Shown here: positions 1 to 64,000 of the stretch, piece by piece
Layout: every line of letters begins with the position of its first letter
How positions within the stretch are numbered: position 1 is the first letter of the stretch
NCBI GenBank assembly: GCA_020692355.1
Contig: JAIMKP010000001.1
Coordinates: forward strand, 1-64,000
Length of the DNA: 64,000 bases
DNA from: Desulfosporosinus sp.
Lineage (GTDB): Bacteria > Bacillota > Desulfitobacteriia > Desulfitobacteriales > Desulfitobacteriaceae
Direction: 5' to 3'
Made by a program: the position numbers and the translations under genes
The notes under the pieces: generated by a model
What the model was told of the DNA's origin: nothing
The model's input: only the letters and a program-made list of their open reading frames with translations
Databases searched by the model: none

Positions 1-464
1 CCCCCCCGCCCGGCCGGCCGCGGTGGACGGTTCTCCATCCCTGGACGCGGTGGATACCCTGCCGGACGCGGCGGACGCTCTCCGGCCGGACGCGGTGGAC
101 GGTTCTCCATCCCTGGACGCGGTGGATACCCTGCCGGGCGTGACGGACGCTCTCCGCCCAGTTGCCCTAAATCCCCTTCCGAGCGCTGCATGTGATTTTC
201 ATTTCCCACGTCAGGGCTTTGCCCTTCAGAAGGCTTCATCGTCTGCGGGGCTGAACTGTGGGGTTCTGGCCTTTTGTTATCATTATCTTTATCCTTATCT
301 TTGTTTGGAAAACCCATCTCGGCGCGCAGCCGTGCGGCATCCGCCGGTTCAACCTTGCTTAAATGATTTTTTACATCGACCCCGATGGCCTCGAGCCTCG
401 TCATCACATCTTTGCTGCTCACACTGAGTTCCTTCGCTAGTTCATGGACACGAATAATTGTCAT
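1..464 (-). CDS. infB: Translation initiation factor IF-2, N-terminal part (cut by window edge)
   Basis: IF-2 is the GTPase that places initiator tRNA on the 30S subunit. Only about the first 154 codons are here; the gene runs off the left edge without a stop. Translation from the ATG at 464 begins MTIIRVHELAKELSVSSKDV, which fits the small IF2N helical domain. A charged linker (KDKDKDNDNK) follows, then a Pro/Arg/Gly-rich segment containing a duplicated 24-residue unit. The GTPase domains lie outside the window. It is the last visible gene of the rimP-nusA-ylxR-ylxQ-infB order normal in Firmicutes, 43 bases after ylxQ. Family identity is recognised from the N-terminus and the context. Confidence 0.93.
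   Translation of the reverse strand, partial: MTIIRVHELAKELSVSSKDVMTRLEAIGVDVKNHLSKVEPADAARLRAEMGFPNKDKDKDNDNKRPEPHSSAPQTMKPSEGQSPDVGNENHMQRSEGDLGQLGGERPSRPAGYPPRPGMENRPPRPAGERPPRPAGYPPRPGMENRPPRPAGRG
19..162. repeat. 72-bp tandem repeat inside infB (about two copies)
   Basis: The segment from 19 recurs at 91 with a period of 72 bases (24 codons). The second copy diverges from about 136. It encodes the Pro/Arg-rich linker of IF-2 (units containing PPRPG and PRPAG), so it is an in-frame expansion of a disordered linker and not a mobile repeat. More copies may lie beyond the left edge. Confidence 0.8.
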
Positions 465-507
465 TTAATCACCCCCACTTTTTCAGCACCCTGTTTTTGT
501 CAAGCCA

Positions 508-804
508 TCATCTCCTTGCCTCTAGAATCCCTTTGGCAAACCCTTGATCCAAAACTAAAACCGCCGCCCGAGGCGACAATCCGATGGCACTCCCTAGTTC
601 CTCTTTGCGGCCAACTACTACGGTCTCAAGCCCTAGATCCTCAGCCCATTGGAGGTATTTTTTCTGTGCTCCTGGTGCATCTTCGGCCAGAAGCAACAGA
701 AAACCTTTATGCTTTTTCATGAAGGCCTCTACCTCGGCATCTCCTGATGCCAGCCTTCCTGCGCGGCGGGCTAACCCTAAAAGGGATTTCATGCGCTCAT
801 TCAT
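508..804 (-). CDS. ylxQ: YlxQ, L7Ae-family RNA-binding protein
   Basis: 98-residue protein of the L7Ae/L30e/S12e/Gadd45 family, the usual small RNA-binding protein between ylxR and infB in Firmicutes. It probably binds kink-turn RNA, but its target is not settled. The sequence shows an N-terminal LLGLARRAGRLASGD motif and a single alpha-beta sandwich domain. I chose the ATG at 804 (MNERMKS) over the longer open frame because it overlaps the ylxR stop by one base (TAATG), has a purine-rich ribosome site (GGAAGGGAAG) just upstream, and gives the family's usual length. The overlap suggests translational coupling to ylxR. Confidence 0.88.
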   Translation of the reverse strand: MNERMKSLLGLARRAGRLASGDAEVEAFMKKHKGFLLLLAEDAPGAQKKYLQWAEDLGLETVVVGRKEELGSAIGLSPRAAVLVLDQGFAKGILEARR

Positions 805-1067
805 TAGGGATTCAACTTCCCTTCCAACTGGGTGAGAATTTCTGGAGGAACCGCCAAACCGAAAGCCTTCTCCAAACGGTGGGCTTTTGCGGCCTGCCGC
901 AAGCACTCCGCTTGGGGACAAAGATAGGCTCCTCGGCCATTCCGCTTGCCCGTTGGGTCAATTTCAACCTGCCCTTCAGGCGTCCTGACCAGGCGAAGGA
1001 GTTCTTTCTTAGGTTTCATTTGTTGACAGCCCAAACACATGCGCATTGGAACTTTGCGTGTTTTCAT
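804..1067 (-). CDS. ylxR: YlxR (RnpM-type) RNA-binding protein, DUF448
   Basis: 87-residue basic protein starting MKTRKVPMRMCLGCQQMKPK. The CLGC motif, the GRGAYLCP segment and the size are typical of the YlxR/DUF448 family, which lies between nusA and ylxQ in most Firmicutes. Recent work links the family to RNase P control, but nothing in this sequence tests that. The start at 1067 is preferred over an upstream in-frame start because it leaves a 4-base gap after the nusA stop, has an AAGGGGTGAT ribosome site, and drops an implausible Arg-rich extension overlapping nusA. The stop shares a base with the ylxQ start. Confidence 0.9.
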   Translation of the reverse strand: MKTRKVPMRMCLGCQQMKPKKELLRLVRTPEGQVEIDPTGKRNGRGAYLCPQAECLRQAAKAHRLEKAFGLAVPPEILTQLEGKLNP

Positions 1068-1071
1068 GCTA

Positions 1072-2535
1072 TCACCCCTTGCCTTTTTTCTTCTTCTCCT
1101 TGCGGCTCGCCGTTGCGTCGGTCTGAAAATATTTGAGCATGGCACGATCCCGTTCAGTCAAGGGTTCCTCTTTAGACTCTATTAACACGGGGTCGGGATG
1201 CTCGCCGGGTTCACCTTCGGGTTCGCTTTCGGCATGCTCATCATACTCATGATATTCAGTAATGCTGCCGTCGTCAGTGTATCCTTGTTCACCCTCTAAA
1301 CTGGCTTCCCCCTCATACTCCCCTTCCTCGTAGTACTCTTCTTCACTATATTCCCCTTCTTCAGGGTACCCATCCTCATAATCCCCATACTCGTCATACT
1401 CATCATACTCGTCATACTCATCATACTCGTCATATTCATCATATTCCTCGTAGGCATCCTCATTATACTCAGCTTCCGTTGCTTCCGGGATGAGGTTTTG
1501 CGCTCTCGCCTGAGATTCGCTCTTAATATCGATCTTCCAGCCGGTCAATTTGGCAGCCAGCCTGGCATTTTGACCCTCTTTACCAATAGCCAGCGAGAGT
1601 TGATAATCGGGCACGACAACCAAGGCGACTTTTTCATTCAGCTTCGGATAGACGCTGATAACTTTAGCGGGGGATAAGGCATTGGCCACGAATTCCTGCG
1701 TATCCGTGGAATAGCTGATAATGTCGAGTTTTTCTCCTTTAAGTTCGGTCACGATCGTTTGAACTCGGCTACCCTTGGGCCCTACACAGGCACCCACCGG
1801 ATCAACATTCGCATCGCGGGAATAAACGGCGATCTTCGAACGCGCACCCGCTTCACGCGAAACCCCTTTAATTTCTACAATGCCATCATGAATTTCCGGG
1901 ACTTCGAGTTCAAATAGGCGTTTAATGAGTCCCGGGTGCGTGCGGGAAAGCATTACCTGTGGACCTTTGGTCGTTTTCTTTACTTCTACAACATAGGTCT
2001 TAATCCGCTCGAAGGGCTGGTAGGTCTCGCCAGGAATTTGTTCTTGGGCCATGAGAAGGGCTTCAACCTTACCCAAATCCACAATCACATTTTTCTGCTC
2101 ATAACGCTGAACTACGCCTGTGACAATATCTCCTTCGCGGTTGATGTACTCATCATAAATCATGCCCCGCTCGGCTTCCCGAATTCGCTGAACCACCACC
2201 TGTTTGGCCGTCTGTGCCGCAATCCGGCCAAACTGACGGGGTGTGACTTCATACTCGACAACATCCTCCAAGCCGTAATTGGGATCGATTTTTTGAGCCT
2301 CTTCCAGACTAACCTGGGTTCGGGGGTCCTCCACCCTTTCGACGACGGTTTTGCGCGCATAGACCTTAAATTCCCCACTCATCCGGTCAATACTCACCCG
2401 GACATTTTGCAGGGATGCAAAATTCTTCTTGTAAGCAGAAATAAGCGCTGCCTCAATCGCTTCAAACAGGACTTCCGCTGCAATCCCACGTTCTTTCTCT
2501 AGCTCATGAATAGCCTCAATAAATTCCATATTCAT
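1072..2535 (-). CDS. nusA: Transcription termination/antitermination factor NusA with long acidic tail
   Basis: NusA binds RNA polymerase and nascent RNA and adjusts pausing, intrinsic termination and antitermination. The ATG at 2535 (MNMEFIEAIHELEKERG) has an AAGGGGG ribosome site. Domains in order: N-terminal RNAP-binding domain (about 1-125), S1 (about 132-198), KH1 and KH2 (about 220-345, with GPKGSRVQ and IGKEGQNARLA). After residue 350 comes an extension of about 135 residues rich in Tyr/Asp/Glu (YDE repeats), ending in a Lys-rich KEKKKKGKG. The 487-residue total is over 100 longer than B. subtilis NusA, which stops soon after KH2. rimP lies 39 bases upstream and ylxR 4 bases downstream. 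Confidence 0.96.
   Translation of the reverse strand: MNMEFIEAIHELEKERGIAAEVLFEAIEAALISAYKKNFASLQNVRVSIDRMSGEFKVYARKTVVERVEDPRTQVSLEEAQKIDPNYGLEDVVEYEVTPRQFGRIAAQTAKQVVVQRIREAERGMIYDEYINREGDIVTGVVQRYEQKNVIVDLGKVEALLMAQEQIPGETYQPFERIKTYVVEVKKTTKGPQVMLSRTHPGLIKRLFELEVPEIHDGIVEIKGVSREAGARSKIAVYSRDANVDPVGACVGPKGSRVQTIVTELKGEKLDIISYSTDTQEFVANALSPAKVISVYPKLNEKVALVVVPDYQLSLAIGKEGQNARLAAKLTGWKIDIKSESQARAQNLIPEATEAEYNEDAYEEYDEYDEYDEYDEYDEYDEYGDYEDGYPEEGEYSEEEYYEEGEYEGEASLEGEQGYTDDGSITEYHEYDEHAESEPEGEPGEHPDPVLIESKEEPLTERDRAMLKYFQTDATASRKEKKKKGKG
1386..1452. repeat. 9-bp tandem repeat array inside nusA
   Basis: Near-perfect 9-base units alternating catactcgt and catactcat on the plus strand run for about seven copies. 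They encode the minus-strand YDE repeats of the NusA acidic tail. The array is a candidate for slippage, which would change tail length in steps of three residues without breaking the frame. Confidence 0.85.
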
Positions 2536-2574
2536 CGTGTTTTCCCCCTTGTACAATGTATCCCCAGAGGCTTT

Positions 2575-3033
2575 TTAAAATTCGATTTCCAAATGGGCTT
2601 TTTCAATCTGTTCTAGTGCAATCCGAACTTTCTCACCCTGATATTCCAAAATGACTTTCCCGTCCTCAAGCCCAGCCAGATAACCTGAGAACTCGTGATA
2701 ACCCTGAAAGACATTCTTTGTCCGCACTTTAATGAGCTTGCCCTGGTAGCGCTCGAAATCCGCTTCTTTCTTGAGCGGGCGCTCTAGGCCAGGAGAGGAA
2801 ACTTCCAGCATATAAGCTTGAGCTAAAAGATCCGCATTATCTAGCACATCTCCGACCCGATGGCTTACATTGGCACAGTCATCCAGATCGACTCCGCCTT
2901 CTTTGTCAATGTAGAGCCGCAAAAACCAATGCATCCCTTCTTTTATGTACTCAACATCGACCAACTCCAACCCTGCTTCGACAATCATCGACTCTACAAG
3001 GGTCGTTACCTGCCTAACAACATCTTGGCTCAT
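2575..3033 (-). CDS. rimP: Ribosome maturation factor RimP
   Basis: RimP helps assemble the 30S subunit. The 152-residue protein begins MSQDVVRQVTTLVESMIVEAG and contains the family segments ELVDVEY, YIDKEGGVDLDDC and EVSSPGLERPLKK. The start at 3033 has an AAGGAG site seven bases upstream. The longer open frame runs back through a terminator-like hairpin and a promoter, so it is rejected. RimP is the first gene of a rimP-nusA-ylxR-ylxQ-infB unit. Its leader holds a sigma-A-type promoter and a hairpin with a U-rich tail, which suggests attenuation. Confidence 0.95.
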   Translation of the reverse strand: MSQDVVRQVTTLVESMIVEAGLELVDVEYIKEGMHWFLRLYIDKEGGVDLDDCANVSHRVGDVLDNADLLAQAYMLEVSSPGLERPLKKEADFERYQGKLIKVRTKNVFQGYHEFSGYLAGLEDGKVILEYQGEKVRIALEQIEKAHLEIEF

Positions 3034-3057
3034 CACACTGCTCCTTTGGCGTGAACT

Positions 3058-3091
3058 GAAACAAACGAAAGAGTGGGTTTTAAACCCACTC
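3058..3091 (-). terminator. Terminator-like hairpin in the rimP leader
   Basis: A perfect 10-bp palindrome (GAGTGGGTTT, one-base centre, AAACCCACTC at 3071-3091) is followed on the minus strand by TTTCGTTTGTTT. It lies after polC but also downstream of the promoter at 3127-3155. It could therefore end polC transcripts and attenuate the rimP-nusA operon. Confidence 0.7.
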
Positions 3092-3126
3092 CCTTGACAC
3101 GCGCAGAAATTTCCTTCTCTTATCTG

Positions 3127-3155
3127 AATATACCATATCTTGCCTAGGCTTGCAA
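3127..3155 (-). promoter_or_regulatory. Sigma-A-type promoter for rimP-nusA-infB
   Basis: Minus-strand -35 TTGCAA (3150-3155), 17-base spacer and -10 TATATT (3127-3132). Transcription would start near 3120, giving an approximately 87-base leader that contains the hairpin at 3071-3091. Confidence 0.6.
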
Positions 3156-3185
3156 CTCTAAAACTCCTAAAATAGCAAGTTTCCC

Positions 3186-6100
3186 CTAAAAAAATAGGCT
3201 GAGCTGATTCTCCTCCGGAAGTCCTTCCAAACATCCGAGCTTACCGAGGATCTCAATGATCGTTTTCGAGAGTTTCGCCTGGGAACGTAGATCTTCAATA
3301 GAAAGAATACCTTGACTGTCCCGCAACACCGTGATATTACGCGCGGCCGCTTCACCCAAACCTTGGATGGCTGCAAAGGGCGGCAAAAGGCCGGTCGGAG
3401 TAACCAAGAACTTTGTTGCATCAGAGTGCCAAAGGTCAACCGGCCGTAAGGAAATCCCCCGGCAATCCATTTCCACAACCAATTCCAGAATAGTAACCAG
3501 ATTTTTTTCTTTCGCCGTGGCCTCGTTCCCTTTGTTTTCAATCATGTCGATCATGTCGCGACAAGCAACTTTGCCCTGAAGGATCAGTTCAATATCGAAT
3601 TCGTCCGCCCTAACGGTAAAGAACGTGGCATAAAAGGCCTCAGGGTAATAAATTTTAAACCAAGCAATGCGAAAGGCCATCGTTACATACGCCACCGCAT
3701 GCGCTTTGGGGAACATGTACTTGATTTTCTGGCACGATGTGATATACCAATCCGGCACAGCGTGACTTTTCATCTCTTCGATATCTTCCGGCTTCAGCCC
3801 TTTGCCTTTCCTTACCCCTTCCATGATCTTAAACGCTCTTCCTGGCTCCAACCCTTTATAAATTAAATAAACCATAATGTCATCGCGGCAGGCGATGATC
3901 TCGGAAATAATAGCCGTCCCTGAGCGCACTAAATCCTGGGCATTTCCCAACCAAACATCCGTTCCATGCGACAAACCGGAAATTCGCACCAGATCAGAGA
4001 AACTTTTCGGCTGGGTATCCTCCAACATTTGGCGGACAAACTTCGTTCCGAACTCCGGAATCCCAAACGTTCCGGTGCTCGAACGGATATCCTCCGCTGT
4101 GACACCCAACGTTTCTGGGCTTGAAAAAAGCGACAGTGTCCGGGGATCATCCAGCGGAATTTCCTTGGCATTAACCCCTGTCAAGTCCTCCAACATTTTT
4201 ATCACCGTGGGATCGTCATGCCCGAGAATGTCTAACTTAACTAAGCGACCGGAGATCGAATGATAATCAAAGTGAGTGGTAATCGTATCTGATTTCATGT
4301 CATCGGCCGGGTGCTGCAAGGGGGTAAAATCAAAGACATCGCATTCCTTGGGAACGACCATTAGCCCGCCGGGATGCTGACCCGTCGTCCGCTTTACCCC
4401 AGTGCAGCCAGAGACCAAGCGGGTAATTTCGGCACCCCGAACCTTTAGTTTACGTTCATCAAGATAATTCTTGACATAGCCAAAGGCTGTCTTATCGGCA
4501 ATGGTGGCAATTGTTCCGGCGCGAAAGACATACTCCTTGCCAAACAATTCTTCCGTATATTTATGCGCTCGGGGCTGGTAATCCCCTGAGAAATTAAGGT
4601 CAATATCTGGAACCTTGTCCCCTTTAAAACCGAGAAACGTCTCAAAAGGAATATCATGCCCATCCTTGGCCATTTTACGCCCGCAGCGGGGACAGTTTCT
4701 GTCCGGAAGATCCGCTCCTGAACCGATACTACCATCTTCCACCCAAACTGAGTGCAGGCATCCCGGATCAAGACAACGATAGTGCGGGGGAAGTGGATTC
4801 ACTTCGGTGATTCCGGTCATCGTGGCTACCAAGGAGGAGCCAACGGAACCCCGAGAACCGACTAAATAACCGTCATCATTAGATTTCTTCACGAGAAGAT
4901 GGGCGATCAAATAAAGGACGGAAAACCCATGCCCGATGATCGAGTTGAGTTCTTTTTCCAAACGCTTCTGTACAATCTCAGGAAGAACGGCACCATAGAG
5001 TTCGCGAGCCCGTTCCCAAGACATGAATTGGATTTTTTCCTCCGCACCGGGTATCGTCGGTGAAAACAAATCATCCGGAAACGGTTTGAGTACTTCAATC
5101 TCAGAAGCAATCTCCCTGGGTGTCTTGATGACCACCTCATAAGCAGTTTCTTTGCCTAGATAAGCAAACTCCTCCAGCATTTCTTCCGTGGTGCGCAGGT
5201 ACAACGGAGCTTGGTCATCTGCATCTTCAAACCCTTTGCCCGCCATCAAGATTCGGCGGTAGGCTTCGTCCTCCGGATCTAAAAAGTGGACATCTCCTGT
5301 CGCGACAACAGGTTTGCCCAGGGTTTTAGCGATCTCCACCACCCGGCGGTTGAGGGAGCGCAGGCCTTCTTCATCCGCAACTTGACCATTTTTTAGCATA
5401 AACCGATTATTCCCGATCGGTTGAATCTCTAAATAATCGTAGAACGCAGCGATGGCCTCAAGTTTCTTCTGAGGAGCCTTGGTCAGAATCGCCTGAATCA
5501 ACTCCCCAGCCTCGCAGGCAGAGCCGATTAAGATCCCGTCCCGATGCGTCGCTAGCAAGGACTTGGGTATCCGCGGACGGCGGTGAAAATACTCCAGGTG
5601 GGAAATCGTAATCAGTTTATATAAATTCTTTAAACCCACCGTGTTTTTAACCAGGAGTACGACATGACGACTTTTTAACTGACTGAGAGGGATGCCCGCT
5701 TGGCCCCCATCATCTACCAAATACCCCTCAACACCTAAAATGATCTTCACACCTTGTTTTTCCCCGGCCTCCACCGCCTCTGGGAAGGCCTGCACCACCC
5801 CGTGATCGGTAATGGCTATTGCCTCATGCCCCCAAAAGCCTGCTCTGCGAACCAAGTCTTGAGCCGATGATACCCCATCCATCGTCGACATGCGGGTATG
5901 GAGATGCAGTTCCACCCGTTTCTCTGGCGCATGATCCTCGCGCACGATGGGGGAGATGCGTAGGATGTCTTTAGGCATGATTGTCAGCTCGCCGCTGAAA
6001 CGATCAAACTGAACAGAACCCCTAAGCTTCACCCACTCGCCATCTTTAAAATCCAGGGAAGACATCCCTTCATCCAAGAAAACTTTCGCCGACAAGGAGT

Positions 6101-6887
6101 CGGTTTTATCCGTTAGATTAAAGAGCAGTAGCTGTCTGCCGCTTTTTAGTTTGCGATACTCCATCCCGAAGACAAATCCGGAAACAACCGTTTGGCGCTC
6201 TTCATCCTGAATCTCTTTTAGGCTAACCGGGCTATCCTTGAATTCCTTCCCTAAAACAATGGCCTTGCGTGGTTTTCCCTTCTCCTTTTCCTCCGCTTCT
6301 TCGAGCTGTACGCTCCTGATCTGTTGCAGGCATTCCTGCTCCACCTGTTCGGTGAGCAGGGCATAATCGGCTTCACCCTCTGCCTGATCGAGCGCACAGA
6401 AAACCTCTGCGTGAACTCCATAGGTTTGAATCAGATACGCCTCGACCTGTTGCCGCTTGAGTTGGAAATATTCGATCCCCAAGGCATTCGGGACGTAAAA
6501 AATTAATTGGTTCTCCCGTACCTCATAGCGTGATCCCAGCCATCCTCTAGTCGCCGGGAGCATTTCCCTCAGCTTCTGAGTGATCTCGTCCCAGTGCATT
6601 GTACAGAGTTCGGCCAGTGTCAGAGCCTGTTTAGGGTAGGTTAACACCCACTCAATCTCTACTTGCTGAAGGTTCTGTTGCAACAATCGCCCCAGAGTTT
6701 CCAGCAGAGTCTGGTTGATTTTTTTTTCGGAATACACATGCACCACCCACTTTTTTTCCTTGGGGTGCACTTCAACTTGGTGAATCACGGCGGATTCCAA
6801 GAGCGGGTCAACTGTCTGCCCATCCGCCGGAAGCTGGGCCAAAAACAGAACTCGGCTCAACGGGACACTGGAAAGCGGCATGGACAT
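3186..6887 (-). CDS. polC: DNA polymerase III alpha subunit, PolC type, lacking the proofreading exonuclease domain
   Basis: Main replicative polymerase of Firmicutes. Visible parts in order: N-terminal domain (about 1-190), OB fold (about 232-312), first half of the PHP domain (ELHLHTRMSTMDG, AITDHG; 326-395), second half of PHP (from about 407), zinc-binding Cys4 segment (CLDPGCLH and CPRCG), catalytic palm (KGDKVPDIDLNFSG) and C-terminal fingers/helical region ending NQLSLFF. In B. subtilis PolC (1437 residues) a roughly 190-residue DEDD exonuclease with a DVETTG motif sits inside PHP. Here GVEGYLVDDG runs into SRHVVLLVKN within about 20 residues and no DVETTG-type motif is present, giving 1233 residues. 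The frame is open throughout, so this is a clean domain absence. The ATG at 6887 has a GAAGGAG site; proS ends 31 bases upstream. Confidence 0.96.
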   Translation of the reverse strand: MSMPLSSVPLSRVLFLAQLPADGQTVDPLLESAVIHQVEVHPKEKKWVVHVYSEKKINQTLLETLGRLLQQNLQQVEIEWVLTYPKQALTLAELCTMHWDEITQKLREMLPATRGWLGSRYEVRENQLIFYVPNALGIEYFQLKRQQVEAYLIQTYGVHAEVFCALDQAEGEADYALLTEQVEQECLQQIRSVQLEEAEEKEKGKPRKAIVLGKEFKDSPVSLKEIQDEERQTVVSGFVFGMEYRKLKSGRQLLLFNLTDKTDSLSAKVFLDEGMSSLDFKDGEWVKLRGSVQFDRFSGELTIMPKDILRISPIVREDHAPEKRVELHLHTRMSTMDGVSSAQDLVRRAGFWGHEAIAITDHGVVQAFPEAVEAGEKQGVKIILGVEGYLVDDGGQAGIPLSQLKSRHVVLLVKNTVGLKNLYKLITISHLEYFHRRPRIPKSLLATHRDGILIGSACEAGELIQAILTKAPQKKLEAIAAFYDYLEIQPIGNNRFMLKNGQVADEEGLRSLNRRVVEIAKTLGKPVVATGDVHFLDPEDEAYRRILMAGKGFEDADDQAPLYLRTTEEMLEEFAYLGKETAYEVVIKTPREIASEIEVLKPFPDDLFSPTIPGAEEKIQFMSWERARELYGAVLPEIVQKRLEKELNSIIGHGFSVLYLIAHLLVKKSNDDGYLVGSRGSVGSSLVATMTGITEVNPLPPHYRCLDPGCLHSVWVEDGSIGSGADLPDRNCPRCGRKMAKDGHDIPFETFLGFKGDKVPDIDLNFSGDYQPRAHKYTEELFGKEYVFRAGTIATIADKTAFGYVKNYLDERKLKVRGAEITRLVSGCTGVKRTTGQHPGGLMVVPKECDVFDFTPLQHPADDMKSDTITTHFDYHSISGRLVKLDILGHDDPTVIKMLEDLTGVNAKEIPLDDPRTLSLFSSPETLGVTAEDIRSSTGTFGIPEFGTKFVRQMLEDTQPKSFSDLVRISGLSHGTDVWLGNAQDLVRSGTAIISEIIACRDDIMVYLIYKGLEPGRAFKIMEGVRKGKGLKPEDIEEMKSHAVPDWYITSCQKIKYMFPKAHAVAYVTMAFRIAWFKIYYPEAFYATFFTVRADEFDIELILQGKVACRDMIDMIENKGNEATAKEKNLVTILELVVEMDCRGISLRPVDLWHSDATKFLVTPTGLLPPFAAIQGLGEAAARNITVLRDSQGILSIEDLRSQAKLSKTIIEILGKLGCLEGLPEENQLSLFF

Positions 6888-6918
6888 CCCCTTCTCCTTC
6901 CTCTCTCATTGTGGTTTC

Positions 6919-8652
6919 CTAGTCACCAACATGTTCTAAAGCGTTGTGAATGAACGCTCGCACATGCGCGGCAACCGTGCCAACCGCAATTAAATCAGTC
7001 TGCCCGCTTTTCCGGTCGCGCAACTCAACTTGACCGTTGGCCAACGCTTTACTGCCCACAGTAATGCGCAAAGGGTATCCTACCAGATCGGCATCTTTAA
7101 ACTTAACCCCTGGCCGTTCATCCCGATCATCCAGCACCACTTCAATGCCCAAAGTCAAGAATTCCCGATAAAGTTTTTCTGCAGTCTCTGCCACGGCTTC
7201 GTCTTTCAAGCTCACAGGGACAATGATGCAGTGATAGGGGGCAATCGGAATCGGCCAAATGATGCCATCTGCATCATGATATTGTTCAATGGCAGCCGCA
7301 GCGGTTCGAGTAACGCCAATCCCATAACAACCCATCACACAAAGCTGTTCCTGCCCGTTTTCATCCAAATAGGTTGCGCCCATCGCTTTGGAGTATTTCG
7401 TCCCTAAATTAAAGACCTGCCCGGCTTCAATGCCACGGGCAGCCTCAAGCGGCGCACCGCACTTCGGGCATCCCTCCCCTGCTTCTACTACGCGCAGATC
7501 GAAGATATGATCAATCTTAAAATCCTTACCAGGAACGACATCTGTAAAATGGAAGTCCACCTCGTTTGCCCCACAGACCGCCTGGTTCATCAGAGCAACC
7601 TCCAAATCCGCGACAATCTCCATGCCCTTCGGAGCGCCAACAGGCCCCACAAAACCGGCTTCTACTCCCAAAGTCTTCACAATGGTTTCCCGTGAGGCCA
7701 GTCCTAACTGAACAAAGCCTCCTAAGGCATTGTTTAATTTAATCTCGTTCACTTCCCGGTCGCCACGCACCAAGACGAGGAAGACACGCTCATCTCCCTG
7801 ATAGAGGAGCGCTTTTAACAAATAGCTCTTGGGAAGGTTTAAGAAGCCACTCAAATCATCGATCGACTTAGCCCCGGGCGTATGCACCTTCTTGCGCCCT
7901 CCCGTGGGGTTCTCACTCGGCACAGGCCGCGGATGGCTTTCCGCCTGCTCTACATTCGCCGCATAATCGCAGGCTGGACAATACACGACGGCGGCCTCTC
8001 CCGAATCAGCCAAAACCATAAACTCATGCGATGCCCCCGTCCCCCCAATCGCGCCTTGGTCGGCTTCTACCGGGCGAAACTTCAAACCACACCGGGAAAA
8101 AATCCGAATATAAGCATCATACATCTTCTGATAACTGACCATCGCCCCGGCCTGGTCGCGGTCAAAGGAATAGAGATCCTTCATGATGAACTCCCGACCG
8201 CGCATCAGGCCAAAGCGTGGACGCCGCTCATCCCGATATTTATTCTGGATTTGGTAAAGTAAGAGAGGCATCTGCTTGTAGGAACGCACTTCCGTGCGGA
8301 TGAGATCGGTAATAATCTCTTCATGGGTCGGACCTAAGCAGAATTCCCGCTCATGCCGATCCCGCAAGCGGAACATTTCCGGTCCGTATACATCCCAGCG
8401 CCCGGTTTCTTGCCACAATTCCGCAGGCTGAACGATCGGAAGGAGGACTTCCTGTCCACCTTTGGCATCCATTTCTTCCCGGACGATTTGCTCAATCTTT
8501 CTTATAACCCGAAGCCCAAGGGGCAAATGGGTATAGATTCCTGCCGCTGCTTTGCGGATAAATCCGGCACGGAGCATGAGCTGGTGACTTACGACTTCGG
8601 CCTCAGCCGGAACCTCACGTAATGTGGGATTAAACAATTGGCTCACTCGCAT
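6919..8652 (-). CDS. proS: Prolyl-tRNA synthetase (bacterial type, with editing insertion)
   Basis: Charges tRNA(Pro). The 577-residue length fits the bacterial ProS form with a YbaK-like editing insertion between motifs 2 and 3. Class II motifs are visible: [14 protein letters not shown] (motif 1), [20 protein letters not shown] (motif 2) and GCYGIGVTR (motif 3). The insertion spans roughly residues 225-395 ([22 protein letters not shown]) and hydrolyses Ala-tRNA(Pro) in the family. The C-terminal anticodon domain contains [16 protein letters not shown]. The start ([15 protein letters not shown]) is the family's usual N-terminus. ispG ends six bases upstream, so the pair is probably co-transcribed. 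Confidence 0.97.
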
Positions 8653-8658
8653 GGATGT

Positions 8659-9729
8659 TCATTCCTTTCCTTTTACGTACTCCTCGATTTCCAGCATCAG
8701 GGCAGGAAGGAGTTGCTCTTCGGGGAGGCTGGCAATAATCTCGCCTTTACGGAAAAGGAGGCCTTTTCCCTTTCCTCCAGCGATGCCAAAATCCGCTTCC
8801 CTTGCCTCCCCAGGCCCATTCACTACACAGCCCATGACCGCGATCTTAAGCGGCTTGTCCAAAGGCGGAAGTTCTGAGATTCTTTCCTCAACCCGCTCCG
8901 CGAGCGTTGCCAAATCCACCTGGGTACGCCCACAGGTTGGACAGCTGATCAGTTCTACTCCTTGCTGTCTAAGCCCAAGGGCCCGCAAAATATCCAAAGC
9001 CACCGGGATCTCTAGCAACGGATCCCCAGTCAAGGAGACACGGATAGTATCCCCAATCCCTTCAGCCAGGAGCGTACCGATTCCCACAGCGGATTTGACC
9101 ACCCCGGAGCGTACCGTCCCCGCTTCCGTCACTCCGACATGGAGCGGGTAAGGAACCGCCTGAGCTATGAGTCGATAGGCCTCCAGCATTAAGGGGACGT
9201 CCGATGCTTTTAGGGAGACCTTGATTTCTTCATACCCTACTTCTTCCAACAAGTGAATATGGCCCAGGGCGCTCTCAACCATGCCTCGGGCCGTTGGGCC
9301 GCCATATTTCACTAATAATTCCTTCTCTAAAGAACCGGCATTCACCCCGATCCGGATCGGGACTTGCCGTTCCCTCGCTGCCCGCACTACTTCCTCCACT
9401 TTCCAGCGTGCACCGATATTCCCCGGATTTAGGCGTAACCCATGTACCCCTTGTTCCAGGGACGCTAAGGCCAAACGGTAATCAAAATGGATATCGGCAA
9501 TGATCGGCACTGGGCTCTGCCGGATGATCCCTCCCAGCGCTTGTGCCGCCTCCTCATCGGGAACCGCCACACGCACAATTTCGCAGCCTGCTTGCTGCAG
9601 TGCTTTGATCTGAGCTAAAGTGCGTTCAACATCACGGGTATCCGTATTCGTCATGGACTGAATCACGATCGGTGCGTCACCGCCGACGGTCACTGTGCCG
9701 ATCTGCACCGGACGTGTTTGTCTTCGCAT
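8659..9729 (-). CDS. ispG: 4-hydroxy-3-methylbut-2-enyl diphosphate synthase (flavodoxin/ferredoxin)
   Basis: IspG (GcpE) carries out the penultimate step of the MEP isoprenoid pathway, converting MEcPP to HMBPP with a [4Fe-4S] cluster. The 356-residue protein has the N-terminal TIM-barrel start (IQSMTNTDTRDV) and the C-terminal cluster ligands in ISCPTCGRTQ and VMGCVVNGPGEA. The ATG at 9729 has an AAGGAG site. It sits downstream of dxr and rseP, so two MEP-pathway genes share this neighbourhood, although a 465-base structured interval separates it from rseP. Confidence 0.97.
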   Translation of the reverse strand: MRRQTRPVQIGTVTVGGDAPIVIQSMTNTDTRDVERTLAQIKALQQAGCEIVRVAVPDEEAAQALGGIIRQSPVPIIADIHFDYRLALASLEQGVHGLRLNPGNIGARWKVEEVVRAARERQVPIRIGVNAGSLEKELLVKYGGPTARGMVESALGHIHLLEEVGYEEIKVSLKASDVPLMLEAYRLIAQAVPYPLHVGVTEAGTVRSGVVKSAVGIGTLLAEGIGDTIRVSLTGDPLLEIPVALDILRALGLRQQGVELISCPTCGRTQVDLATLAERVEERISELPPLDKPLKIAVMGCVVNGPGEAREADFGIAGGKGKGLLFRKGEIIASLPEEQLLPALMLEIEEYVKGKE

Positions 9730-10194
9730 GGTTTCGCTCCTTTGTCGATCTTTTGTCTGGGATGGGGGAGGGGATGTTCAGGGTGGGGAACTCGCACGGT
9801 ACCTCACTCACCCGTGGCGCTTGCAGACCAAACTGGCTGCCCTAGACTCGGTCTGAGGTCGGAGGGGTAGTTGCTGCTGAAGAAGACCTCAGAGCAGGGG
9901 ATGCGTAGCGGCTAACCTGCTGAACCCCTTAAGCGAGAAGCTGCCAAACTCTGCGATGGCGAGTGCTTCGTAGCAGAGGGGCGGCGCACACGATGTGCGC
10001 CGTTGACAGCCGCGCCACGGACGGCGCGTCTGTCGATTTACCCCTCCTCCCCATATCGAGCCAAAGCAGCAAGTTTGGCCTGAGACGACGGAACAGGACG
10101 TTCCTAGTGCCGCATCCGCCCGGATGGCGATCAGATGCGGCTCGCCCGGGGTGAAGCGGGTGCCGATGCGCATCCCCACCCCAGAACCTTCGAG
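9730..10194. other. Gene-free 465-base interval with many stem-loops (candidate structured RNA or repeat element)
   Basis: No convincing gene is present, but inverted repeats are unusually dense. Stems I can pair: 9823-9830/9834-9840 (one bulge), 9852-9860/9885-9893 (9 bp perfect), 9893-9898/9916-9921, 9949-9954/9973-9978, 9983-9990/9994-10001 (8 bp perfect, 3-base loop), 10005-10016/10023-10034 (11 of 12 bp), 10060-10065/10074-10079, 10090-10094/10100-10104 and 10109-10116/10134-10141 (8 bp). Such side-by-side stems suggest a folded RNA or a palindromic intergenic element. The strand is undecided; on the minus strand it would lie in the rseP-ispG transcript. No known RNA family was recognised. 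Confidence 0.5.
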
Positions 10195-11259
10195 TTACCC
10201 GGCCTTCACAAACAGCTGGAGAATATCATGATAGGTGACGGCGAGCATGCCGACGAGGAGGAGGACAAAGCCGATGAGATGAATAAAGTTTTCGCGCTCG
10301 GGTTTGATGGGTTGGCCACGCAGGCCCTCAATGGCTAAAAAGACTATCCGGCTACCATCAAGTGCAGGGATGGGGAAGAGGTTGAGAAGCCCTAACTGGA
10401 TGCTCAGGACCCCCGTGAGACCGAGGAGGTTCGCAATCCCTTCTTGAGCACCCTCGCCAATAGCTTTGGCGATGGCGATCGGACCTCCCACTTCGGCCGG
10501 AATTTTTCCGGTGATCATTTCAACCAATGACACCATGATAAACTTGGTAAACTCAATGGTTCGCTCCCAGCCAAACTGAGCCGCCTTAAAGATAGAGACC
10601 CGTTGATAGACAATGTCAGGAGCAATCCCTATCATGCCGTACCCGGTCTGAGGATCCTTTTCGGTAGCCACAGTAAGGTTCTTCTGTTCTTTGCCGCGCT
10701 CGATCGTGATTTGTAACGTACGGTTGGGTTTGGAGTGGATCACATCAGTAAGAACAGTCCAGGTCGGCGTAGCTTGGCCGTCAACGGCAATAATCCGATC
10801 CCCTGGCACGATTCCAGCTTTCTCTGCCGCTTTCCCCTGGATAAGCGATCCCACAGCATTCCCCCCCGCCTGGGTGGGTATGCCCATATAGGCGAACACC
10901 CCGATAAATAAAATAATCGCCAAAATAAAATTCATGATCGGCCCGGCGGCGATGACTGCTATGCGCTGCCAGACCTTCTTATTCATAAAACTGCGTTTAT
11001 CATCTGTTGGGGCAATCACCGCTTCTCCCTCATCATTCGTCTCCGGATCCATGCCATAAAGCCGGACAAACCCTCCGAGCGGAACTGCCCGCAGAGCATA
11101 AAGGGTTTCTTTACCTTGGTAACCTAACAGCTTTGGCCCAAAACCAAAACTGAATTCAAGCACCTTAATGCCCGACCATTTCGCGACCAGATAGTGCCCA
11201 AGCTCATGAATCATGACCATCAAGCCAAATACAAAGACAACGGCCAATGCGGTAAGCAT
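10195..11259 (-). CDS. rseP: RIP metalloprotease RseP (site-2 protease family)
   Basis: Membrane zinc protease that cleaves substrates within the bilayer, such as anti-sigma factors or signal-peptide remnants. The 354-residue protein has an N-terminal membrane helix carrying the zinc motif HELGH (about residues 18-22), a PDZ domain (about 125-200, GSLIQGKAAEKAGIVPGDRI), and a C-terminal second active-site motif NLFPIPALDGSRI. The ATG at 11259 has a GTAGGAGGGGG ribosome site and is three bases from the dxr stop. The dxr-rseP order is common in Firmicutes. Its substrate cannot be read from the sequence. Confidence 0.95.
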   Translation of the reverse strand: MLTALAVVFVFGLMVMIHELGHYLVAKWSGIKVLEFSFGFGPKLLGYQGKETLYALRAVPLGGFVRLYGMDPETNDEGEAVIAPTDDKRSFMNKKVWQRIAVIAAGPIMNFILAIILFIGVFAYMGIPTQAGGNAVGSLIQGKAAEKAGIVPGDRIIAVDGQATPTWTVLTDVIHSKPNRTLQITIERGKEQKNLTVATEKDPQTGYGMIGIAPDIVYQRVSIFKAAQFGWERTIEFTKFIMVSLVEMITGKIPAEVGGPIAIAKAIGEGAQEGIANLLGLTGVLSIQLGLLNLFPIPALDGSRIVFLAIEGLRGQPIKPERENFIHLIGFVLLLVGMLAVTYHDILQLFVKAG

Positions 11260-11262
11260 GAA

Positions 11263-12411
11263 TTACCCCCTCCTACAGGTTCTTTGGGCAAACTCTCGTG
11301 CCCAGGCATCTGCTGTTAATATCGTTGCCAAATCCCGGTTGTCTGACACCTTATGCTCACGGCATGTTGCTTCCACGGTTCGGAAAATCTCTGGATAGGA
11401 AATTCGCCCCGTCAAGAATTCTTCAACAGCCTCTTCATTGGCTGCGTTCATCACTGCTGGCAAAGTACCACCTCGACGCCCCACCTCATAAGCGAGCGCC
11501 AGAGCCGGGAATTTCTTCCAATCCGGCTCCTCGAACGTCATTGTTTTACCCCGCAAATCCAAGCGTTCAAACGGATTCGGCCAGCGTTCCGGAAAACTGA
11601 GGGCGTACTGGATGGGCAAGCGCATATCCGGACGACCGAGTTGGGCGAGAATCGACCCATCCTGATATTCCACCATCGAGTGGACAATGCTTTGGGGATG
11701 AATCAAGACTTCGATAGCCTCATACGCCATGCCAAACAAGTGGTGGGCTTCGATGACCTCGAGGCCTTTATTCATCAGACTAGCCGAATCAATCGTAATC
11801 TTCGGCCCCATGAGCCAATTCGGGTGACGTAAAGCTTGTTTAGCCGTTGCACGATCCATCTCTTCTTCTGTCATGTGTAAAAAAGGCCCGCCGGAAGCCG
11901 TGAGCACGAGCTTATGAACCGAACCTCGGTCTTCCTCCAAACACTGAAAAATCGCTGAATGTTCGCTATCGACCGGCAATATGGAGCATCCCCCTGCCCT
12001 GGCTGTCTCCATGACTAGCTCGCCCGCCGCCACCAGGGTTTCCTTGTTGGCTAAGGCGATATTCTTCCCTGCCTTCAAAGCGGCTAAGGTCGGTTCGAGC
12101 CCGATTCGACCACTCACGGCCGTAACCACGGTATCCACTTTCTCCTCCTGAACCAAGCGAAGAAGTCCTGGCATGCCGCTCTCGATCAGAATAGAGCGAT
12201 CCCGAAGGCGTCCTTTCAACTCCCAAGCGGCCTTTTCGTCCATCATCACCGCCACTGCGGGACGGAACCTGCGGATTTGCTCCTCCATGAGATCCACATT
12301 GCGAGCTGCAGCCAAACCGAAAACCTCGAATTTTTCCGTGGCCTCATTCACAACATCCAGGGTCTGCCTGCCAATCGATCCCGTCGAACCCAGTATTGTC
12401 AGTGTTTTCAC
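11263..12411 (-). CDS. dxr: 1-deoxy-D-xylulose 5-phosphate reductoisomerase
   Basis: Catalyses the NADPH-dependent conversion of DXP to MEP, the second step of the MEP isoprenoid pathway. The N-terminal Rossmann start TLTILGSTGSIGRQTLDVV, metal/substrate segment LPVDSEHSAIFQCL, flexible loop GGPFLHMTEEEM and NHPNWLMG-like segment (RHPNWLMGPKITIDSASLMNK, read in parts) are all present. I place the start at a GTG (12411) with AAGGAG seven bases upstream. This gives 382 residues, the family's usual size, and removes an 18-residue extension that would overlap the upstream gene. rseP follows three bases downstream. Confidence 0.96.
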   Translation of the reverse strand: MKTLTILGSTGSIGRQTLDVVNEATEKFEVFGLAAARNVDLMEEQIRRFRPAVAVMMDEKAAWELKGRLRDRSILIESGMPGLLRLVQEEKVDTVVTAVSGRIGLEPTLAALKAGKNIALANKETLVAAGELVMETARAGGCSILPVDSEHSAIFQCLEEDRGSVHKLVLTASGGPFLHMTEEEMDRATAKQALRHPNWLMGPKITIDSASLMNKGLEVIEAHHLFGMAYEAIEVLIHPQSIVHSMVEYQDGSILAQLGRPDMRLPIQYALSFPERWPNPFERLDLRGKTMTFEEPDWKKFPALALAYEVGRRGGTLPAVMNAANEEAVEEFLTGRISYPEIFRTVEATCREHKVSDNRDLATILTADAWAREFAQRTCRRG

Positions 12412-12427
12412 TATGATCTCCTTTTCT

Positions 12428-13519
12428 CTAGAATTTCCAGACTCCTGCTTTGTGCAGAGCCCCATAGATAATCACGGTTGTCGGACCAAGAATCAAACCT
12501 ACCCCTCCAAATAGTTGGAGGCCGACGTACATCGAAACCAAAGTTGGCAGAGGTTGTAAACCTATATTCTTCGACATGATTTTCGGTTCGAGCATTTGAC
12601 GCAAAACTACGGTGACAAGCCACATAACCAAGATTTTCAGTCCTTCGCTGAAACTCCCCCAAATTAAGAGCGTGATAATCCAAGGAACAAAAAGCATCCC
12701 GGTACCAACGACAGGTACCAAATCCAAAATTCCAGCAAAAACTCCCAGTGTCACTGCATAACGGTTGCCGACCACCAAGAGGCCTAAAATCGTGGTAAAG
12801 GAGGTAACCGATACAAGAATCATCTCAGCCCGTAGGAAACCAACGAGAGCCACACCGAGATCCTGGCCGACTACCTGGGCGCTTCCATGCCAGCGTTTGG
12901 GAAAAATCCCCTCAATAAAGCGTTTCACACTGGGAAAGCTCAAACTCACGAGCATCGTAGCCACAATCGAGACGACCAAGACGATAAACACGCCAGGCAA
13001 AGCCGCTAAGACATTCAAAAGCAAGATGCTGCCGGATTTCGCCCAGTCCTGGAGAGAACGGAGCAAAGCTTCGGTCGTCGTGTAAAGGGTGCTTTGTATT
13101 TGGGGATTAACCGTCACATACTTTTCGATCGTGTCCACCTGCCTGGTCACAAAGTCGATAATGTGGCTATAGTTGGGCATGGACACGGCTAGTTCGCTCA
13201 ACTCCGTGTAGAGACGAGCGACGATTAAAAACACGAATAGCCCTAGAATACTTAAGGCCATAATCAAGGTCAAGACCGCAGCATAGGCCCTCTTAATGCG
13301 CAAGGTTTTCATAAGGCTGACCACGAGCGGTTCCAGAAGGAAGGCCACTAGCACCGCAAAGATAAACGGCAAAAAAGCAACAAACAGCGAATGCAGTACT
13401 TGCCCAAAAACCGGAAGAAAATCTTTGATAAAATATGTAAATAATTTAAAACCAACCAGTACCCCAGTCACTATGATGAGGCGGTTAAGGTTCGTCCAAA
13501 GTGGATGATTCTGATCCAT
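12428..13519 (-). CDS. AI-2E family transporter-like membrane protein
   Basis: 363-residue integral membrane protein of the AI-2E/PerM (UPF0118) family, with about seven to eight hydrophobic segments. These include an N-terminal pair (LIIVTGVLVGFKLFTYFI; FIFAVLVAFLLEPLV) and the C-terminal LVPVVGTGMLFVPW and LQLFGGVGLILGPTTVII stretches, which match the family's conserved C-terminal region. Members have been proposed to export small molecules or ions, so the substrate here is unknown. The ATG at 13519 has a GGGGAG site with a good spacer. An alternative GTG at 13534 overlaps the cdsA stop (GTGA) but has no such site. It lies between cdsA and dxr. Confidence 0.85.
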   Translation of the reverse strand: MDQNHPLWTNLNRLIIVTGVLVGFKLFTYFIKDFLPVFGQVLHSLFVAFLPFIFAVLVAFLLEPLVVSLMKTLRIKRAYAAVLTLIMALSILGLFVFLIVARLYTELSELAVSMPNYSHIIDFVTRQVDTIEKYVTVNPQIQSTLYTTTEALLRSLQDWAKSGSILLLNVLAALPGVFIVLVVSIVATMLVSLSFPSVKRFIEGIFPKRWHGSAQVVGQDLGVALVGFLRAEMILVSVTSFTTILGLLVVGNRYAVTLGVFAGILDLVPVVGTGMLFVPWIITLLIWGSFSEGLKILVMWLVTVVLRQMLEPKIMSKNIGLQPLPTLVSMYVGLQLFGGVGLILGPTTVIIYGALHKAGVWKF

Positions 13520-13530
13520 GCGTACTCCCC

Positions 13531-14313
13531 TCACTCTAAATACCTAACAAAATAATACACTAGGGGCAAAGCGAACACAAAACTGTCAAACCGATCAAGC
13601 ATCCCGCCATGCCCTGGAATGAGGCGGCCAGAATCTTTTACTCCTGCCGCTCGTTTTAAAGCCGATTCAAACAGATCCCCAACTTGAGCACTCACCCCAA
13701 CCAAGAGCCCCAAGAGAAGCATTTTCTGGGGCACAACCTCCCCCAGCCAGCTGCCTAAAAACCAGGTGACAACCAAGGTCAGAGCCAGCCCACCCAAAGA
13801 CCCTTCGATAGTCTTCTTCGGGCTCACTTCAGGAGCCAAGGGATGCTTGCCAAACCCCCTCCCAATAAGGTATGCACCGCTGTCAACTGCCCATACCAGG
13901 AAAAAGACCGAAAATGTCCATTTTAGTCCTAGAGGAAGTTCACGTAATAGGAAAAAATAGGATAAAAGCCCGGCGGTATAGACAACTCCCCAAAAATTAT
14001 AAAGAACTTGCGTCAGGCTAATTTGCGGATAAAAGAGCGCAAAATGACTCGCCGCGACTAATAGCCAGACAACAAAACCAATCTGCAAGGAACGTTCTCC
14101 AATAAGAAAAACTCCCCCCAGCCAAGTAACCGCTGCCAGCATATTTGTAGTATACCACGCTTTCTGCCCCAGCCGCTCTAGAATCTGCATATATTCATGG
14201 AGTCCAATCAAAGCGATGGTTAGCACTAAGACCAAAACATAGGCCTCCCCAAGATAGGTTAGACCTAAGAGGAGCGAACCCCCGATGATAGCACTAATCG
14301 TGCGTGTAAGCAT
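13531..14313 (-). CDS. cdsA: Phosphatidate cytidylyltransferase (CDP-diglyceride synthase)
   Basis: Makes CDP-diacylglycerol from phosphatidic acid and CTP in the membrane, the branch point of phospholipid synthesis. The 260-residue, multi-helix protein carries the family signature in SPKKTIEGSLGG and the C-terminal KDSGRLIPGHGGMLDRFDS. The ATG at 14313 has an AAGGGGTGAG site ten bases after the uppS stop. The uppS-cdsA-dxr-rseP order is the classical Firmicute lipid/isoprenoid cluster. Confidence 0.96.
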   Translation of the reverse strand: MLTRTISAIIGGSLLLGLTYLGEAYVLVLVLTIALIGLHEYMQILERLGQKAWYTTNMLAAVTWLGGVFLIGERSLQIGFVVWLLVAASHFALFYPQISLTQVLYNFWGVVYTAGLLSYFFLLRELPLGLKWTFSVFFLVWAVDSGAYLIGRGFGKHPLAPEVSPKKTIEGSLGGLALTLVVTWFLGSWLGEVVPQKMLLLGLLVGVSAQVGDLFESALKRAAGVKDSGRLIPGHGGMLDRFDSFVFALPLVYYFVRYLE

Positions 14314-14323
14314 AGCTCACCCC

Positions 14324-15088
14324 TTATCCCTTACTTAAACCGCCAAAACGTCGCTCCCGCTGTTGATATGTTTGGATGGCCTGCAGCAAGGCCTTTTCAT
14401 CAAAATCAGGCCAATACTCGGGGACGACAACGATCTCAGAGTATGCCGACTGCCACAACAAAAAGTTGCTCAAGCGCATCTCCCCAGACGTGCGGATAAT
14501 GAGATCCGGATCTGGCATGCCAGCCGTATACAAATACTGACTAAGGGAGTGTTCATCCAGCTTTTCCGGCTCGAGAACGCCCTTGGCGATGTCCTGACTT
14601 GCCTTGCGTACAACCTCGACCAACTCAGCGCGCCCGCCATAATTAAGGGCCAAGTTCAGGACAAGCCCAGGATTCTCCTTCGTCCGCTCAAAAGCTTTAA
14701 AGAGTTCCGTCTGCGCTTCTTGAGGCAACTCCTCGATTCGGCCTAACGCTTTGACAACCACGGCGTTGCCGTGTAATTCCTCTAGTTCCTTGCGCAAATA
14801 CTCGGTTAAGAGATTCATGAGGACACCGACTTCTTCCTTCGGTCGACGCCAATTCTCTGTCGAAAAAGCATAAACGGTCAGATACTTAACTCCCAGCTGT
14901 GAACAAGCCCGGACGATCACCCGCAAGGCCTCCACGCCTGCCTTGTGTCCAAGAGAACGGGGTAGTCCCCGCCGATGCGCCCAGCGCCCATTCCCGTCCA
15001 TGATAATTGCAATATGGCAAGGGATTCGCTTACGGTCCACCTCCGCGAACCCCTTGGATTTATGGCGTTTCCACAGGCTTGGCCACAT
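14324..15088 (-). CDS. uppS: Isoprenyl (undecaprenyl diphosphate) transferase
   Basis: Cis-prenyltransferase that builds the C55 carrier lipid for cell-wall synthesis. The 254-residue protein shows the catalytic Asp in IIMDGNGRWAHRRG, the substrate segment AFSTENWRRP, and the C-terminal RTSGEMRLSNFLLWQSAYSE. I start at the ATG at 15088 (MWPSLWKR), which has GGGAGG eight bases upstream. The longer frame adds 18 residues without a ribosome site. A small unknown gene ends 56 bases upstream and cdsA begins after a 10-base gap. Confidence 0.95.
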   Translation of the reverse strand: MWPSLWKRHKSKGFAEVDRKRIPCHIAIIMDGNGRWAHRRGLPRSLGHKAGVEALRVIVRACSQLGVKYLTVYAFSTENWRRPKEEVGVLMNLLTEYLRKELEELHGNAVVVKALGRIEELPQEAQTELFKAFERTKENPGLVLNLALNYGGRAELVEVVRKASQDIAKGVLEPEKLDEHSLSQYLYTAGMPDPDLIIRTSGEMRLSNFLLWQSAYSEIVVVPEYWPDFDEKALLQAIQTYQQRERRFGGLSKG

Positions 15089-15144
15089 CCACTTTACCTC
15101 CCCGGCTTCTTGCACTGAGCGTTCAAAAGACCCCCTGTCCATCG

Positions 15145-15357
15145 CTAGGGGGTCGTTTCCGGATCATGCACGACTTCGCGGGCTAAAACAATCATGAAGC
15201 GTTCCCCGTCTTTCCGAATCCGTACCACACGCGCCACTCCATCTACTGCCCTACGTTTCGGCGCTTCGGTATAGGAAACGTCAAACCGTTGCTCCAAGCG
15301 CTCCAACTCTGCGTGCACGAGAGGCCAAGGGCGGGCCAGCCAGGCCTCCGGCCTCAT
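15145..15357 (-). CDS. Small hypothetical protein coupled to frr
   Basis: A 70-residue open frame whose ATG overlaps the frr stop as ATGA, the usual sign of translational coupling. The protein is a mix of helix ([19 protein letters not shown]) and strands ([29 protein letters not shown]). It has no signal peptide, membrane helix or Cys motif. I do not recognise a family. The ATGA junction, its place between frr and uppS, and a sensible alpha-plus-beta pattern make it likely to be real. Confidence 0.6.
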
Positions 15358-15911
15358 ATTTCCGTAATCTCTTTTTCCTTTACATCAAGGATATGATCGA
15401 TCTCTTTAATAAACTTATCCGTTGTTTTTTGCAAGCCGTCCTGAGCCCGTTTGACTTCATCCTCCGAGGCTTTATGTTCTTTCTCCAATTTCTTGAGATG
15501 ATCATTGGCATCCCGACGTACATTACGGACAGCCACCCGGGCCTCTTCCGCCTTCTTCTTTAAACTCTTAACCAACTCCGTCCGCTTTTCTGCGGTTAAG
15601 GCAGGAATGAGCAAACGGACAACACTTCCATCACTCGACGGATTTAAGCCGAGATCGGATTTCATAATGGCTTTTTCAATCGCCGGAAGGGTGGACCTAT
15701 CCCACGGTTGCAGCAGCAAGCTGCGCGGCTCGGGCACCGAGATATTCGCCAGTTGGTTAATTGGGGTCGGGGTTCCGTAATAATCAACCATGACTTTGTC
15801 GAGCATACTGGGATTCGCCCGTCCCGCCCGAATGCTGCCATACTCTTTACGCAAGGCCTCAATCGCCTTTTTCATGCGCTCTTCTGAGTCCTTCAGCACA
15901 TCCTGAATCAT
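15354..15911 (-). CDS. frr: Ribosome recycling factor
   Basis: Splits post-termination ribosomes together with EF-G. The 185-residue length is normal. The family pattern is clear from the N-terminal helix, the hinge region ([22 protein letters not shown]) read in parts, and the three-helix bundle containing [20 protein letters not shown] and NVRRDAND. The start at 15911 overlaps the pyrH stop by four bases (ATGA), and the stop likewise overlaps the next small gene. pyrH-frr is a conserved pair. Confidence 0.97.
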
Positions 15912-16633
15912 GAATTATCCCTCCCTATATAGGTTCCAATCCGTTCGCCCATGATGGCCCTGCGGATATTGCCCTTCTGTGTCAAATCAAAAACAACCAG
16001 CGGAATATGATTGTCCATGCACAACGATGTAGCCGTCGAATCCATGACCCCTAGACCCTTGCTTAATATATCCAAGTATGTCAACTGATCAAACTTCTTG
16101 GCATCGGGATTCTTCAACGGATCCGAATCATAAACGCCGTCAACCCGTTTCGCCATTAAAATAGCTTCAGCCTCAATTTCTGCCGCTCTCAAGGCTGCCG
16201 TGGTATCTGTTGAAAAATACGGGTTTCCCGTCCCCGCTGCGAAAATAACGACCCGTCCTTTCTCCATATGGCGAATCGCCCGCCTACGGATATAAGGCTC
16301 GGCAACCTGCCGCATTTCAATGGCAGATAAAACCCGAGTATCGGAACCCACTTTCTCCAAGGCATCCTGCAAAGCCAGAGCATTCATCACTGTCGCCAGC
16401 ATTCCCATGTAGTCTGCTGTCGCGCGATCCATCCCCTGTGAACTCCCGGCGATACCCCGCCAGATGTTCCCTCCGCCAACCACCAAAGCAACTTCAACGC
16501 CGAGCCTGCGGATTTCCGCCACTTGTTCGGCGACCGAAACCAACATCTCATGGGCTATCCCAAATCCCTGTTTTCCTGCCAAGGCTTCTCCGCTGATCTT
16601 CAACACAATCCGGTGATAGCGTAATTTCTCCAT
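15908..16633 (-). CDS. pyrH: Uridylate kinase
   Basis: Phosphorylates UMP to UDP, a hexameric member of the amino acid kinase fold. The 241-residue protein begins [20 protein letters not shown] and includes the VGGGNIWRG phosphate loop and the [20 protein letters not shown] segment. The family is usually regulated by UTP and GTP. It overlaps frr by four bases (ATGA). A strong intrinsic terminator lies between tsf and this gene, so pyrH-frr may depend on read-through or on a promoter I did not find. Confidence 0.97.
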
Positions 16634-16689
16634 GAAAGAACCTCCAGCAATAATATTTCTACGTTTAACATGGAAATCCTCTTGGATTG

Positions 16690-16717
16690 GAAAAAAGAGA
16701 ACACCACGGTGTTCTCT
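16690..16717 (-). terminator. Intrinsic terminator after tsf
   Basis: Perfect inverted repeat AGAGAACACC/GGTGTTCTCT (16696-16717) followed on the minus strand by six T residues. It lies ten bases past the tsf stop, so it ends most rpsB-tsf transcripts before pyrH. Confidence 0.85.
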
Positions 16718-16726
16718 GAAGGCTCT

Positions 16727-17380
16727 TTAACGATTTACTTCTTTCATAACTTCAGAGGCAAAATCATCTTGACGCTTGGCTAACCCTTCGCCCAGCTCAT
16801 AGCGGGTAAAGCGGCGGATCACAATCCGCTCGCCAATCTTGGCAGTCTTCTCTAAGACCAAATCGCGAATGCTTTTTTCCGGATCTTTGACAAAGGCCTG
16901 TTCGAGTAAACAAACTTCTTTGTAGAACTTCTCAATCCGACCTTCCACCATTTTTTCCACGATTTTCTCGGGCTTACCTTCATTCAATGCTTGCGCCCGC
17001 AGAATCTCTCTCTCGTGTTGCAGCATATCTTCTGAAACATCTTCTTTATTCAGGAATTGTGGATTAGCTGCGGCAATCTGCATCGCAACGTCTTTAACGA
17101 AAAGCCTAAACTCTTCACCACGAGCCACAAAGTCTGTCTCACAGTTCACTTCGAGCAATACACCTATCCGGCCGCCGCCATGAATATAAGATTCTACCGT
17201 ACCCTCCGCCGCGATCCGGCCCTCTTTCTTTGCGGCCGCAGCCAACCCCTTTTCACGGAGCAAATCGATGGCTTTGTCCATATCCCCCTCACACGTGGCT
17301 AATGCCTTTTTGCAATCCATCATTCCTGCGCCAGTTCTTTCCCGCAGTTCCTTTACTTGGGCTGCACTAATTTCTGCCAT
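16727..17380 (-). CDS. tsf: Translation elongation factor EF-Ts
   Basis: Nucleotide exchange factor for EF-Tu. The 217-residue protein has the N-terminal UBA-like domain with [12 protein letters not shown] (about residues 16-27) and the dimerisation core ([18 protein letters not shown]). It is the short Firmicute form, with a C-terminal module ([11 protein letters not shown]). It follows rpsB after a 127-base gap that holds a terminator-like hairpin, which would reduce tsf expression relative to rpsB. Confidence 0.97.
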
Positions 17381-17444
17381 TCTATAAACCCTCCCAACCC
17401 ATCTTCAACAGGCTCCACATCCTTGGAAACCCATACTACTCAAG

Positions 17445-17497
17445 AAAAAAGCAGGATGTAACAGGGGGAGCGTAAAACTTACCCCTCTTCACCCTGC
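17445..17497 (-). terminator. Terminator-like hairpin between rpsB and tsf
   Basis: Minus-strand GCAGGGTG (17490-17497) pairs with CATCCTGC (17451-17458), with an inner GGGG/CCCC stem and a run of six T after it. It is probably a partial terminator that sets the rpsB:tsf ratio. Confidence 0.7.
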
Positions 17498-17507
17498 CTC
17501 GTGTTAT

Positions 17508-18236
17508 TTACTCTGCTATGACCGCCTCTTCAGCCTCTTCGGCATTATCCAAGCTCCCTTGCTGTCCCTCGATAATCGCATCCGCCATTTTCGAAGTCAG
17601 AAGCTTCACTGCACGAATCGCATCATCATTAGCCGGAATAACCACATCGATTTCATCAGGATCACAGTTTGTATCAACAATCCCGATGATCGGAATCTGA
17701 AGCGTACGGGCTTCAGCCACAGCGATGCGCTCTTTACGTGGATCCACAATAAACAAGGCACTCGGAAGCTTTTTCATATTCTTAATTCCACCTAGAAAGC
17801 GTTCCAGTTTGCCCATTTCATGGCGCAGGTTGGCGACTTCCTTCTTCGGCAGGACTTCGAACACCCCTTCAGCCTCCATGCGCTCCAACGCCCGCAAGCG
17901 GTCAACCCGCTTCTGGATCGTTTGGAAGTTTGTCAGCATGCCGCCAAGCCATCTTTCATTGACAAAATACATACCACAGCGCTCGGCTTCTTCTTTCACA
18001 GACTCCTGAGCCTGTTTTTTGGTGCCAACAAACAGCAGACTTCCACCTTCAGCAGCGAGATTGCGCGCAAAATTGTAGGCTTCATCTACCTTTTTTACGG
18101 TCTTTTGCAGGTCAATGATATAAATACCATTGCGTTCTGTAAAAATATAGCGAGCCATCTTAGGATTCCAGCGACGCGTTTGATGACCGAAGTGAACACC
18201 GGCTTCCAGCAATTGCTTCATGGAAATAACAGCCAT
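17508..18236 (-). CDS. rpsB: 30S ribosomal protein S2
   Basis: Structural protein of the small subunit. The 242-residue protein begins [27 protein letters not shown], the S2 signature, and contains [14 protein letters not shown] and [16 protein letters not shown]. An acidic C-terminus follows. It has a GAGAGGAGGTGC ribosome site. It heads the rpsB-tsf unit, with its own promoter and a leader that contains a terminator-like hairpin. Confidence 0.98.
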
Positions 18237-18285
18237 TGTGTTGCACCTCCTCTCTTTGTTTTTTTCCTCCGCAGGTTCATCGCGA

Positions 18286-18308
18286 AAAACCCCTCAAGTT
18301 CTTTGAGG
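18286..18308 (-). terminator. Terminator-like hairpin in the rpsB leader
   Basis: CCTCAA/TTGAGG stem (18292-18297/18303-18308) with a 5-base loop and a GGTTTTT tail on the minus strand. It lies downstream of the predicted rpsB promoter, so it is in the rpsB 5' leader and could serve autoregulation by S2. It could also stop read-through from codY. Confidence 0.6.
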
Positions 18309-18357
18309 ACTGGCATTTCGGCTCCCACTGCGTGTGTCGTTAAATCACACTGCGACT

Positions 18358-18386
18358 AGGATATCACACTCTAAAGACTAATGCAA
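18358..18386 (-). promoter_or_regulatory. Sigma-A-type promoter for rpsB-tsf
   Basis: Minus-strand -35 TTGCAT (18381-18386), 17-base spacer and -10 TATCCT (18358-18363). Transcription would start near 18351, giving a leader of about 115 bases before rpsB. Confidence 0.5.
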
Positions 18387-18419
18387 GATAATCTTGGCCT
18401 TCGTCCTAAGCTTGATGAC

Positions 18420-19211
18420 CTAAGCGTTGTGCTTCGTATGCTTTTCCAGTTCGTCGAGAAGATAATCGTTCAAAACGCGGATATACGTTCCTTTCATACC
18501 AAGGGATTTCGATTCAATCACACCTGCCGATTCAAACTTGCGCAGGGCATTAACGATCACGGAGCGCGTAATTCCCACCCTATCCGCAATCTTGCTCGCG
18601 ACCAAGAGTCCATCTCCCCCTCCGAGTTCAGCGAAGATATGCTCCACCGCTTCCAGCTCTGAATAAGAAAGGGTTCCAACCGCGATTTGAACCGCCGCTT
18701 TTTTACGAGCCTCTTCTTCAGCCCGCTCGGCTTTGACCCTAAGGATCTCCATGCCAACCACCGTGGCGCCGTATTCGGCCATAACCAAGTCTCCATCCGT
18801 AAAATCCTGGTCGAATTTCGCAAGCACGAGCGTACCGACCCGTTCTCCGCCACCCATGACCGGAACCACTGTAGTAATCTTGTTGTTAAAGTGGCAGCGT
18901 ACTTTGTCATTAAACACACAGCCATTCGCCACCTGAGTCGAGTTGGCCGTCGTTTCTGTGACTTTCATTAAACCTTCATTATAGCTTTCAGGAAAGCGCT
19001 CAGAATGGACGACGATATCTTCCATGGTACCGCAGGTAAAATCATTCATGAAGCTATACCCGAGAATTTTTCCGCGGCGGCCAACAATATAGCAGTTGGC
19101 TTCCACAGCTTGGCTCAAGACTTTGGCCATCTCCTCAAAATCTACCGGATGCCCGGCAGCACGCTGGATCAGCCGATTAATGGTACGAGTTTTGTCTAAC
19201 AGGGATTTCAC
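18420..19211 (-). CDS. codY: GTP- and branched-chain-amino-acid-sensing global repressor CodY
   Basis: Global nutritional regulator of Firmicutes; represses starvation genes when isoleucine and GTP are plentiful. The 263-residue protein has the N-terminal GAF domain (about 1-155, with [16 protein letters not shown]) and the C-terminal winged helix ([20 protein letters not shown], read in parts, with the recognition helix near 205-225). The start is a GTG at 19211 with AAGGAGG nine bases upstream. It is last in the xerC-hslV-hslU-codY order shared with B. subtilis. CodY binding boxes were not confirmed in the window. Confidence 0.97.
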
Positions 19212-19237
19212 TGTTGAGTTCCTCCTTAAAATTAAGA

Positions 19238-20617
19238 TTATAGAATGTAGCGAGATAAGTCTTGGTTCTTCACCACATCGCCTAAGCGATGCTGGACATA
19301 CTCCCGGTTTACCGTCACCGTATAATCTTCCGGCAACTCGGAAGCTTCAAAAGAAAGCTCTTCGAGAACCTTTTCCACAATTGTATGCAAGCGCCGGGCT
19401 CCAATGTTTTCTGTCGTCGAGTTTACCGTAAAAGCGACCTCAGCAATCTCATCAATAGCATTCTCCGTAAATTTCACCGTTATTCCTTCTGTTTCCAAGA
19501 GCGCACTATATTGTTTAATCAGCGAAGACTGGGGTTCAGTCAGAATACGCTTGAAATCTTCGACACTCAACGATTCCAACTCAACCCGAATCGGAAAACG
19601 CCCTTGCAACTCCGGAATCAAATCTGACGGTTTGCTCACATGGAAAGCCCCTGCTGCGAGAAAAAGAATGTGATCCGTCTTAACCGGGCCATATTTCGTA
19701 TTGATGGTCGACCCTTCGACAATGGGTAAGATGTCTCGCTGCACTCCGCCTCGGGAAACGTCTGGACCGTTTCCTTCCCGGCCTGCAATCTTATCGATCT
19801 CATCCAGGAAGACCATGCCTTCTTGCTCGGTTCGCCGGATCGCCTCCTGAACCGCATCATCATGGTCAATGAGGTTCTGAGCCTCTTCCTGGGTCAAAAT
19901 CTTGCGAGCATCCCGCACCGTGACCTTGCGTTTTTTCCGCCGTTTCGGCAGCATCCCCGCCATCATGTCCTGGAGATTCACCCCAAGTTCCATTCCGTTT
20001 CCACTAAGCATATCGGAAATAGGAGAATTTTCCTCGATTTCGACTTCGATCACCTGGGCTTCAAGTTCCCCTCGACGCAAGCGTTCAGCCACTAATTCCC
20101 GCTCCCGCTCCAAGTCTGGATTTGGCTTCGCTTCCTCTTTTTCTGGGGCTTGCCCGCCGAACAGTGCTTGGAATGGATTAAAGTTCGAACCTTCACTGTG
20201 TTTTCCCGGAACCAAAAGCGTCACAAGGCGTCTCTCAGCATTTATTCCAGCCTGCGCTTCCACTTGTTCTATACGCTCCGCTTTCACCATGCGCAAGGCG
20301 CTTTCCATCAGATCGCGGATAATGGATTCCACGTCCCGGCCCACATACCCAACCTCGGTAAACTTTGTGGCCTCCACCTTGATGAACGGGGCCTTAGCTA
20401 AGCGGGCTAAACGCCGAGCGATTTCCGTTTTACCGACCCCTGTGGGGCCGATCATGAGGATATTTTTCGGCAAAACTTCCTCTTGCATCTCCTCCGGCAG
20501 TTTCAAGCGGCGATAGCGGTTGCGCAGAGCAATGGCCACAGAACGTTTAGCTGCTTTTTGACCGACAATATAACGGTCCAATTCACGGACAATCTCACGC
20601 GGTGTCAACTGTTCCAT
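19238..20617 (-). CDS. hslU: HslU, ATPase/unfoldase of the HslUV protease
   Basis: AAA+ hexamer that unfolds proteins into the HslV chamber. The 459-residue protein shows Walker [14 protein letters not shown] (near residue 55), the family pore segment in [18 protein letters not shown], an intermediate I-domain (about 105-240), Walker [16 protein letters not shown], and a C-terminus ending DLSRYIL, which in the family inserts into HslV. It begins three bases after the hslV stop. Confidence 0.97.
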
Positions 20618-20620
20618 GCC

Positions 20621-21151
20621 TTACAATTCCTCCATGGTGATATGGCTATTGGTATAGACACAAATCGAGGCAGCTATTTGCATCGCTTCCTGCACCAGTA
20701 CGCCCGGCGACAAGTCCGTGTGTTCAGCCAAGGCACGGGCGGCAGCTAAGGCATAATTCCCCCCGGAACCAATCGCAGCAATCCCGTCATCCGGCTCAAT
20801 CACCTCTCCGGAACCCGAGATAAGCAAGAGATTTTCCCGATCAGCCACCAAAAGCAAAGCTTCTAGATTCTTCAGCATGCGATCCGTCCGCCACTCTTTC
20901 GCCAGCTCCACCGCAGCGCGCGTCAAATTCCCGTGGTACTCTTCCAGTCTCTGTTCAAATTTATCGAAAAGCGTAAAGGCATCAGCCACGGATCCGGCAA
21001 ACCCTGCCACAACCTGTCCGTGAAACAAACGACGCACCTTGCGGGCTCCATGTTTCATGATGGTTGCCTGGCCGAATGTTACCTGTCCATCGCCGGCCAT
21101 TGCGACCTTATCCCCTCTTTTAACCGCCACAATGGTGGTTCCATGAAACAC
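20621..21151 (-). CDS. hslV: HslV (ClpQ/CodW-type), peptidase of the HslUV protease
   Basis: Proteasome-like threonine peptidase. I place the start at the GTG at 21151 (translated [15 protein letters not shown]), with AAAGGAGG about seven bases upstream. This gives 176 residues and a short propeptide before the Thr-Thr expected to become the catalytic N-terminus. A longer frame adds 28 residues that would cover the promoter at 21174-21202. Core motifs are [24 protein letters not shown] and [14 protein letters not shown]. Confidence 0.95.
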
Positions 21152-21173
21152 GAAAAGCCCTCCTTTCAACGGG

Positions 21174-21202
21174 ATTATATTGGGTATTCGCTCAAGAGTC
21201 AA
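21174..21202 (-). promoter_or_regulatory. Strong sigma-A-type promoter for hslVU-codY
   Basis: Minus-strand -35 TTGACT (21197-21202), 17-base spacer and consensus -10 TATAAT (21174-21179). The start would fall near 21167, about 16 bases before the hslV GTG. It supports the short hslV start and lets hslV-hslU-codY be transcribed apart from xerC. Confidence 0.8.
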
Positions 21203-21295
21203 GAGGAATTGTACACAATTAACGGCTTTTTGCAAAAACTTAATAAAAAATTAACAAAACTAACAAAAAATTCATTTGTGAACTCAATTTCACTC

Positions 21296-22210
21296 TCATT
21301 CCTGCTCTTGATCACGTGGCAAACGGGCTCTGGGATGCGCCTCTCGGTAAACTTCCTTCAGCCGCTCGCGCGTCAGATGTGTATAGATCTGGGTCGAAGA
21401 AAGTTTCTCATGTCCAAGAAGTTCCTGAACTGAGCGCAGATCGGCCCCGCGATCCAGGAGATGGGTTGCGAATGAATGCCTCAGCATGTGTGGGTGAACA
21501 TGTTGCTCCAAACTTGCCTTGGCCACGAGCTTGTCTAAGATACGGCGTACCGAGCGCTCTGTGAGACGCGAACCGCTGCAGTTAAGAAAGACCGCCGGGT
21601 TGTTGTCCTGGCGTGCGCTCAGATACTTCCTGAGTGCGGTCAGTGCCGGACGTGTGAACGGAACCACTCTTTCTTTCATCCCTTTTCCCCGCACCCGCAG
21701 GAGTAGAGCGCCTTGGTCAATATCTGGACGATTCAACTGCACCAGTTCACTCACTCTAAGCCCAGAACCATATAAAACCTCCAAAACCGCCTGATCCCGA
21801 AGCCCCAAAAGGCTCTCAGTATCTGCGGTGTTAAGGAGCTTCTCTACATCCTGCCAATATAAGAAATCGGGGAGCTTGCGGCCCAATTTTGGGCTCGCTA
21901 CCCTTTTAACTGGGTTGGCTGCTACGACGCCTTCCCGCGCCAGAAACTTAAAAAAGGTGCGCAGTGCCGCCAGCTTACGAGCCATGCTTTTGCGAGCAAG
22001 GCCTTTTTCAGCCAGATGCGCCAAAAAGCTACGCACCGACTGCACATCAATCAAGCACACATCGAGGGCTTCTGGCTCAAGGCCCTGAACCGAAGCCGCA
22101 AAATCCAGAAACTGCAGAAGATCGGACTGATAGGCCTTGACGGTATGTGATGAACGATTTTGCGCCATTTGCAGTCCGCAGAACCAATCTAGAGCCTTAT
22201 CCGCGAGCAT
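21296..22210 (-). CDS. xerC: Tyrosine recombinase XerC
   Basis: Site-specific recombinase that resolves chromosome dimers at dif. The 304-residue protein has an N-terminal SAM-like core-binding domain (about 1-90) and a catalytic domain with Arg in YGSGLRVSEL, HxxR in HMLRHSFATHLL, a later His in LLGHEKLSSTQIY, and the nucleophile Tyr in TQIYTHLTRERL. Its place between trmFO and hslV equals codV in B. subtilis. The 144-base gap to hslV holds an AT-rich stretch and the hslV promoter. Confidence 0.95.
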   Translation of the reverse strand: MLADKALDWFCGLQMAQNRSSHTVKAYQSDLLQFLDFAASVQGLEPEALDVCLIDVQSVRSFLAHLAEKGLARKSMARKLAALRTFFKFLAREGVVAANPVKRVASPKLGRKLPDFLYWQDVEKLLNTADTESLLGLRDQAVLEVLYGSGLRVSELVQLNRPDIDQGALLLRVRGKGMKERVVPFTRPALTALRKYLSARQDNNPAVFLNCSGSRLTERSVRRILDKLVAKASLEQHVHPHMLRHSFATHLLDRGADLRSVQELLGHEKLSSTQIYTHLTRERLKEVYREAHPRARLPRDQEQE

Positions 22211-22224
22211 AACATCTCACTTCC

Positions 22225-23535
22225 TCAGAGCCGCTCTCGGGCCATAAATGCAGCCAGAGCTGCCAAGGCGCGCTCTGACACTTGACGGTTTTTCTCCCGT
22301 TTGTTGCGGATGCGCTCCTCAAGTGACGGAAGAAGGCCAAAATTCATATTCATAGGCTGGAAATCTTGGGAGGGCGAACCCTCCAAATGCCTGGCCAAGG
22401 CTCCTAAAGCCGTTTCCGGCGGGAAGACCAGGGTTTTAAGTCCCTCCAAGGTGCACCAAGCGTTGATCCCAACCATCAGGCCACTCGCGGCGGATTCCAC
22501 ATACCCTTCCACCCCTGTGATTTGCCCAGCGAAAAATAACCAAGGATTTTGTTTGAGGCTGAAATCGGCCTTTAACACCTTGGGGGCATTAAGGAATGTG
22601 TTGCGGTGCATCACCCCATACCGCACAAATTCCGCCCGCTCCAAGCCGGGGATCAGACGAAAGACCCGCTGTTGTTCTCCCCACTTCAAATGCGTCTGGA
22701 AACCAACCAGATTAAAAAGCGTCCCTTCCCGGTTTTCCTTGCGTAGCTGCACCACTGCGTAGGGGCGGACACCCGTGCGGGGATCGCTCAAACCCACAGG
22801 TTTCAACGGGCCAAACGCCAGGGTTTGAGGGCCGCGCGCTGCCATAACCTCAATTGGCATACAGCCTTCAAAAACGTTCCCTTGCTCGAACCCTTGGACT
22901 TCAGCCACTTCAGCTTGCGCCAGCTCTGTATGAAAGCGTTCATATTCTTCCTTGGTCAGCGGGCAATTTAGGTAATCGGCATCCCCTTTATCATAGCGGG
23001 AGGCCCAAAACGCCTTATCCTGATCAATCGATTCCAGAGTGACAATCGGGGCAGCCGCATCATAAAAAGCAAGGGTATCCTCCCCTGTTAGCTGGGCAAT
23101 ATCCGCTGCCAAAGCATCGGATGTCAGCGGTCCACTGGCAACAACCACCAGGCCATCCCGAGGGATGGCCTGCACCTCTTCGCGTATGATTTGTATCCCA
23201 GGATGGGCGGTCAAGCGTTCACTCACCTCGTGAGCAAAGTATTCCCGGTCCACCGCTAAGGCCCCTCCAGCGGGGATCGCATGCTGATCGGCAGCCGCTA
23301 TGATCAGGGATTCCAGCCGCCGCATTTCCTCCTTGAGCAAACCAGCCGCGTTGTCAAGTCCGCTCCCTTTGAGTGAGTTGCTGCAGACAAGTTCCGCAAA
23401 ATCTCCGGTATGATGAGCTGGTGTTAATTTATGCGGACGCATTTCATAAAGCTTAACGGGAATCCCCCGCTTAGCCAGCTGCCAAGCGGCTTCCGAGCCT
23501 GCAAGCCCCGCCCCGATAATGGTCGCCTGATTCAT
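22225..23535 (-). CDS. trmFO: Folate/FAD-dependent tRNA (uracil-54-C5)-methyltransferase
   Basis: Methylates U54 of tRNA using methylenetetrahydrofolate and FAD, the Gram-positive counterpart of TrmA. The 436-residue protein starts [20 protein letters not shown], an FAD dinucleotide fold, and has the family segments [25 protein letters not shown] (read in parts) and [19 protein letters not shown] chose the ATG at 23535 because it has GGAAGG upstream and lies one base after the topA stop; the longer frame would overlap topA. Confidence 0.96.
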
Positions 23536-23536
23536 G

Positions 23537-25645
23537 TTAATTGCCTTCCTGTTCTTCTGTCCCCTCAACCGTTTTCTGGTAACGGCATTCCGCATTCGTG
23601 CAGACATAGCGTTTTTGCCTGCGGGACGACTTAATCACCATCAGTTGTCCGCATTGCGGACAAGGCTCAGAGGCCGGAAGATCCCAGGACACAAAATCAC
23701 ATTCCGGATAGCCGCTGCAGCCATAAAACTTCCGTCCTTTTTTGGAGCGGCGAACGACCAGTGGTTTGCCACAGCGGGGGCAGGCTCCCCCGGTTTCCTC
23801 GAGTAACGGTTTCGTATTCTTGCACTCTGGAAAACCAGGGCAAGCTAGGAATTTGCCATAACGTCCCATGCGCACAACCAGGTGACGCCCGCAGTGTTCA
23901 CAGACTTCATCAGAAACCTGTTCTTCAATCTGCACTTTCCCAATTTGTTCATCGGCCCGAGCCAACGTCAGGGCAAATGGCGCATAGAACGAATCAATCA
24001 CATCCCGCCAGGCAACTTCCCCTTCTTCAATATCGTCGAGTTTTTCCTCGAAGTTAGCCGTAAATTCCAGATTAACGATATCTGGAAAAAACTCCTTAAG
24101 CAGGGTGATGACGACTTCTCCCAATTCGGTCGGCAAGAGTTGTTTCTCTTCTTTGACCACATAGCCCCGCGTTTGGATGGTCTCAATCGTGGGCGCATAG
24201 GTACTCGGCCTGCCTATTCCTTCCTCTTCCATCTTACGTACCAAGGTTGCCTCGGTATAACGAGGGGCCGGTTCTGTAAAATGCTGTTTCGATTTCAGTT
24301 CCTCCAGCTTGAGCCCCTCTTTCGGAGCCACCGGAATGGCCAGTGCACCCTCTTCATCCTCGCCGTCCCCTTCCTCATCCCGACCATCTTGATAGACGGC
24401 TAAATAGCCAGGAAAGCGCACCGTGGAGGCATTGGCGCGAAAGAGGTATTCCCCGGCGGAAACATCAACCGTCAAGGTGTCTAAGATTGCTGCACTCATT
24501 TGACTAGCTAGGAAACGGTCCCAGATCAGCCGATAAAGTCGGATCTGATCCCGGCTTAAATACTCTTTCATACGCTCCGGGCTATACTCAAGGCTCGTCG
24601 GACGAACAGCTTCATGGGCTTCCTGTGCCCTTCCCTTGCTGATGAACTGCCTGGGTTCGGGCGGATAATAGGCTTCTCCATGGTGCTCCAGGATCCACCC
24701 TTTCGCTTCTTGCTGGGCTGTTTCCGCAATCCGCACGGAATCCGTGCGCATATAGGTGATTAACCCGACACTCCCCTGCTTCCCAAGTTCAATCCCTTCG
24801 TACAGCTGTTGGGCCAGCATCATCGTCCTTTTCGGCGAAAGGTTCAACTTACGATACGCTTCCTGCTGCAGACTGCTCGTGGTAAACGGTGGAGCCGGCT
24901 GTTTGCGTTTCTCTTTGGAGCGTACATCCGCGACTTGGAATTCGGCATGGCTCAGTTCCTTAATTACCTGCTCCATTGCATCCTGAGACTTGATCTCCAG
25001 CTTTTTCCCCTGCCTTTTTTGCAGTTTGGCAGTAAAACTTCCTCCGGAAGACTGGATGTGAGCAACCAGCGTCCAATATTCTTCCGGGACAAAAGCTCGG
25101 ATCTCCTCTTCGCGGTCACAGACAATGCGTACGGCCACGGACTGAACCCGGCCTGCACTTAGCCCCTTTTTCACTTTCCGCCAAAGCAGCGGACTCAGCT
25201 GATAACCCACCAAGCGATCCAAAACCCGGCGGGCCTGCTGGGCATCCACTTTGCCCCGATCAATCTGACGGGCATGTTTGATCGCACCTTGAATGGCTGG
25301 TTTCGTAATCTCATGAAATTCGATTCGGCACTTGTCATCCATATTAAGCCCTAAAAGATGACCCAAATGCCAAGCAATAGCCTCTCCTTCACGGTCAGGG
25401 TCGGAAGCCAGGAGTACCCGATCCGCATTCTTGGCTGCCGCCCGCAGCTCTTTGATGAGTTCGCCTTTGCCGCGAATAGCTATGTATTTCGGTTCAAAGC
25501 GATGTTCGATATCCACGCCCAGCTGGCTCTTCGGCAGATCCCGAAGATGCCCCATCGACGCTTTTACTGTATAGCGGCCACCTAAGAATTTGCTAATGGA
25601 TTTAGCTTTGGCCGGGGATTCAACGATAACCAAAGTCTTGGACAT
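23537..25645 (-). CDS. topA: DNA topoisomerase I
   Basis: Type IA enzyme that relaxes negative supercoils. The 702-residue protein shows the N-terminal Toprim domain ([32 protein letters not shown]), the active-site Tyr in [15 protein letters not shown] (near residue 300), and a C-terminal tail with three zinc-finger-like Cys4 units ([44 protein letters not shown]). The ATG at 25645 is the family start. It stands first in the topA-trmFO-xerC run, after a 250-base gap with no gene. Confidence 0.97.
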
Positions 25646-25893
25646 ATCTCACCTCAAGATGTTTGCTTCTACTTAGGAGTCAGTAGTCAGGAGACAAAAG
25701 TCAGAATGAGGGAACCAGCCAAAATCTCTGTAAACTTATGGTTTGTCAGAAAAAGTTTAGTAAAGTTTTGGAAGCATATTCTCGGTTCGTTCTCCACTGC
25801 GTGGACAAGAGTTGTGGCCTTATGAATGCTGACTACTGAATTCTAAATACCTGAATAGTTACGCCTTATCTTACCTTCTTTTTAAGTCCCTGT
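25646..25893. repeat. Gene-free gap with an inverted repeat (possible miniature element)
   Basis: No gene is seen. The 11-base sequence TCAGTAGTCAG at 25680-25690 is inverted at 25829-25839, enclosing about 138 bases. The arm is extended by related direct units (GGAGTCAGTAGTCAGGAG). This resembles short non-coding intergenic repeats seen in many genomes. No target-site duplication was proved. Confidence 0.45.
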
Positions 25894-27054
25894 CTAGTAA
25901 CGGGAAATCACATAGCGCTGGCCTGGAAGCTGTATGATTTGACCCGTCAGTTGCAGTTCCAAAAGCAGAAGCGGAATTTTCTCCGCACCAACCGGGGCCT
26001 GCAGCGTAATCTGGTCGACATGAAGAGGGATATCGCTTAAAATTCCAAGGAGGCTCTTCTGCTCGGGAGACAGACTCAAAGGCCTATCCTTGCCCTGCAG
26101 GCCTGTCCCCCCAGGCTGGCCTGTTTCGCCAGTTATGATGCTGGTATTGTCCTTCCCAACCGTTCCCAGCGAACGCTGGAAATCTGGAAATTCCGCCCAG
26201 ATATCCTCGATATCATCTACTATTCTTGCCCCTTGCCGAATTAAATGATGCGTTCCTTGACTCAATTCACTAAAAATCGGCCCAGGAACCGCAAAAACCT
26301 CCCGTCCCTGTTCCAGGGCAAAATCAACCGTGATCAGGGCCCCGCTTTTCTTGGCCGCTTCCACGACCACTACCCCCCGGGCACAGCCGCTGATCAGGCG
26401 GTTCCGTGCCGGAAAATGCGTAGGCTGTGGCGCTGTTCCTGGAACAAATTCGCTGATCAGCGCCCCCTGCTGCAGAATTTCTTCGGCCAGCCGCAGATTT
26501 TCCTTCGGATACACGATGTCTACCCCTGAGCCAAGAAAAGCCCAAGTCACACCCTTCGCTGCCAAAGCCCCTTTATGAGCCGCAGAATCTATCCCTCGGG
26601 CGAGTCCACTCACAATCACAACTCCTCGGCTCGCCGCTTCCTTTGCCAGAAATTCGGCAGCCGCCTTGCCATAAGCTGTCGCCTGGCGTGAGCCGACAAA
26701 CGCCAAGGCTTCTTGGTCTTCACCGAGCTGCCCGCGATAATAAAGAAGGGGCGGCGCATCCGCAAGTTCTGCCAAGAGCCGAGGGTAACTTCCCTCCTCC
26801 GGAATCACAGTTTGAATCCCTTTCTTCTCAAGTTCCTCCTGCACACGAATTAAGGAAAGCTCCCTTTTCAGTCTCAAAAGTTGCTGAACCCAGGCCACAT
26901 TTCCCCATATGGAAAAAGCCTCGGGAGAAGCTTCCCACGCAGCCTGAGCACTGCCGAATACGGCAATCAATTCTCTCAACCGCGTGCTCCCCAGCCCCGG
27001 CACCAAGCGCAGGGCCACCCGAACCCGCTTCTCTGTCTCGATCTCCGCACTCAT
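25894..27054 (-). CDS. dprA: DNA processing protein DprA
   Basis: Loads RecA on incoming single-stranded DNA in transformation; widespread even in bacteria not known to be competent. It has an N-terminal SAM-like domain (ALRLVPGLGSTRLRELI), the Rossmann core (FVGSRQATAYGKAAAEFL, VIVSGLARGIDSAAHKGAL, SGVDIVYPKENLRLA) and a C-terminal winged helix (DIPLHVDQITLQAPVGAEKI). I start at MSAEIETEKRV (27054, 386 residues), with an AGGAG about 11 bases upstream. Starts up to 29 codons earlier remain possible. topA-dprA neighbourhood is usual in Firmicutes. Confidence 0.93.
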   Translation of the reverse strand: MSAEIETEKRVRVALRLVPGLGSTRLRELIAVFGSAQAAWEASPEAFSIWGNVAWVQQLLRLKRELSLIRVQEELEKKGIQTVIPEEGSYPRLLAELADAPPLLYYRGQLGEDQEALAFVGSRQATAYGKAAAEFLAKEAASRGVVIVSGLARGIDSAAHKGALAAKGVTWAFLGSGVDIVYPKENLRLAEEILQQGALISEFVPGTAPQPTHFPARNRLISGCARGVVVVEAAKKSGALITVDFALEQGREVFAVPGPIFSELSQGTHHLIRQGARIVDDIEDIWAEFPDFQRSLGTVGKDNTSIITGETGQPGGTGLQGKDRPLSLSPEQKSLLGILSDIPLHVDQITLQAPVGAEKIPLLLLELQLTGQIIQLPGQRYVISRY

Positions 27055-27199
27055 CTCATGGCCCACTCCTATCTCTTCGCTCATCACGTTTTGGTCGTCC
27101 GCAGTATACCCTAAACATTCGCTCTGCTCAACCCTGTTCATTTAGCTTCGGGGTCACTCTGAACTTTTCCTGCTACTTTTCCTGTCGCATTTCCCAGTT

Positions 27200-28117
27200 T
27201 TAGGTGAAATAGTGCAGAATCTTTGAGAAATCATTCTTATTTCGCATCGTTTGACTGAGATCTCCCACATCCTTTAAACGCAGTTTAGAGTTATGCAGAT
27301 GAAAATCTTCAGTTCTCACCCCAGCCATGACTTCTTCCCAAAGCAAAGGGGTGGAAACCGTAGCCTTCGCTGTCGGACGTGCACTGTAGATTCCAGCCAT
27401 CGTCCGCCCTCGTCCATTCTGCAAATAGTCGAGGTAAACTTTCCCTTCACGTTTTTTTACACTGCGTTCAAGCGTACAGGCATCCGAACGTTCTTTAGCT
27501 AAGAATCGACAGATCCCCCCCACCCCTTGCTGAACCTGGGTATAGGAATATTCGTTTTCAATCGGCAGGAGAATGTGAACCCCTGAAGCTCCCGATGTTT
27601 TCACCAAGAAATTCATTTTCAGCTCCAGGAGAATCTGACCCAGCCAGCGGGCTGCCTGTAGGGCTTCAGCAAATCCTGACGGCGGATCCGGATCGAGATC
27701 AAAAACAGCCCATTCCGGATTTTCAGGCTTGTCCTCAGTGGAGGCCCACGCATGAATCTCAATACAGCCTAAGTTAATCAAGTACAACAAGGTGGAAAGC
27801 TTATTGCATATAACATAGGTAATTCCTTCCCGCGAATGCGGATCTTGATAGCGCTCCACCCATTCCGGGGCCTGGGCCGGACACTCCTTCTGATAAAAAA
27901 ATCCCCCATGGATACCCTCAGGATAGCGAACCATGGTAAATGGGCTTTGGCTGATGTGCGGAAGAATATAGGGGGCCATTTCCGTATAAAACTGAATAAG
28001 TTCCCCTTTGGTGATCCCGCTTTCCGGGAAATAGACTTTATCTAGATTTGTCAAAGCAAGCTTCCGGCCATCGACTTCGACCGTGACCTTGCCTACAACT
28101 CCTCCTGGTTTGGACAT
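27200..28117 (-). CDS. LigD-type primase-polymerase domain protein (NHEJ)
   Basis: 305-residue stand-alone version of the LigD polymerase domain, which fills and extends ends in bacterial non-homologous end joining. Family landmarks are LTNLDKVYFPESGITKGELI, the catalytic pair in FDLDPDPP, KTSGASGVHILLPI and the C-terminal DYLQNGRGRTMAGIYSARP (read in parts). Neither the ligase nor the phosphoesterase domain of LigD is fused or present nearby, so a separate ATP-dependent ligase must exist elsewhere. Ku starts 48 bases upstream, so the two genes form a repair operon. Confidence 0.93.
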   Translation of the reverse strand: MSKPGGVVGKVTVEVDGRKLALTNLDKVYFPESGITKGELIQFYTEMAPYILPHISQSPFTMVRYPEGIHGGFFYQKECPAQAPEWVERYQDPHSREGITYVICNKLSTLLYLINLGCIEIHAWASTEDKPENPEWAVFDLDPDPPSGFAEALQAARWLGQILLELKMNFLVKTSGASGVHILLPIENEYSYTQVQQGVGGICRFLAKERSDACTLERSVKKREGKVYLDYLQNGRGRTMAGIYSARPTAKATVSTPLLWEEVMAGVRTEDFHLHNSKLRLKDVGDLSQTMRNKNDFSKILHYFT

Positions 28118-28164
28118 CTCCTCTCACCCCCTTCATACTTTCACACCTTGGGATGATAACCCGT

Positions 28165-29118
28165 TCAGGCCCCTTTAGCCCGTGCTGCCCGCTTGCGCGG
28201 TTTCGGCTTGAGGGAGGATTCTTTCACCCCTGGCTCCCCACCCTTCACCTCGTTCGCTTGGTTCAGCTCGCTAAGTTCGCTAAATCCGCTCACTTCGCTC
28301 TTAGCGTCAGCCACGGTTTCGCTTCCCGCCTGGTTTCTTCCTGCTGGTTTACCTTTCTTCTCTTCCGCCATCGCTAAGCTCGCCCGCAAAGCTTCCATCA
28401 AATCCAAGACCTTGCCCTGCTGTGGTTCGGATTCGATCACAAAGGTCTGTCCTTGCACTTTCTTCTCGATCATCTCGGCGAGTTGGGCCCGCACCTCATC
28501 CAGATACTTCTCCGGCTCAAAGGGTTTCGCCAGACTCTCGATCAACTGTTTCGCCATGCTTAATTCCGCTTCTGTCGGCACTACCTGATTCCAGGTACTC
28601 TCCAAGTGCCGGATTTCGTCCGGATAATACATGGTCTCCAGCACAAGTCCTTCTTCATATACCCGTAGACAGGCTAAATGCTGCTTCGAACGCAGGGTAA
28701 TGCGGGCCAAAGCCACTTTGCCGCTTTCCAGCATCGCCTGACTGAGGAGGCGATAAGCCTTTTGCGCCGTGTCTTCCGGAGATAGATAATAGGATTTTTG
28801 ATAGTAAACCGGATCGATATCGCTCAGGTTTACAAAATCCAGAATATCAATCGAGCGCTTCCTCGGCTGTTCCAACACAGCCATTTCCTCATCCGTCAAG
28901 ATCACATAATGATCCCGCTCGTATTCGTACCCCTTCACAAGATCACCCGGGCCAACCTCTACCTCACAGTGGGGGCATTTTTTGGCATAACGGATGCGGC
29001 GTTGACACGCGTTATGTAGATAATGAAACTGAAATTCCTTAGCCTCCGTCGCGGCATGGAGTTTCACCGGAACATTCACAAGTCCAAAACTTATCGAGCC
29101 CTTCCAGAGCGTATGCAT
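28165..29118 (-). CDS. ku: DNA end-binding protein Ku
   Basis: Homodimeric ring that binds double-strand ends and recruits LigD in end joining, important in spores and stationary cells. The 317-residue protein begins MHTLWKGSISFGLVNVPVKL, the canonical start, followed by the beta-barrel core (FHYLHNACQRRIRYAKKCP; VGPGDLVKGYEYERDHYV, read in parts). The tail from about 260 is low-complexity and ends in a basic stretch, KPKPRKRAARAKGA, which is likely to bind DNA. It is upstream of the polymerase gene with an AAGGAGGG ribosome site. Confidence 0.96.
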   Translation of the reverse strand: MHTLWKGSISFGLVNVPVKLHAATEAKEFQFHYLHNACQRRIRYAKKCPHCEVEVGPGDLVKGYEYERDHYVILTDEEMAVLEQPRKRSIDILDFVNLSDIDPVYYQKSYYLSPEDTAQKAYRLLSQAMLESGKVALARITLRSKQHLACLRVYEEGLVLETMYYPDEIRHLESTWNQVVPTEAELSMAKQLIESLAKPFEPEKYLDEVRAQLAEMIEKKVQGQTFVIESEPQQGKVLDLMEALRASLAMAEEKKGKPAGRNQAGSETVADAKSEVSGFSELSELNQANEVKGGEPGVKESSLKPKPRKRAARAKGA

Positions 29119-29203
29119 AAAAATCCCTCCTTAGGCTTAGTGTGCCTGGGATTTCACGAATCCATGTAACTGTCTGTCGATCAACCCGCTTCCCATATAA
29201 AGA

Positions 29204-29236
29204 AGCCCCGCACAACGACAATTGTCATGCGGGGCT
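29204..29236 (-). terminator. Terminator after the DUF3786 gene
   Basis: Perfect 9-bp stem AGCCCCGCA/TGCGGGGCT with a 15-base loop and TTCTTTATAT after it on the minus strand. It lies between the DUF3786 gene and ku. Confidence 0.65.
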
Positions 29237-29277
29237 AGACTCTGTTTTCATCCCTGCATCGCTTGAGCAAAACGAGA

Positions 29278-29883
29278 TTACCGTGTTTTCAGGCGCTTTA
29301 GCGTCGCCACCATAAAACTCGCGAGCACTGCATAGTCTTCAGCCGGTAGGATCTGAGCAGCAGAGGCGTCAAAAAGAATGTTTCCGGTGGCTGGGAATTC
29401 CTCATCTCCCGCCCAGAGCACCAACGTTACCGGGATGCGTGGAAACACTCTGAGCGTGACGGCTGCATCCCCATGCTTAACCGCTTCTCCTCCCAATGTT
29501 TGAGCAACCGTCAACAGTCGCTGCGGATCATCCCCGAACAACTGCACCAAAGGCCGGATAGCCCTGTTGGTAAACGGCCCAATATAGATGCTGCCTCCTG
29601 GAATCTCTTTATAGGAAATAAGTTTTCCCTGTCCCTCAACCTTTCCCGTCTGGGTTAAATAATGGAGGATGAGAATCTGGGCAAAGATAGGAAGCTCTCC
29701 ATCCAGACTCGGCACCGGCTCGAATTTCCCACTCGGATACTCCACTTCAAATGCCTGGCCTAAGAACTTCACCTGGAAACGGTTCTCCTTCAGAGGATAT
29801 CCTGAATTCAGAGCCATCTCCTCCAGCGAGGCCTGGGCAAACTTTTCTAAGGCCGTCTTATGGGCGGCGGTGTAATTCATCAT
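29278..29883 (-). CDS. DUF3786 domain protein
   Basis: A 201-residue soluble protein whose C-terminal half matches the DUF3786 pattern as I remember it: RIPVTLVLWAGDEEFPATGNILFD, read in parts, then LPAEDYAVLASFMV. Proteins of this family occur in anaerobes, often near corrinoid or Fe-S enzymes. No function is established. No metal-binding Cys cluster is visible, and the neighbours (Ku and an endonuclease IV-like gene) do not suggest a role. The ATG at 29883 follows a GGAGAGG site. Confidence 0.75.
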   Translation of the reverse strand: MMNYTAAHKTALEKFAQASLEEMALNSGYPLKENRFQVKFLGQAFEVEYPSGKFEPVPSLDGELPIFAQILILHYLTQTGKVEGQGKLISYKEIPGGSIYIGPFTNRAIRPLVQLFGDDPQRLLTVAQTLGGEAVKHGDAAVTLRVFPRIPVTLVLWAGDEEFPATGNILFDASAAQILPAEDYAVLASFMVATLKRLKTR

Positions 29884-30031
29884 AAACAACACCCTCTCCT
29901 CTAAAACTTTTGAGCACGGGCCACGTCGCTGGACCTCCCCATGGCTAAAACCCTGTTAAAACTTTTGACATAGAACTTACCCTTTCGGTCATGTTCCGAG
30001 CGCGAATTCCACCACTTAGTCACCTATTGCC

Positions 30032-30859
30032 TTAAAGAGCCTCGTATTCCCTTTGCAGAATCAGGGCATCCCCTTCGAGGTTCGGGCTTTCACAGATGGC
30101 CAAACCTTCCACACCGGCGCTACGCAAGGCCCGTAGTAGTTCTTTGTACTGGAGATCAGCCTCTGCCATGATAAGATGGCGCTTCTCCCCCTTGAGACCG
30201 TACTCAATCCCTGAAATATGAAAGTGGGCATTTTTCACCCAACGGTCTCCCAAAGCCTCTGCTGTTACCTCGAGGATCCGCGAAAACTCATCATAGGTGT
30301 TCATCTTGCCGTTGGTTCGGGCATGCAGGTGGCTGAAATCAATGCAAGGGAGAACCCCAGGAACGGCCTGAGCCAAGCGGATCGTCTCTTCCAGATCCCC
30401 GTATTGGCTAGGTTTCCCCGTTGTCTCCGGACGCAAAAGTACTTCAATCCCTTCCGCGTCCAACGTTTCGCGAACGTCGCTTAAGCCTGCGACGATCCGG
30501 GAAAACACAGTATCCGTATCATCATCATGATTAAATGCCGGATGGAAAACCACCGCGCGGATTCCCGCCAAATGGGCGATATGTGCCGTGTGAATCAGTC
30601 GTTCCGCGCTCGCAGCTACTTTTTCCGGTTCGCGAGAATTAAAATTGATCCAGTAAGGGCCATGGCAACTTAACGCGATCCCTTCGGCCTGCGCCGTCTC
30701 CTGGATCTTGCGCGCCTTCGCTTCTCCCATACGCACTCCTTGGACAAATTCTAACTCCAGAGCTCCTAACCCCAGCTCTTTAATCCTCCGGATGCCCCCC
30801 TCGCTCGATCGATCCGTTGAGGAGAGCGGCACTCCCGCCGTCCCAAATAACAATGGCAA
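30032..30859 (-). CDS. Endonuclease IV-like TIM-barrel protein (AP endonuclease family 2)
   Basis: 275-residue TIM barrel with the metal-site motifs of endonuclease IV: CHGPYWINFNS, VVFHPAF, LRPETTGKPSQYGD, CIDFSHLHAR, NAHFHISGIEYGLKGEKRH and AICESP. This enzyme cuts the backbone at abasic sites. Related sugar isomerases share the fold, but the ETTGK and HxHxSG patterns favour the nuclease branch. The start is a TTG (30859) with GGAGGAG nine bases upstream, and a promoter lies directly before it. It is near the Ku/LigD-type pair, so a repair function is plausible. Confidence 0.8.
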   Translation of the reverse strand: MPLLFGTAGVPLSSTDRSSEGGIRRIKELGLGALELEFVQGVRMGEAKARKIQETAQAEGIALSCHGPYWINFNSREPEKVAASAERLIHTAHIAHLAGIRAVVFHPAFNHDDDTDTVFSRIVAGLSDVRETLDAEGIEVLLRPETTGKPSQYGDLEETIRLAQAVPGVLPCIDFSHLHARTNGKMNTYDEFSRILEVTAEALGDRWVKNAHFHISGIEYGLKGEKRHLIMAEADLQYKELLRALRSAGVEGLAICESPNLEGDALILQREYEAL

Positions 30860-30889
30860 TCAGCTCAACTCCTCCAAGTATTTGGAGTC

Positions 30890-30917
30890 ATTATATCACG
30901 TTTGTCCTGGGGGACAA
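30890..30917 (-). promoter_or_regulatory. Sigma-A-type promoter for the endonuclease IV-like gene
   Basis: Minus-strand -35 TTGTCC (30912-30917), 16-base spacer and consensus -10 TATAAT (30890-30895). The -35 overlaps an 8-bp hairpin (GTTTGTCC/GGACAAAC) that may end the upstream phosphatase transcript. Confidence 0.55.
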
Positions 30918-30927
30918 ACAGCCAGTC

Positions 30928-31566
30928 CTACAACCCCCTCTGCTCGACCCCGCTATACAAGAACCCCAGGTGATTCGTCGAATTCATCAGCACGAGCCGC
31001 CATGTACCCTCATCATATTCAAAGACATTGATGCAGGTGTTGTCTTGTTTGATTTGCCAAAAATGGCTCAAATCAATGTTGAGGATATCACAGAGAATCG
31101 CCTTGTTCACAGCGTCGTGGGCGACGACGAGCACGGTTTGATCCGGATGCTGCCGAGCAATATCCAAGAAGGCTACCCGGGCCCTCTGGCGCACGTCCTC
31201 AATGCGCTCCCCGCCGGGCATCTCTACATCCGTCACACTGGTATGCCAGCGTTTCAGCAAATCCGGATAGCGCACCCGCACTTCCTCGGCCTGCAACCCT
31301 TCCCATTCCCCATGGTTGATTTCTATCAGGCGCTCCTCGATCCGCACCTCCAGCCCGTGGCGTTCAGCACACATCTGGGCTGTCCGATAGGATCGGGACA
31401 GGGGGCTGGCATACGCAGCATCCAGATGAACCCTCTCCAAGGCATCGGCAACCATTCTTCCCTGCTCCAACCCAAAAGGGCTTAACTCAGTATCGATTTG
31501 TCCCTGGTAGCGGCCCTCACGGTTCCACAGGGTTTCCCCATGCCTCACTAATATAAATCGTGTCAT
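30928..31566 (-). CDS. Histidine phosphatase family protein (phosphoglycerate mutase-like)
   Basis: 212-residue enzyme with the phospho-acceptor motif LVRHGETLWN at residues 6-15, SPLSRSYRTAQ, the acid/base segment EINHGEWEGL, and the second His in VVAHDAVNKAIL. These are the marks of the cofactor-dependent phosphoglycerate mutase/phosphatase superfamily. Members include CobC, broad phosphatases and phosphoserine phosphatases. With serA and an aminotransferase upstream on the same strand, a phosphoserine phosphatase role (completing serine synthesis) is an attractive but unproven inference. The ATG at 31566 has an AAGGAGAGG site. Confidence 0.85.
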   Translation of the reverse strand: MTRFILVRHGETLWNREGRYQGQIDTELSPFGLEQGRMVADALERVHLDAAYASPLSRSYRTAQMCAERHGLEVRIEERLIEINHGEWEGLQAEEVRVRYPDLLKRWHTSVTDVEMPGGERIEDVRQRARVAFLDIARQHPDQTVLVVAHDAVNKAILCDILNIDLSHFWQIKQDNTCINVFEYDEGTWRLVLMNSTNHLGFLYSGVEQRGL

Positions 31567-31720
31567 ATTTCCTCTCCTTCCCCAATTCTCCTTAGGCGCC
31601 CCCTGCATCCTATTCTATGACGTTACTCAGTTGGAATATCTCTGACTTAGCTCTCATAGGACTTCCCGTGTCACCCCTAGCAGGTCTCTACGGATTAGAC
31701 CCAGACTCGTTCGCAAACCC

Positions 31721-33307
31721 TTAGCTTTCAGCGAACTTAACCAAACGCGTTCCTAGAATGCCATCCAGAGCCCTGATCTTGAGAAGCGCCGCATTGGGAA
31801 TCTCCTGGTCAATGCCTAAGACCATCATGTTGGTACCAGCTTCTTCGGTACGGCCAACCTGCATCCCCGTGATGTTAATCTGGTTTTCTCCGAGGACGGT
31901 TCCGAGCTTGCCCACCATCCCAGGATGGTCAATATGTGGGGCGATTAATAGCCAGCCCTGTGGCTCAACATCCACCCGATGGCCGTCGATCATCACGATC
32001 CGCCCTTCCGCCCTGCCAAACAAAGCCCCTGTGACCCGATGCTCACGTTTGTCCGTCACCACCCGCAGGGTGATTTCATTGGCAAAGTTCTCCGTCTCTT
32101 GGCTCTTGATCTCTCTGACCTTAACCCCACGTGCCTTGGCCAGCGTCTGCGCATTAACGATGTTCACATCCTCTTGCAGGATCGGGTTGAGTACCCCGGT
32201 CAGCGCTGCCAAAGTGAGCATTTTCGTATCCACTTCCCCGATATCCCCATTGTAAAGCGCTTCGATGGTATGAATCCGGCCTTCGGCCAAATGCACGGCC
32301 AAATTTCCCATTTTCTTGACCAAATCGAGGTACGGTCGAATGAATTTGAGCACTTGCGGAGAAATCGGAGCCAAATTCACGGCCGTCGAAACAGGTTCCC
32401 CCCGGAGAGCCGTGAGGACACCTTCAGCCACATCCACCGCCACGCCCACCTGGGCTTCTTTCGTGGATGCACCTAAGTGCGGGGTGAAAATCACTTGTCC
32501 CATGGTAAAAAGTGGGTTCTCTGGGTCGACAGGCTCTTTCTCAAACACATCGATCGCGGCTCCAGCGACAATCCCTTCGTGTAGGGCTTCGATCAAGGCT
32601 TGTTCTTCAATGATCCCGCCGCGGGCGCACTGGACAATCCGGATTCCCTTTTTCATCTTGGCAAAGGCTTCGCGATTGACAAGATACTTGGTCTCTGCTG
32701 TCAAGGGGAGGTGGAAGGTCAAAAAGTCCGCACGCCGATAGATCTCATCCAGATCGGCTAATTCCACTCCTAGATCCTTGGCCCGCTCATCGCTCAAATA
32801 AGGGTCATAGGCCAAAATATTCATCTCGAAGGCCAACGCCCGCTTAGCGACCCCTGTTCCGATGCGGCCCAGGCCAATGACACCCAAAGTCTTCCCTCTC
32901 ATCTCAACGCCTACAAACTTGCTCCGTTCCCATTTTCCTTCTTTCAGCGAACGGTAGGCCTGAGGAATGTTGCGAGCCAAAGCCAGCATCAGAGCGACGG
33001 TATGTTCCGTAGCTGCCACCGTATTTCCATCCGGGGCATTGAGGACAATAACGCCTTTCTTTGTGGCCGCAGGAACATCAATATTATCGACTCCAACCCC
33101 GGCCCGCCCCACAACCTTCAAATTTACGGCTGTTTCCAGCACACCCTTGGTCACCTTGGTCTCGCTGCGAACGACTAAAGCGTCATACTCTGGAATGATA
33201 TTTAAAAGCTCCTCAGAGGTTAGATTATTTTTGACATCGACATCATGTTCCGCTCTTAGGATCTCGACTCCATGTTCGGAAACTTTATCGGTTACTAAAA
33301 TGCGCAT
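31721..33307 (-). CDS. serA: D-3-phosphoglycerate dehydrogenase
   Basis: Catalyses the first step of serine synthesis, oxidising 3-phosphoglycerate with NAD. The 528-residue long form has a substrate domain (VVRSETKVTKGVLE), the NAD fold (GVIGLGRIGTGVAKRA), the catalytic Arg in QCARGGIIEE, the catalytic His in FTPHLGASTKEAQVG, an allosteric-substrate-binding domain (about 320-450) and a C-terminal ACT domain (HIDHPGMVGKLGTVLGENQ) for serine feedback. The ATG has a GGAGGG site. The upstream aminotransferase gene ends three bases away, so both are under the T-box leader. Confidence 0.96.
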   Translation of the reverse strand: MRILVTDKVSEHGVEILRAEHDVDVKNNLTSEELLNIIPEYDALVVRSETKVTKGVLETAVNLKVVGRAGVGVDNIDVPAATKKGVIVLNAPDGNTVAATEHTVALMLALARNIPQAYRSLKEGKWERSKFVGVEMRGKTLGVIGLGRIGTGVAKRALAFEMNILAYDPYLSDERAKDLGVELADLDEIYRRADFLTFHLPLTAETKYLVNREAFAKMKKGIRIVQCARGGIIEEQALIEALHEGIVAGAAIDVFEKEPVDPENPLFTMGQVIFTPHLGASTKEAQVGVAVDVAEGVLTALRGEPVSTAVNLAPISPQVLKFIRPYLDLVKKMGNLAVHLAEGRIHTIEALYNGDIGEVDTKMLTLAALTGVLNPILQEDVNIVNAQTLAKARGVKVREIKSQETENFANEITLRVVTDKREHRVTGALFGRAEGRIVMIDGHRVDVEPQGWLLIAPHIDHPGMVGKLGTVLGENQINITGMQVGRTEEAGTNMMVLGIDQEIPNAALLKIRALDGILGTRLVKFAES

Positions 33308-33310
33308 CGT

Positions 33311-34462
33311 TTATCCCTCCATTAAAATTTCTTGTGCTGCTTTGACTGAGGCCCCTAGCTTAATCGGAAGGCCCAGCTTCGTTAAAGCCATATCCAATAT
33401 AGAAAGTGTGACTAAAACATCGGTTGCAGCTACATATCCCACATGGCCGATGCGTATTATCTTATTCTCAAGTTTTTTCTGTCCTCCGGCGAGGGTAATC
33501 CCGTAGGTTTCCCGCATCATCTTTTGGATGGCTTTCCCCTCCATCCCTTCCGGGGCGAGCACCGCTGTCACAGCCGGGGAAGCATCCTCATCGCCCGCCA
33601 GAAGCTTAAGCCCCTGGGCCTTCAGCCCGGCCCGCAGCGCATCCCGTAGTAAACAGTGCCGGGCAAACACATTCTCCAGCCCTTCTTCATCAATCATCTT
33701 TAAGGCTTCATCCAGACCGAAAATCAGGCTCACCGGAGGGGTATAGGGATTCTGTCCTTTGCCCAGGGATTTTTTGATCGCTTGGGCATCCCAGTAAAAC
33801 TTCGGCATTTTCGCCCGGCTGTGGGCTTCCCAAGCCCGTTCGTTCATGGCGACAAACCCTAGCCCTGGAGGGAGCATCAAAGCCTTCTGGGCACCGGTCA
33901 CCACCACATCGAGCCCCCAAGCATCCATCTCCAAATTTATAGCCGCCAGGGCACTCACCGCATCGACAAGGATAAGGGCGGGATGATCTCCTTTGGCCTT
34001 GACCAAAGCCTGAATATTATTGGTCACCCCGGTTGATGTTTCATTATGAGTCAGCAAAATCGCTTTGATCGCTCGCTCGCTATCGCGGGCCAGTCTTTCG
34101 GCCAGTGCCTCGGGTTGTGCTCCCTCTCCCCAAGGAAACTCCAGCTTTTCCACCTGAGCCCCGAAGCGTCCGGCAATCTCGGCAAAACGATCCCCAAACA
34201 CCCCTGTACTGACCGAGAGCACCAAATCTCCGGGCGACAACGTATTAACGATAGCGGCCTCTAATGCCCCTGTTCCGGCCGCCGGGAAGGTCAGTACATC
34301 AGACTGGGTCTTAAACACCCGCTTTAAGCCTTCCGAAATGCGTCTGAACATCTCCTCATACTGCGGGCCCCGGTGATTGATCATCGGACGATGCATGGCC
34401 TGGAGCACCCGCTCCGGCACAGCCGTCGGCCCAGGAATCATAAGATAGGGTTTTAACAACAT
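33311..34462 (-). CDS. Class V aminotransferase (serine/alanine-glyoxylate type)
   Basis: 383-residue PLP enzyme of the alanine-glyoxylate/serine-pyruvate group. Visible are MIPGPTAVPERVLQAMHRPMINHRG (read in parts), the PLP-contact segment VDAVSALAAINLEMDAWGLDVV, and the Schiff-base Lys in TGAQKALMLPPGLGF. In several Clostridia and archaea such a gene next to serA substitutes for serC, so conversion of 3-phosphohydroxypyruvate to phosphoserine is a reasonable inference. It could also interconvert serine and glyoxylate/glycine. An AAAGGAGGAG site precedes the ATG. It is the first gene after the T-box leader. Confidence 0.88.
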   Translation of the reverse strand: MLLKPYLMIPGPTAVPERVLQAMHRPMINHRGPQYEEMFRRISEGLKRVFKTQSDVLTFPAAGTGALEAAIVNTLSPGDLVLSVSTGVFGDRFAEIAGRFGAQVEKLEFPWGEGAQPEALAERLARDSERAIKAILLTHNETSTGVTNNIQALVKAKGDHPALILVDAVSALAAINLEMDAWGLDVVVTGAQKALMLPPGLGFVAMNERAWEAHSRAKMPKFYWDAQAIKKSLGKGQNPYTPPVSLIFGLDEALKMIDEEGLENVFARHCLLRDALRAGLKAQGLKLLAGDEDASPAVTAVLAPEGMEGKAIQKMMRETYGITLAGGQKKLENKIIRIGHVGYVAATDVLVTLSILDMALTKLGLPIKLGASVKAAQEILMEG

Positions 34463-34540
34463 GAAAATCTCCTCCTTTTAATCAAAAGCTTTTGTCAACG
34501 CCAACCCGTCATGGCGTACACGGGGATCCTGTTTTGGGCA

Positions 34541-34862
34541 AAAAAAATCCACCCCAACTATGGGGCGGTTTTTTTCATCCGCGGTGCCACCCAATCACAG
34601 CCCGCTCGGTAAACTAGGTAGGAATTCCCAACGCAAAACATAAAACCTCTCATCCCGAAAGGGACGAGAGGTACTCCCGCGTTGCCACCCATGTTGCCGT
34701 TAAGGCCAACTCTGATCGCTATATCGGGCGAACCCGGCCAATTCCTCATCAGCTGCTCCGGGACGGAATCTCCTGCTGGATTCACTAGCTTGCACCAACC
34801 GCCAGCTCTCTAAGAACCTCTACACTTGACTTTCCCATCAACGCATTCACCTATTCAACTTG
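34541..34862 (-). promoter_or_regulatory. T-box leader with two T-box/terminator modules (serine operon)
   Basis: tRNA-sensing leader for the aminotransferase-serA operon. Stem I hallmarks (AGAGAG, then GGTTGGTGCAAG) lie at about 34786-34811. Module 1 has T-box core GGGTGGCAACGCGGG (34676-34690), then an 11-bp terminator stem (34646-34671) and TTTTATGTTTT. Module 2 has core GGGTGGCACCGCGG (34579-34592), then a second terminator (34549-34568) followed by T7. Only about 50 bases lie between terminator 1 and core 2, too few for a second stem I. One specifier therefore seems to serve two decision points. Serine is inferred from the genes; I could not fix the specifier codon. Confidence 0.85.
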
Positions 34863-34868
34863 CCCCTA

Positions 34869-34897
34869 ATTATAAAGGCAATCTCGCCAAACGTCAA
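34869..34897 (-). promoter_or_regulatory. Strong sigma-A-type promoter for the T-box leader
   Basis: Minus-strand -35 TTGACG (34892-34897), 17-base spacer and consensus -10 TATAAT (34869-34874). Transcription would start near 34862, just before the T-box stem I. Confidence 0.85.
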
Positions 34898-35095
34898 TAC
34901 ACATTGCAAACAACATTTTTTGTACTATGACACAAGAAAACAAAAAGACTCGCGAGATCTATCCTGCAAAAATAGGAAAGGGATTCCTGAATCGGTAATT
35001 TGTTTTTTTCCGATTCCCACATATTCCTTTTCTGCCGAGTCAAACTATAAATGCACCTATCTGAATTCGAGTCAACGTTGGAAGGAGGAAAAGAT

Positions 35096-35269
35096 ATGTC
35101 AAGACGTCGTAGAAGCGTCATGTCTGAGGCCCTTAAAGAGCAAATCGCCCAACAACTCGGATTTGCCAACACCCTGCACCAAGAAGGGTTTGGAGGCGTG
35201 TCCTCACGGGACTGCGGAAATATGGTGAAGACAGCCATCCAAATGGCGGAGCGAAACATGAAGAGCTAG
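35096..35269 (+). CDS. Alpha/beta-type small acid-soluble spore protein
   Basis: 57-residue DNA-binding spore protein, the only plus-strand gene found. The sequence has the family's two helices: MSEALKEQIAQQLGFANTL and the signature GGVSSRDCGNMVKTAIQMAE. Such proteins coat spore DNA and protect it from UV and heat. A Gly-Gly/Gln-Glu GPR protease site is not obvious; the basic MSRRRRS N-terminus resembles the SspF-like subgroup. The ATG at 35096 has a near-perfect GAAGGAGG site; an upstream in-frame ATG at 35051 lacks one. I saw no clear sigma-G promoter. It converges on the NlpC/P60 gene, with stops three bases apart. Confidence 0.93.
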   Translation: MSRRRRSVMSEALKEQIAQQLGFANTLHQEGFGGVSSRDCGNMVKTAIQMAERNMKS

Positions 35270-35272
35270 AAC

Positions 35273-36031
35273 TCAGATAGCCCGTCGGCTTCCCCGGTAA
35301 GCTCTTTTCCAGTAAAGAGTGTCTAAGGATTGGATTTCAACTCTGTGACTCGTTGCCGAGATAAACTTCTGCTCCCCTAAATAAATACCCACATGACTCG
35401 CCCCGGGGCCGTTGGTACTGAAGAAAACTAAATCTCCCGGTAAAAGCTGGTTCTTGGGCAAGCCCACTCCCATGCGAAACTGCTCATAAGAGGTTCGGGG
35501 CATCTCCACCCCCGCTTTCTGGTAAACCGTTTGCACCAATGCCGAACAATCAATACCTGCTCGGCTTTCTCCCCCCCAAGCATAAGGAACTCCTCGCCAA
35601 CTAAGCGCGTGCTGAACAATCAGGGCACGCGCCTCTTCTTGCGTAGCTGCATTCGCACTCGCTTTCACCTTTACACAATCAGCCACCATAGTTGCAGCAT
35701 TGATCTTCGAGTCTTCAGGCAAATCCGTTTGGCTGTTCGTTTTTCCTTCTACAACTGGCTCACCCCGCGTCAACTGGGGTGACCCCCTCTCTGATTTCGC
35801 CAAAAATTCTGCTTTAGCCACTTCCGTAGCAGACCGTTCCTTCGCCTCAGCTAAAGGCCATCCCTCCCCCTCTTCCATTGACTCTAGACGAATGGGTTCA
35901 GAAACCAACACCTCCGCTGGCGAAGCTGAAATTCCAGGTATCGGTATGACCATGAAGCTCGTTAGTACGATGGCCGCGACACTATACGTAGGGAGCCGTA
36001 AAGGCTGAGTAATCGGTAGCGCTGCTTGCAC
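35273..36031 (-). CDS. Exported NlpC/P60 cell-wall peptidase
   Basis: 252-residue protein with an N-terminal hydrophobic segment (residues 16-36, VAAIVLTSFMVIPIPGISA) that acts as signal or anchor, a variable linker (about 40-125), and a C-terminal NlpC/P60 domain: catalytic Cys in GIDCSALVQTVY, His in ASHVGIYLG and third polar residue His in ATSHRVEIQ. Such enzymes cut D-Glu-diaminopimelate bonds in peptidoglycan. No SH3 or LysM module is visible. The start is a GTG at 36031 with GAGGAGG seven bases upstream. Being next to a spore gene hints at a sporulation or germination role, without proof. Confidence 0.88.
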   Translation of the reverse strand: MQAALPITQPLRLPTYSVAAIVLTSFMVIPIPGISASPAEVLVSEPIRLESMEEGEGWPLAEAKERSATEVAKAEFLAKSERGSPQLTRGEPVVEGKTNSQTDLPEDSKINAATMVADCVKVKASANAATQEEARALIVQHALSWRGVPYAWGGESRAGIDCSALVQTVYQKAGVEMPRTSYEQFRMGVGLPKNQLLPGDLVFFSTNGPGASHVGIYLGEQKFISATSHRVEIQSLDTLYWKRAYRGSRRAI

Positions 36032-36152
36032 AATCGATCCTCCTCACATCCGAAATACCTTTTGATGCGGTTGCATTACCTTCTTATGCCTGTTCCGCTC
36101 GCTTTAGAATACCTTGAAACGCTTCTTTGCCACCTTGAAACCGGGGTTTGTC

Positions 36153-36179
36153 CAAAACAAAAGGCAGCCGTAGCTGCCT
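36153..36179 (-). terminator. Intrinsic terminator after hsp20
   Basis: Perfect AGGCAGC/GCTGCCT stem (36162-36168/36173-36179) with a 4-base loop, followed on the minus strand by TTTTGTTTTGG. Confidence 0.8.
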
Positions 36180-36202
36180 CGCGTCGAACCTCGCACCGAC
36201 AC

Positions 36203-36631
36203 TTAATGAAAATCCACTTCAATCGTTCGGGCGGCCGGGTGATTGTCCTTCAAAAAGGACAGTTCGAGCAACCCGTTTTTATAACTCGCATGGGCTCCGT
36301 CCGTTTTAACCCGGGCTGGCAGGGAAACCGTCCGGGCAAACTGCCCGTAATAGCGTTCTGCATGTCGGGAAATCCGCCCTTCGTCCGTGGTTACACCTTT
36401 TTTAACCTCTCCCCGGATGGTCAAGACATCCTCATTAAGCTCAATATGAAGGTCTTCTTGCTGCTCAATCCCCGGGATTTCAGCGGTCACGATGACCTTA
36501 TCCTTCGTTTCCTCGACGTCGACTCGATAAAGCCATTCAGACCAATCCTCCCGTTTATTGCGCCAAAACCGATCCATCTCATTCCACACCGGTTCTAGCA
36601 TACGGAATGGATCATAAGGAATCAATGCCAT
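36203..36631 (-). CDS. Small heat shock protein (Hsp20/alpha-crystallin)
   Basis: 142-residue ATP-independent holdase. The N-terminal arm (MALIPYDPFRMLEPVWNEMD) precedes an alpha-crystallin domain from about residue 38 (YRVDVEETKDKVIVTAEIPG; LTIRGEVKKG; FARTVSLPARVKTDGAHASY, read in parts) and ends in a short C-terminal tail. The ATG at 36631 is preferred to one ten codons earlier because of its GAGGTGAGG site. It stands alone with its own terminator. No heat-shock operator was recognised. Confidence 0.92.
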   Translation of the reverse strand: MALIPYDPFRMLEPVWNEMDRFWRNKREDWSEWLYRVDVEETKDKVIVTAEIPGIEQQEDLHIELNEDVLTIRGEVKKGVTTDEGRISRHAERYYGQFARTVSLPARVKTDGAHASYKNGLLELSFLKDNHPAARTIEVDFH

Positions 36632-36825
36632 ACATACCTCACCTCGATCTGCATTTTTCATTCTCGTTCGAGACGCCTACTTCTACAAGTGGAGTAGCGT
36701 CTCCACCTGGAGCCAATATGTAGTATGGCTAGCTTTAACCCATTTATGCTTATTCCCGCGAACTTTCTCCTCAACAAACCGCAAAGTCTCTATGGCGTTC
36801 AGAAGCGCCCTTACTTTTCCGTGGG

Positions 36826-38190
36826 TTACCCCTGCTGGCAGTCTGGACTAGCCAAGCAAGCCTCCAGGTAATCGATGAATTGCCGGGCCGTCCGTCCCGA
36901 GCGCCCATTGTGCATCATTTCCCAGCGCAAGGCCAAACGCCGAAGTTCATCTGGAGCGACCGTAAGCCCTCTCTGATCCGCGAGTCCCTGCACGATGCCG
37001 AGATAGCCCTCTTGGTCAGGCGAGGGGAAGGTCACTGTAATCCCAAAACGATCCGCCAGGGAGAGTTTTTCTTCTACGGTGTCTAGCACGTGGATCTCAT
37101 CCCCCTGTCGGTCGGAGAAATTCTCCCGAATCAGGTGGCGGCGGTTTGACGTCGCATAAATCAAGACATTACCCGGTTTAGCTTCCAAGCCCCCCTCTAA
37201 CACCGTCTTCAGGGCTTTATACTCAGGTTCGGTATCATCAAAGGAGAGATCATCCACGAAAATGATAAACTTTTGCGGGCGTCCGGAGAGTATCCGAACC
37301 ACTTTAGGAAAGTCACCCAGATCTCCCTTGGCCAGTTCAACAAGGCGCAGTCCCTGCTCGCCATAGCTTTCGAGCAAGGATTTGACGGCTGAGGATTTTC
37401 CTGTTCCCCGATTGCCATATAAGATCATATTGTTGGCAGCATGGCCGGCAAGAAAATATTTCGTATTTTCGGCAATGAGTGCAAGCTCCCGGTCAAGCCC
37501 GATCAGTTGCTCCCGCTGTACCGGGTCCGGCTCGGCAATCCCCTCTAAATATTCCACCTCACCCCGCCAGCGGAACGCGACATACGGCCCGAGCACCCCA
37601 TACCCCAAAAGATGATGGTAGTCCGCAAGGACAGCCCCCCTTTCTTCTGCTGTACCCTTGCCGATCGCGTAGTGTAAGGCCTTTTGATACACATCTTTAT
37701 GCCAGAAATGCTTCCCTTTCTGGGACAGATCCTCTTCATCTCCTCCGGCCCGTTCCCATTCTGGCCAATATTCCGGAGCTAGCGGGCTCTGACCCACTTC
37801 TGAAGCAAAAAGCGCGGTTGCGACCGCTTTGATCTCACCTGAACTCACCGCTCCAAGTGCTCGACATACCTCTAAATCGCGAATCGTCAAAGCCCACAAA
37901 GACGGGTTTAAGCCCTCCCGCCCCCTTTGAGCCGCTCTCCTACTGAAAGGGTTTTCATCTTCTAGAATCAGACGTGCGAAGTACTCCGGCCAATTGTGCG
38001 TAACCGCCAAGCTGCAAAAGCGGTGATAACATTTGTAAAGCACCTCAAACTCAGTCTTCCCGATCGCTTCCAGTAGTTCCTGCAGAGCCGAAACGACCTC
38101 ATCGTTCCTGACATTACCATAGACCGTCAGGCTGGTAGCCCTGAGGCTCAGCTCTTTAAATGGTTCAGTCGCTGCTCCATACTCCTTCAT
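36826..38190 (-). CDS. DUF815 AAA-type ATPase
   Basis: 454-residue protein with a helical N-terminal half (about 1-225, unrecognised) and an AAA ATPase module matching DUF815: Walker A GNRGTGKSSAVKSL (near residue 265), Walker B FIIFVDDLSFDD, sensor YATSNRRHLIREN, and the following RFGITVTFPSPDQ. The family is widespread in Firmicutes and Proteobacteria but has no settled function. A 160-base gap with no visible gene separates it from hsp20. A roughly 190-base gap upstream, before the terminator at 38384, held no recognisable signal. Confidence 0.85.
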   Translation of the reverse strand: MKEYGAATEPFKELSLRATSLTVYGNVRNDEVVSALQELLEAIGKTEFEVLYKCYHRFCSLAVTHNWPEYFARLILEDENPFSRRAAQRGREGLNPSLWALTIRDLEVCRALGAVSSGEIKAVATALFASEVGQSPLAPEYWPEWERAGGDEEDLSQKGKHFWHKDVYQKALHYAIGKGTAEERGAVLADYHHLLGYGVLGPYVAFRWRGEVEYLEGIAEPDPVQREQLIGLDRELALIAENTKYFLAGHAANNMILYGNRGTGKSSAVKSLLESYGEQGLRLVELAKGDLGDFPKVVRILSGRPQKFIIFVDDLSFDDTEPEYKALKTVLEGGLEAKPGNVLIYATSNRRHLIRENFSDRQGDEIHVLDTVEEKLSLADRFGITVTFPSPDQEGYLGIVQGLADQRGLTVAPDELRRLALRWEMMHNGRSGRTARQFIDYLEACLASPDCQQG

Positions 38191-38383
38191 CTTCCTACTC
38201 CTTCGTTAAAATCTCCGATGAAACTCATCCTCATCTTACAAGTCCTTAACCACTTTAGCAAACTGTTTATGGCCCATTCCTAACGCTCATGGTGTCTTAG
38301 ACCACTCATCCAGTTCAAACGAGATGGGATTTTGTTGAAACCGTTCTGTTTTACAGAGCGCTTAAGGCAAGGTGGCGCACCAC

Positions 38384-38412
38384 AAAAAAGGAGACGGAAA
38401 CCCGTCTCCTTT
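38384..38412 (-). terminator. Terminator of the purine transport operon
   Basis: Perfect 11-bp stem AAAGGAGACGG/CCGTCTCCTTT (38387-38412) with a 4-base loop; on the minus strand it runs into TTTTTTG. It follows the BMP lipoprotein gene. Confidence 0.85.
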
Positions 38413-38448
38413 CGGTGGTTAAATTACAACATATCATTGTCGATTCGC

Positions 38449-39552
38449 TTATTTAATCAGACTTCCCTTGTCAGGTGAAACTTTAATGTCACCCGATTGA
38501 ATCTTCTTGAATACATCAGCCACTTTCGTCGTGACATCAGCGCTCAAATTGGGGTTCTTATCAGGAATACCGATACCATTGTTTTTGGAATTAAAGATCA
38601 TTGATTTTCCGCCGGGGAACTTTCCTTCTTTTTCTGCTTTAATCATATCATAAGCAGCGATGTCAATCTTCTTCATCGCGGAAGTCAAAATAATTGATTT
38701 ACTCCCATCGTAAACACCATCCTTGAATTGGTCAACGTCAACACCGACGATCCAAGCTTGTTTACCGGCTTTGGCACGAGCTTTCGCTTCATTGATAGCT
38801 CCCACTCCTACGCCACCAGCCGCTGCAAATACGGCTTTCACGCCACTATCAAACATATGGGCTGCTAATTGTTGTCCTGCAGCGACATCCGAAAAGGTTC
38901 CCTGGTAAACAACGTTTTCGGGTTTAATATTGATTTTGGTACTGAAATTGTCATTCGCATATTTAATGCCTTGTTGGAAGCCCCAGTTATAATGTTGTAC
39001 CGGTGGGATTTCCATACCACCGATGAAACCGACATCACCTTCTTTTAATTGAAGGGCTGTGGCCACACCGGCTACAAATCCGGATTCTTGTTCAGCAAAG
39101 AAAATCGCAACGGTATTCGGTTTAATACTTTCTTTACCATCTTTTCCTGCAGGGCTCGCATCGATAATTACAAATTTACCATCCTGATATTTATCCTGGG
39201 CTTGGAAAATCGTCGTCGAAAACTTGAATCCTGGAGTAACAATGAACTTATAGCCTGCATCATAAAGATTCCCGATTTCCTTGAGGTAATCGGCTTCCGT
39301 GGTTCCAGTTGGCTTTAAGTATTTCGTTTCCAGACCGAACTCTTTTCCAGCCTTTTGAACCCCTTCCCAGGTGCCCTGATTGAACGATTTGTCATCAATG
39401 GTTCCGGAGTCGGTCACCATTCCCACCTTAAATTTAGCTGCAGTAGCAGCCGTACCACCTGAACCCGCAGGGCTAGGAGTGCTTCCACAACCGGCTAACA
39501 GCGTGACTGTCATCATGGTCGCAAGCAAAACAGCAGAAACCTTTTTAAACAT
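38449..39552 (-). CDS. BMP-family (PnrA-like) purine nucleoside-binding lipoprotein
   Basis: 367-residue substrate-binding lipoprotein. The lipobox LLAGCGS puts the lipidated Cys at residue 22; a short linker precedes the BMP domain (FKVGMVTDSGTIDDKSFNQG, AAGGVGVGAINEAKA, WIVGVDVDQFKDGVY). BMP proteins bind purine nucleosides, which fits the adjacent ABC permeases, ATPase and purine deaminases. The ATG at 39552 follows AAGGAGG; a TTG one codon earlier is possible. It is the last gene of the transport unit and also has its own likely promoter, which would let the binding protein be made in excess. Confidence 0.93.
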   Translation of the reverse strand: MFKKVSAVLLATMMTVTLLAGCGSTPSPAGSGGTAATAAKFKVGMVTDSGTIDDKSFNQGTWEGVQKAGKEFGLETKYLKPTGTTEADYLKEIGNLYDAGYKFIVTPGFKFSTTIFQAQDKYQDGKFVIIDASPAGKDGKESIKPNTVAIFFAEQESGFVAGVATALQLKEGDVGFIGGMEIPPVQHYNWGFQQGIKYANDNFSTKINIKPENVVYQGTFSDVAAGQQLAAHMFDSGVKAVFAAAGGVGVGAINEAKARAKAGKQAWIVGVDVDQFKDGVYDGSKSIILTSAMKKIDIAAYDMIKAEKEGKFPGGKSMIFNSKNNGIGIPDKNPNLSADVTTKVADVFKKIQSGDIKVSPDKGSLIK

Positions 39553-39600
39553 CAATAGACCTCCTTAGTTTCTTAACTTAAACTTTACATTCGTGTGTTT

Positions 39601-39629
39601 ATATTATCATTTGAACCATCACTGGTCAA
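39601..39629 (-). promoter_or_regulatory. Possible internal promoter for the BMP lipoprotein gene
   Basis: Minus-strand -35 TTGACC (39624-39629), 17-base spacer and -10 TAATAT (39601-39606), in the 116-base gap between the second permease and the lipoprotein gene. Confidence 0.45.
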
Positions 39630-39668
39630 ATGGGATTGGATTATTGGTGATATATGGTATAGGTCGGG

Positions 39669-40616
39669 TTATCGTTTTCCATGCTCAAAAGGTTCTCCAG
39701 CCGCTCTCGGTGCTTGAGATGATTTTGAAAAAACAATCAAAGCAATAAGGGTGACAACATAGGGAAATACTTTGAGAATAACACTGGGTATGGAGGCGAG
39801 AGCCGGCATAACCTGAGACACATTGGCGATGGTGCTGGCAAAGCCAAAGAAAAAGGTGGCTCCCAAGATCCCCAAGGGCTTCCATTGTCCAAAAATCAAA
39901 GCTGCTAAAGCAAGAAATCCTAGTCCTGACACACTGCCCGTAAACTCTCCGGAATAGGTTATCAGGATGACGACACCCCCCAATCCGGCAAAGGCTCCCG
40001 ATAGCATTACTGCAATATAGCGAACCCAAAAAACATTAACTCCCGCTGAATCCGCAGCATGCGGATGTTCCCCGCAAGCCCGTAACCTAAGCCCGAAAGC
40101 CGTTTTGTAAAGAACATACCAACTTATAGCCAATATGACAAGCACGAGCCAAGTCGAGGCATAGGTTTGAGTAAAGAAAAGCTTGCCCACGATGGGTAGA
40201 GACGAGAGGATCGGTATATCTATCCGTGGCAGACCGCTACCAATGCGGATATTGCCGCTTCCAGTGATATTCCTGGCCAAAAATACAGTCAGCGCACCGG
40301 CAAGCATATTAATCGCCGTTCCGCTAATGACCTGATTGGCATTTAAATTAATGCTCGCAAAAGCATGTAACAGTGAAAATACTATCCCAGTGAGCATGGC
40401 CACCCCGATCCCGATCCAGACAGCCCCATTTGGAAACACGGGCTGTAACTTAGCAATGGCGAGTGCTCCGCCGAAAGAGCCCACGACCATAAGCCCTTCC
40501 AGCCCGATATTTACAACACCGCTACGTTCTGAAAAAAGTCCTCCCAATGCCGTGATCAGTAACGGAATCGTAAAAGCAATCGCATACGGAAAGATCTGTA
40601 CCAATATCGTCCACAT
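39669..40616 (-). CDS. ABC transporter permease, purine nucleoside type (NupQ-like)
   Basis: 315-residue multi-span membrane protein of the branched-chain/nucleoside permease family. The N-terminal LLITALGGLFSERSGVVNIGLEGLMVVGSFGG (read in parts) is the hallmark of the BMP-linked permeases. About eight to nine hydrophobic segments are visible. The coupling region has RACGEHPHAADSAGVNVFWVRY. It follows the first permease after two bases. Together with the BMP lipoprotein and the two-domain ATPase it should form a complete importer for purine nucleosides. Confidence 0.92.
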   Translation of the reverse strand: MWTILVQIFPYAIAFTIPLLITALGGLFSERSGVVNIGLEGLMVVGSFGGALAIAKLQPVFPNGAVWIGIGVAMLTGIVFSLLHAFASINLNANQVISGTAINMLAGALTVFLARNITGSGNIRIGSGLPRIDIPILSSLPIVGKLFFTQTYASTWLVLVILAISWYVLYKTAFGLRLRACGEHPHAADSAGVNVFWVRYIAVMLSGAFAGLGGVVILITYSGEFTGSVSGLGFLALAALIFGQWKPLGILGATFFFGFASTIANVSQVMPALASIPSVILKVFPYVVTLIALIVFSKSSQAPRAAGEPFEHGKR

Positions 40617-40618
40617 CG

Positions 40619-41686
40619 TTATTGACCTCTCTTTCTGAATCTCAACATGTTGACGAGTCTCTCGATTAACACACTGGTTGCCGCAAAGTAAATAATGGTC
40701 GCAATAATGGTGTCCGCAATTTCAGGCGGAATTTGAATCATGGCATTCATAAATCCCTTTCCGGAATAGAGCAGTCCAAAAAATAAAGCTGCGAACATAG
40801 AACCCAGAGGGGAATTCGCCCCCAACAAGGCAACCGCGATGCCGTCAAATCCCTGAGATGGCAGAATTCCTATTTGAATATTGCTGGCATTGCCAATATA
40901 CATCGTTGCTCCGCCTAAGCCAGCCAAGGCCCCAGCAATCATCATCGACAAAACAATATTCCGGTTGACATTGATTCCAGCATACTCCGCCGCAAAGCGG
41001 TTATAGCCAACCGCTTTGAGTTCATATCCCATAACGGTCCGATTCAAAATAAACGCTATGATAATGACCGCTACAATCGCCAAGAACAGCCCTAAGTTAA
41101 CAAAGGAACCATCAAAAAGATGTGTCAGCCAATTCACTTTCATCGAGGCTGCATCAGGGATAGCTCGCGATTCCGTTTCCAGAAACTGCCCCTTAAAATA
41201 AGCCGGTACAGCATAATAGATGATCCAATAGCTAATCCAATTCATCATGATCGTGGAAACCACTTCATGAACATTAAACCGTGCCTTCATAAACCCCGGA
41301 ACAACCGCCCAGATAGCCCCACCCATGATTGCAGCCAAAATCTCAAGTGGCAATAGAATGATGAACGGTAAGGGAAGTGTCAAACCAACCGCCGTGGCAC
41401 AAAACCCACCCATCAACATCTGCCCTGAAGCACCAATATTGAAAAGACCCGTTTTAAAGGCAAACGCTACCGATAATCCCGATAAGATCAGAGGCGTAGA
41501 AGTAGCCAACGTATCCCCAATGCGTTCTGTACTCATCAAGCCACCTTTAAACAGATAGGCATAACCAGTAAAAGGATCACTACCCGTCACTGCGATTAAC
41601 AGTGCACCGGCCAGAAGCCCAAAAATAATCGCCAGAAAAGCAACGACTGCACTTTTTGCGGAGCCTTTCTTGAATTGTAGCTTCAA
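40619..41686 (-). CDS. ABC transporter permease, purine nucleoside type (NupP-like)
   Basis: 355-residue permease, partner of the gene downstream. Features are an N-terminal helix (VVAFLAIIFGLLAGALLIAV), FKTGLFNIGASGQMLMGGFCA, the coupling motif KAVGYNRFAAEYAGINVNR, and several later helices. The start overlaps the ATPase stop by four bases (ATGA), so the two are translationally coupled. Family placement rests on the paired, different-length permeases that always go with BMP lipoproteins. Confidence 0.92.
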   Translation of the reverse strand: MKLQFKKGSAKSAVVAFLAIIFGLLAGALLIAVTGSDPFTGYAYLFKGGLMSTERIGDTLATSTPLILSGLSVAFAFKTGLFNIGASGQMLMGGFCATAVGLTLPLPFIILLPLEILAAIMGGAIWAVVPGFMKARFNVHEVVSTIMMNWISYWIIYYAVPAYFKGQFLETESRAIPDAASMKVNWLTHLFDGSFVNLGLFLAIVAVIIIAFILNRTVMGYELKAVGYNRFAAEYAGINVNRNIVLSMMIAGALAGLGGATMYIGNASNIQIGILPSQGFDGIAVALLGANSPLGSMFAALFFGLLYSGKGFMNAMIQIPPEIADTIIATIIYFAATSVLIERLVNMLRFRKRGQ

Positions 41687-43206
41687 TTACTTTCACCCTT
41701 TCTGACTCCGGCCATCATTAGACCTACCTCATTTTCATTGGTCTCGGCAGCGTTAACAATCCCAATCAACTCTCCATTACTGACAATGGCAATCCGATCC
41801 GAAACATTGAGAATTTCGTCCAGCTCTAAAGAGACCAGCAAAACGGCTTTACCCCTATCTCTTTGTTCAACGAGTCGTTTGTGAATATATTCGATAGAAC
41901 CCACATCTAAGCCACGTGTCGGCTGCACAGCAATGAGAAGTTCCGGATTCAATTCAACCTCCCGCCCGACAATCGCTTTTTGCTGGTTGCCCCCAGATAA
42001 CGTCCGGGCAAACGATTCTGCCCCTTCCCCTGCTCGCACATCAAAATTCTTCATAATCTTATCCGTATAATTCCGAATGGCATCTCGATCCAACAATCCT
42101 TTATTTGAAAACGGAACACGATCATAAACTTCCAAAACCATATTTTCTTCGATGGTATAATCCAAAACCAGCCCTCTCTTTTGACGATCCTCCGGAATAT
42201 GGGCTATCCCTGCCTCTATGCGCTCACGGATCAGTAGATGGGTGATATCCTGTTCTTTTAATAATACCTTCCCAGACTCAACACGCGTAAGCCCTGTGAT
42301 CGCCTCTACAAGCTCAGTCTGGCCGTTGCCTTCGACACCTGCAATACCAAGGATCTCGCCTGAGCGCACATCGAGAGAGCAACCTTTTAATCCTAAAACC
42401 TTCCGATGATTCAGGACGGAGAGATTTTCCACCTGCAGGATAATAGCACCGGGTTTGCTTTCAGACTTGTCCACTTTAAAGGAAACCTGACGGCCAACCA
42501 TCATTTCTGCCATTCGAGCCTCACTTGTTGCCGCAACATCCACCGTGCCCACAAGCTTGCCTCTCCGGATGACGGTACAGCGGTCGGCCACCGCCTTAAT
42601 TTCCTTCAATTTATGCGTGATCAGAATGATCGACTTGCCTTCTGCGACCAGGTTTTTCATGATTTTCATCAAATCAAGAATCTCATGGGGAGTCAGTACC
42701 GCAGTGGGTTCATCGAAAATTAAGACTTCGGCATTGCGGTAGAGCATTTTAATAATTTCAACACGTTGCTGCATTCCAACCGAAACGTTTTCGATTTTTT
42801 CATAGGGATCCACATTAAGGCCATATTGTTCAGATAAAAGCCGAATTCGTTCGGCTGCCGATTTTAAATCCAGCGTTAACCCTTTTTTAGGCTCGATTCC
42901 CAGAATGATATTTTCCGTGATTGTAAAATTGTGGACCAACTTAAAGTGTTGATGAACCATGCCAATACCCAAGTCATTGGCAACATTCGGATTGGAAATG
43001 CGTACTTCTTTGCCCTTAATGCGAATAGAACCGTTGTCCGGCTGGTAGAGACCAAAAAGAATACTCATCAGCGTTGATTTTCCAGCACCATTTTCACCCA
43101 TCAAAGCATGGATTTCGCCTTTTTTTAATTCCAGGCTGATATTGTCGTTGGCTATGATGCCAGGAAACTCTTTGCGAATGTTGAGCATCTCCACGACATA
43201 CTCCAT
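41683..43206 (-). CDS. ABC transporter ATP-binding protein, two fused domains (NupO-like)
   Basis: 507-residue protein with tandem ABC domains, powering the nucleoside importer. Domain 1 has Walker A GENGAGKST, signature SVGMQQRVEI and Walker B LIFDEPTAVLT. Domain 2 has a degenerate Walker A GVEGNGQTEL, signature LSGGNQQKAIVGRE and LIAVQPTRGLDVGS, where the usual Asp-Glu of Walker B is altered. This is the usual arrangement for sugar/nucleoside importers, in which only one site is fully canonical. It is the first gene of the transporter part and has a GAGGAGG site. adeC ends about 100 bases upstream. Confidence 0.94.
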   Translation of the reverse strand: MEYVVEMLNIRKEFPGIIANDNISLELKKGEIHALMGENGAGKSTLMSILFGLYQPDNGSIRIKGKEVRISNPNVANDLGIGMVHQHFKLVHNFTITENIILGIEPKKGLTLDLKSAAERIRLLSEQYGLNVDPYEKIENVSVGMQQRVEIIKMLYRNAEVLIFDEPTAVLTPHEILDLMKIMKNLVAEGKSIILITHKLKEIKAVADRCTVIRRGKLVGTVDVAATSEARMAEMMVGRQVSFKVDKSESKPGAIILQVENLSVLNHRKVLGLKGCSLDVRSGEILGIAGVEGNGQTELVEAITGLTRVESGKVLLKEQDITHLLIRERIEAGIAHIPEDRQKRGLVLDYTIEENMVLEVYDRVPFSNKGLLDRDAIRNYTDKIMKNFDVRAGEGAESFARTLSGGNQQKAIVGREVELNPELLIAVQPTRGLDVGSIEYIHKRLVEQRDRGKAVLLVSLELDEILNVSDRIAIVSNGELIGIVNAAETNENEVGLMMAGVRKGESN

Positions 43207-43305
43207 CAGATTGCCTCCTCACATTTTCTTAACCATTGACAAATGTCGCCAATTCATTAAATCATATTCTACCATAAACTTGCCATTAACTCATTACTTC
43301 CGTTT

Positions 43306-45084
43306 TCACAATACAAGATTCACAAAGGCTCCTTGATTTACGTCCACCAAACCACAATCGGTCAACTTCAGTTCCGGGATCACGGGCAGGGAAAGAAAAG
43401 CCAATGTCATGAACGGGTCCACATCGGAAATCATGCCCAAATGACGTGCGAAGCGTTTCATCCGTTTAAGAAGTTGTGCGACTTCCTCCGGTTCCTTATC
43501 TGTCATCAGCCCTGCAATTGGCAGCGGCAGCTTACCTAATACTTCTTTGCCCTGAACAAGGCAAAGCCCGCCGCCCATGTCCGCGCAAGTACGAACGGCC
43601 AAATCCATCTCCTCATCGGTCATTCCCACCACGACCAGGTTATGGGAATCATGGGCCACCGTTGAGGCAATGGCACCCTTGCTGAGGCCCAGGCCTTCCA
43701 CAAAGCCCACTCCCACCCGTCCGGATCCGTGATGCCGTTCCAAAACTGCGATTTTAGCAATTCCCTGAACTGGATCAGACTGGACCAACCCATCCCCACA
43801 GGGAAGCAACCCTTCCAGGGACGCTGTCACTACACTGTGTCCTTGAACCCCGATAACCCTGACTCGCACCTTTACATCGTCTTGATCCAACTTTAGTTGA
43901 ACGAGTTGACTATCCTGTGCCTGAAACGCCCCCGTTGGTGATACCCCAGAGACATTGAGCTTATCCCTGTGCCAGTCTCCCAGATGTACGCTCTCAGTTA
44001 AACCTGTGGTGCTATGTCTGGGAAAACGGGGTCGTGAACCCTTAGTACTCATGAGACGGCCCTGCCAATACACCTCACGGATCGTAAAATCCGCTAAGTC
44101 GTCAAGCACCACAAAATCCGCCTGATAGCCTGGCGCCACCGCCCCCAATTTTTCTAATCCTAAAGCTCGCGCTGCATTCAGCGTTGCCATCTGAATCGCC
44201 CGCACTGGAGGTTGACCCGCCCGAATAGCCATTCGGACCAAATGATCAATACTTCCTTCCTGCAGCAGATCGTCCGGATGCCGATCATCTGTCACGAACA
44301 GGCACTGGCCTGCGTTCTCAGGGGTCACAGCCGGCAAAAGGTTCAATAAATCTTTTGTAACACTGCCTTCTCTGAGCATCACATGAAAACCCCGGCGCAG
44401 ACGTTCGCGAGCTTCTGCGTCGGTAGAACATTCATGATCCGTGTGTATACCCGCAATAAAGTAAGCATTGAGGTCTTGAGGGGACATACCAGGAGCATGG
44501 CCGTCCTTAAACTTTACAGGCAACCGGAGCTTTTCCACCATATCAGGCTTGCCTTCCAGCACACCCCGATAATCCATGACTTCTCCCAGTCCGATGACTT
44601 GCGAATTGTCTAGAAACTCCCGCAATTCATGAGCGTCCAACCTGGCTCCGGATGTTTCCATGTCGGTGGCCGGCACACAGGAAGGGAGTGTGACAAAGGC
44701 GTTGAAAGGTAGATTTCTAACAGCTGATAAGATATAACGAATCCCTTGGCTTCCCATCACATTGGCGATTTCATGAGGATCCACGACAGCCGTCGTCACC
44801 CCATGGGAAAGCAGCAACGAGCAAAACTCCTCCGGGCAGAGCAGCGAGCTTTCAATGTGGACATGCCCATCGATCAGCCCTGGCACCACAAGTTTGCCGT
44901 CTAAATCAAGCGTCTGTTTCGCCTCTGGAAAAACTCCAAGACCTACAAAAACACCCTGATCAATCCCGATGTCCGTCATATGAACTTCGCCCGAAAAGAC
45001 ATTGACAAGCCTCGCGCGTCGCAGTACCAAATCAATACTGGCTAAACCCCGAGCCTCATCCATCTGTTGTTTCCAATCTCTCAT
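43306..45084 (-). CDS. adeC: Adenine deaminase
   Basis: Amidohydrolase that turns adenine into hypoxanthine and ammonia. The 592-residue protein shows the metal ligands in GLIDGHVHIESS, the VVDPHEIANVMG segment, AGIHTDHECSTD, FVTDDRHPDDLL and the family's C-terminal domain with VAHDSHNLVVVG and GGGLCLVQGKEV. Size and domain order match AdeC/YerA-type deaminases. The ATG at 45084 has an AAGGAGAC site. It sits between a second deaminase and the nucleoside transporter, so it feeds hypoxanthine to the molybdenum hydroxylases. Confidence 0.95.
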   Translation of the reverse strand: MRDWKQQMDEARGLASIDLVLRRARLVNVFSGEVHMTDIGIDQGVFVGLGVFPEAKQTLDLDGKLVVPGLIDGHVHIESSLLCPEEFCSLLLSHGVTTAVVDPHEIANVMGSQGIRYILSAVRNLPFNAFVTLPSCVPATDMETSGARLDAHELREFLDNSQVIGLGEVMDYRGVLEGKPDMVEKLRLPVKFKDGHAPGMSPQDLNAYFIAGIHTDHECSTDAEARERLRRGFHVMLREGSVTKDLLNLLPAVTPENAGQCLFVTDDRHPDDLLQEGSIDHLVRMAIRAGQPPVRAIQMATLNAARALGLEKLGAVAPGYQADFVVLDDLADFTIREVYWQGRLMSTKGSRPRFPRHSTTGLTESVHLGDWHRDKLNVSGVSPTGAFQAQDSQLVQLKLDQDDVKVRVRVIGVQGHSVVTASLEGLLPCGDGLVQSDPVQGIAKIAVLERHHGSGRVGVGFVEGLGLSKGAIASTVAHDSHNLVVVGMTDEEMDLAVRTCADMGGGLCLVQGKEVLGKLPLPIAGLMTDKEPEEVAQLLKRMKRFARHLGMISDVDPFMTLAFLSLPVIPELKLTDCGLVDVNQGAFVNLVL

Positions 45085-45163
45085 GCGGGTCTCCTTAATC
45101 CTAATCTATCCATGACTGAAAAGCTTAACCTTGGGGAGATTCAGTAAAGAAGTCTCACCTTAA

Positions 45164-46495
45164 CTATGCTAAACCGACCCTCTGCAATACCCTATGCAGA
45201 CTCCGAGTCGAACTCTTTTTCAATGTTGGCACGTCAATCGTCAACAGTTGTCTGTCTTGCATGACGATCTGTCCATCAACCATCGTTAGGCGTACGTCAG
45301 ATGAATGGGCCTGATATACAAGTTGCGCATAGACATCAACATGTTCATTCGGCCAAGTATGCAGCCCGGCCAAGCTGACAATCGCTAAATCCGCTTTTTT
45401 CCCCACCTCAAGACTGCCCAAGTCATGTTCATGCAAAATGGCTTTAGCCCCGGAAAGCGTTGCCATCTCAAAAACTTGTTGAGCCGGCATCACGGTCGGA
45501 CCGAGCAAGGGTTTCTGAATCAAAGCCGCATGGCGCATTTCAACGAACGCATCCAGATTATTGTTGCAAGGGGCCCCGTCTGCGGCCAAGGAAACCAGTG
45601 CTCCGCGGGCAAGAAGTTCTGGAATAGGGGCCAGACCGGAAGCTAACTTTAGATTGGATGACGGGCAATGTACCACCCGGGTTTGACTCTCTACCAAAAT
45701 CTTCTTTTCCTCTTCATCCAACCAGATACAATGCGCTAAAAGCAGCCGAGAACCCGTGAGCCCGATTTCGTCCAGGAAAACCACGTTGCGTCGCCCCCGT
45801 GTACTTTCCACAACTTGAATCTCGCCGCGATTTTCTGAAGCATGGGTGTGCACAAAGGCTTTCTTCGCCTCAGCCAGGCGGGCAACCTCCTTAAGAAGTG
45901 GATCCGTACAGGAAATAACAAAGCGAGGGGTAAACGCCACTTCCAGACGACCGTTACCTTGTCCATGATATTTCTCAAAAAGGTCCACACTTTCCTGCAG
46001 AGAATCTTCCGTTGTTTCCTGTAAACTTCCAGGAACATCTCCACTGGGATCATCCATCATGCACTTTCCCGAAAGTGCACGCAACCCACTGTCTAAGATG
46101 GCCTGAAAGGCATGTTCTGTGTGATGTACCGTCTCCATATCGACGATGGTCGTGGTCCCCCCCAAAAATAGTTCTCCGCTCCCCAGGAGCGCTGAGTCAT
46201 ACAGGGATTCGGCATCATGGCCCCCCTCCAGCGGCCAGATCTTTAACTTAAGCCAATCGAGCAATTCCAAATCATCGGCCTGGCCCCGAAACAGGGTTTG
46301 ACACAAGTGAATATGCGGTTGAATTAAACCTGGAATCAGTAAATCTCCTCGAACATCCACCACCTTATCCACAGACACGTCAACCGTGCCCCCCACTTGG
46401 GCAATGCGATCACCGTCAACCAGCAAGTCCCCAGTGATAACCTCACGCTGCGCATTCATCGTCACGATCTTGGCATTTTTAAAGAGTATTCGCAT
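45164..46495 (-). CDS. Amidohydrolase, cytosine/adenosine deaminase-like (probable purine deaminase)
   Basis: 443-residue metal-dependent deaminase of the MtaD/DadD/TrzA group. Visible metal and catalytic segments are LIQPHIHLCQTLFRGQADDL, FVHTHASENRGEI, LLAHCIWLDEEE and LAADGAPCNNNLDAF. The substrate cannot be read off. Closest in feel are 5'-deoxyadenosine or S-adenosylhomocysteine/methylthioadenosine deaminases, but context also allows guanine or 8-oxoguanine deamination. It is not a clear SsnA. The start is uncertain: ATG at 46495 has a somewhat distant GGGAGG, while a GTG four codons earlier abuts it. A terminator-like hairpin separates it from the upstream permease. Confidence 0.85.
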   Translation of the reverse strand: MRILFKNAKIVTMNAQREVITGDLLVDGDRIAQVGGTVDVSVDKVVDVRGDLLIPGLIQPHIHLCQTLFRGQADDLELLDWLKLKIWPLEGGHDAESLYDSALLGSGELFLGGTTTIVDMETVHHTEHAFQAILDSGLRALSGKCMMDDPSGDVPGSLQETTEDSLQESVDLFEKYHGQGNGRLEVAFTPRFVISCTDPLLKEVARLAEAKKAFVHTHASENRGEIQVVESTRGRRNVVFLDEIGLTGSRLLLAHCIWLDEEEKKILVESQTRVVHCPSSNLKLASGLAPIPELLARGALVSLAADGAPCNNNLDAFVEMRHAALIQKPLLGPTVMPAQQVFEMATLSGAKAILHEHDLGSLEVGKKADLAIVSLAGLHTWPNEHVDVYAQLVYQAHSSDVRLTMVDGQIVMQDRQLLTIDVPTLKKSSTRSLHRVLQRVGLA

Positions 46496-46540
46496 TGGCT
46501 TTTCCACCCTCCCCTGTTTTCCCTAGGCTCCAATGTCCCC

Positions 46541-46594
46541 TTGAAAAAGCCCCGCCCACTTCGACTGAAGGCTTTGGCAATGAGGCTTTTTCAA
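46541..46594 (-). terminator. Terminator-like hairpin between the permease and deaminase genes
   Basis: 11-bp perfect inverted repeat TTGAAAAAGCC/GGCTTTTTCAA (46541-46551/46584-46594) with an inner CTTC/GAAG stem. The A5-GCC...GGC-T5 layout can terminate from either side. Here it would cut or attenuate transcripts coming from the permease gene. Confidence 0.65.
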
Positions 46595-46636
46595 AGTTTA
46601 GACACTGTTGAGCAAACAGCTCGTAGGTCTAGCAGA

Positions 46637-46687
46637 GAATACGGAGGGATTCCACTTACAAACTGGGTCTGAACTCCTTCCGTATTC
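46637..46687. other. Stem-loop just after the permease gene
   Basis: GAATACGGAGG (46637-46647) pairs with CCTTCCGTATTC (46676-46687) with one bulged base. It is 16 bases past the permease stop and has no clear T-run, so it may be a processing or stability element. With the hairpin at 46541 it fills the otherwise empty 207-base gap. Confidence 0.45.
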
Positions 46688-46702
46688 CCTTCCCAAATTC
46701 GT

Positions 46703-48046
46703 CTAGTTGATTATAAAGTGCAAAATAAACAAGACCGTCATGGTATAGGTTACCGCATTGTTTTCTTTGAAACGGCCTGTAACGAGTTTGATAATCGTGT
46801 AAGACATGAAACCAAAAGCCAAACCTTGAGCGATCGAGAAAGTCAACGGCATCATGATGATGGTCATAAACGCCGGAATCGCTTCCGTAAAGTCATCAAA
46901 ACGAATATGCACCACTTCGCTCATCATCAGGGTACCGACCAAGATCAACACCGGGGCCGTCGCTTCTGCCGGAATTAATCCGACCAGGGGCGCAAAGATG
47001 ATCGATACGGCAAACAATACCGCTACGGTCACGGCCGTCAAACCCGTTTTCCCACCTTCGGCCACACCGGAGGCACTCTCAATGTAACTGGTCACCGTCG
47101 GGGTTCCCATAACCGAACCAACCATAGTACCAATGGAATCCGCCAAAAGCGCGCGACCCGCACGGGGCAAATTCCCGTCTTTATCCAGCAAGCCCGCTTT
47201 ACGGGTTACTCCCAGCAAGGTACCAATATTGTCGAAGAGGTCAACAAACGTAAAGGCAAATAAAATGGAAATTAGACCGTAATTGAAAACTCCCATAATA
47301 TCAAGTTGTCCAAAGACTGGGGCGACAGCCTTGAAGGGATTTATTGGAGCTATGACATTACTGATGTTGGTCGGGGGTGGATATATTCCTGTAATCATAC
47401 CCATTACAGTGGTTAACAGGATCCCGATGAGCAAGCCGCCCTTGACCCGTTTGGCCATCATCCAACCCGTTACGATGAAGCCAAAGACTGCAAGGAGCAC
47501 ATGGGGAGACTTCATATCTCCCAGGGCCACAAACGTGGCCTTATCGGCAATGACAATCCCAGCATCTTTCAAGCCGATAAAGGCGATAAACAAGCCAATT
47601 CCGACTCCGATAGATAAGCGCAACACTTGTGGCACGCCTTCGATGATCCATTCCCGAACTTTAGTCACCGTGAGTAGAAAGAAGACTAATCCAGAAATAA
47701 ACACGGCTCCCAGGGCTGTTTGCCAAGGTAGTTTCATACCGATGACCACAGCATAGGTGAAAAAGGCATTAAGTCCCATTCCTGGAGCCAGCGCAATCGG
47801 ATAATTCGCCACAAATCCCATGATTAAGGTGGCAATCGCTGCCGAAATCGCCGTAGCTGCAAATGTAGCCTGAATCGGCATACCGGCATCTTTCAAAATG
47901 CTCGGGTTGACAAACAAGATATAGGCCATCGTCACAAAGGTGGTCACTCCGGCTAATAACTCTGTCCGCATTGAGGTATTCATCTCACTCAAGTGAAAGA
48001 TACGTTCCAATGCTCCTTGTGGCTTTTCATTGTGCGCAGTTGACAT
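46703..48046 (-). CDS. NCS2-family purine permease (AzgA/PbuG-like)
   Basis: 447-residue transporter with about 12 to 14 membrane segments. The N-terminal FHLSEMNTSMRTELLAGVTTF, AYILFVNPSILKDAG and APGMGLNAFFTYAVV segments are those of the AzgA/PbuG branch, which takes up adenine, guanine and hypoxanthine by proton symport. TVTSYIESASGVAEGGKTGLTA (read in parts) is the substrate-site helix. The ATG at 48046 has a GGGAGGG site. It follows the hydroxylase genes, so it is likely in the riboswitch-controlled unit. Confidence 0.93.
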   Translation of the reverse strand: MSTAHNEKPQGALERIFHLSEMNTSMRTELLAGVTTFVTMAYILFVNPSILKDAGMPIQATFAATAISAAIATLIMGFVANYPIALAPGMGLNAFFTYAVVIGMKLPWQTALGAVFISGLVFFLLTVTKVREWIIEGVPQVLRLSIGVGIGLFIAFIGLKDAGIVIADKATFVALGDMKSPHVLLAVFGFIVTGWMMAKRVKGGLLIGILLTTVMGMITGIYPPPTNISNVIAPINPFKAVAPVFGQLDIMGVFNYGLISILFAFTFVDLFDNIGTLLGVTRKAGLLDKDGNLPRAGRALLADSIGTMVGSVMGTPTVTSYIESASGVAEGGKTGLTAVTVAVLFAVSIIFAPLVGLIPAEATAPVLILVGTLMMSEVVHIRFDDFTEAIPAFMTIIMMPLTFSIAQGLAFGFMSYTIIKLVTGRFKENNAVTYTMTVLFILHFIIN

Positions 48047-48134
48047 GCACAGCCCTCCCAATAATTTTTTCCCCACAGTCACTTCTTAATTCCTACAGAA
48101 GTGTGTTCTTGTGCTGTCTTCACTATTCAATTGT

Positions 48135-49166
48135 TTAGCTATCTATGTTCTGACGCATCCCTCCTTCTCCAAATGTTCGTTCCTTCTCCACCAAAGCGGC
48201 CAGAATTTTTTCTGGCGTAGCCGGCAAAGAAGTGATACGCACTCCTACAGCATCGTAGATGGCGTTGACCACCGCAGCCAGAGTTGGAACCATCGCCGGT
48301 TCTCCCAACCCTTTGGCCCCGTAAGGGCCGGTGATCTCCTCCTCCTCTACGATGATGGTTTGTATATTAGGCACATCTAAGGCCGTAGGAATCAAATAAC
48401 TCGAGAAAGCGGGATTCTTAATCACTCCTTCATGAAGCTCAACTTCCTCCATGAGAGCATACCCTACCCCTTGCGCAACCGCCCCCGCGATCTGGCCCTC
48501 TACTTGGGTCGGATTGATCGCGCGCCCAACATCGTGAGCCGCAATGATACGCAAGACCTGAACCAGGCCTGTCTCCGTGTCCACCTCGACCTCCGCTACC
48601 TGAGCGCCAAAGGCATAGGGCCAATACGGTGCCCCCTGTCCGTTCTCCCTATCTACCGGGGTCGTGCGGGCTGTTGAACTTTCCGCACTGATAAAGCGTT
48701 CTCCGTGGAGACGTGCTTGAAATACCATATCCGCTAAAGGCTGACGACGGGATGGATCCCCGATTACACCAATCCAGCCTTCCTTAAGTTCGATCCCTTG
48801 GGCTGACGTACAGGAAAACTCGTGCGCCGCATGATCCAGTAAACGCTCTTTCGCTTCCCGGACCGCCTTTAGCACCGCGTTTCCCGTATTATACGTGTGC
48901 CGGGTGGCCGCAGAAGTTCCGGAATCAGGGGTCGTATCCGTATCCCCCGTAATCACGGTAATATCTTGGGGCTCCAGCCCTAATTCTTCAGCTGCTATTT
49001 GCGCAAAAACCGTACTGCTGCCCTGTCCGACATCAACAGCGCCTGTCGAGACCGTCGCCGAACCGTCATCATGAATTTCAACAAAAGCGCTGGAAACATC
49101 CGGGAAACCATTACCATACCCGGTCCCATACCAGCCACATCCGAGGCCGATCCCCCGTTTCTTCAT
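48135..49166 (-). CDS. Molybdenum hydroxylase, molybdopterin chain C-terminal half (NdhM-like split subunit)
   Basis: 343-residue protein equal to the C-terminal half of a xanthine dehydrogenase large subunit. It holds the pterin segment (TGAVDVGQGSSTVFAQIAAEELG, read in parts), DTDTTPDSGTSAATRHTY, and the active-site Glu at about 289 in AKGLGEPAMVP, equal to bovine Glu1261. The ATG at 49166 overlaps the stop of the upstream half (ATGA) with AAGGGGG before it, so the split is a coupled gene pair and not a frameshift. This layout matches the NdhL/NdhM pair of the four-subunit selenium-containing nicotinate dehydrogenase of Eubacterium barkeri. Purine context argues for a xanthine/purine substrate. 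Confidence 0.9.
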   Translation of the reverse strand: MKKRGIGLGCGWYGTGYGNGFPDVSSAFVEIHDDGSATVSTGAVDVGQGSSTVFAQIAAEELGLEPQDITVITGDTDTTPDSGTSAATRHTYNTGNAVLKAVREAKERLLDHAAHEFSCTSAQGIELKEGWIGVIGDPSRRQPLADMVFQARLHGERFISAESSTARTTPVDRENGQGAPYWPYAFGAQVAEVEVDTETGLVQVLRIIAAHDVGRAINPTQVEGQIAGAVAQGVGYALMEEVELHEGVIKNPAFSSYLIPTALDVPNIQTIIVEEEEITGPYGAKGLGEPAMVPTLAAVVNAIYDAVGVRITSLPATPEKILAALVEKERTFGEGGMRQNIDS

Positions 49167-50434
49167 GACGCATCCCCCTTCGTTGCCAAATAGGGTGTCA
49201 ATGCCTGCAGACATTTTGCCATACCCACGCTGGATGTGAGCATCTGGCCCGTCGCTGTCACGCTGCCGACATGAAAGATGTTGCGCAAACGCATTTCCAG
49301 TGGAGAAAGTCCAAGTGCTTCCGCCAATAGATCCATTTGACTCTCATATGCCAAGACCGGCTGCGCTGCTCCAAAGGCGCGCATCGCTCCTGAATAAGGG
49401 TTATTGGTCAAAACAGCATAGCTGTCAATCTGAACGTTAGGAATTTCATACGGTCCTGTCGCATGAATTGCCGCCTTGCGCACAACATTGGGACTCCAGG
49501 AAGAATAAGCTCCCGCATCACCAATAATCTTGGCCTCCAGAGCCACAAGCTTTCCATCCTTGGTCGCTCCCGTTTTATAATACAAGCGCATCGGATGGCG
49601 TTTGCTGTGAGACAAAAACGATTCCGTACGGGTATTCTCCATCTTGATGGGTTTTCTGAGCGTCCAGGCCATCAAACCGGCGATGATTTGGAGCGAAATG
49701 TCCTCACGTCCACCGAAGGCACCCCCGACTGCCATCGTCTTCACCCGAACTTGACTATATTTCAAACCTAGAGCATGGGCAATTTCTCCACGATCATAAT
49801 GGGCATACTGTGTCGCAACTTTCACGACTAGATGTCCCCGTTCGTCCACATAAGCCAATACCGCTTCTGGCTGCAGAAAAGCATGATCAAGCATTTGTGT
49901 GCGGTATTCTTTTTCCACCACAACATCCGCCTTGGTCCAGCCCGCTTGCATATCCCCACGCCGAATCGGCAGATGATAAAGGACATTGGAGGGACCATGC
50001 ATATCGGGATGCAGCGCGGGGGCATCTGGCTTCATCGCTTCCTCCGGATCAAACAATCCTGGCAGGATTTCATAGTCCACTTCGACCCGGGCAATGGCCT
50101 CGCGGGCAATCTTCTCCGTCTCAGCCGCAACCGCGGCAATGGGATCCCCCACCATGCGTACGCATTCAGACACGAGTACCTGCTGATCACGAAATAGTAC
50201 ACCATGGGCATTATGAGGAACATTCTCAGCCGTAAAAACTCCTACCACTCCGGGCAGAGCCGCCGCTGCCCGAACGTTTACACTCCGGATATGGGCATGA
50301 GCATGGGGGCTGCGCAGGACTGCGCCGTAAAGTTCTCCCGGACGATTCACATCCGCCGGAAAGTGTGTTTCGCCCAGAACCTTGCCCCAGCCGTCTTCCC
50401 GTTCAATGCGGGTTCCAACCACAGCTTCGTTCAT
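49163..50434 (-). CDS. Molybdenum hydroxylase, molybdopterin chain N-terminal half (NdhL-like split subunit)
   Basis: 423-residue N-terminal half of the hydroxylase large chain. It has the entry domain (GKVLGETHFPADVNRPGELY; PHAHAHIRSVNV) and the first Mo-site domain with VGGAFGGREDISLQ and SGAMRAFGAAQP. Glu244 and Arg352 here correspond to bovine xanthine oxidase Glu802 and Arg880, residues that position purines. It ends where the cofactor domain's second half would begin (SSVGMAKCLQALTPYL), and the remainder is the next gene. It overlaps the Fe-S gene by ATGA at the front and the second half by ATGA at the back. Confidence 0.92.
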   Translation of the reverse strand: MNEAVVGTRIEREDGWGKVLGETHFPADVNRPGELYGAVLRSPHAHAHIRSVNVRAAAALPGVVGVFTAENVPHNAHGVLFRDQQVLVSECVRMVGDPIAAVAAETEKIAREAIARVEVDYEILPGLFDPEEAMKPDAPALHPDMHGPSNVLYHLPIRRGDMQAGWTKADVVVEKEYRTQMLDHAFLQPEAVLAYVDERGHLVVKVATQYAHYDRGEIAHALGLKYSQVRVKTMAVGGAFGGREDISLQIIAGLMAWTLRKPIKMENTRTESFLSHSKRHPMRLYYKTGATKDGKLVALEAKIIGDAGAYSSWSPNVVRKAAIHATGPYEIPNVQIDSYAVLTNNPYSGAMRAFGAAQPVLAYESQMDLLAEALGLSPLEMRLRNIFHVGSVTATGQMLTSSVGMAKCLQALTPYLATKGDAS

Positions 50435-50895
50435 CGCGCTACCTCTTCAGCCGCTCTTTGCACCGCTTTTACGATTTTATCGTAGCCTGTACAACGGCAC
50501 AAATTCCCAGACATGGCCTCCTTAATCTCCTCTTCCGATGGCTGCGAATTTCTATCCAGTAACGCTTTCGCCGACAAGATCATGCCGGGCGTGCAAAATC
50601 CACACTGAACCGCTCCCAGCTCCACAAAGGATTTCTGTAAAGGATGGGGATGTAAGCGATCCCCGACGCCTTCAATCGTCATCAGTTCGTGTCCCACGGC
50701 TTGCGCCGCCAAGACCAAACAGGAATTCACAGCTTTACCGTCCATAAGGATCGTACAAGCACCGCACTCACCTTCGCCACAGCCTTCCTTCGTACCGATC
50801 AGACCCAAGCGGTTTCGTAATACGTCAAGCAAGCGTTCATCCGGTTCCACCACCAACCGGAAATCCTGTTCATTAACCCGGAGTTCAATATTCAT
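50431..50895 (-). CDS. Molybdenum hydroxylase, [2Fe-2S] subunit
   Basis: 154-residue subunit with both cluster motifs of the xanthine dehydrogenase family. The plant-type cluster uses Cys39, 44, 47 and 59 (GCGEGECGACTILMDG...SC). The second cluster uses Cys98, 101, 133 and 135 (CGFCTPGM; CRCTGY). It passes electrons from Mo to the FAD subunit. It lies 13 bases after the FAD gene and overlaps the large chain by four bases. The F-S-L-M gene order equals that of the nicotinate dehydrogenase operon. Confidence 0.96.
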   Translation of the reverse strand: MNIELRVNEQDFRLVVEPDERLLDVLRNRLGLIGTKEGCGEGECGACTILMDGKAVNSCLVLAAQAVGHELMTIEGVGDRLHPHPLQKSFVELGAVQCGFCTPGMILSAKALLDRNSQPSEEEIKEAMSGNLCRCTGYDKIVKAVQRAAEEVAR

Positions 50896-50908
50896 CGTTG
50901 TTCCCCCC

Positions 50909-51733
50909 TCACTCCTGCAACAGCATCAATGCCTGATGCATAACGCCCCCAACAGCCACCGCTTTATAAGGTGCCGAAGCTCGCGTTTTAAGGGTTTCCC
51001 GCACCAGTTCCTGTGATCCACTGATCATCTCTGTCCGCCAGTGCACGTCGAGTTCGCGACCGATAAATCGTGCAGCCAAGGCCGGACTAAGGAAAGCCCG
51101 CTTACCGACCGCTCCGAAAGCTACCCGTAAATCCATCACCGTCTCTCCCTCAGTTTTCAGGGCCACAGCGACGCTGAGTCGAGCAATGGCCAATGCCCTC
51201 CGTCGTCCCAACTTGGCGAAGCCGCTCTGCCATCCTCGCAAGGGCACTAAGAACTTCCAAATTAAAGTTCCTGGAGCTAGCAAGGGATAACGTTCCAAAA
51301 ACACGGCCAGGGAGATGACTTCTTCCCCCGCTTGGCTACGCAAACAGACTTCAGCATCTAGAGCCAGTAAGGCGGGAATGGCATCTGCCGCCGGAGAGCC
51401 ATTGCCCAAATTACCGCCGATCGTTGCCTGATTGCGGATTGCAGGCGAACCCATGGTCTGACCGGCCAGCCAGAGCGCTCGCGCGCTGTCTTGGAGCAAA
51501 TTACTGTCACTTACTTCGCTAAAAGTGACCATGCTTCCCAACTCCAAAACGTCTCCGTTGCGTCGAATCTCCTTCAGCTCAGCCAGATTATGCACATCAA
51601 TAAGGCATTGCGGATTCACTTTTCCTTGCCTCATCTGTAGCACCAGATCGGTCCCCCCGCCTAAAAAGGCCGCTCCGGGACTTTGTCCCAGAGTCACTGC
51701 TTCTTCCACACTGCGCGGTCGGAAATAATCCAT
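50909..51733 (-). CDS. Molybdenum hydroxylase, FAD-binding subunit
   Basis: 274-residue flavoprotein of the CoxM/XdhB family, with FAD-contact motifs FLGGGTDLVLQMRQG (near residues 24-38) and TIGGNLGNGSPAADAIPAL (near 104-122), and a C-terminal CO dehydrogenase flavoprotein domain (LRVAFGAVGKRAFLSP). It presumably hands electrons to NAD(P) or another carrier. It is the first gene after the guanine-class riboswitch, with an AAAGGGGTGG site. The other hydroxylase in the cluster lacks an FAD domain, so this subunit might be shared, but that is speculation. Confidence 0.95.
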   Translation of the reverse strand: MDYFRPRSVEEAVTLGQSPGAAFLGGGTDLVLQMRQGKVNPQCLIDVHNLAELKEIRRNGDVLELGSMVTFSEVSDSNLLQDSARALWLAGQTMGSPAIRNQATIGGNLGNGSPAADAIPALLALDAEVCLRSQAGEEVISLAVFLERYPLLAPGTLIWKFLVPLRGWQSGFAKLGRRRALAIARLSVAVALKTEGETVMDLRVAFGAVGKRAFLSPALAARFIGRELDVHWRTEMISGSQELVRETLKTRASAPYKAVAVGGVMHQALMLLQE

Positions 51734-51810
51734 CGTTCCACCCCTTTTCTTTCGTCGAAAGACCGCATTAAGCGCCTAAAGCGCCTCAAGGAACCTCTAC
51801 TTGCACCAGG

Positions 51811-51932
51811 AAAACAAAACCGGATAACCGCAACAGACTACAAGAGCGACATCACTGTCACGCTCTCATAGTCGGATAATTTACGGTTATCCGGTAGAAA
51901 CTCTCGGACCAATCTCCAAGTATATATGAGAA
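51811..51932 (-). promoter_or_regulatory. Guanine-class purine riboswitch with terminator, predicted ON switch
   Basis: Aptamer at about 51863-51932. It has P1 TCTCATA/TATGAGA, a P2 stem with loop GATTGG, J2/3 AGTTTCTACC, P3 GGATAA/TTATCC with loop CCGTAAA, and J3/1 GACTATG. The C in GACTATG (equal to xpt C74) predicts a guanine/hypoxanthine-type ligand. Loop 2 is one base shorter than the usual GATATGG. Downstream, CGGTTATCCGGT (51819-51830) is exactly complementary to ACCGGATAACCG of J2/3-P3 (51884-51895) and is followed by TTTGTTTT. The 12-bp terminator can form only if P3 is unfolded, so ligand binding should permit transcription of the hydroxylase operon. Confidence 0.9.
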
Positions 51933-52018
51933 TACTATACAATTAATACGCTATTCGATTTCCAGCTTAAAAATCCTTCTGGTTTTCCTGACTTCTGAAA
52001 ATATTTTGTCCTTGCATC

Positions 52019-52855
52019 TTATTTTCCCCAACTTTCCATGATGGCCATGAGTACAGCAGCCCCAATCGCACGGGCTTTCTCAGAAATCGTCCAGCAGTAC
52101 TCTTTCTTAGCACGCGGATCAACATCACCCGTTTTAACTTTTTTCTCAATCGGCGTGCCTGTCCTCAACAATCCGCGCAGCACGCCGTCCAAGGGTGCAA
52201 CCACATTTTCCTGCCCATCAGCCGAATCGATCACACCTAATACATCGCCAGAGCGTACCAACTCACCGATCGAACGAGAAGCACGAAAAACCCCGGCCGC
52301 CGGTGAATAGACCACTCTCTCCCAGGTTTTCCCTCCGATCACTCCCGGTGTACCCGTATTCGGCTCGGCAGTACCCGTATAAAGTATACGCGCTAAGTGA
52401 TGGCCGCGGTTCGTTTCCACAACCGCATCAACATCTTCCCCCGCAGTAAAACCCGGGCCTAGCCCGAACGTGAGGGGAGCCATCTCTCGTTGAGTACCCA
52501 AATTACGCTTAGCCATGATCCCGTCCACCAATACGCTCGGTTTAATCTCCGCCAGGTATATCAATTCAGGATCGATGAGAACTGGGATCTCCCCTGCCTC
52601 CCAAACCTGATCAGACAGCGCTGGAACCTCAATCCGACGTGCGACGACATCCTCAACTTTCCAGCTACCTTCTAACACGGCACTGCCAAAGCAAACAGGC
52701 CAACGCACCATCAGAGGGTGCGCTGTCTCGGTCATAAGCACCCGAAATCCCGCTTTGGTAAGAACCCAGCCTACACCAGACGCCAGCTCCCCGGCACCCC
52801 GTATCAGAATAACCGCTTCACTCCGTTGATGCTTATCATCATGTCTGTTCCTCAT
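52019..52855 (-). CDS. yqeB: YqeB, selenium-dependent molybdenum hydroxylase maturation protein
   Basis: 278-residue protein of the YqeB (EF2563) family, found with selenium-labile molybdenum hydroxylases. It is thought to take part in Mo-site selenation or sulfuration. An N-terminal Rossmann-like loop is visible (ILIRGAGELASGVGWVLTKAGF, read in parts), then LEGSWKVEDVVARR, DGIMAKRNLGTQ, GLGPGFTAGEDVDAVVETNRG (read in parts) and the C-terminal SGDVLGVIDS lipoyl-like segment. It overlaps the upstream XdhC-type gene by 17 bases. It supports reading the neighbouring hydroxylases as selenium enzymes. Confidence 0.9.
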   Translation of the reverse strand: MRNRHDDKHQRSEAVILIRGAGELASGVGWVLTKAGFRVLMTETAHPLMVRWPVCFGSAVLEGSWKVEDVVARRIEVPALSDQVWEAGEIPVLIDPELIYLAEIKPSVLVDGIMAKRNLGTQREMAPLTFGLGPGFTAGEDVDAVVETNRGHHLARILYTGTAEPNTGTPGVIGGKTWERVVYSPAAGVFRASRSIGELVRSGDVLGVIDSADGQENVVAPLDGVLRGLLRTGTPIEKKVKTGDVDPRAKKEYCWTISEKARAIGAAVLMAIMESWGK

Positions 52856-53225
52856 CGCTATGCCCTCCGTTATCTCCTCCGTTGGCTAAATCATGGTCTT
52901 TTCCTGAATTGAAAGGTTGAATGAAGATCTCCATGATGCCACCGCAAACCATCCCATCCTCTTCAGCCACCTCGTGAGTCAAGTTAATCTGCACTGACAG
53001 GGGATCCCCAGTAGCCATAGCTCGAAGGGCGTGCCGCCGAGCCTCCGCTTCGCCGCAACCACCACCGATCGTCCCAACAATCCTTCCGTCTCGGAAAAAC
53101 AGAATCTGAGCTCCCGACTTGCGGGGGGTAGACCCTCGTGTGGCTACGATCGTAGCCATAGCCGCCTGCTCGCCCGGTGTCAAAGTTAAGATCGCCTCGA
53201 TAACTTTATCGTCCACTTTTTCCAT
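52839..53225 (-). CDS. Short XdhC/CoxI-domain protein
   Basis: 128-residue protein made only of the N-terminal XdhC/CoxI domain (ATIVATRGSTPRKSGAQILFF, read in parts; GTIGGGCGEAEARRHA; VCGGIMEIFIQP). In full-length XdhC this domain is fused to a Rossmann domain and delivers sulfurated molybdenum cofactor. The tail (SGKDHDLANGGDNGGHSDEE) is polar and disordered. It overlaps the upstream XdhC-like gene by 20 bases and yqeB by 17, suggesting coupled synthesis of a three-part maturation set. Confidence 0.88.
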   Translation of the reverse strand: MEKVDDKVIEAILTLTPGEQAAMATIVATRGSTPRKSGAQILFFRDGRIVGTIGGGCGEAEARRHALRAMATGDPLSVQINLTHEVAEEDGMVCGGIMEIFIQPFNSGKDHDLANGGDNGGHSDEEQT

Positions 53226-53994
53226 CCCCCTGACTGGCCTTCATATCCTCACTGCGGCCACGATGCCGAACCTTAATGATTTCAGCCATGATACTTACGG
53301 CAATCTCTTCAGGGGTTTGTGCCCCGATATCCAGACCAATGGGGGCATAAACGCAGTCTAACTTCTCTTCACTAAAGCCTTCTTCCCGTAAATCCTGCAT
53401 GAGAGCCTGAACCTTGCGTCGACTTCCGATCATGCCGATATAGGCTGCTTGATGTTGCTTGAATGTTTCGACTAAACAAGTTTTATCATGGCGGTGGCCC
53501 CGCGTCACGATGATCACAAAGGTATTGGCATCAAACCCCAGCTTATGAATCGCCGTTGTGAAGTCCTGGCAAACCACTTGATCGGCCTCAGGAAAACGTG
53601 CCCCATGTGCGAATGCCGGACGATCATCCACCACAGTGACTTGAAAATCCAGCATCTTTCCCATTTTGACAAGGGGGAGAGCAATATGCCCACCCCCCAG
53701 TACCACCAAGCGCAGCTGAGGTAAAATCGGATCTAAAAAAACCTTCAGTCCACCCTCAGGCAAAGCCACCGTCACTAATTGTGGTTCCTTACCTCCCAGT
53801 ACCTTGCTCAGGGAATCTGTCAACACATCAAGGACACGCGGTGGTAGCGTTCCCATCAACTCATGTCCCCGATCATCCATCAAGAAGTTAATCCCGACTG
53901 AACAATCCACTTGTGTGCTTTCGATCACGGTGCCCCAGACACCGAAACGATTGGCTTGAATATATGATCTTAGTTGTTCAAACAGTTTCTTCAT
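53206..53994 (-). CDS. xdhC: XdhC-family molybdenum cofactor insertion protein
   Basis: 262-residue protein with a diverged XdhC N-terminal part (about 1-100) and a clear C-terminal XdhC Rossmann domain: LVVLGGGHIALPLVKMGKML, VDDRPAFAHGARFPEAD, VTRGHRHDKTCL, YIGMIGSRRKV and APIGLDIGAQTPEEIAVSI (read in parts). The family binds molybdenum cofactor and passes it to xanthine dehydrogenase. I use the ATG at 53994 with an AAGGGG site; a GTG seven codons earlier overlaps the upstream stop (GTGA). Confidence 0.92.
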   Translation of the reverse strand: MKKLFEQLRSYIQANRFGVWGTVIESTQVDCSVGINFLMDDRGHELMGTLPPRVLDVLTDSLSKVLGGKEPQLVTVALPEGGLKVFLDPILPQLRLVVLGGGHIALPLVKMGKMLDFQVTVVDDRPAFAHGARFPEADQVVCQDFTTAIHKLGFDANTFVIIVTRGHRHDKTCLVETFKQHQAAYIGMIGSRRKVQALMQDLREEGFSEEKLDCVYAPIGLDIGAQTPEEIAVSIMAEIIKVRHRGRSEDMKASQGDGKSGR

Positions 53995-54011
53995 TGAATT
54001 AACCCCTTCTC

Positions 54012-56567
54012 TCACTTCTTGTAAGGTGTCTCCTGCAGGGGTAATGTGAGGCGCACTTTCCCATCGAAACGACGATAAGCAGCGGCCGCAGCTGGTGCTA
54101 CGGGAATGTCCGCGATCTCACCCACCCCTTTGGCTCCATACGCCAAGGGTGATGGATTCTTTTCCACTATCACAACCTCCATTTCCGGCATATCCGTCGA
54201 CCGCAAGAGTCCTAACGTTGCAAATTTTGCGGTCGGTATCCCATTCTGAAGTGGAAAATCTTCACGCAGAGCATAACCTAAACCCATGGCAATACCCCCT
54301 TCGATCTGCCCCTCAACCGCTTGCGGATTAATGGCCCGGCCCACATCATGTGCTGCTACCACCTTCTGCACCCTACCTTGTTCATTGAGCACCACCACAT
54401 GCGTCGCATAGCTGTAGGCTACATGATTCATAGGATGTTCTTTATCCGATTCAAGCGCATCGGTCTGCCCAAAGTATTCACCATAGTATTCGGTTCCTTC
54501 CAACGCTGCAAGCGTTGAACCATGTAAGGCCTGCTGCAGTTGTAAGGCTGCTTGGCGCGCCGCTTCCCCTGTAAACAGCGTTTGTCTGGACGCTGTCGAC
54601 GTCCCCGAATCCGGCGTTAAGAAGGTATCCGGAGGGTTAACCTCGATCCTTTCAGGGGACAACCCGGTCGCTTCACTGACGATTTGAATCAGAATAGTCG
54701 CAAGTCCCTGTCCCGTACAGGCTGCACTGGTCAACACGAGAACCTGACCGTTAAGGATCTTAATCCTTACGCGACCCACATCCGGTAGACCCACGCCAAT
54801 GCCTGTATTCTTCATGACACAAGCCATACCCGCATAAGGATGGGATTCATAGGCTTCCCGCACGGCCAGCAATGTTTCTTTCACTGCTGTCCCCTCATCC
54901 GCTATTTGTCCGGTCGGATTAATATCACCGGGTTCCAAGGCATTACGGAATCGCATCTCCCATGGAGAAATACCCACTTTCTCAGCCAAAAGATCCATAT
55001 TCGTCTCACAGGCAAAAGCGGCCTGAGGCACCCCAAAACCCCGGAAAGCCCCTGCCGGGGGATTATTCGTATAGACGGCGAATCCCGTAATGTCCACGTT
55101 AGGCACAACATAAGGTCCTCCAACATGCGTACATGCCCTTTGCAAAACGGCTGAACCTAAGGAAGCATAGGCTCCGGTATCGGCCACGATGTGGGCCACC
55201 ATCGCCGTAAGCTTACCTTCCTGATCACAACCCGTCGTAACCTCCAATTCCATGGCGTGTCGCTTGGGATGAACCAGGATACTTTCCTGCCTAGTCAATG
55301 TCAGCTTCACCGGTTTTTGCGCCTTCATTGCCAAAAGTGCCGCATGATGTTGAACGCTTAAATCCTCTTTGCCCCCGAAGGCTCCCCCCACCAATTTACT
55401 GATCACACGCACCTTGTCAGCGGGCAAGCCCAGATGTGCCATGATTCCATGCTGATCGTCATAAACGCTTTGACTGCCAATATAGACCGTAATTCCGCCA
55501 TCTGCTTGAGGAATGGCCAAAGCACTCTCCGGCTCCAAATACGCATGTTCTGTAGGGGGAGTCCTGTAGAGATGACTTACAACATAAGCGGATTCTGCCA
55601 GCGCTTTCTCCGCATTGCCCCGATGCACCACCGTCTTACTCAAGACATTCCCTTGCGGATGAATCTTAGGAGCATCTGCGGCGAGGGCCGCCGTCGGAGT
55701 GATCATCGGTTCCAAGAGTTCATAATCCACTTTGACCAAGTTTAACGCGGCACGAGCCTGTTCCTTGGTCTTGGCCGCCACGAGTACCAACGCATCGCCA
55801 ATATACCGAGTTTCTTCGCCCACAGCCACGAGGGCCGGCCAATCATGGAAGATATGCCCATGATAACGTTCACCAGGAATGTCCTCCGCCGTCATGAGTG
55901 CTTCAACACCGGAATACGAACGAGCAGCCGCTACATCGATCCCCCGGATTAACGCCCGAGGATGCTTCGTCCGCAACACGGCACCATAGAGCATATCCTC
56001 CACGAACATATCATCAACATATTCGCCCTTACCCAAGGCCTTCTCACGGGCATCCACCCGCTGCGGTTTGCTCCCGACCCCAACCTTAGTCCCAACAGCA
56101 AGCTTCGGCTGAATTTCCCCGCGCAGAACCTTGGCTGCAAGCATGATTCCTTCTTCGATCTTAACATATCCGGTGCAACGGCAAATATTACCGCGAATCG
56201 CTTGTTTAACATCTTGAGGGGTTGGATTAGGATTTTTGCTGATAAGCCCTTGCGCACTCATGATCATACCAGGTGTGCAAAAACCGCACTGCACGGCTCC
56301 AGCCTCAGCAAACGCCCAAGCATAGGCTTCACTTTCAGAGGCAGTAAATCCCTCCAACGTTAATAATTTCTTACCTGAAACTTTTGCTGTCGTCAGCAAA
56401 CAGCTGCGCATCGGTTTGCCATCGACTAAAATAGTGCAAGCTCCGCATGTACCCTCACTACACCCGTTTTTGACTGACGTTAGATGCAGGTGTTCCCGCA
56501 TAAACTCTAAAAGATTGATATCCTCGCCAATCGGATAGACGTGCCCGTTAATATCAATGTTATACAT
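54012..56567 (-). CDS. Fused Fe-S/molybdopterin hydroxylase, selenium-dependent xanthine dehydrogenase type (XdhD-like)
   Basis: 851-residue single-chain enzyme. An N-terminal two-cluster [2Fe-2S] module (Cys36, 41, 44, 56; Cys94, 97, 129, 131) is joined by a linker (about 145-165) to a complete molybdopterin chain with VGGAFGGKEDLSVQ and AFRGFGVPQ (equal to bovine Glu802 and Arg880), TPDSGTSTASRQT and the catalytic Glu in AKGVGEIADIP. No FAD domain is fused. The build matches the selenium-dependent xanthine dehydrogenase/XdhD group of gut purine degraders. It likely acts on hypoxanthine, xanthine or urate-level purines. Start ATG at 56567 (AAAGG upstream); a TTG three codons earlier is possible. 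YqeB and XdhC genes follow. Confidence 0.9.
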   Translation of the reverse strand: MYNIDINGHVYPIGEDINLLEFMREHLHLTSVKNGCSEGTCGACTILVDGKPMRSCLLTTAKVSGKKLLTLEGFTASESEAYAWAFAEAGAVQCGFCTPGMIMSAQGLISKNPNPTPQDVKQAIRGNICRCTGYVKIEEGIMLAAKVLRGEIQPKLAVGTKVGVGSKPQRVDAREKALGKGEYVDDMFVEDMLYGAVLRTKHPRALIRGIDVAAARSYSGVEALMTAEDIPGERYHGHIFHDWPALVAVGEETRYIGDALVLVAAKTKEQARAALNLVKVDYELLEPMITPTAALAADAPKIHPQGNVLSKTVVHRGNAEKALAESAYVVSHLYRTPPTEHAYLEPESALAIPQADGGITVYIGSQSVYDDQHGIMAHLGLPADKVRVISKLVGGAFGGKEDLSVQHHAALLAMKAQKPVKLTLTRQESILVHPKRHAMELEVTTGCDQEGKLTAMVAHIVADTGAYASLGSAVLQRACTHVGGPYVVPNVDITGFAVYTNNPPAGAFRGFGVPQAAFACETNMDLLAEKVGISPWEMRFRNALEPGDINPTGQIADEGTAVKETLLAVREAYESHPYAGMACVMKNTGIGVGLPDVGRVRIKILNGQVLVLTSAACTGQGLATILIQIVSEATGLSPERIEVNPPDTFLTPDSGTSTASRQTLFTGEAARQAALQLQQALHGSTLAALEGTEYYGEYFGQTDALESDKEHPMNHVAYSYATHVVVLNEQGRVQKVVAAHDVGRAINPQAVEGQIEGGIAMGLGYALREDFPLQNGIPTAKFATLGLLRSTDMPEMEVVIVEKNPSPLAYGAKGVGEIADIPVAPAAAAAYRRFDGKVRLTLPLQETPYKK

Positions 56568-56572
56568 TTCCC

Positions 56573-57964
56573 TCAACCTTTCTTCTGCGGTAACGACTTA
56601 CGGGATAAATAGACACCCCTTGGTTGAGACTCGTGGAGTTGACCCTCACGCACCACCTGACGCCCCCGCAAGAATACATGTTTCACCTGACCGTTCTGTT
56701 GAAATCCTTCATAGGGAGTGTAATCAACCGCTTGATGCAGCGTTTCGACACTCAATACAGAATCACCGTTTGGGTCCCAGACGGTAATATCCGCATCACT
56801 GCCAGGCGCCAAGGTGCCTTTTCGGGGGAATAAACCGAAGAGCTTGGCAGCCTGTGTAGAGGTATAATTTACGAATTGATTCATACTGATTTTACCCGGG
56901 ACAACCCCATACGTGTACATAAGCCCCATTCTTGTTTCCACACCAGGCGCTCCGTTAGGAATAAGGCTAAAATCGGTTAAACCCAAATCCTTGTGGCCGA
57001 CAAAATTAAAAGCACAGTGATCCGTCGCAATGGTATCCAAAAGACCGGTACGCAACCCACTCCATAAGGATTCCTGATCCTGTCGCGACCGCAGTGGCGG
57101 TGACAAGACATATTTTGCCCCATTAAACCCTTCCGCCTGATAACACGTTTCATTCAGCAACAGATACTGTGGGCAGGTTTCCGCATAGACTTGTGTGCCC
57201 CGCAGTTTGGCAGCCGTTACCACCTGGAGGGCATCTTCACTCGTCAGATGCACGATATACACCGGGGCCTGAGCAATTTGTGCTAAGGCAATCACCCGTG
57301 ACGTCGCTTCCTTTTCCGCCGTAACCGGACGCGTGAGCGGATGGTAAGCAGGAGTTGTCTGCCCCTTGGCACGGGCTTGCCGAACCAGCTCATAAACCAC
57401 ATCGCCGTTCTCGCAGTGTACGCAAACCAAAGCTCCACATTCTTTGGCTTGCCCCAGAGCCTGAAGTAGTGACTCATCATCGACTTGGAGTGTATGCTTA
57501 TAAGCCATGTAAAACTTGAAGGACGTAATCCCTTCCTTCAAAACGAGCATGGACATTTCTTGGGCCACTTGCATGTTCCAGTCTGTGACCGCCATATGAA
57601 AACCATAATCCGTATAGGATCGCCCGTCCGCCTTGCGATGCCAATTCAAAGTGGCCGCCTTAAGCGTCTCCCCGCGAAACTGGGTCGCATAATCCAGGAT
57701 GGTCGTTGTTCCGCCCAAGATCGCCGCCTTCGTACCCGATTCAAAGTCATCTGCAGTGGATATATTTCCCACTGGGAGATCAAAATGGGTATGGGGGTCA
57801 ATCCCCCCTGGAAACAACAAACATCCATCCACCAAGATTCTTTCATCCCCAGGATGTTCGAGATCGTAACCGATGGCGACGATCTGCTCTCCTTCAATGC
57901 GAAGATCCGCTTGATAGGAATCCACGGCGGTGACGATACGACCGCCAACCAGCACGATACCCAT
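56573..57964 (-). CDS. hyuA: Dihydropyrimidinase/hydantoinase
   Basis: 463-residue cyclic amidohydrolase. Metal and active-site segments are FPGGIDPHTHFDLP, the carboxylated Lys in GITSFKFYMAYKH, VCVHCENGDV, VYIVHLTSEDAL, and Asp in TIATDHCAFNF. Such enzymes open hydantoin, dihydropyrimidine or related five- and six-membered cyclic amides. In the E. coli-type cluster the matching gene is hyuA (ygeZ). In this island it should open a purine-derived ring. The ATG at 57964 has a GAAGGAGAGG site. Its stop overlaps a possible TTG start of the fused hydroxylase. Confidence 0.92.
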   Translation of the reverse strand: MGIVLVGGRIVTAVDSYQADLRIEGEQIVAIGYDLEHPGDERILVDGCLLFPGGIDPHTHFDLPVGNISTADDFESGTKAAILGGTTTILDYATQFRGETLKAATLNWHRKADGRSYTDYGFHMAVTDWNMQVAQEMSMLVLKEGITSFKFYMAYKHTLQVDDESLLQALGQAKECGALVCVHCENGDVVYELVRQARAKGQTTPAYHPLTRPVTAEKEATSRVIALAQIAQAPVYIVHLTSEDALQVVTAAKLRGTQVYAETCPQYLLLNETCYQAEGFNGAKYVLSPPLRSRQDQESLWSGLRTGLLDTIATDHCAFNFVGHKDLGLTDFSLIPNGAPGVETRMGLMYTYGVVPGKISMNQFVNYTSTQAAKLFGLFPRKGTLAPGSDADITVWDPNGDSVLSVETLHQAVDYTPYEGFQQNGQVKHVFLRGRQVVREGQLHESQPRGVYLSRKSLPQKKG

Positions 57965-58047
57965 AATTGCCTCTCCTTCAAAACCGTCCTCACCTGAAGC
58001 CCCTATGTTTTGCTATCGCAAAACGAGTTCACTTGCTGAACGAGGAA

Positions 58048-59304
58048 TCAGTCCAGATCCGGATAAAGCGGAAACTCCGTGCAAAGCGTGGCCACAATAG
58101 CCCGTGCCTGCGCTAGTTGACCCTCATCCTGGGGCGAAGACAATGCGATTCCAATCGCTTGAGCGATCCGTTCCATCGCTTCCGGAGTCATCCCGCGTGT
58201 GGTGACGGCTGGAGTACCGATTCGAATACCGCTGGTAACCTGCGGACTCGCCGGATCAAACGGAATCGTGTTTTTATTGACCGTGATCCCGATTTCGTCC
58301 AGAATATGCTCCGCTTCCTTACCGCTGAGACCTTTAGAACGCACATCCACCAGCATGAGATGGTTATCGGTACCCCCGGAAACTAAACGGAAGCCTTCCC
58401 CGTTTAAAGCCTGAGCTAAAGCCTGGGCATTATCAAGGATGCGCTGTTGATAACCCTTGAACTCCGGTTGTAAAGCCTCCCCGAAAGCGACGGCCTTCGC
58501 TGCGATGACGTGCATCAACGGTCCCCCCTGGGTTCCGGGAAAAATCGCTTTATCAATATTTTTAGCATATTTGGCTTGGCACAGGATCAATCCCCCCCGA
58601 GGACCACGAAGGGTCTTATGCGTCGTTGAAGTGACAAAATCCGCGAAAGGCACTGGGCTAGGATGTACCCCCACTGCTACCAACCCGGCAATATGCGCCA
58701 TATCGACCATGAGGTAAGCTCCCACTTCGTCCGCGATCTCGCGCAGCACCGGAAAATCGATGACACGCGGATAAGCGCTGGCTCCAGCCACGATCATCTT
58801 CGGATGGTGTTCCCGCGCCAGAGCGCGCACCTGGTTATAATCAATCCGCTCCGTTTCCGGATCCACCCCATATGGGATAAATTTAAAATACATTCCTGAA
58901 AGATTGACTGGGCTACCATGCGTCAAATGCCCTCCATGGGCGAGGTTCATGCCCAAGAGGGTATCCCCCGGTTTGAGCATAGCAAAGTACACGGCAATGT
59001 TAGCCTGAGCCCCGGAATGAGGCTGAACATTGGCATGCTCTGCTCCAAAGAGACGCTTGACCCGCTCCCGTGCTAAATCTTCCACGATATCTACATTTTC
59101 ACACCCACCATAATAACGTTTGCCCGGATATCCTTCCGCATATTTGTTGGTCAACACCGAACCTTGAGCCGCCATGACCGCCCGACTGACAAAGTTCTCT
59201 GAAGCGATAAGCTCAATCTTGTTACGCTGCCGATTCTCTTCCAGTTCGATAGCCCGAGCGACCTCATTGTCCTGGGGTGCCACCCATTTCTTAATATAAT
59301 CCAT
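58048..59304 (-). CDS. glyA: Serine hydroxymethyltransferase
   Basis: PLP enzyme that interconverts serine and glycine with tetrahydrofolate. The 418-residue protein shows [20 protein letters not shown] (read in parts), [22 protein letters not shown] and the Schiff-base Lys in [14 protein letters not shown]. As a housekeeping enzyme it need not sit here. Its place between hyuA and arcC suggests it handles glycine and C1 units from purine breakdown. A long hairpin lies between arcC and glyA. Whether a second glyA exists in the genome is unknown. Confidence 0.97.
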
Positions 59305-59372
59305 CGGTTAACCACTCCTTTACCGGATCGATTTTTGGACACACTGAATATCTATACCTAAGCCTTAAGTCT

Positions 59373-59409
59373 GCGCAGAGATCCTTCCCCACGGAAAGTA
59401 TCTCTGCGC
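59373..59409 (-). other. Long hairpin between arcC and glyA
   Basis: Perfect 10-bp arms GCGCAGAGAT/ATCTCTGCGC (59373-59382/59400-59409), extended inward by CTTTCC/GGAAGG with a 4-base loop, about 16 bp in all. No T-run follows on the minus strand, so it is more likely an RNA processing or stability element, or a weak terminator, than a strong terminator. Confidence 0.6.
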
Positions 59410-59419
59410 GTATTAAACC

Positions 59420-60370
59420 TTAGGGATAAACATGGGTTCCCGTCTTGCCGGCAACCGCTTCTTCCAGGGATTCGGGATTGGTGATGATGGCTTGTTTCCC
59501 ACCGTTTTCCAAGAAATCGATCACCGCCTGAATCTTAGGCAGCATGCTGCCCGATGCAAAGTGGTTTTCGCCTACGTAACCTTTCAGTTCAGCCAAATGA
59601 ACCTCGTCCAAGGCCTTCTCATTAGGCTGGCCAAAGTTCAAATAAACCTTGGGTACGCCTGTTGAGATGATGAGAATGTCGGCTTGAATTTCCGACGCTA
59701 AGAGCGCTGTCGCAAAGTCCTTGTCAATGACGGCATCGACTCCCCGCAAGATACCATCATCCTCTCTCACCACGGGAATCCCGCCACCGCCGACTCCGAT
59801 CACGCAATAACCCTCTTTGACCAAAAGGCTGATCACATCTTTCTCCACGATCGTTTGTGGACGCGGAGAGGGAACCACGCGGCGATATCCACGTCCTGCA
59901 TCACTCACCATGAGCCAAGAGGGGTTTTGCATTTGGATCGTCTCGGCTTGTTCCTTCGTGTAGAAAGAGCCTATCGGTTTGCTAGGTTTAACAAACGCGG
60001 GATCATCGGAGGCGACCACGACCTGTGTGACCACGGTGACGGCTGATTTATTCAGCCCCCGTCTCCTTAACTCATTGTCGACAGCCTGCTGAATCTGATA
60101 GCCAATGGCTCCCTGAGTATCGGCATCACAGCTAACAAGCGGTACCTGATGCATCCCGGCGATATCCATGGCGATCTCTGCTCTCCGCAAGATAAAACCA
60201 ACTTGGGGCCCATTGCCGTGCGTCACGATCACTTCATACCCCTGTTCGATCATGCCCACAATATGCCGGGCAGTCTCACAGATCGCCGCATATTGATCTT
60301 CCACCGTCTGATGCAGGCTATCTTTAATTAGGGAATTCCCACCGATGGCAACGACGGCTAATTTACTCAC
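59420..60370 (-). CDS. arcC: Carbamate kinase
   Basis: Transfers phosphate from carbamoyl phosphate to ADP, yielding ATP, CO2 and ammonia. The 316-residue protein has LAVVAIGGNSLIKD, VTHGNGPQVGFILRR, VVPSPRPQTIVEKD, CVIGVGGGGIPVV and DKDFATALLASEI. The start is a GTG at 60370, three bases from the ygeW stop, with a GGAAGATAAG site. Together with the carbamoyltransferase upstream it forms the energy-yielding end of the pathway. Confidence 0.96.
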   Translation of the reverse strand: MSKLAVVAIGGNSLIKDSLHQTVEDQYAAICETARHIVGMIEQGYEVIVTHGNGPQVGFILRRAEIAMDIAGMHQVPLVSCDADTQGAIGYQIQQAVDNELRRRGLNKSAVTVVTQVVVASDDPAFVKPSKPIGSFYTKEQAETIQMQNPSWLMVSDAGRGYRRVVPSPRPQTIVEKDVISLLVKEGYCVIGVGGGGIPVVREDDGILRGVDAVIDKDFATALLASEIQADILIISTGVPKVYLNFGQPNEKALDEVHLAELKGYVGENHFASGSMLPKIQAVIDFLENGGKQAIITNPESLEEAVAGKTGTHVYP

Positions 60371-60372
60371 GC

Positions 60373-61377
60373 TTATCTTCCACCCATCAACAAAGTCATC
60401 ACGGCTTTAGCGGTGTGCAAGCGATTTTCTGCTTCATCATAGATGATCGAATGCGGTCCGTCGATGACGGAGTTCTCCACCTCATTGTTGCGGTCGGCCG
60501 GCAGCGCATGCATATACATGACATCTCTATCCGCCAAAGCCATCTTAGCTTCCGTACACTTCCAGGACTTCTGGGCTTTAAGCTTATCATCAACCACAGC
60601 CACCGCTCCCGAAGCTGCAACTCCTGTTTGGTCGTTGACCCAACTCCCCCAGTTCTTCGGAATCACGATGTTGGCTCCTGCGTAGGCTTCTTCCTCATTG
60701 TTAGTCACCGTCACAGTGCCACCATAACGGGCTGCATTCGCTTTAGCCTGTTCGATCACCCAGTCCGGAAGTTCCCAACCTTTGGGATGAGCCAAGACCA
60801 CATCCATACCGTAGCGGGGGAAGAGGAGAATTTGGGAAACCGGGACGGAAATCGGCTTTTTGTGGCTCTCCGCATAGGCCCAAATGATGGAAACCTTGGT
60901 CCGTTTTAAGTCTCCGATTTTCTCTTTCATCGTCATCAAGTCTGCCAAGGCTTGGAACGGGTGATAGAGATCACATTGCAGATTCATGATTGGGACCGTG
61001 GACCACTGAGCCATTTCATTCAAATATTTGTTACCATAGCCCCAATTGCAGTAGCGACAAGCAATCGCATGGCCGAAGCGGGAAAGAATAATCGCCGTAT
61101 CTTTGGCTGTCTCACCGTGAGCAACCTGCATATTGCTGGAATCCAGAAAACCGGCATGCCCCCCTAATTGGGCAAATCCGGCTTCCATCGAATTCCGGGT
61201 TCGGGTCGATTGCTCAAAGAACATCAAGAACATGGTTTGCGCTTGCAGATAAGGCGTCGGAACGCCCATCGCAAACTTTTTTTTCAGGTCCAGGGAGACC
61301 TCCAGCATGGTATCGACTTCTTCTTTCGTAAAGTCCTCCAGGTTAATGAAATGGCGACCACGAAAAACCGATTGCAT
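60373..61377 (-). CDS. ygeW: Knotted carbamoyltransferase YgeW
   Basis: 334-residue transcarbamylase of the YgeW group. The carbamoyl-phosphate loop FEQSTRTRNSMEAGF, CDLYHPFQALADL, and the second-substrate region MHALPADRNNEVENSVIDG (read in parts) are visible. HxxP and STRTR motifs are those of the aspartate/ornithine transcarbamylase superfamily, but the SMxxGF pattern and length place it with YgeW, whose true substrate is unsettled. Next to arcC it likely runs as phosphorolysis of a carbamoyl compound derived from purines to make carbamoyl phosphate. The ATG has an AAAGGAGG site. Confidence 0.93.
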   Translation of the reverse strand: MQSVFRGRHFINLEDFTKEEVDTMLEVSLDLKKKFAMGVPTPYLQAQTMFLMFFEQSTRTRNSMEAGFAQLGGHAGFLDSSNMQVAHGETAKDTAIILSRFGHAIACRYCNWGYGNKYLNEMAQWSTVPIMNLQCDLYHPFQALADLMTMKEKIGDLKRTKVSIIWAYAESHKKPISVPVSQILLFPRYGMDVVLAHPKGWELPDWVIEQAKANAARYGGTVTVTNNEEEAYAGANIVIPKNWGSWVNDQTGVAASGAVAVVDDKLKAQKSWKCTEAKMALADRDVMYMHALPADRNNEVENSVIDGPHSIIYDEAENRLHTAKAVMTLLMGGR

Positions 61378-61441
61378 TCTAATATGTCCTCCTTTAATTT
61401 TTCTAATTTTAAAATCTTAAGGTCATCTTTTCGCTCAAATC

Positions 61442-62695
61442 CTACTCCACCGCTACCAGATTTTCAGTGGCGTTCGGCATCTGATCCGCGTATTTCTGCG
61501 TATACAGACTCGGAATCACCGCGTACATCGCTGCCGCCCGGACAAGTTCTTTCTTCCAGGTGATTTCATTCGGCGCGTGGGCTTGATCTTCGTGTCCGGG
61601 TCCAAAACCGATACAAGGAATCCCATAACGTCCCATGATGGACACCCCATTCGTAGAAAACGTCCACTTGTCAACGACAGGCTCTTCCTTAAAGAGTCCC
61701 AGGTATGCTTCTTCGAGTGTATTACAAACCGGATGTCCATCCTCAATGAGCCAGGTCGGGAAATAGGCCTCTGTCGGATAAACCAGATTCGTGTAAGACG
61801 GCCTTTCATAGGTATACATCGTCACTTCAGCGTTAGCGGCTTTAACCGCCGGGAGATTTCGAATCTGCTGTAAAGCATACTCCGCGGTTTCCCCGGCTGT
61901 CAGACGACGGTCGATTGAAATCCAGCAACTGTCAGCCACAGCACAGCGTGAAGGTGAAGTGTGGAAAATTTGGGACACTGTCAAGCTGCCTTTACCCAGA
62001 AACGGATGATCTACCAGGTTCTCATGCAAAGCTTGTAACTCCGTCAAGATAGGTGCCATCTTATAGATCGCGTTTTCGCCGCGTTCAGGCGCTGATCCGT
62101 GGCAGCTGATCCCTTTTGTCGTCACTTTGATTTCCATCCGGCCACGGTGACCACGATAGATCTTTCCGTCCGTTGGCTCAGTGATGACCACGAATTCCGG
62201 ACGCAATTTATCTTCATTGACAATGTACTGCCAACACACGCCATCACAATCTTCTTCCTGAACCGAACCCACGACGACCAACGTATAAGCATTTTCTAAA
62301 CCAAGTTCTTTGATAATTTTACCGGCATAAACCATGGAAGCCATGCCGCCTTCCTGATCACTGCCACCCCGTCCATAGATAACTTCTTTATCTTCATACC
62401 CTTGATACGGATCATATTTCCACAACTCACGGTCCCCAATGCCGACCGTATCAATATGGGCGTCCATGGCAATCAAGTGCGGACCATGACCGATATAACC
62501 CATAATATTGCCCATTGGATCAATGGTTACCTTGTCGAATCCCACTTTTTCCATTTCCTCTTTAATCCGCAAGACCACCTTTTCTTCATCACAGCTTTCG
62601 CTGGGAATCGCAATCATGTCTCGCAGAAACTTGCTCATTTCCGGTTCATATTTCTGGGCCAGCTCCAGGACTTTGGCAAAGTTCGTGTCCAACAA
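61442..62695 (-). CDS. ygeY: YgeY-type M20 metallohydrolase (selenium-cluster hydrolase)
   Basis: 417-residue dinuclear zinc hydrolase. Visible: [26 protein letters not shown], catalytic Glu in [24 protein letters not shown], the dimerisation domain ([16 protein letters not shown]) and the last ligand in [14 protein letters not shown]. It belongs to the YgeY group found with YgeW, HyuA and selenium hydroxylases, and presumably cleaves an amide from purine ring opening. I start at a TTG at 62695 ([10 protein letters not shown]) with AAGGGG six bases upstream. The longer frame begins inside the sigma-54 promoter and cannot be translated from that start. Confidence 0.9.
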
Positions 62696-62738
62696 TAAAA
62701 TCCCCTTTCTTTCGATGTCTTCAGACCATGATTTATAA

Positions 62739-62754
62739 TGCAATTCTTATGCCA
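62739..62754 (-). promoter_or_regulatory. Sigma-54 (-24/-12) promoter of the ygeY operon
   Basis: Minus-strand TGGCATAAGAATTGCA matches the consensus TGGCAYR-N4-TTGCW, with the invariant GG and GC ten bases apart. Transcription would start near 62728, 33 bases before the ygeY TTG. The adjacent gene encodes a sigma-54 activator. Confidence 0.88.
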
Positions 62755-62834
62755 ATGATCATCGGCGAGTTAGAAACCTGGTCTTGAAAGAAAACTCAAT
62801 ATTAGCCAATTAGCTACGTACCCTATTCGTCTCA

Positions 62835-62877
62835 CTTTGCGACACGCGTCTATCTTTGCGACTCCTTTGCAATGCAA
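62835..62877. promoter_or_regulatory. Candidate upstream activator sites
   Basis: CTTTGCGAC occurs twice (62835-62843 and 62854-62862), 19 bases apart, followed by the dyad TTGCA-A-TGCAA (62867-62877). They lie about 80 to 125 bases upstream of the sigma-54 promoter, the usual distance for activator binding. The match to any activator is untested. Confidence 0.4.
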
Positions 62878-62920
62878 GTTCCTCCATGTCGCTTTAAGCC
62901 CATTTGGTCGTTGTTGGCAT

Positions 62921-64000
62921 TTAAGAGAATGTCCGATTTTCGGCAATATTATATTCTTTGATTTTACGATACAGAGTAGCCCGGCTGATCCCAAGCAACT
63001 TTGCCGCATCTTCCTTGTGTCCATCGCTGTCAGTTAAACTTAAGGCTTTCATGATCGCTTCCCGTTCCCTGTCTTTTAGATTCAGAGACGCTTCACCCGA
63101 CTGAGGCTTCGCCTCCGTTAAGATCCTTTTAGGCAGGACTTCCGGCGTGATGAAGCGCCCTGGAGCCATGGTCACACTGTATTCGATGACATTGCTCAGT
63201 TCGCGAACATTTCCGGGCCAAGCATACTTGGACAGAATAGCGATCGCTTCAGGCGTAATCTCGGTGACATCCCTCCCAGTGAGGGGTGCATAATGCTCCA
63301 GATAAAAGCGAACCAAAATAGGGACATCCTTCCCGCGCTCGCGCAAGGGCGGAATCGTCAGCGGAATGACATTCAACCGATAATACAAATCCTCCCGAAA
63401 CTCCCCGGTTCTCACCATCTGGTCTAAGTCGCGATGGGTCGCGGCAATCACACGCACATCCACCGGGATGGAGCGGGTGCTGCCAATGCGTTCCACCCTC
63501 CTTTCCTGCAGAACTCTCAGTAGTTTTACCTGTAGGTGGAGCGGCATATCCCCTATTTCATCCAAAAAAATTGTACCGTTATGAGCCAATTCAAACTTCC
63601 CCAATTTACCGCCCCTGCGAGCACCTGTGAACGAACCTTCCTCATATCCAAATAATTCACTTTCCAGCAAATTCTCCGGAATGGCTCCGCAGTTTATGGC
63701 GATAAAAGCGTGGCCTTGACGATTGCTGCTTTGGTGAATGGCACGAGCCAACAGCTCTTTGCCTGTCCCGCTCTCGCCCTGAATCAATAGGGTTGCATTG
63801 CTGGGAGCCACCCGCAGGGCCATCTCCTTAAGTTCCTGCATCTTAGCACAGTTACCAATGATCTGCGAAAAATGCGTCTCGGTCTCATTCACCGTCGCCT
63901 CTTTAACTAACTTCTTGACCTGCTGAATGTCCTTTAGCGTCACCACAGCTCCTTCGATCAAACCATTATTTTTGATCGGAATCACATCACAAAAAAGCTG
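62921..64000 (-). CDS. Sigma-54-dependent transcriptional activator (cut by window edge)
   Basis: Enhancer-binding protein that opens sigma-54 promoters by ATP hydrolysis. The frame stays open to the right edge (earliest visible residues [20 protein letters not shown], a PAS-type sensory domain), so the true start lies outside. The AAA+ domain has Walker A GESGTGKE, the sigma-54-contact loop GSFTGA (usually GAFTGA), Walker [13 protein letters not shown] and [18 protein letters not shown]. The C-terminal Fis-type helix-turn-helix is [21 protein letters not shown]. About 165 bases separate it from the ygeY promoter, so it is the likely activator of that operon. The effector is unknown. Confidence 0.95.

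Follow-up and report, generated by a model that had tools for sequence, protein, structure and literature searches.

The window, by which we mean the whole 64,000-nt stretch of Desulfosporosinus sp. DNA analysed here, contains an operon on the minus strand whose products, on the basis of NCBIfam, PDB and Pfam matches, were read as proteins of purine uptake and catabolism, in agreement with the purine-oxidising operon predicted in the preliminary description. Its genes, in order of transcription, are as follows.

50909 to 51733, minus strand, FAD subunit of a molybdenum hydroxylase (XdhB-like), the operon's first gene (NCBIfam XdhB-type, below equivalog cut-off)
50431 to 50895, minus strand, 2Fe-2S subunit (NCBIfam XdhC-type)
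49163 to 50434, minus strand, large molybdopterin subunit, nicotinate-dehydrogenase (NDH) type (best PDB match 3hrd_A, E 3.5e-104)
48135 to 49214, minus strand, medium molybdopterin subunit, NDH type (best PDB match 3hrd_B, E 4.7e-91)
46703 to 48082, minus strand, NCS2-type nucleobase permease (Pfam PF00860)
45164 to 46507, minus strand, amidohydrolase (NCBIfam 5'-deoxyadenosine deaminase model, above cut-off)
43306 to 45084, minus strand, adenine deaminase (TIGR01178, 577 bits, above cut-off)
38449 to 43206, minus strand, ABC nucleoside-type transporter: ATPase, two permeases and a BMP-like lipoprotein (BMP assigned by eye from sequence)

Judging from its neighbours, the hydroxylase presumably acts on purines; in its subunit organisation it corresponds to nicotinate dehydrogenase, and the amidohydrolase also resembles 8-oxoguanine/guanine deaminase models of NCBIfam. 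As in nicotinate dehydrogenase, the molybdopterin subunit is split over two genes (48135-50434), the gene for the medium subunit probably starting at 49166, so that it would overlap that of the large subunit by 4 nt. A frameshift in XdhA as the origin of this split was ruled out by the overlap and by the match to the two-chain 3hrd, which indicate separate subunits; in locus L036, a single 792-aa open frame covers both molybdopterin subunits. A second purine/ureide cluster is located upstream (52019-62743) on the same strand, comprising genes for a selenium-dependent xanthine dehydrogenase, XdhC-type maturation proteins, YqeB and an amidohydrolase and, further, GlyA, a carbamate kinase-like protein, a carbamoyltransferase and an M20 peptidase. 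No sigma-70-like promoter was found in 51700-52100 by a consensus scan, and the same-strand upstream genes could be a source of read-through into the operon's leader.

This leader contains a purine riboswitch aptamer, RF00167 being the sole Rfam family to score above threshold in the 64-kb window. The preliminary description had called the aptamer guanine-class and proposed a covariance-model check, which gave 79.9 bits on the minus strand at 51949-51849 (cmscan, Rfam; E 1.1e-12, cut-off 37). The equivalents of C74, U51, U47 and U22 were placed by the xpt numbering, C74 being the Watson-Crick partner of guanine, hypoxanthine or xanthine.

51849 to 51949, minus strand, purine riboswitch aptamer (cmscan against RF00167)
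51864 to 51931, minus strand, aptamer core (fold; pair covariation)
51931-51925 and 51870-51864, minus strand, P1 (fold)
51924, 51900 and 51896, minus strand, equivalents of U22, U47 and U51, respectively (sequence)
51920-51915 and 51908-51903, minus strand, P2 (fold)
51914-51909, minus strand, L2, GAUUGG, 6 nt (fold)
51902-51894, minus strand, J2/3 (fold)
51893-51887 and 51879-51873, minus strand, P3 (fold)
51886-51880, minus strand, L3, CCGUAAA (fold)
51872-51871, minus strand, J3/1 (fold)
51871, minus strand, equivalent of C74 (sequence)

The motifs AGTTTCTACC, CCGTAAA (loop) and GACTATG were all present where they had previously been placed, but the base-by-base match to xpt that had been claimed does not hold, as J1/2 is UAUAUA (Rfam consensus UAUAAU), L2 is, as had been noted, one base short and the sequence of P3 differs. 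Despite these differences, the pocket bases are identical to those of xpt, and the ligand-contacting bases, U51 and C74 included, are of the guanine-I (xpt) type. With C74 in J3/1, U51 in J2/3 and no junction insertions, the element falls by sequence into the guanine-I class. It differs from adenine riboswitches, which have U74, in its C at 51871; from xanthine-II, defined by U51G together with J2-3 and J3-1 insertions (PMC9295807), in its U at 51896 and freedom from insertions; and from guanine-II, for which we applied as criteria a retained U51, a one-nucleotide J2-3 insertion and other xanthine-II-like changes, in that its Rfam alignment is insertion-free in J2-3 and J3-1.

Strands of this aptamer also make up an intrinsic terminator, the parts of which are listed below.

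51884 to 51895, minus strand, J2/3-P3 segment ACCGGATAACCG, also the terminator 5' arm (exact complement of 51819-51830)
51861 to 51873, minus strand, GACTATGAGAGCG, covering the end of P3, J3/1 and the 3' strand of P1; doubles as 5' arm of an inner terminator hairpin (fold)
51836 to 51848, minus strand, CGCTCTTGTAGTC, inner hairpin 3' arm and predicted invader of P1 (fold and length series)
51819 to 51830, minus strand, CGGTTATCCGGT, terminator 3' arm (sequence complement, shuffles)
51811 to 51819, minus strand, U-rich tail TTTTGTTTT (sequence)

The 12-nt complementarity between 51819-51830 and 51884-51895 is exact, as originally described, with the U-rich tail adjoining it, and 5,000 shuffles of the downstream stretch produced perfect complements to J2/3-P3 of at most 9 nt. 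Folding of 51905-51808 gave a terminator of -46.0 kcal/mol in which the pairing extends beyond these 12 nt, GACTATGAGAGCG (51873-51861) pairing with CGCTCTTGTAGTC (51848-51836). Full folding showed that the terminator uses up J2/3, P3, J3/1 and the P1 3' strand, so that the folded aptamer and the terminator exclude each other, a proposal of the preliminary description that is borne out by both the fold and the length series (see below). An intrinsic terminator made of the P1, J3/1 and P3 strands of the aptamer is the hallmark by which we recognised a pbuE-like ON platform.

We searched an alignment of XdhB against 84,980 species genomes and found 19 loci with at least 50% identity, the next matches having 42% or less. 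These loci belong to Desulfosporosinus, Acididesulfobacillus, Paradesulfitobacterium and Peptococcaceae CEB3 (Desulfitobacteriales) and to MAGs. Conservation of the pairing in homologues had been put forward as a test, and in all 19 a purine aptamer lies directly 5' of the gene, with a terminator 3' arm pairing into the aptamer. No convincing pre-gene aptamer was seen when 61 XdhB loci of greater divergence were searched by regex. Across 23 relatives, 94.8% of cells in the aptamer helices were paired (0/500 shuffles as high), with changes on both sides at 12 pairs. P3 is of two types in this family, CCGGATRACC and CGAGGCAACC, and the terminator arm has changed in step with them. Compensatory changes affect several positions (U-A to C-G and G-C to A-U among them), and the switch from one P3 type to the other in itself requires coordinated change. 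Scored against its own P3, the arm reached 449, compared with a permuted mean of 298 (sd 31; 0/20,000 permutations, the tree not being modelled).

The comparison was widened to 157 distinct loci, drawn from relatives and from a phylum-wide sample. Terminators consuming the aptamer were called at 35 of the 43 NDH-type hydroxylase loci versus 5 of the 46 biosynthesis/salvage loci (Fisher p 7e-12, kinship ignored); seven of the eight hydroxylase loci missed have the same pairing with a U-run that is interrupted, shorter or late, mostly TTTCTTT. As the 5/46 biosynthesis loci flagged show, the automated ON rule has a false-positive rate; a generic rule with a looser U-tract over-called ON in biosynthesis loci (10/46), and the stricter rule is reported for this reason. 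A whole-element covariance model (R1) mainly picked up purine aptamers of the ordinary kind and, on its own, could not tell ON from OFF. Beyond the Desulfitobacteriales, ON loci were found mainly in family f16, before hydroxylase, BMP and NCS2 genes, with additional ones in family f34 and at L230; permease loci elsewhere were mostly non-ON. Within f16, G072 encodes an acetyl-CoA synthase that is almost identical to PDB 1oao, the enzyme of Moorella thermoacetica. The design is also seen in Moorella and a small number of other Bacillota, where it precedes genes for purine hydroxylases, nucleoside uptake and permeases.

The mutually exclusive folds, the conservation in 19/19 orthologous operons, the covariation of terminator arm and P3 and the contrast with biosynthesis switches together support the direction originally predicted, and we infer that the element is very probably a purine riboswitch of the guanine-I type that switches transcription of the purine uptake and catabolism operon ON. 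During RNA synthesis, the aptamer would fold first. If ligand is absent, the arm 51848-51836 would invade P1 and J3/1, and invasion would proceed into P3 (51830-51819 with 51895-51884), resulting in the intrinsic terminator. Pairing of C74 with guanine (or hypoxanthine/xanthine) would lock the three-way junction and stall strand exchange at P1, allowing RNA polymerase to clear the U-tract into the hydroxylase-permease-deaminase genes. We modelled this by extending the RNA stepwise from a modelled transcript start at 51935 and assuming that ligand contributes a bonus of -9 kcal/mol. In this length series, the aptamer was the best fold up to about nt 96; at nt 100, invasion of P1 gained 4.4 kcal/mol without ligand and was unfavourable by 4.6 kcal/mol with the assumed bonus; and at full length, once the last arm was made, the terminator was ahead by about 20 kcal/mol. 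At equilibrium, the terminator was therefore favoured even with ligand, so that the switch would work only if kinetics permit. As modelled, the series matches the published description of the Bacillus subtilis pbuE adenine switch, likewise ON, in which strand exchange begins at the post-aptamer hairpin, passes through P1, J3/1 and P3 to form the terminator, and is ligand-blocked and kinetically controlled (PMC7707468); pbuE, however, has U74, responds to adenine and controls a pump gene, whereas the element described here has C74 and precedes a catabolic operon.

Both U51 and C74 are kept in 43/43 NDH-type hydroxylase loci. Given that C74 selects a guanine-type Watson-Crick partner, and given the only about 10-fold discrimination of the guanine-I pocket against hypoxanthine and xanthine (PMC9295807), the natural ligand may be guanine or the 6-oxopurine pool. 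An ON switch that instead senses xanthine, hypoxanthine, 8-oxoguanine or another oxidised purine, on the grounds that the operon degrades these, seems doubtful to us. The purine-type hydroxylase and deaminases of the operon would suit such a ligand, as would the sensing of xanthine by related catabolic switches (xanthine-II) and the existence of an 8-oxoguanine variant (PMC9295807), and the Desulfosporosinus branch has a changed pair adjoining the pocket (G54-C72) and U73. However, J2/3 and J3/1 in the window are identical to those of xpt, and loop 2 is not part of the pocket; moreover, xanthine-II requires U51G and a J3-1 insertion (PMC9295807), neither of which occurs in the window, whereas both are present in L048 and L239, described below.

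Guanine-I switches are normally OFF (PMC9295807), four guanine OFF switches being known from C. difficile (PMC11477304), and the one other purine switch in this genome, before purE-purB, has terminators built solely of bases downstream of the aptamer. It is nevertheless very unlikely that the present element is an OFF switch as in xpt-pbuX, with a ligand-stabilised P1 freeing an independent terminator, because the only strong pre-gene terminator in the fold is composed of aptamer strands, this overlap is kept in all 19 orthologues and a scan for an independent terminator-like hairpin found none. It is hardly credible that the aptamer is a relic and that the hairpin terminates constitutively, or stops read-through, between two neighbouring purine gene clusters. 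The element does lie ~70 nt past yqeB, on the same strand within a long purine/selenium cluster, but the conservation of pocket, P1-P3 covariation and terminator coupling across genera would be unexpected for a relic.

The shortened loop 2 had been put forward as a reason to test ligand preference; its length of 6 nt stands, but it is common to the whole Desulfitobacteriales ON family and lies outside the ligand pocket, which argues against its being a sign of a new ligand. Scored from the J1/2-to-J2/3 spacing, a short L2 occurred in 41/58 ON loci among catabolic/uptake genes and in 4/75 non-ON loci (biosynthesis and catabolic/uptake genes pooled), the kinship of loci being ignored in both counts. 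When an xpt aptamer was combined with the pbuE platform, termination was inefficient until the L2-L3 contact was weakened (PMC7707468). In light of this result and the enrichment in ON loci, the short L2 is more likely to reflect loosening of L2-L3 for strand exchange than an altered choice of ligand.

With guanine-I xpt-pbuX (RF00167), the element in the window shares the three-way junction, J2/3 GUUUCUACC, J3/1 GACUAUG, L3 CCGUAAA, U51 and C74; xpt-pbuX, however, is of a type that is usually OFF, with an independent terminator and biosynthesis/uptake genes, whereas here the terminator consumes the aptamer, catabolic genes follow and L2 has 6 nt rather than 7. Purine-family ON switches are already known, namely adenine pbuE, xanthine-II (catabolic), guanine-II and 2'-dG-III, the last three as predicted ON classes alongside an OFF guanine-I (PMC9295807). 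Xanthine-II is also a purine-scaffold ON switch, located before xanthine dehydrogenase and allantoinase genes, but its U51G and junction insertions are all absent here. Guanine-II and 2'-dG-III have guanine-related ligands, but they differ in altered junction bases, in their phosphoribosyltransferase/nucleoside hydrolase genes and in a narrow spread in other Bacillota (PMC9295807). Xanthine-I (NMT1) likewise controls purine-oxidation genes, but has an unrelated fold and is a translational OFF switch (PMC7373994). In the open-access literature, we found no report of a guanine-I aptamer with an ON platform before purine catabolism genes.

As a combined reading, we tentatively propose that, in Desulfitobacteriales, Moorella and some other Bacillota, guanine-I aptamers make up an ON regulon governing purine catabolism. 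These switches would oppose OFF guanine-I switches of purine biosynthesis in the same genome, would often have a shortened L2 with a weaker L2-L3 contact easing terminator invasion, and may have undergone a ligand shift in the Desulfosporosinus branch (the changed pair and U73). If so, one genome would use the same purine signal with opposite signs through RNA alone, turning purE-purB off and purine breakdown on, and the guanine-I class would have a wider use than known. It would also provide a natural test of the xpt-on-pbuE engineering result (PMC7707468), L2 being apparently shortened in natural ON versions. Moorella, one of the lineages with this design, includes a well-studied acetogen.

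Other purine switches were observed among the loci compared. L049 and L050, of the same family as L048 and L239, are U74 adenine-type switches with aptamer-consuming terminators before adenine deaminase (ade). L048 (aptamer at 300-460) and L239 (minus strand, first 230 bases), from Desulfosporosinus-group genomes, are xanthine-II-like, with U51G and a J3/1 insertion, and have aptamer-consuming terminators before another xdh operon, extending such switches past the organisms named in PMC9295807. The terminators of both pairs are in line with known ON classes. At L040 (G037:C63), a purine aptamer near 2235 precedes a gene for an SsnA-like deaminase; after the aptamer comes an independent hairpin, very long and almost perfect, one arm of which repeats the P3 sequence GATGACC. 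Finally, in a relative of the same genus (L033, G001:C67; aptamer near 300-400), the short loop 2 is accompanied by a loop 3 with one A fewer (CCGTAA).
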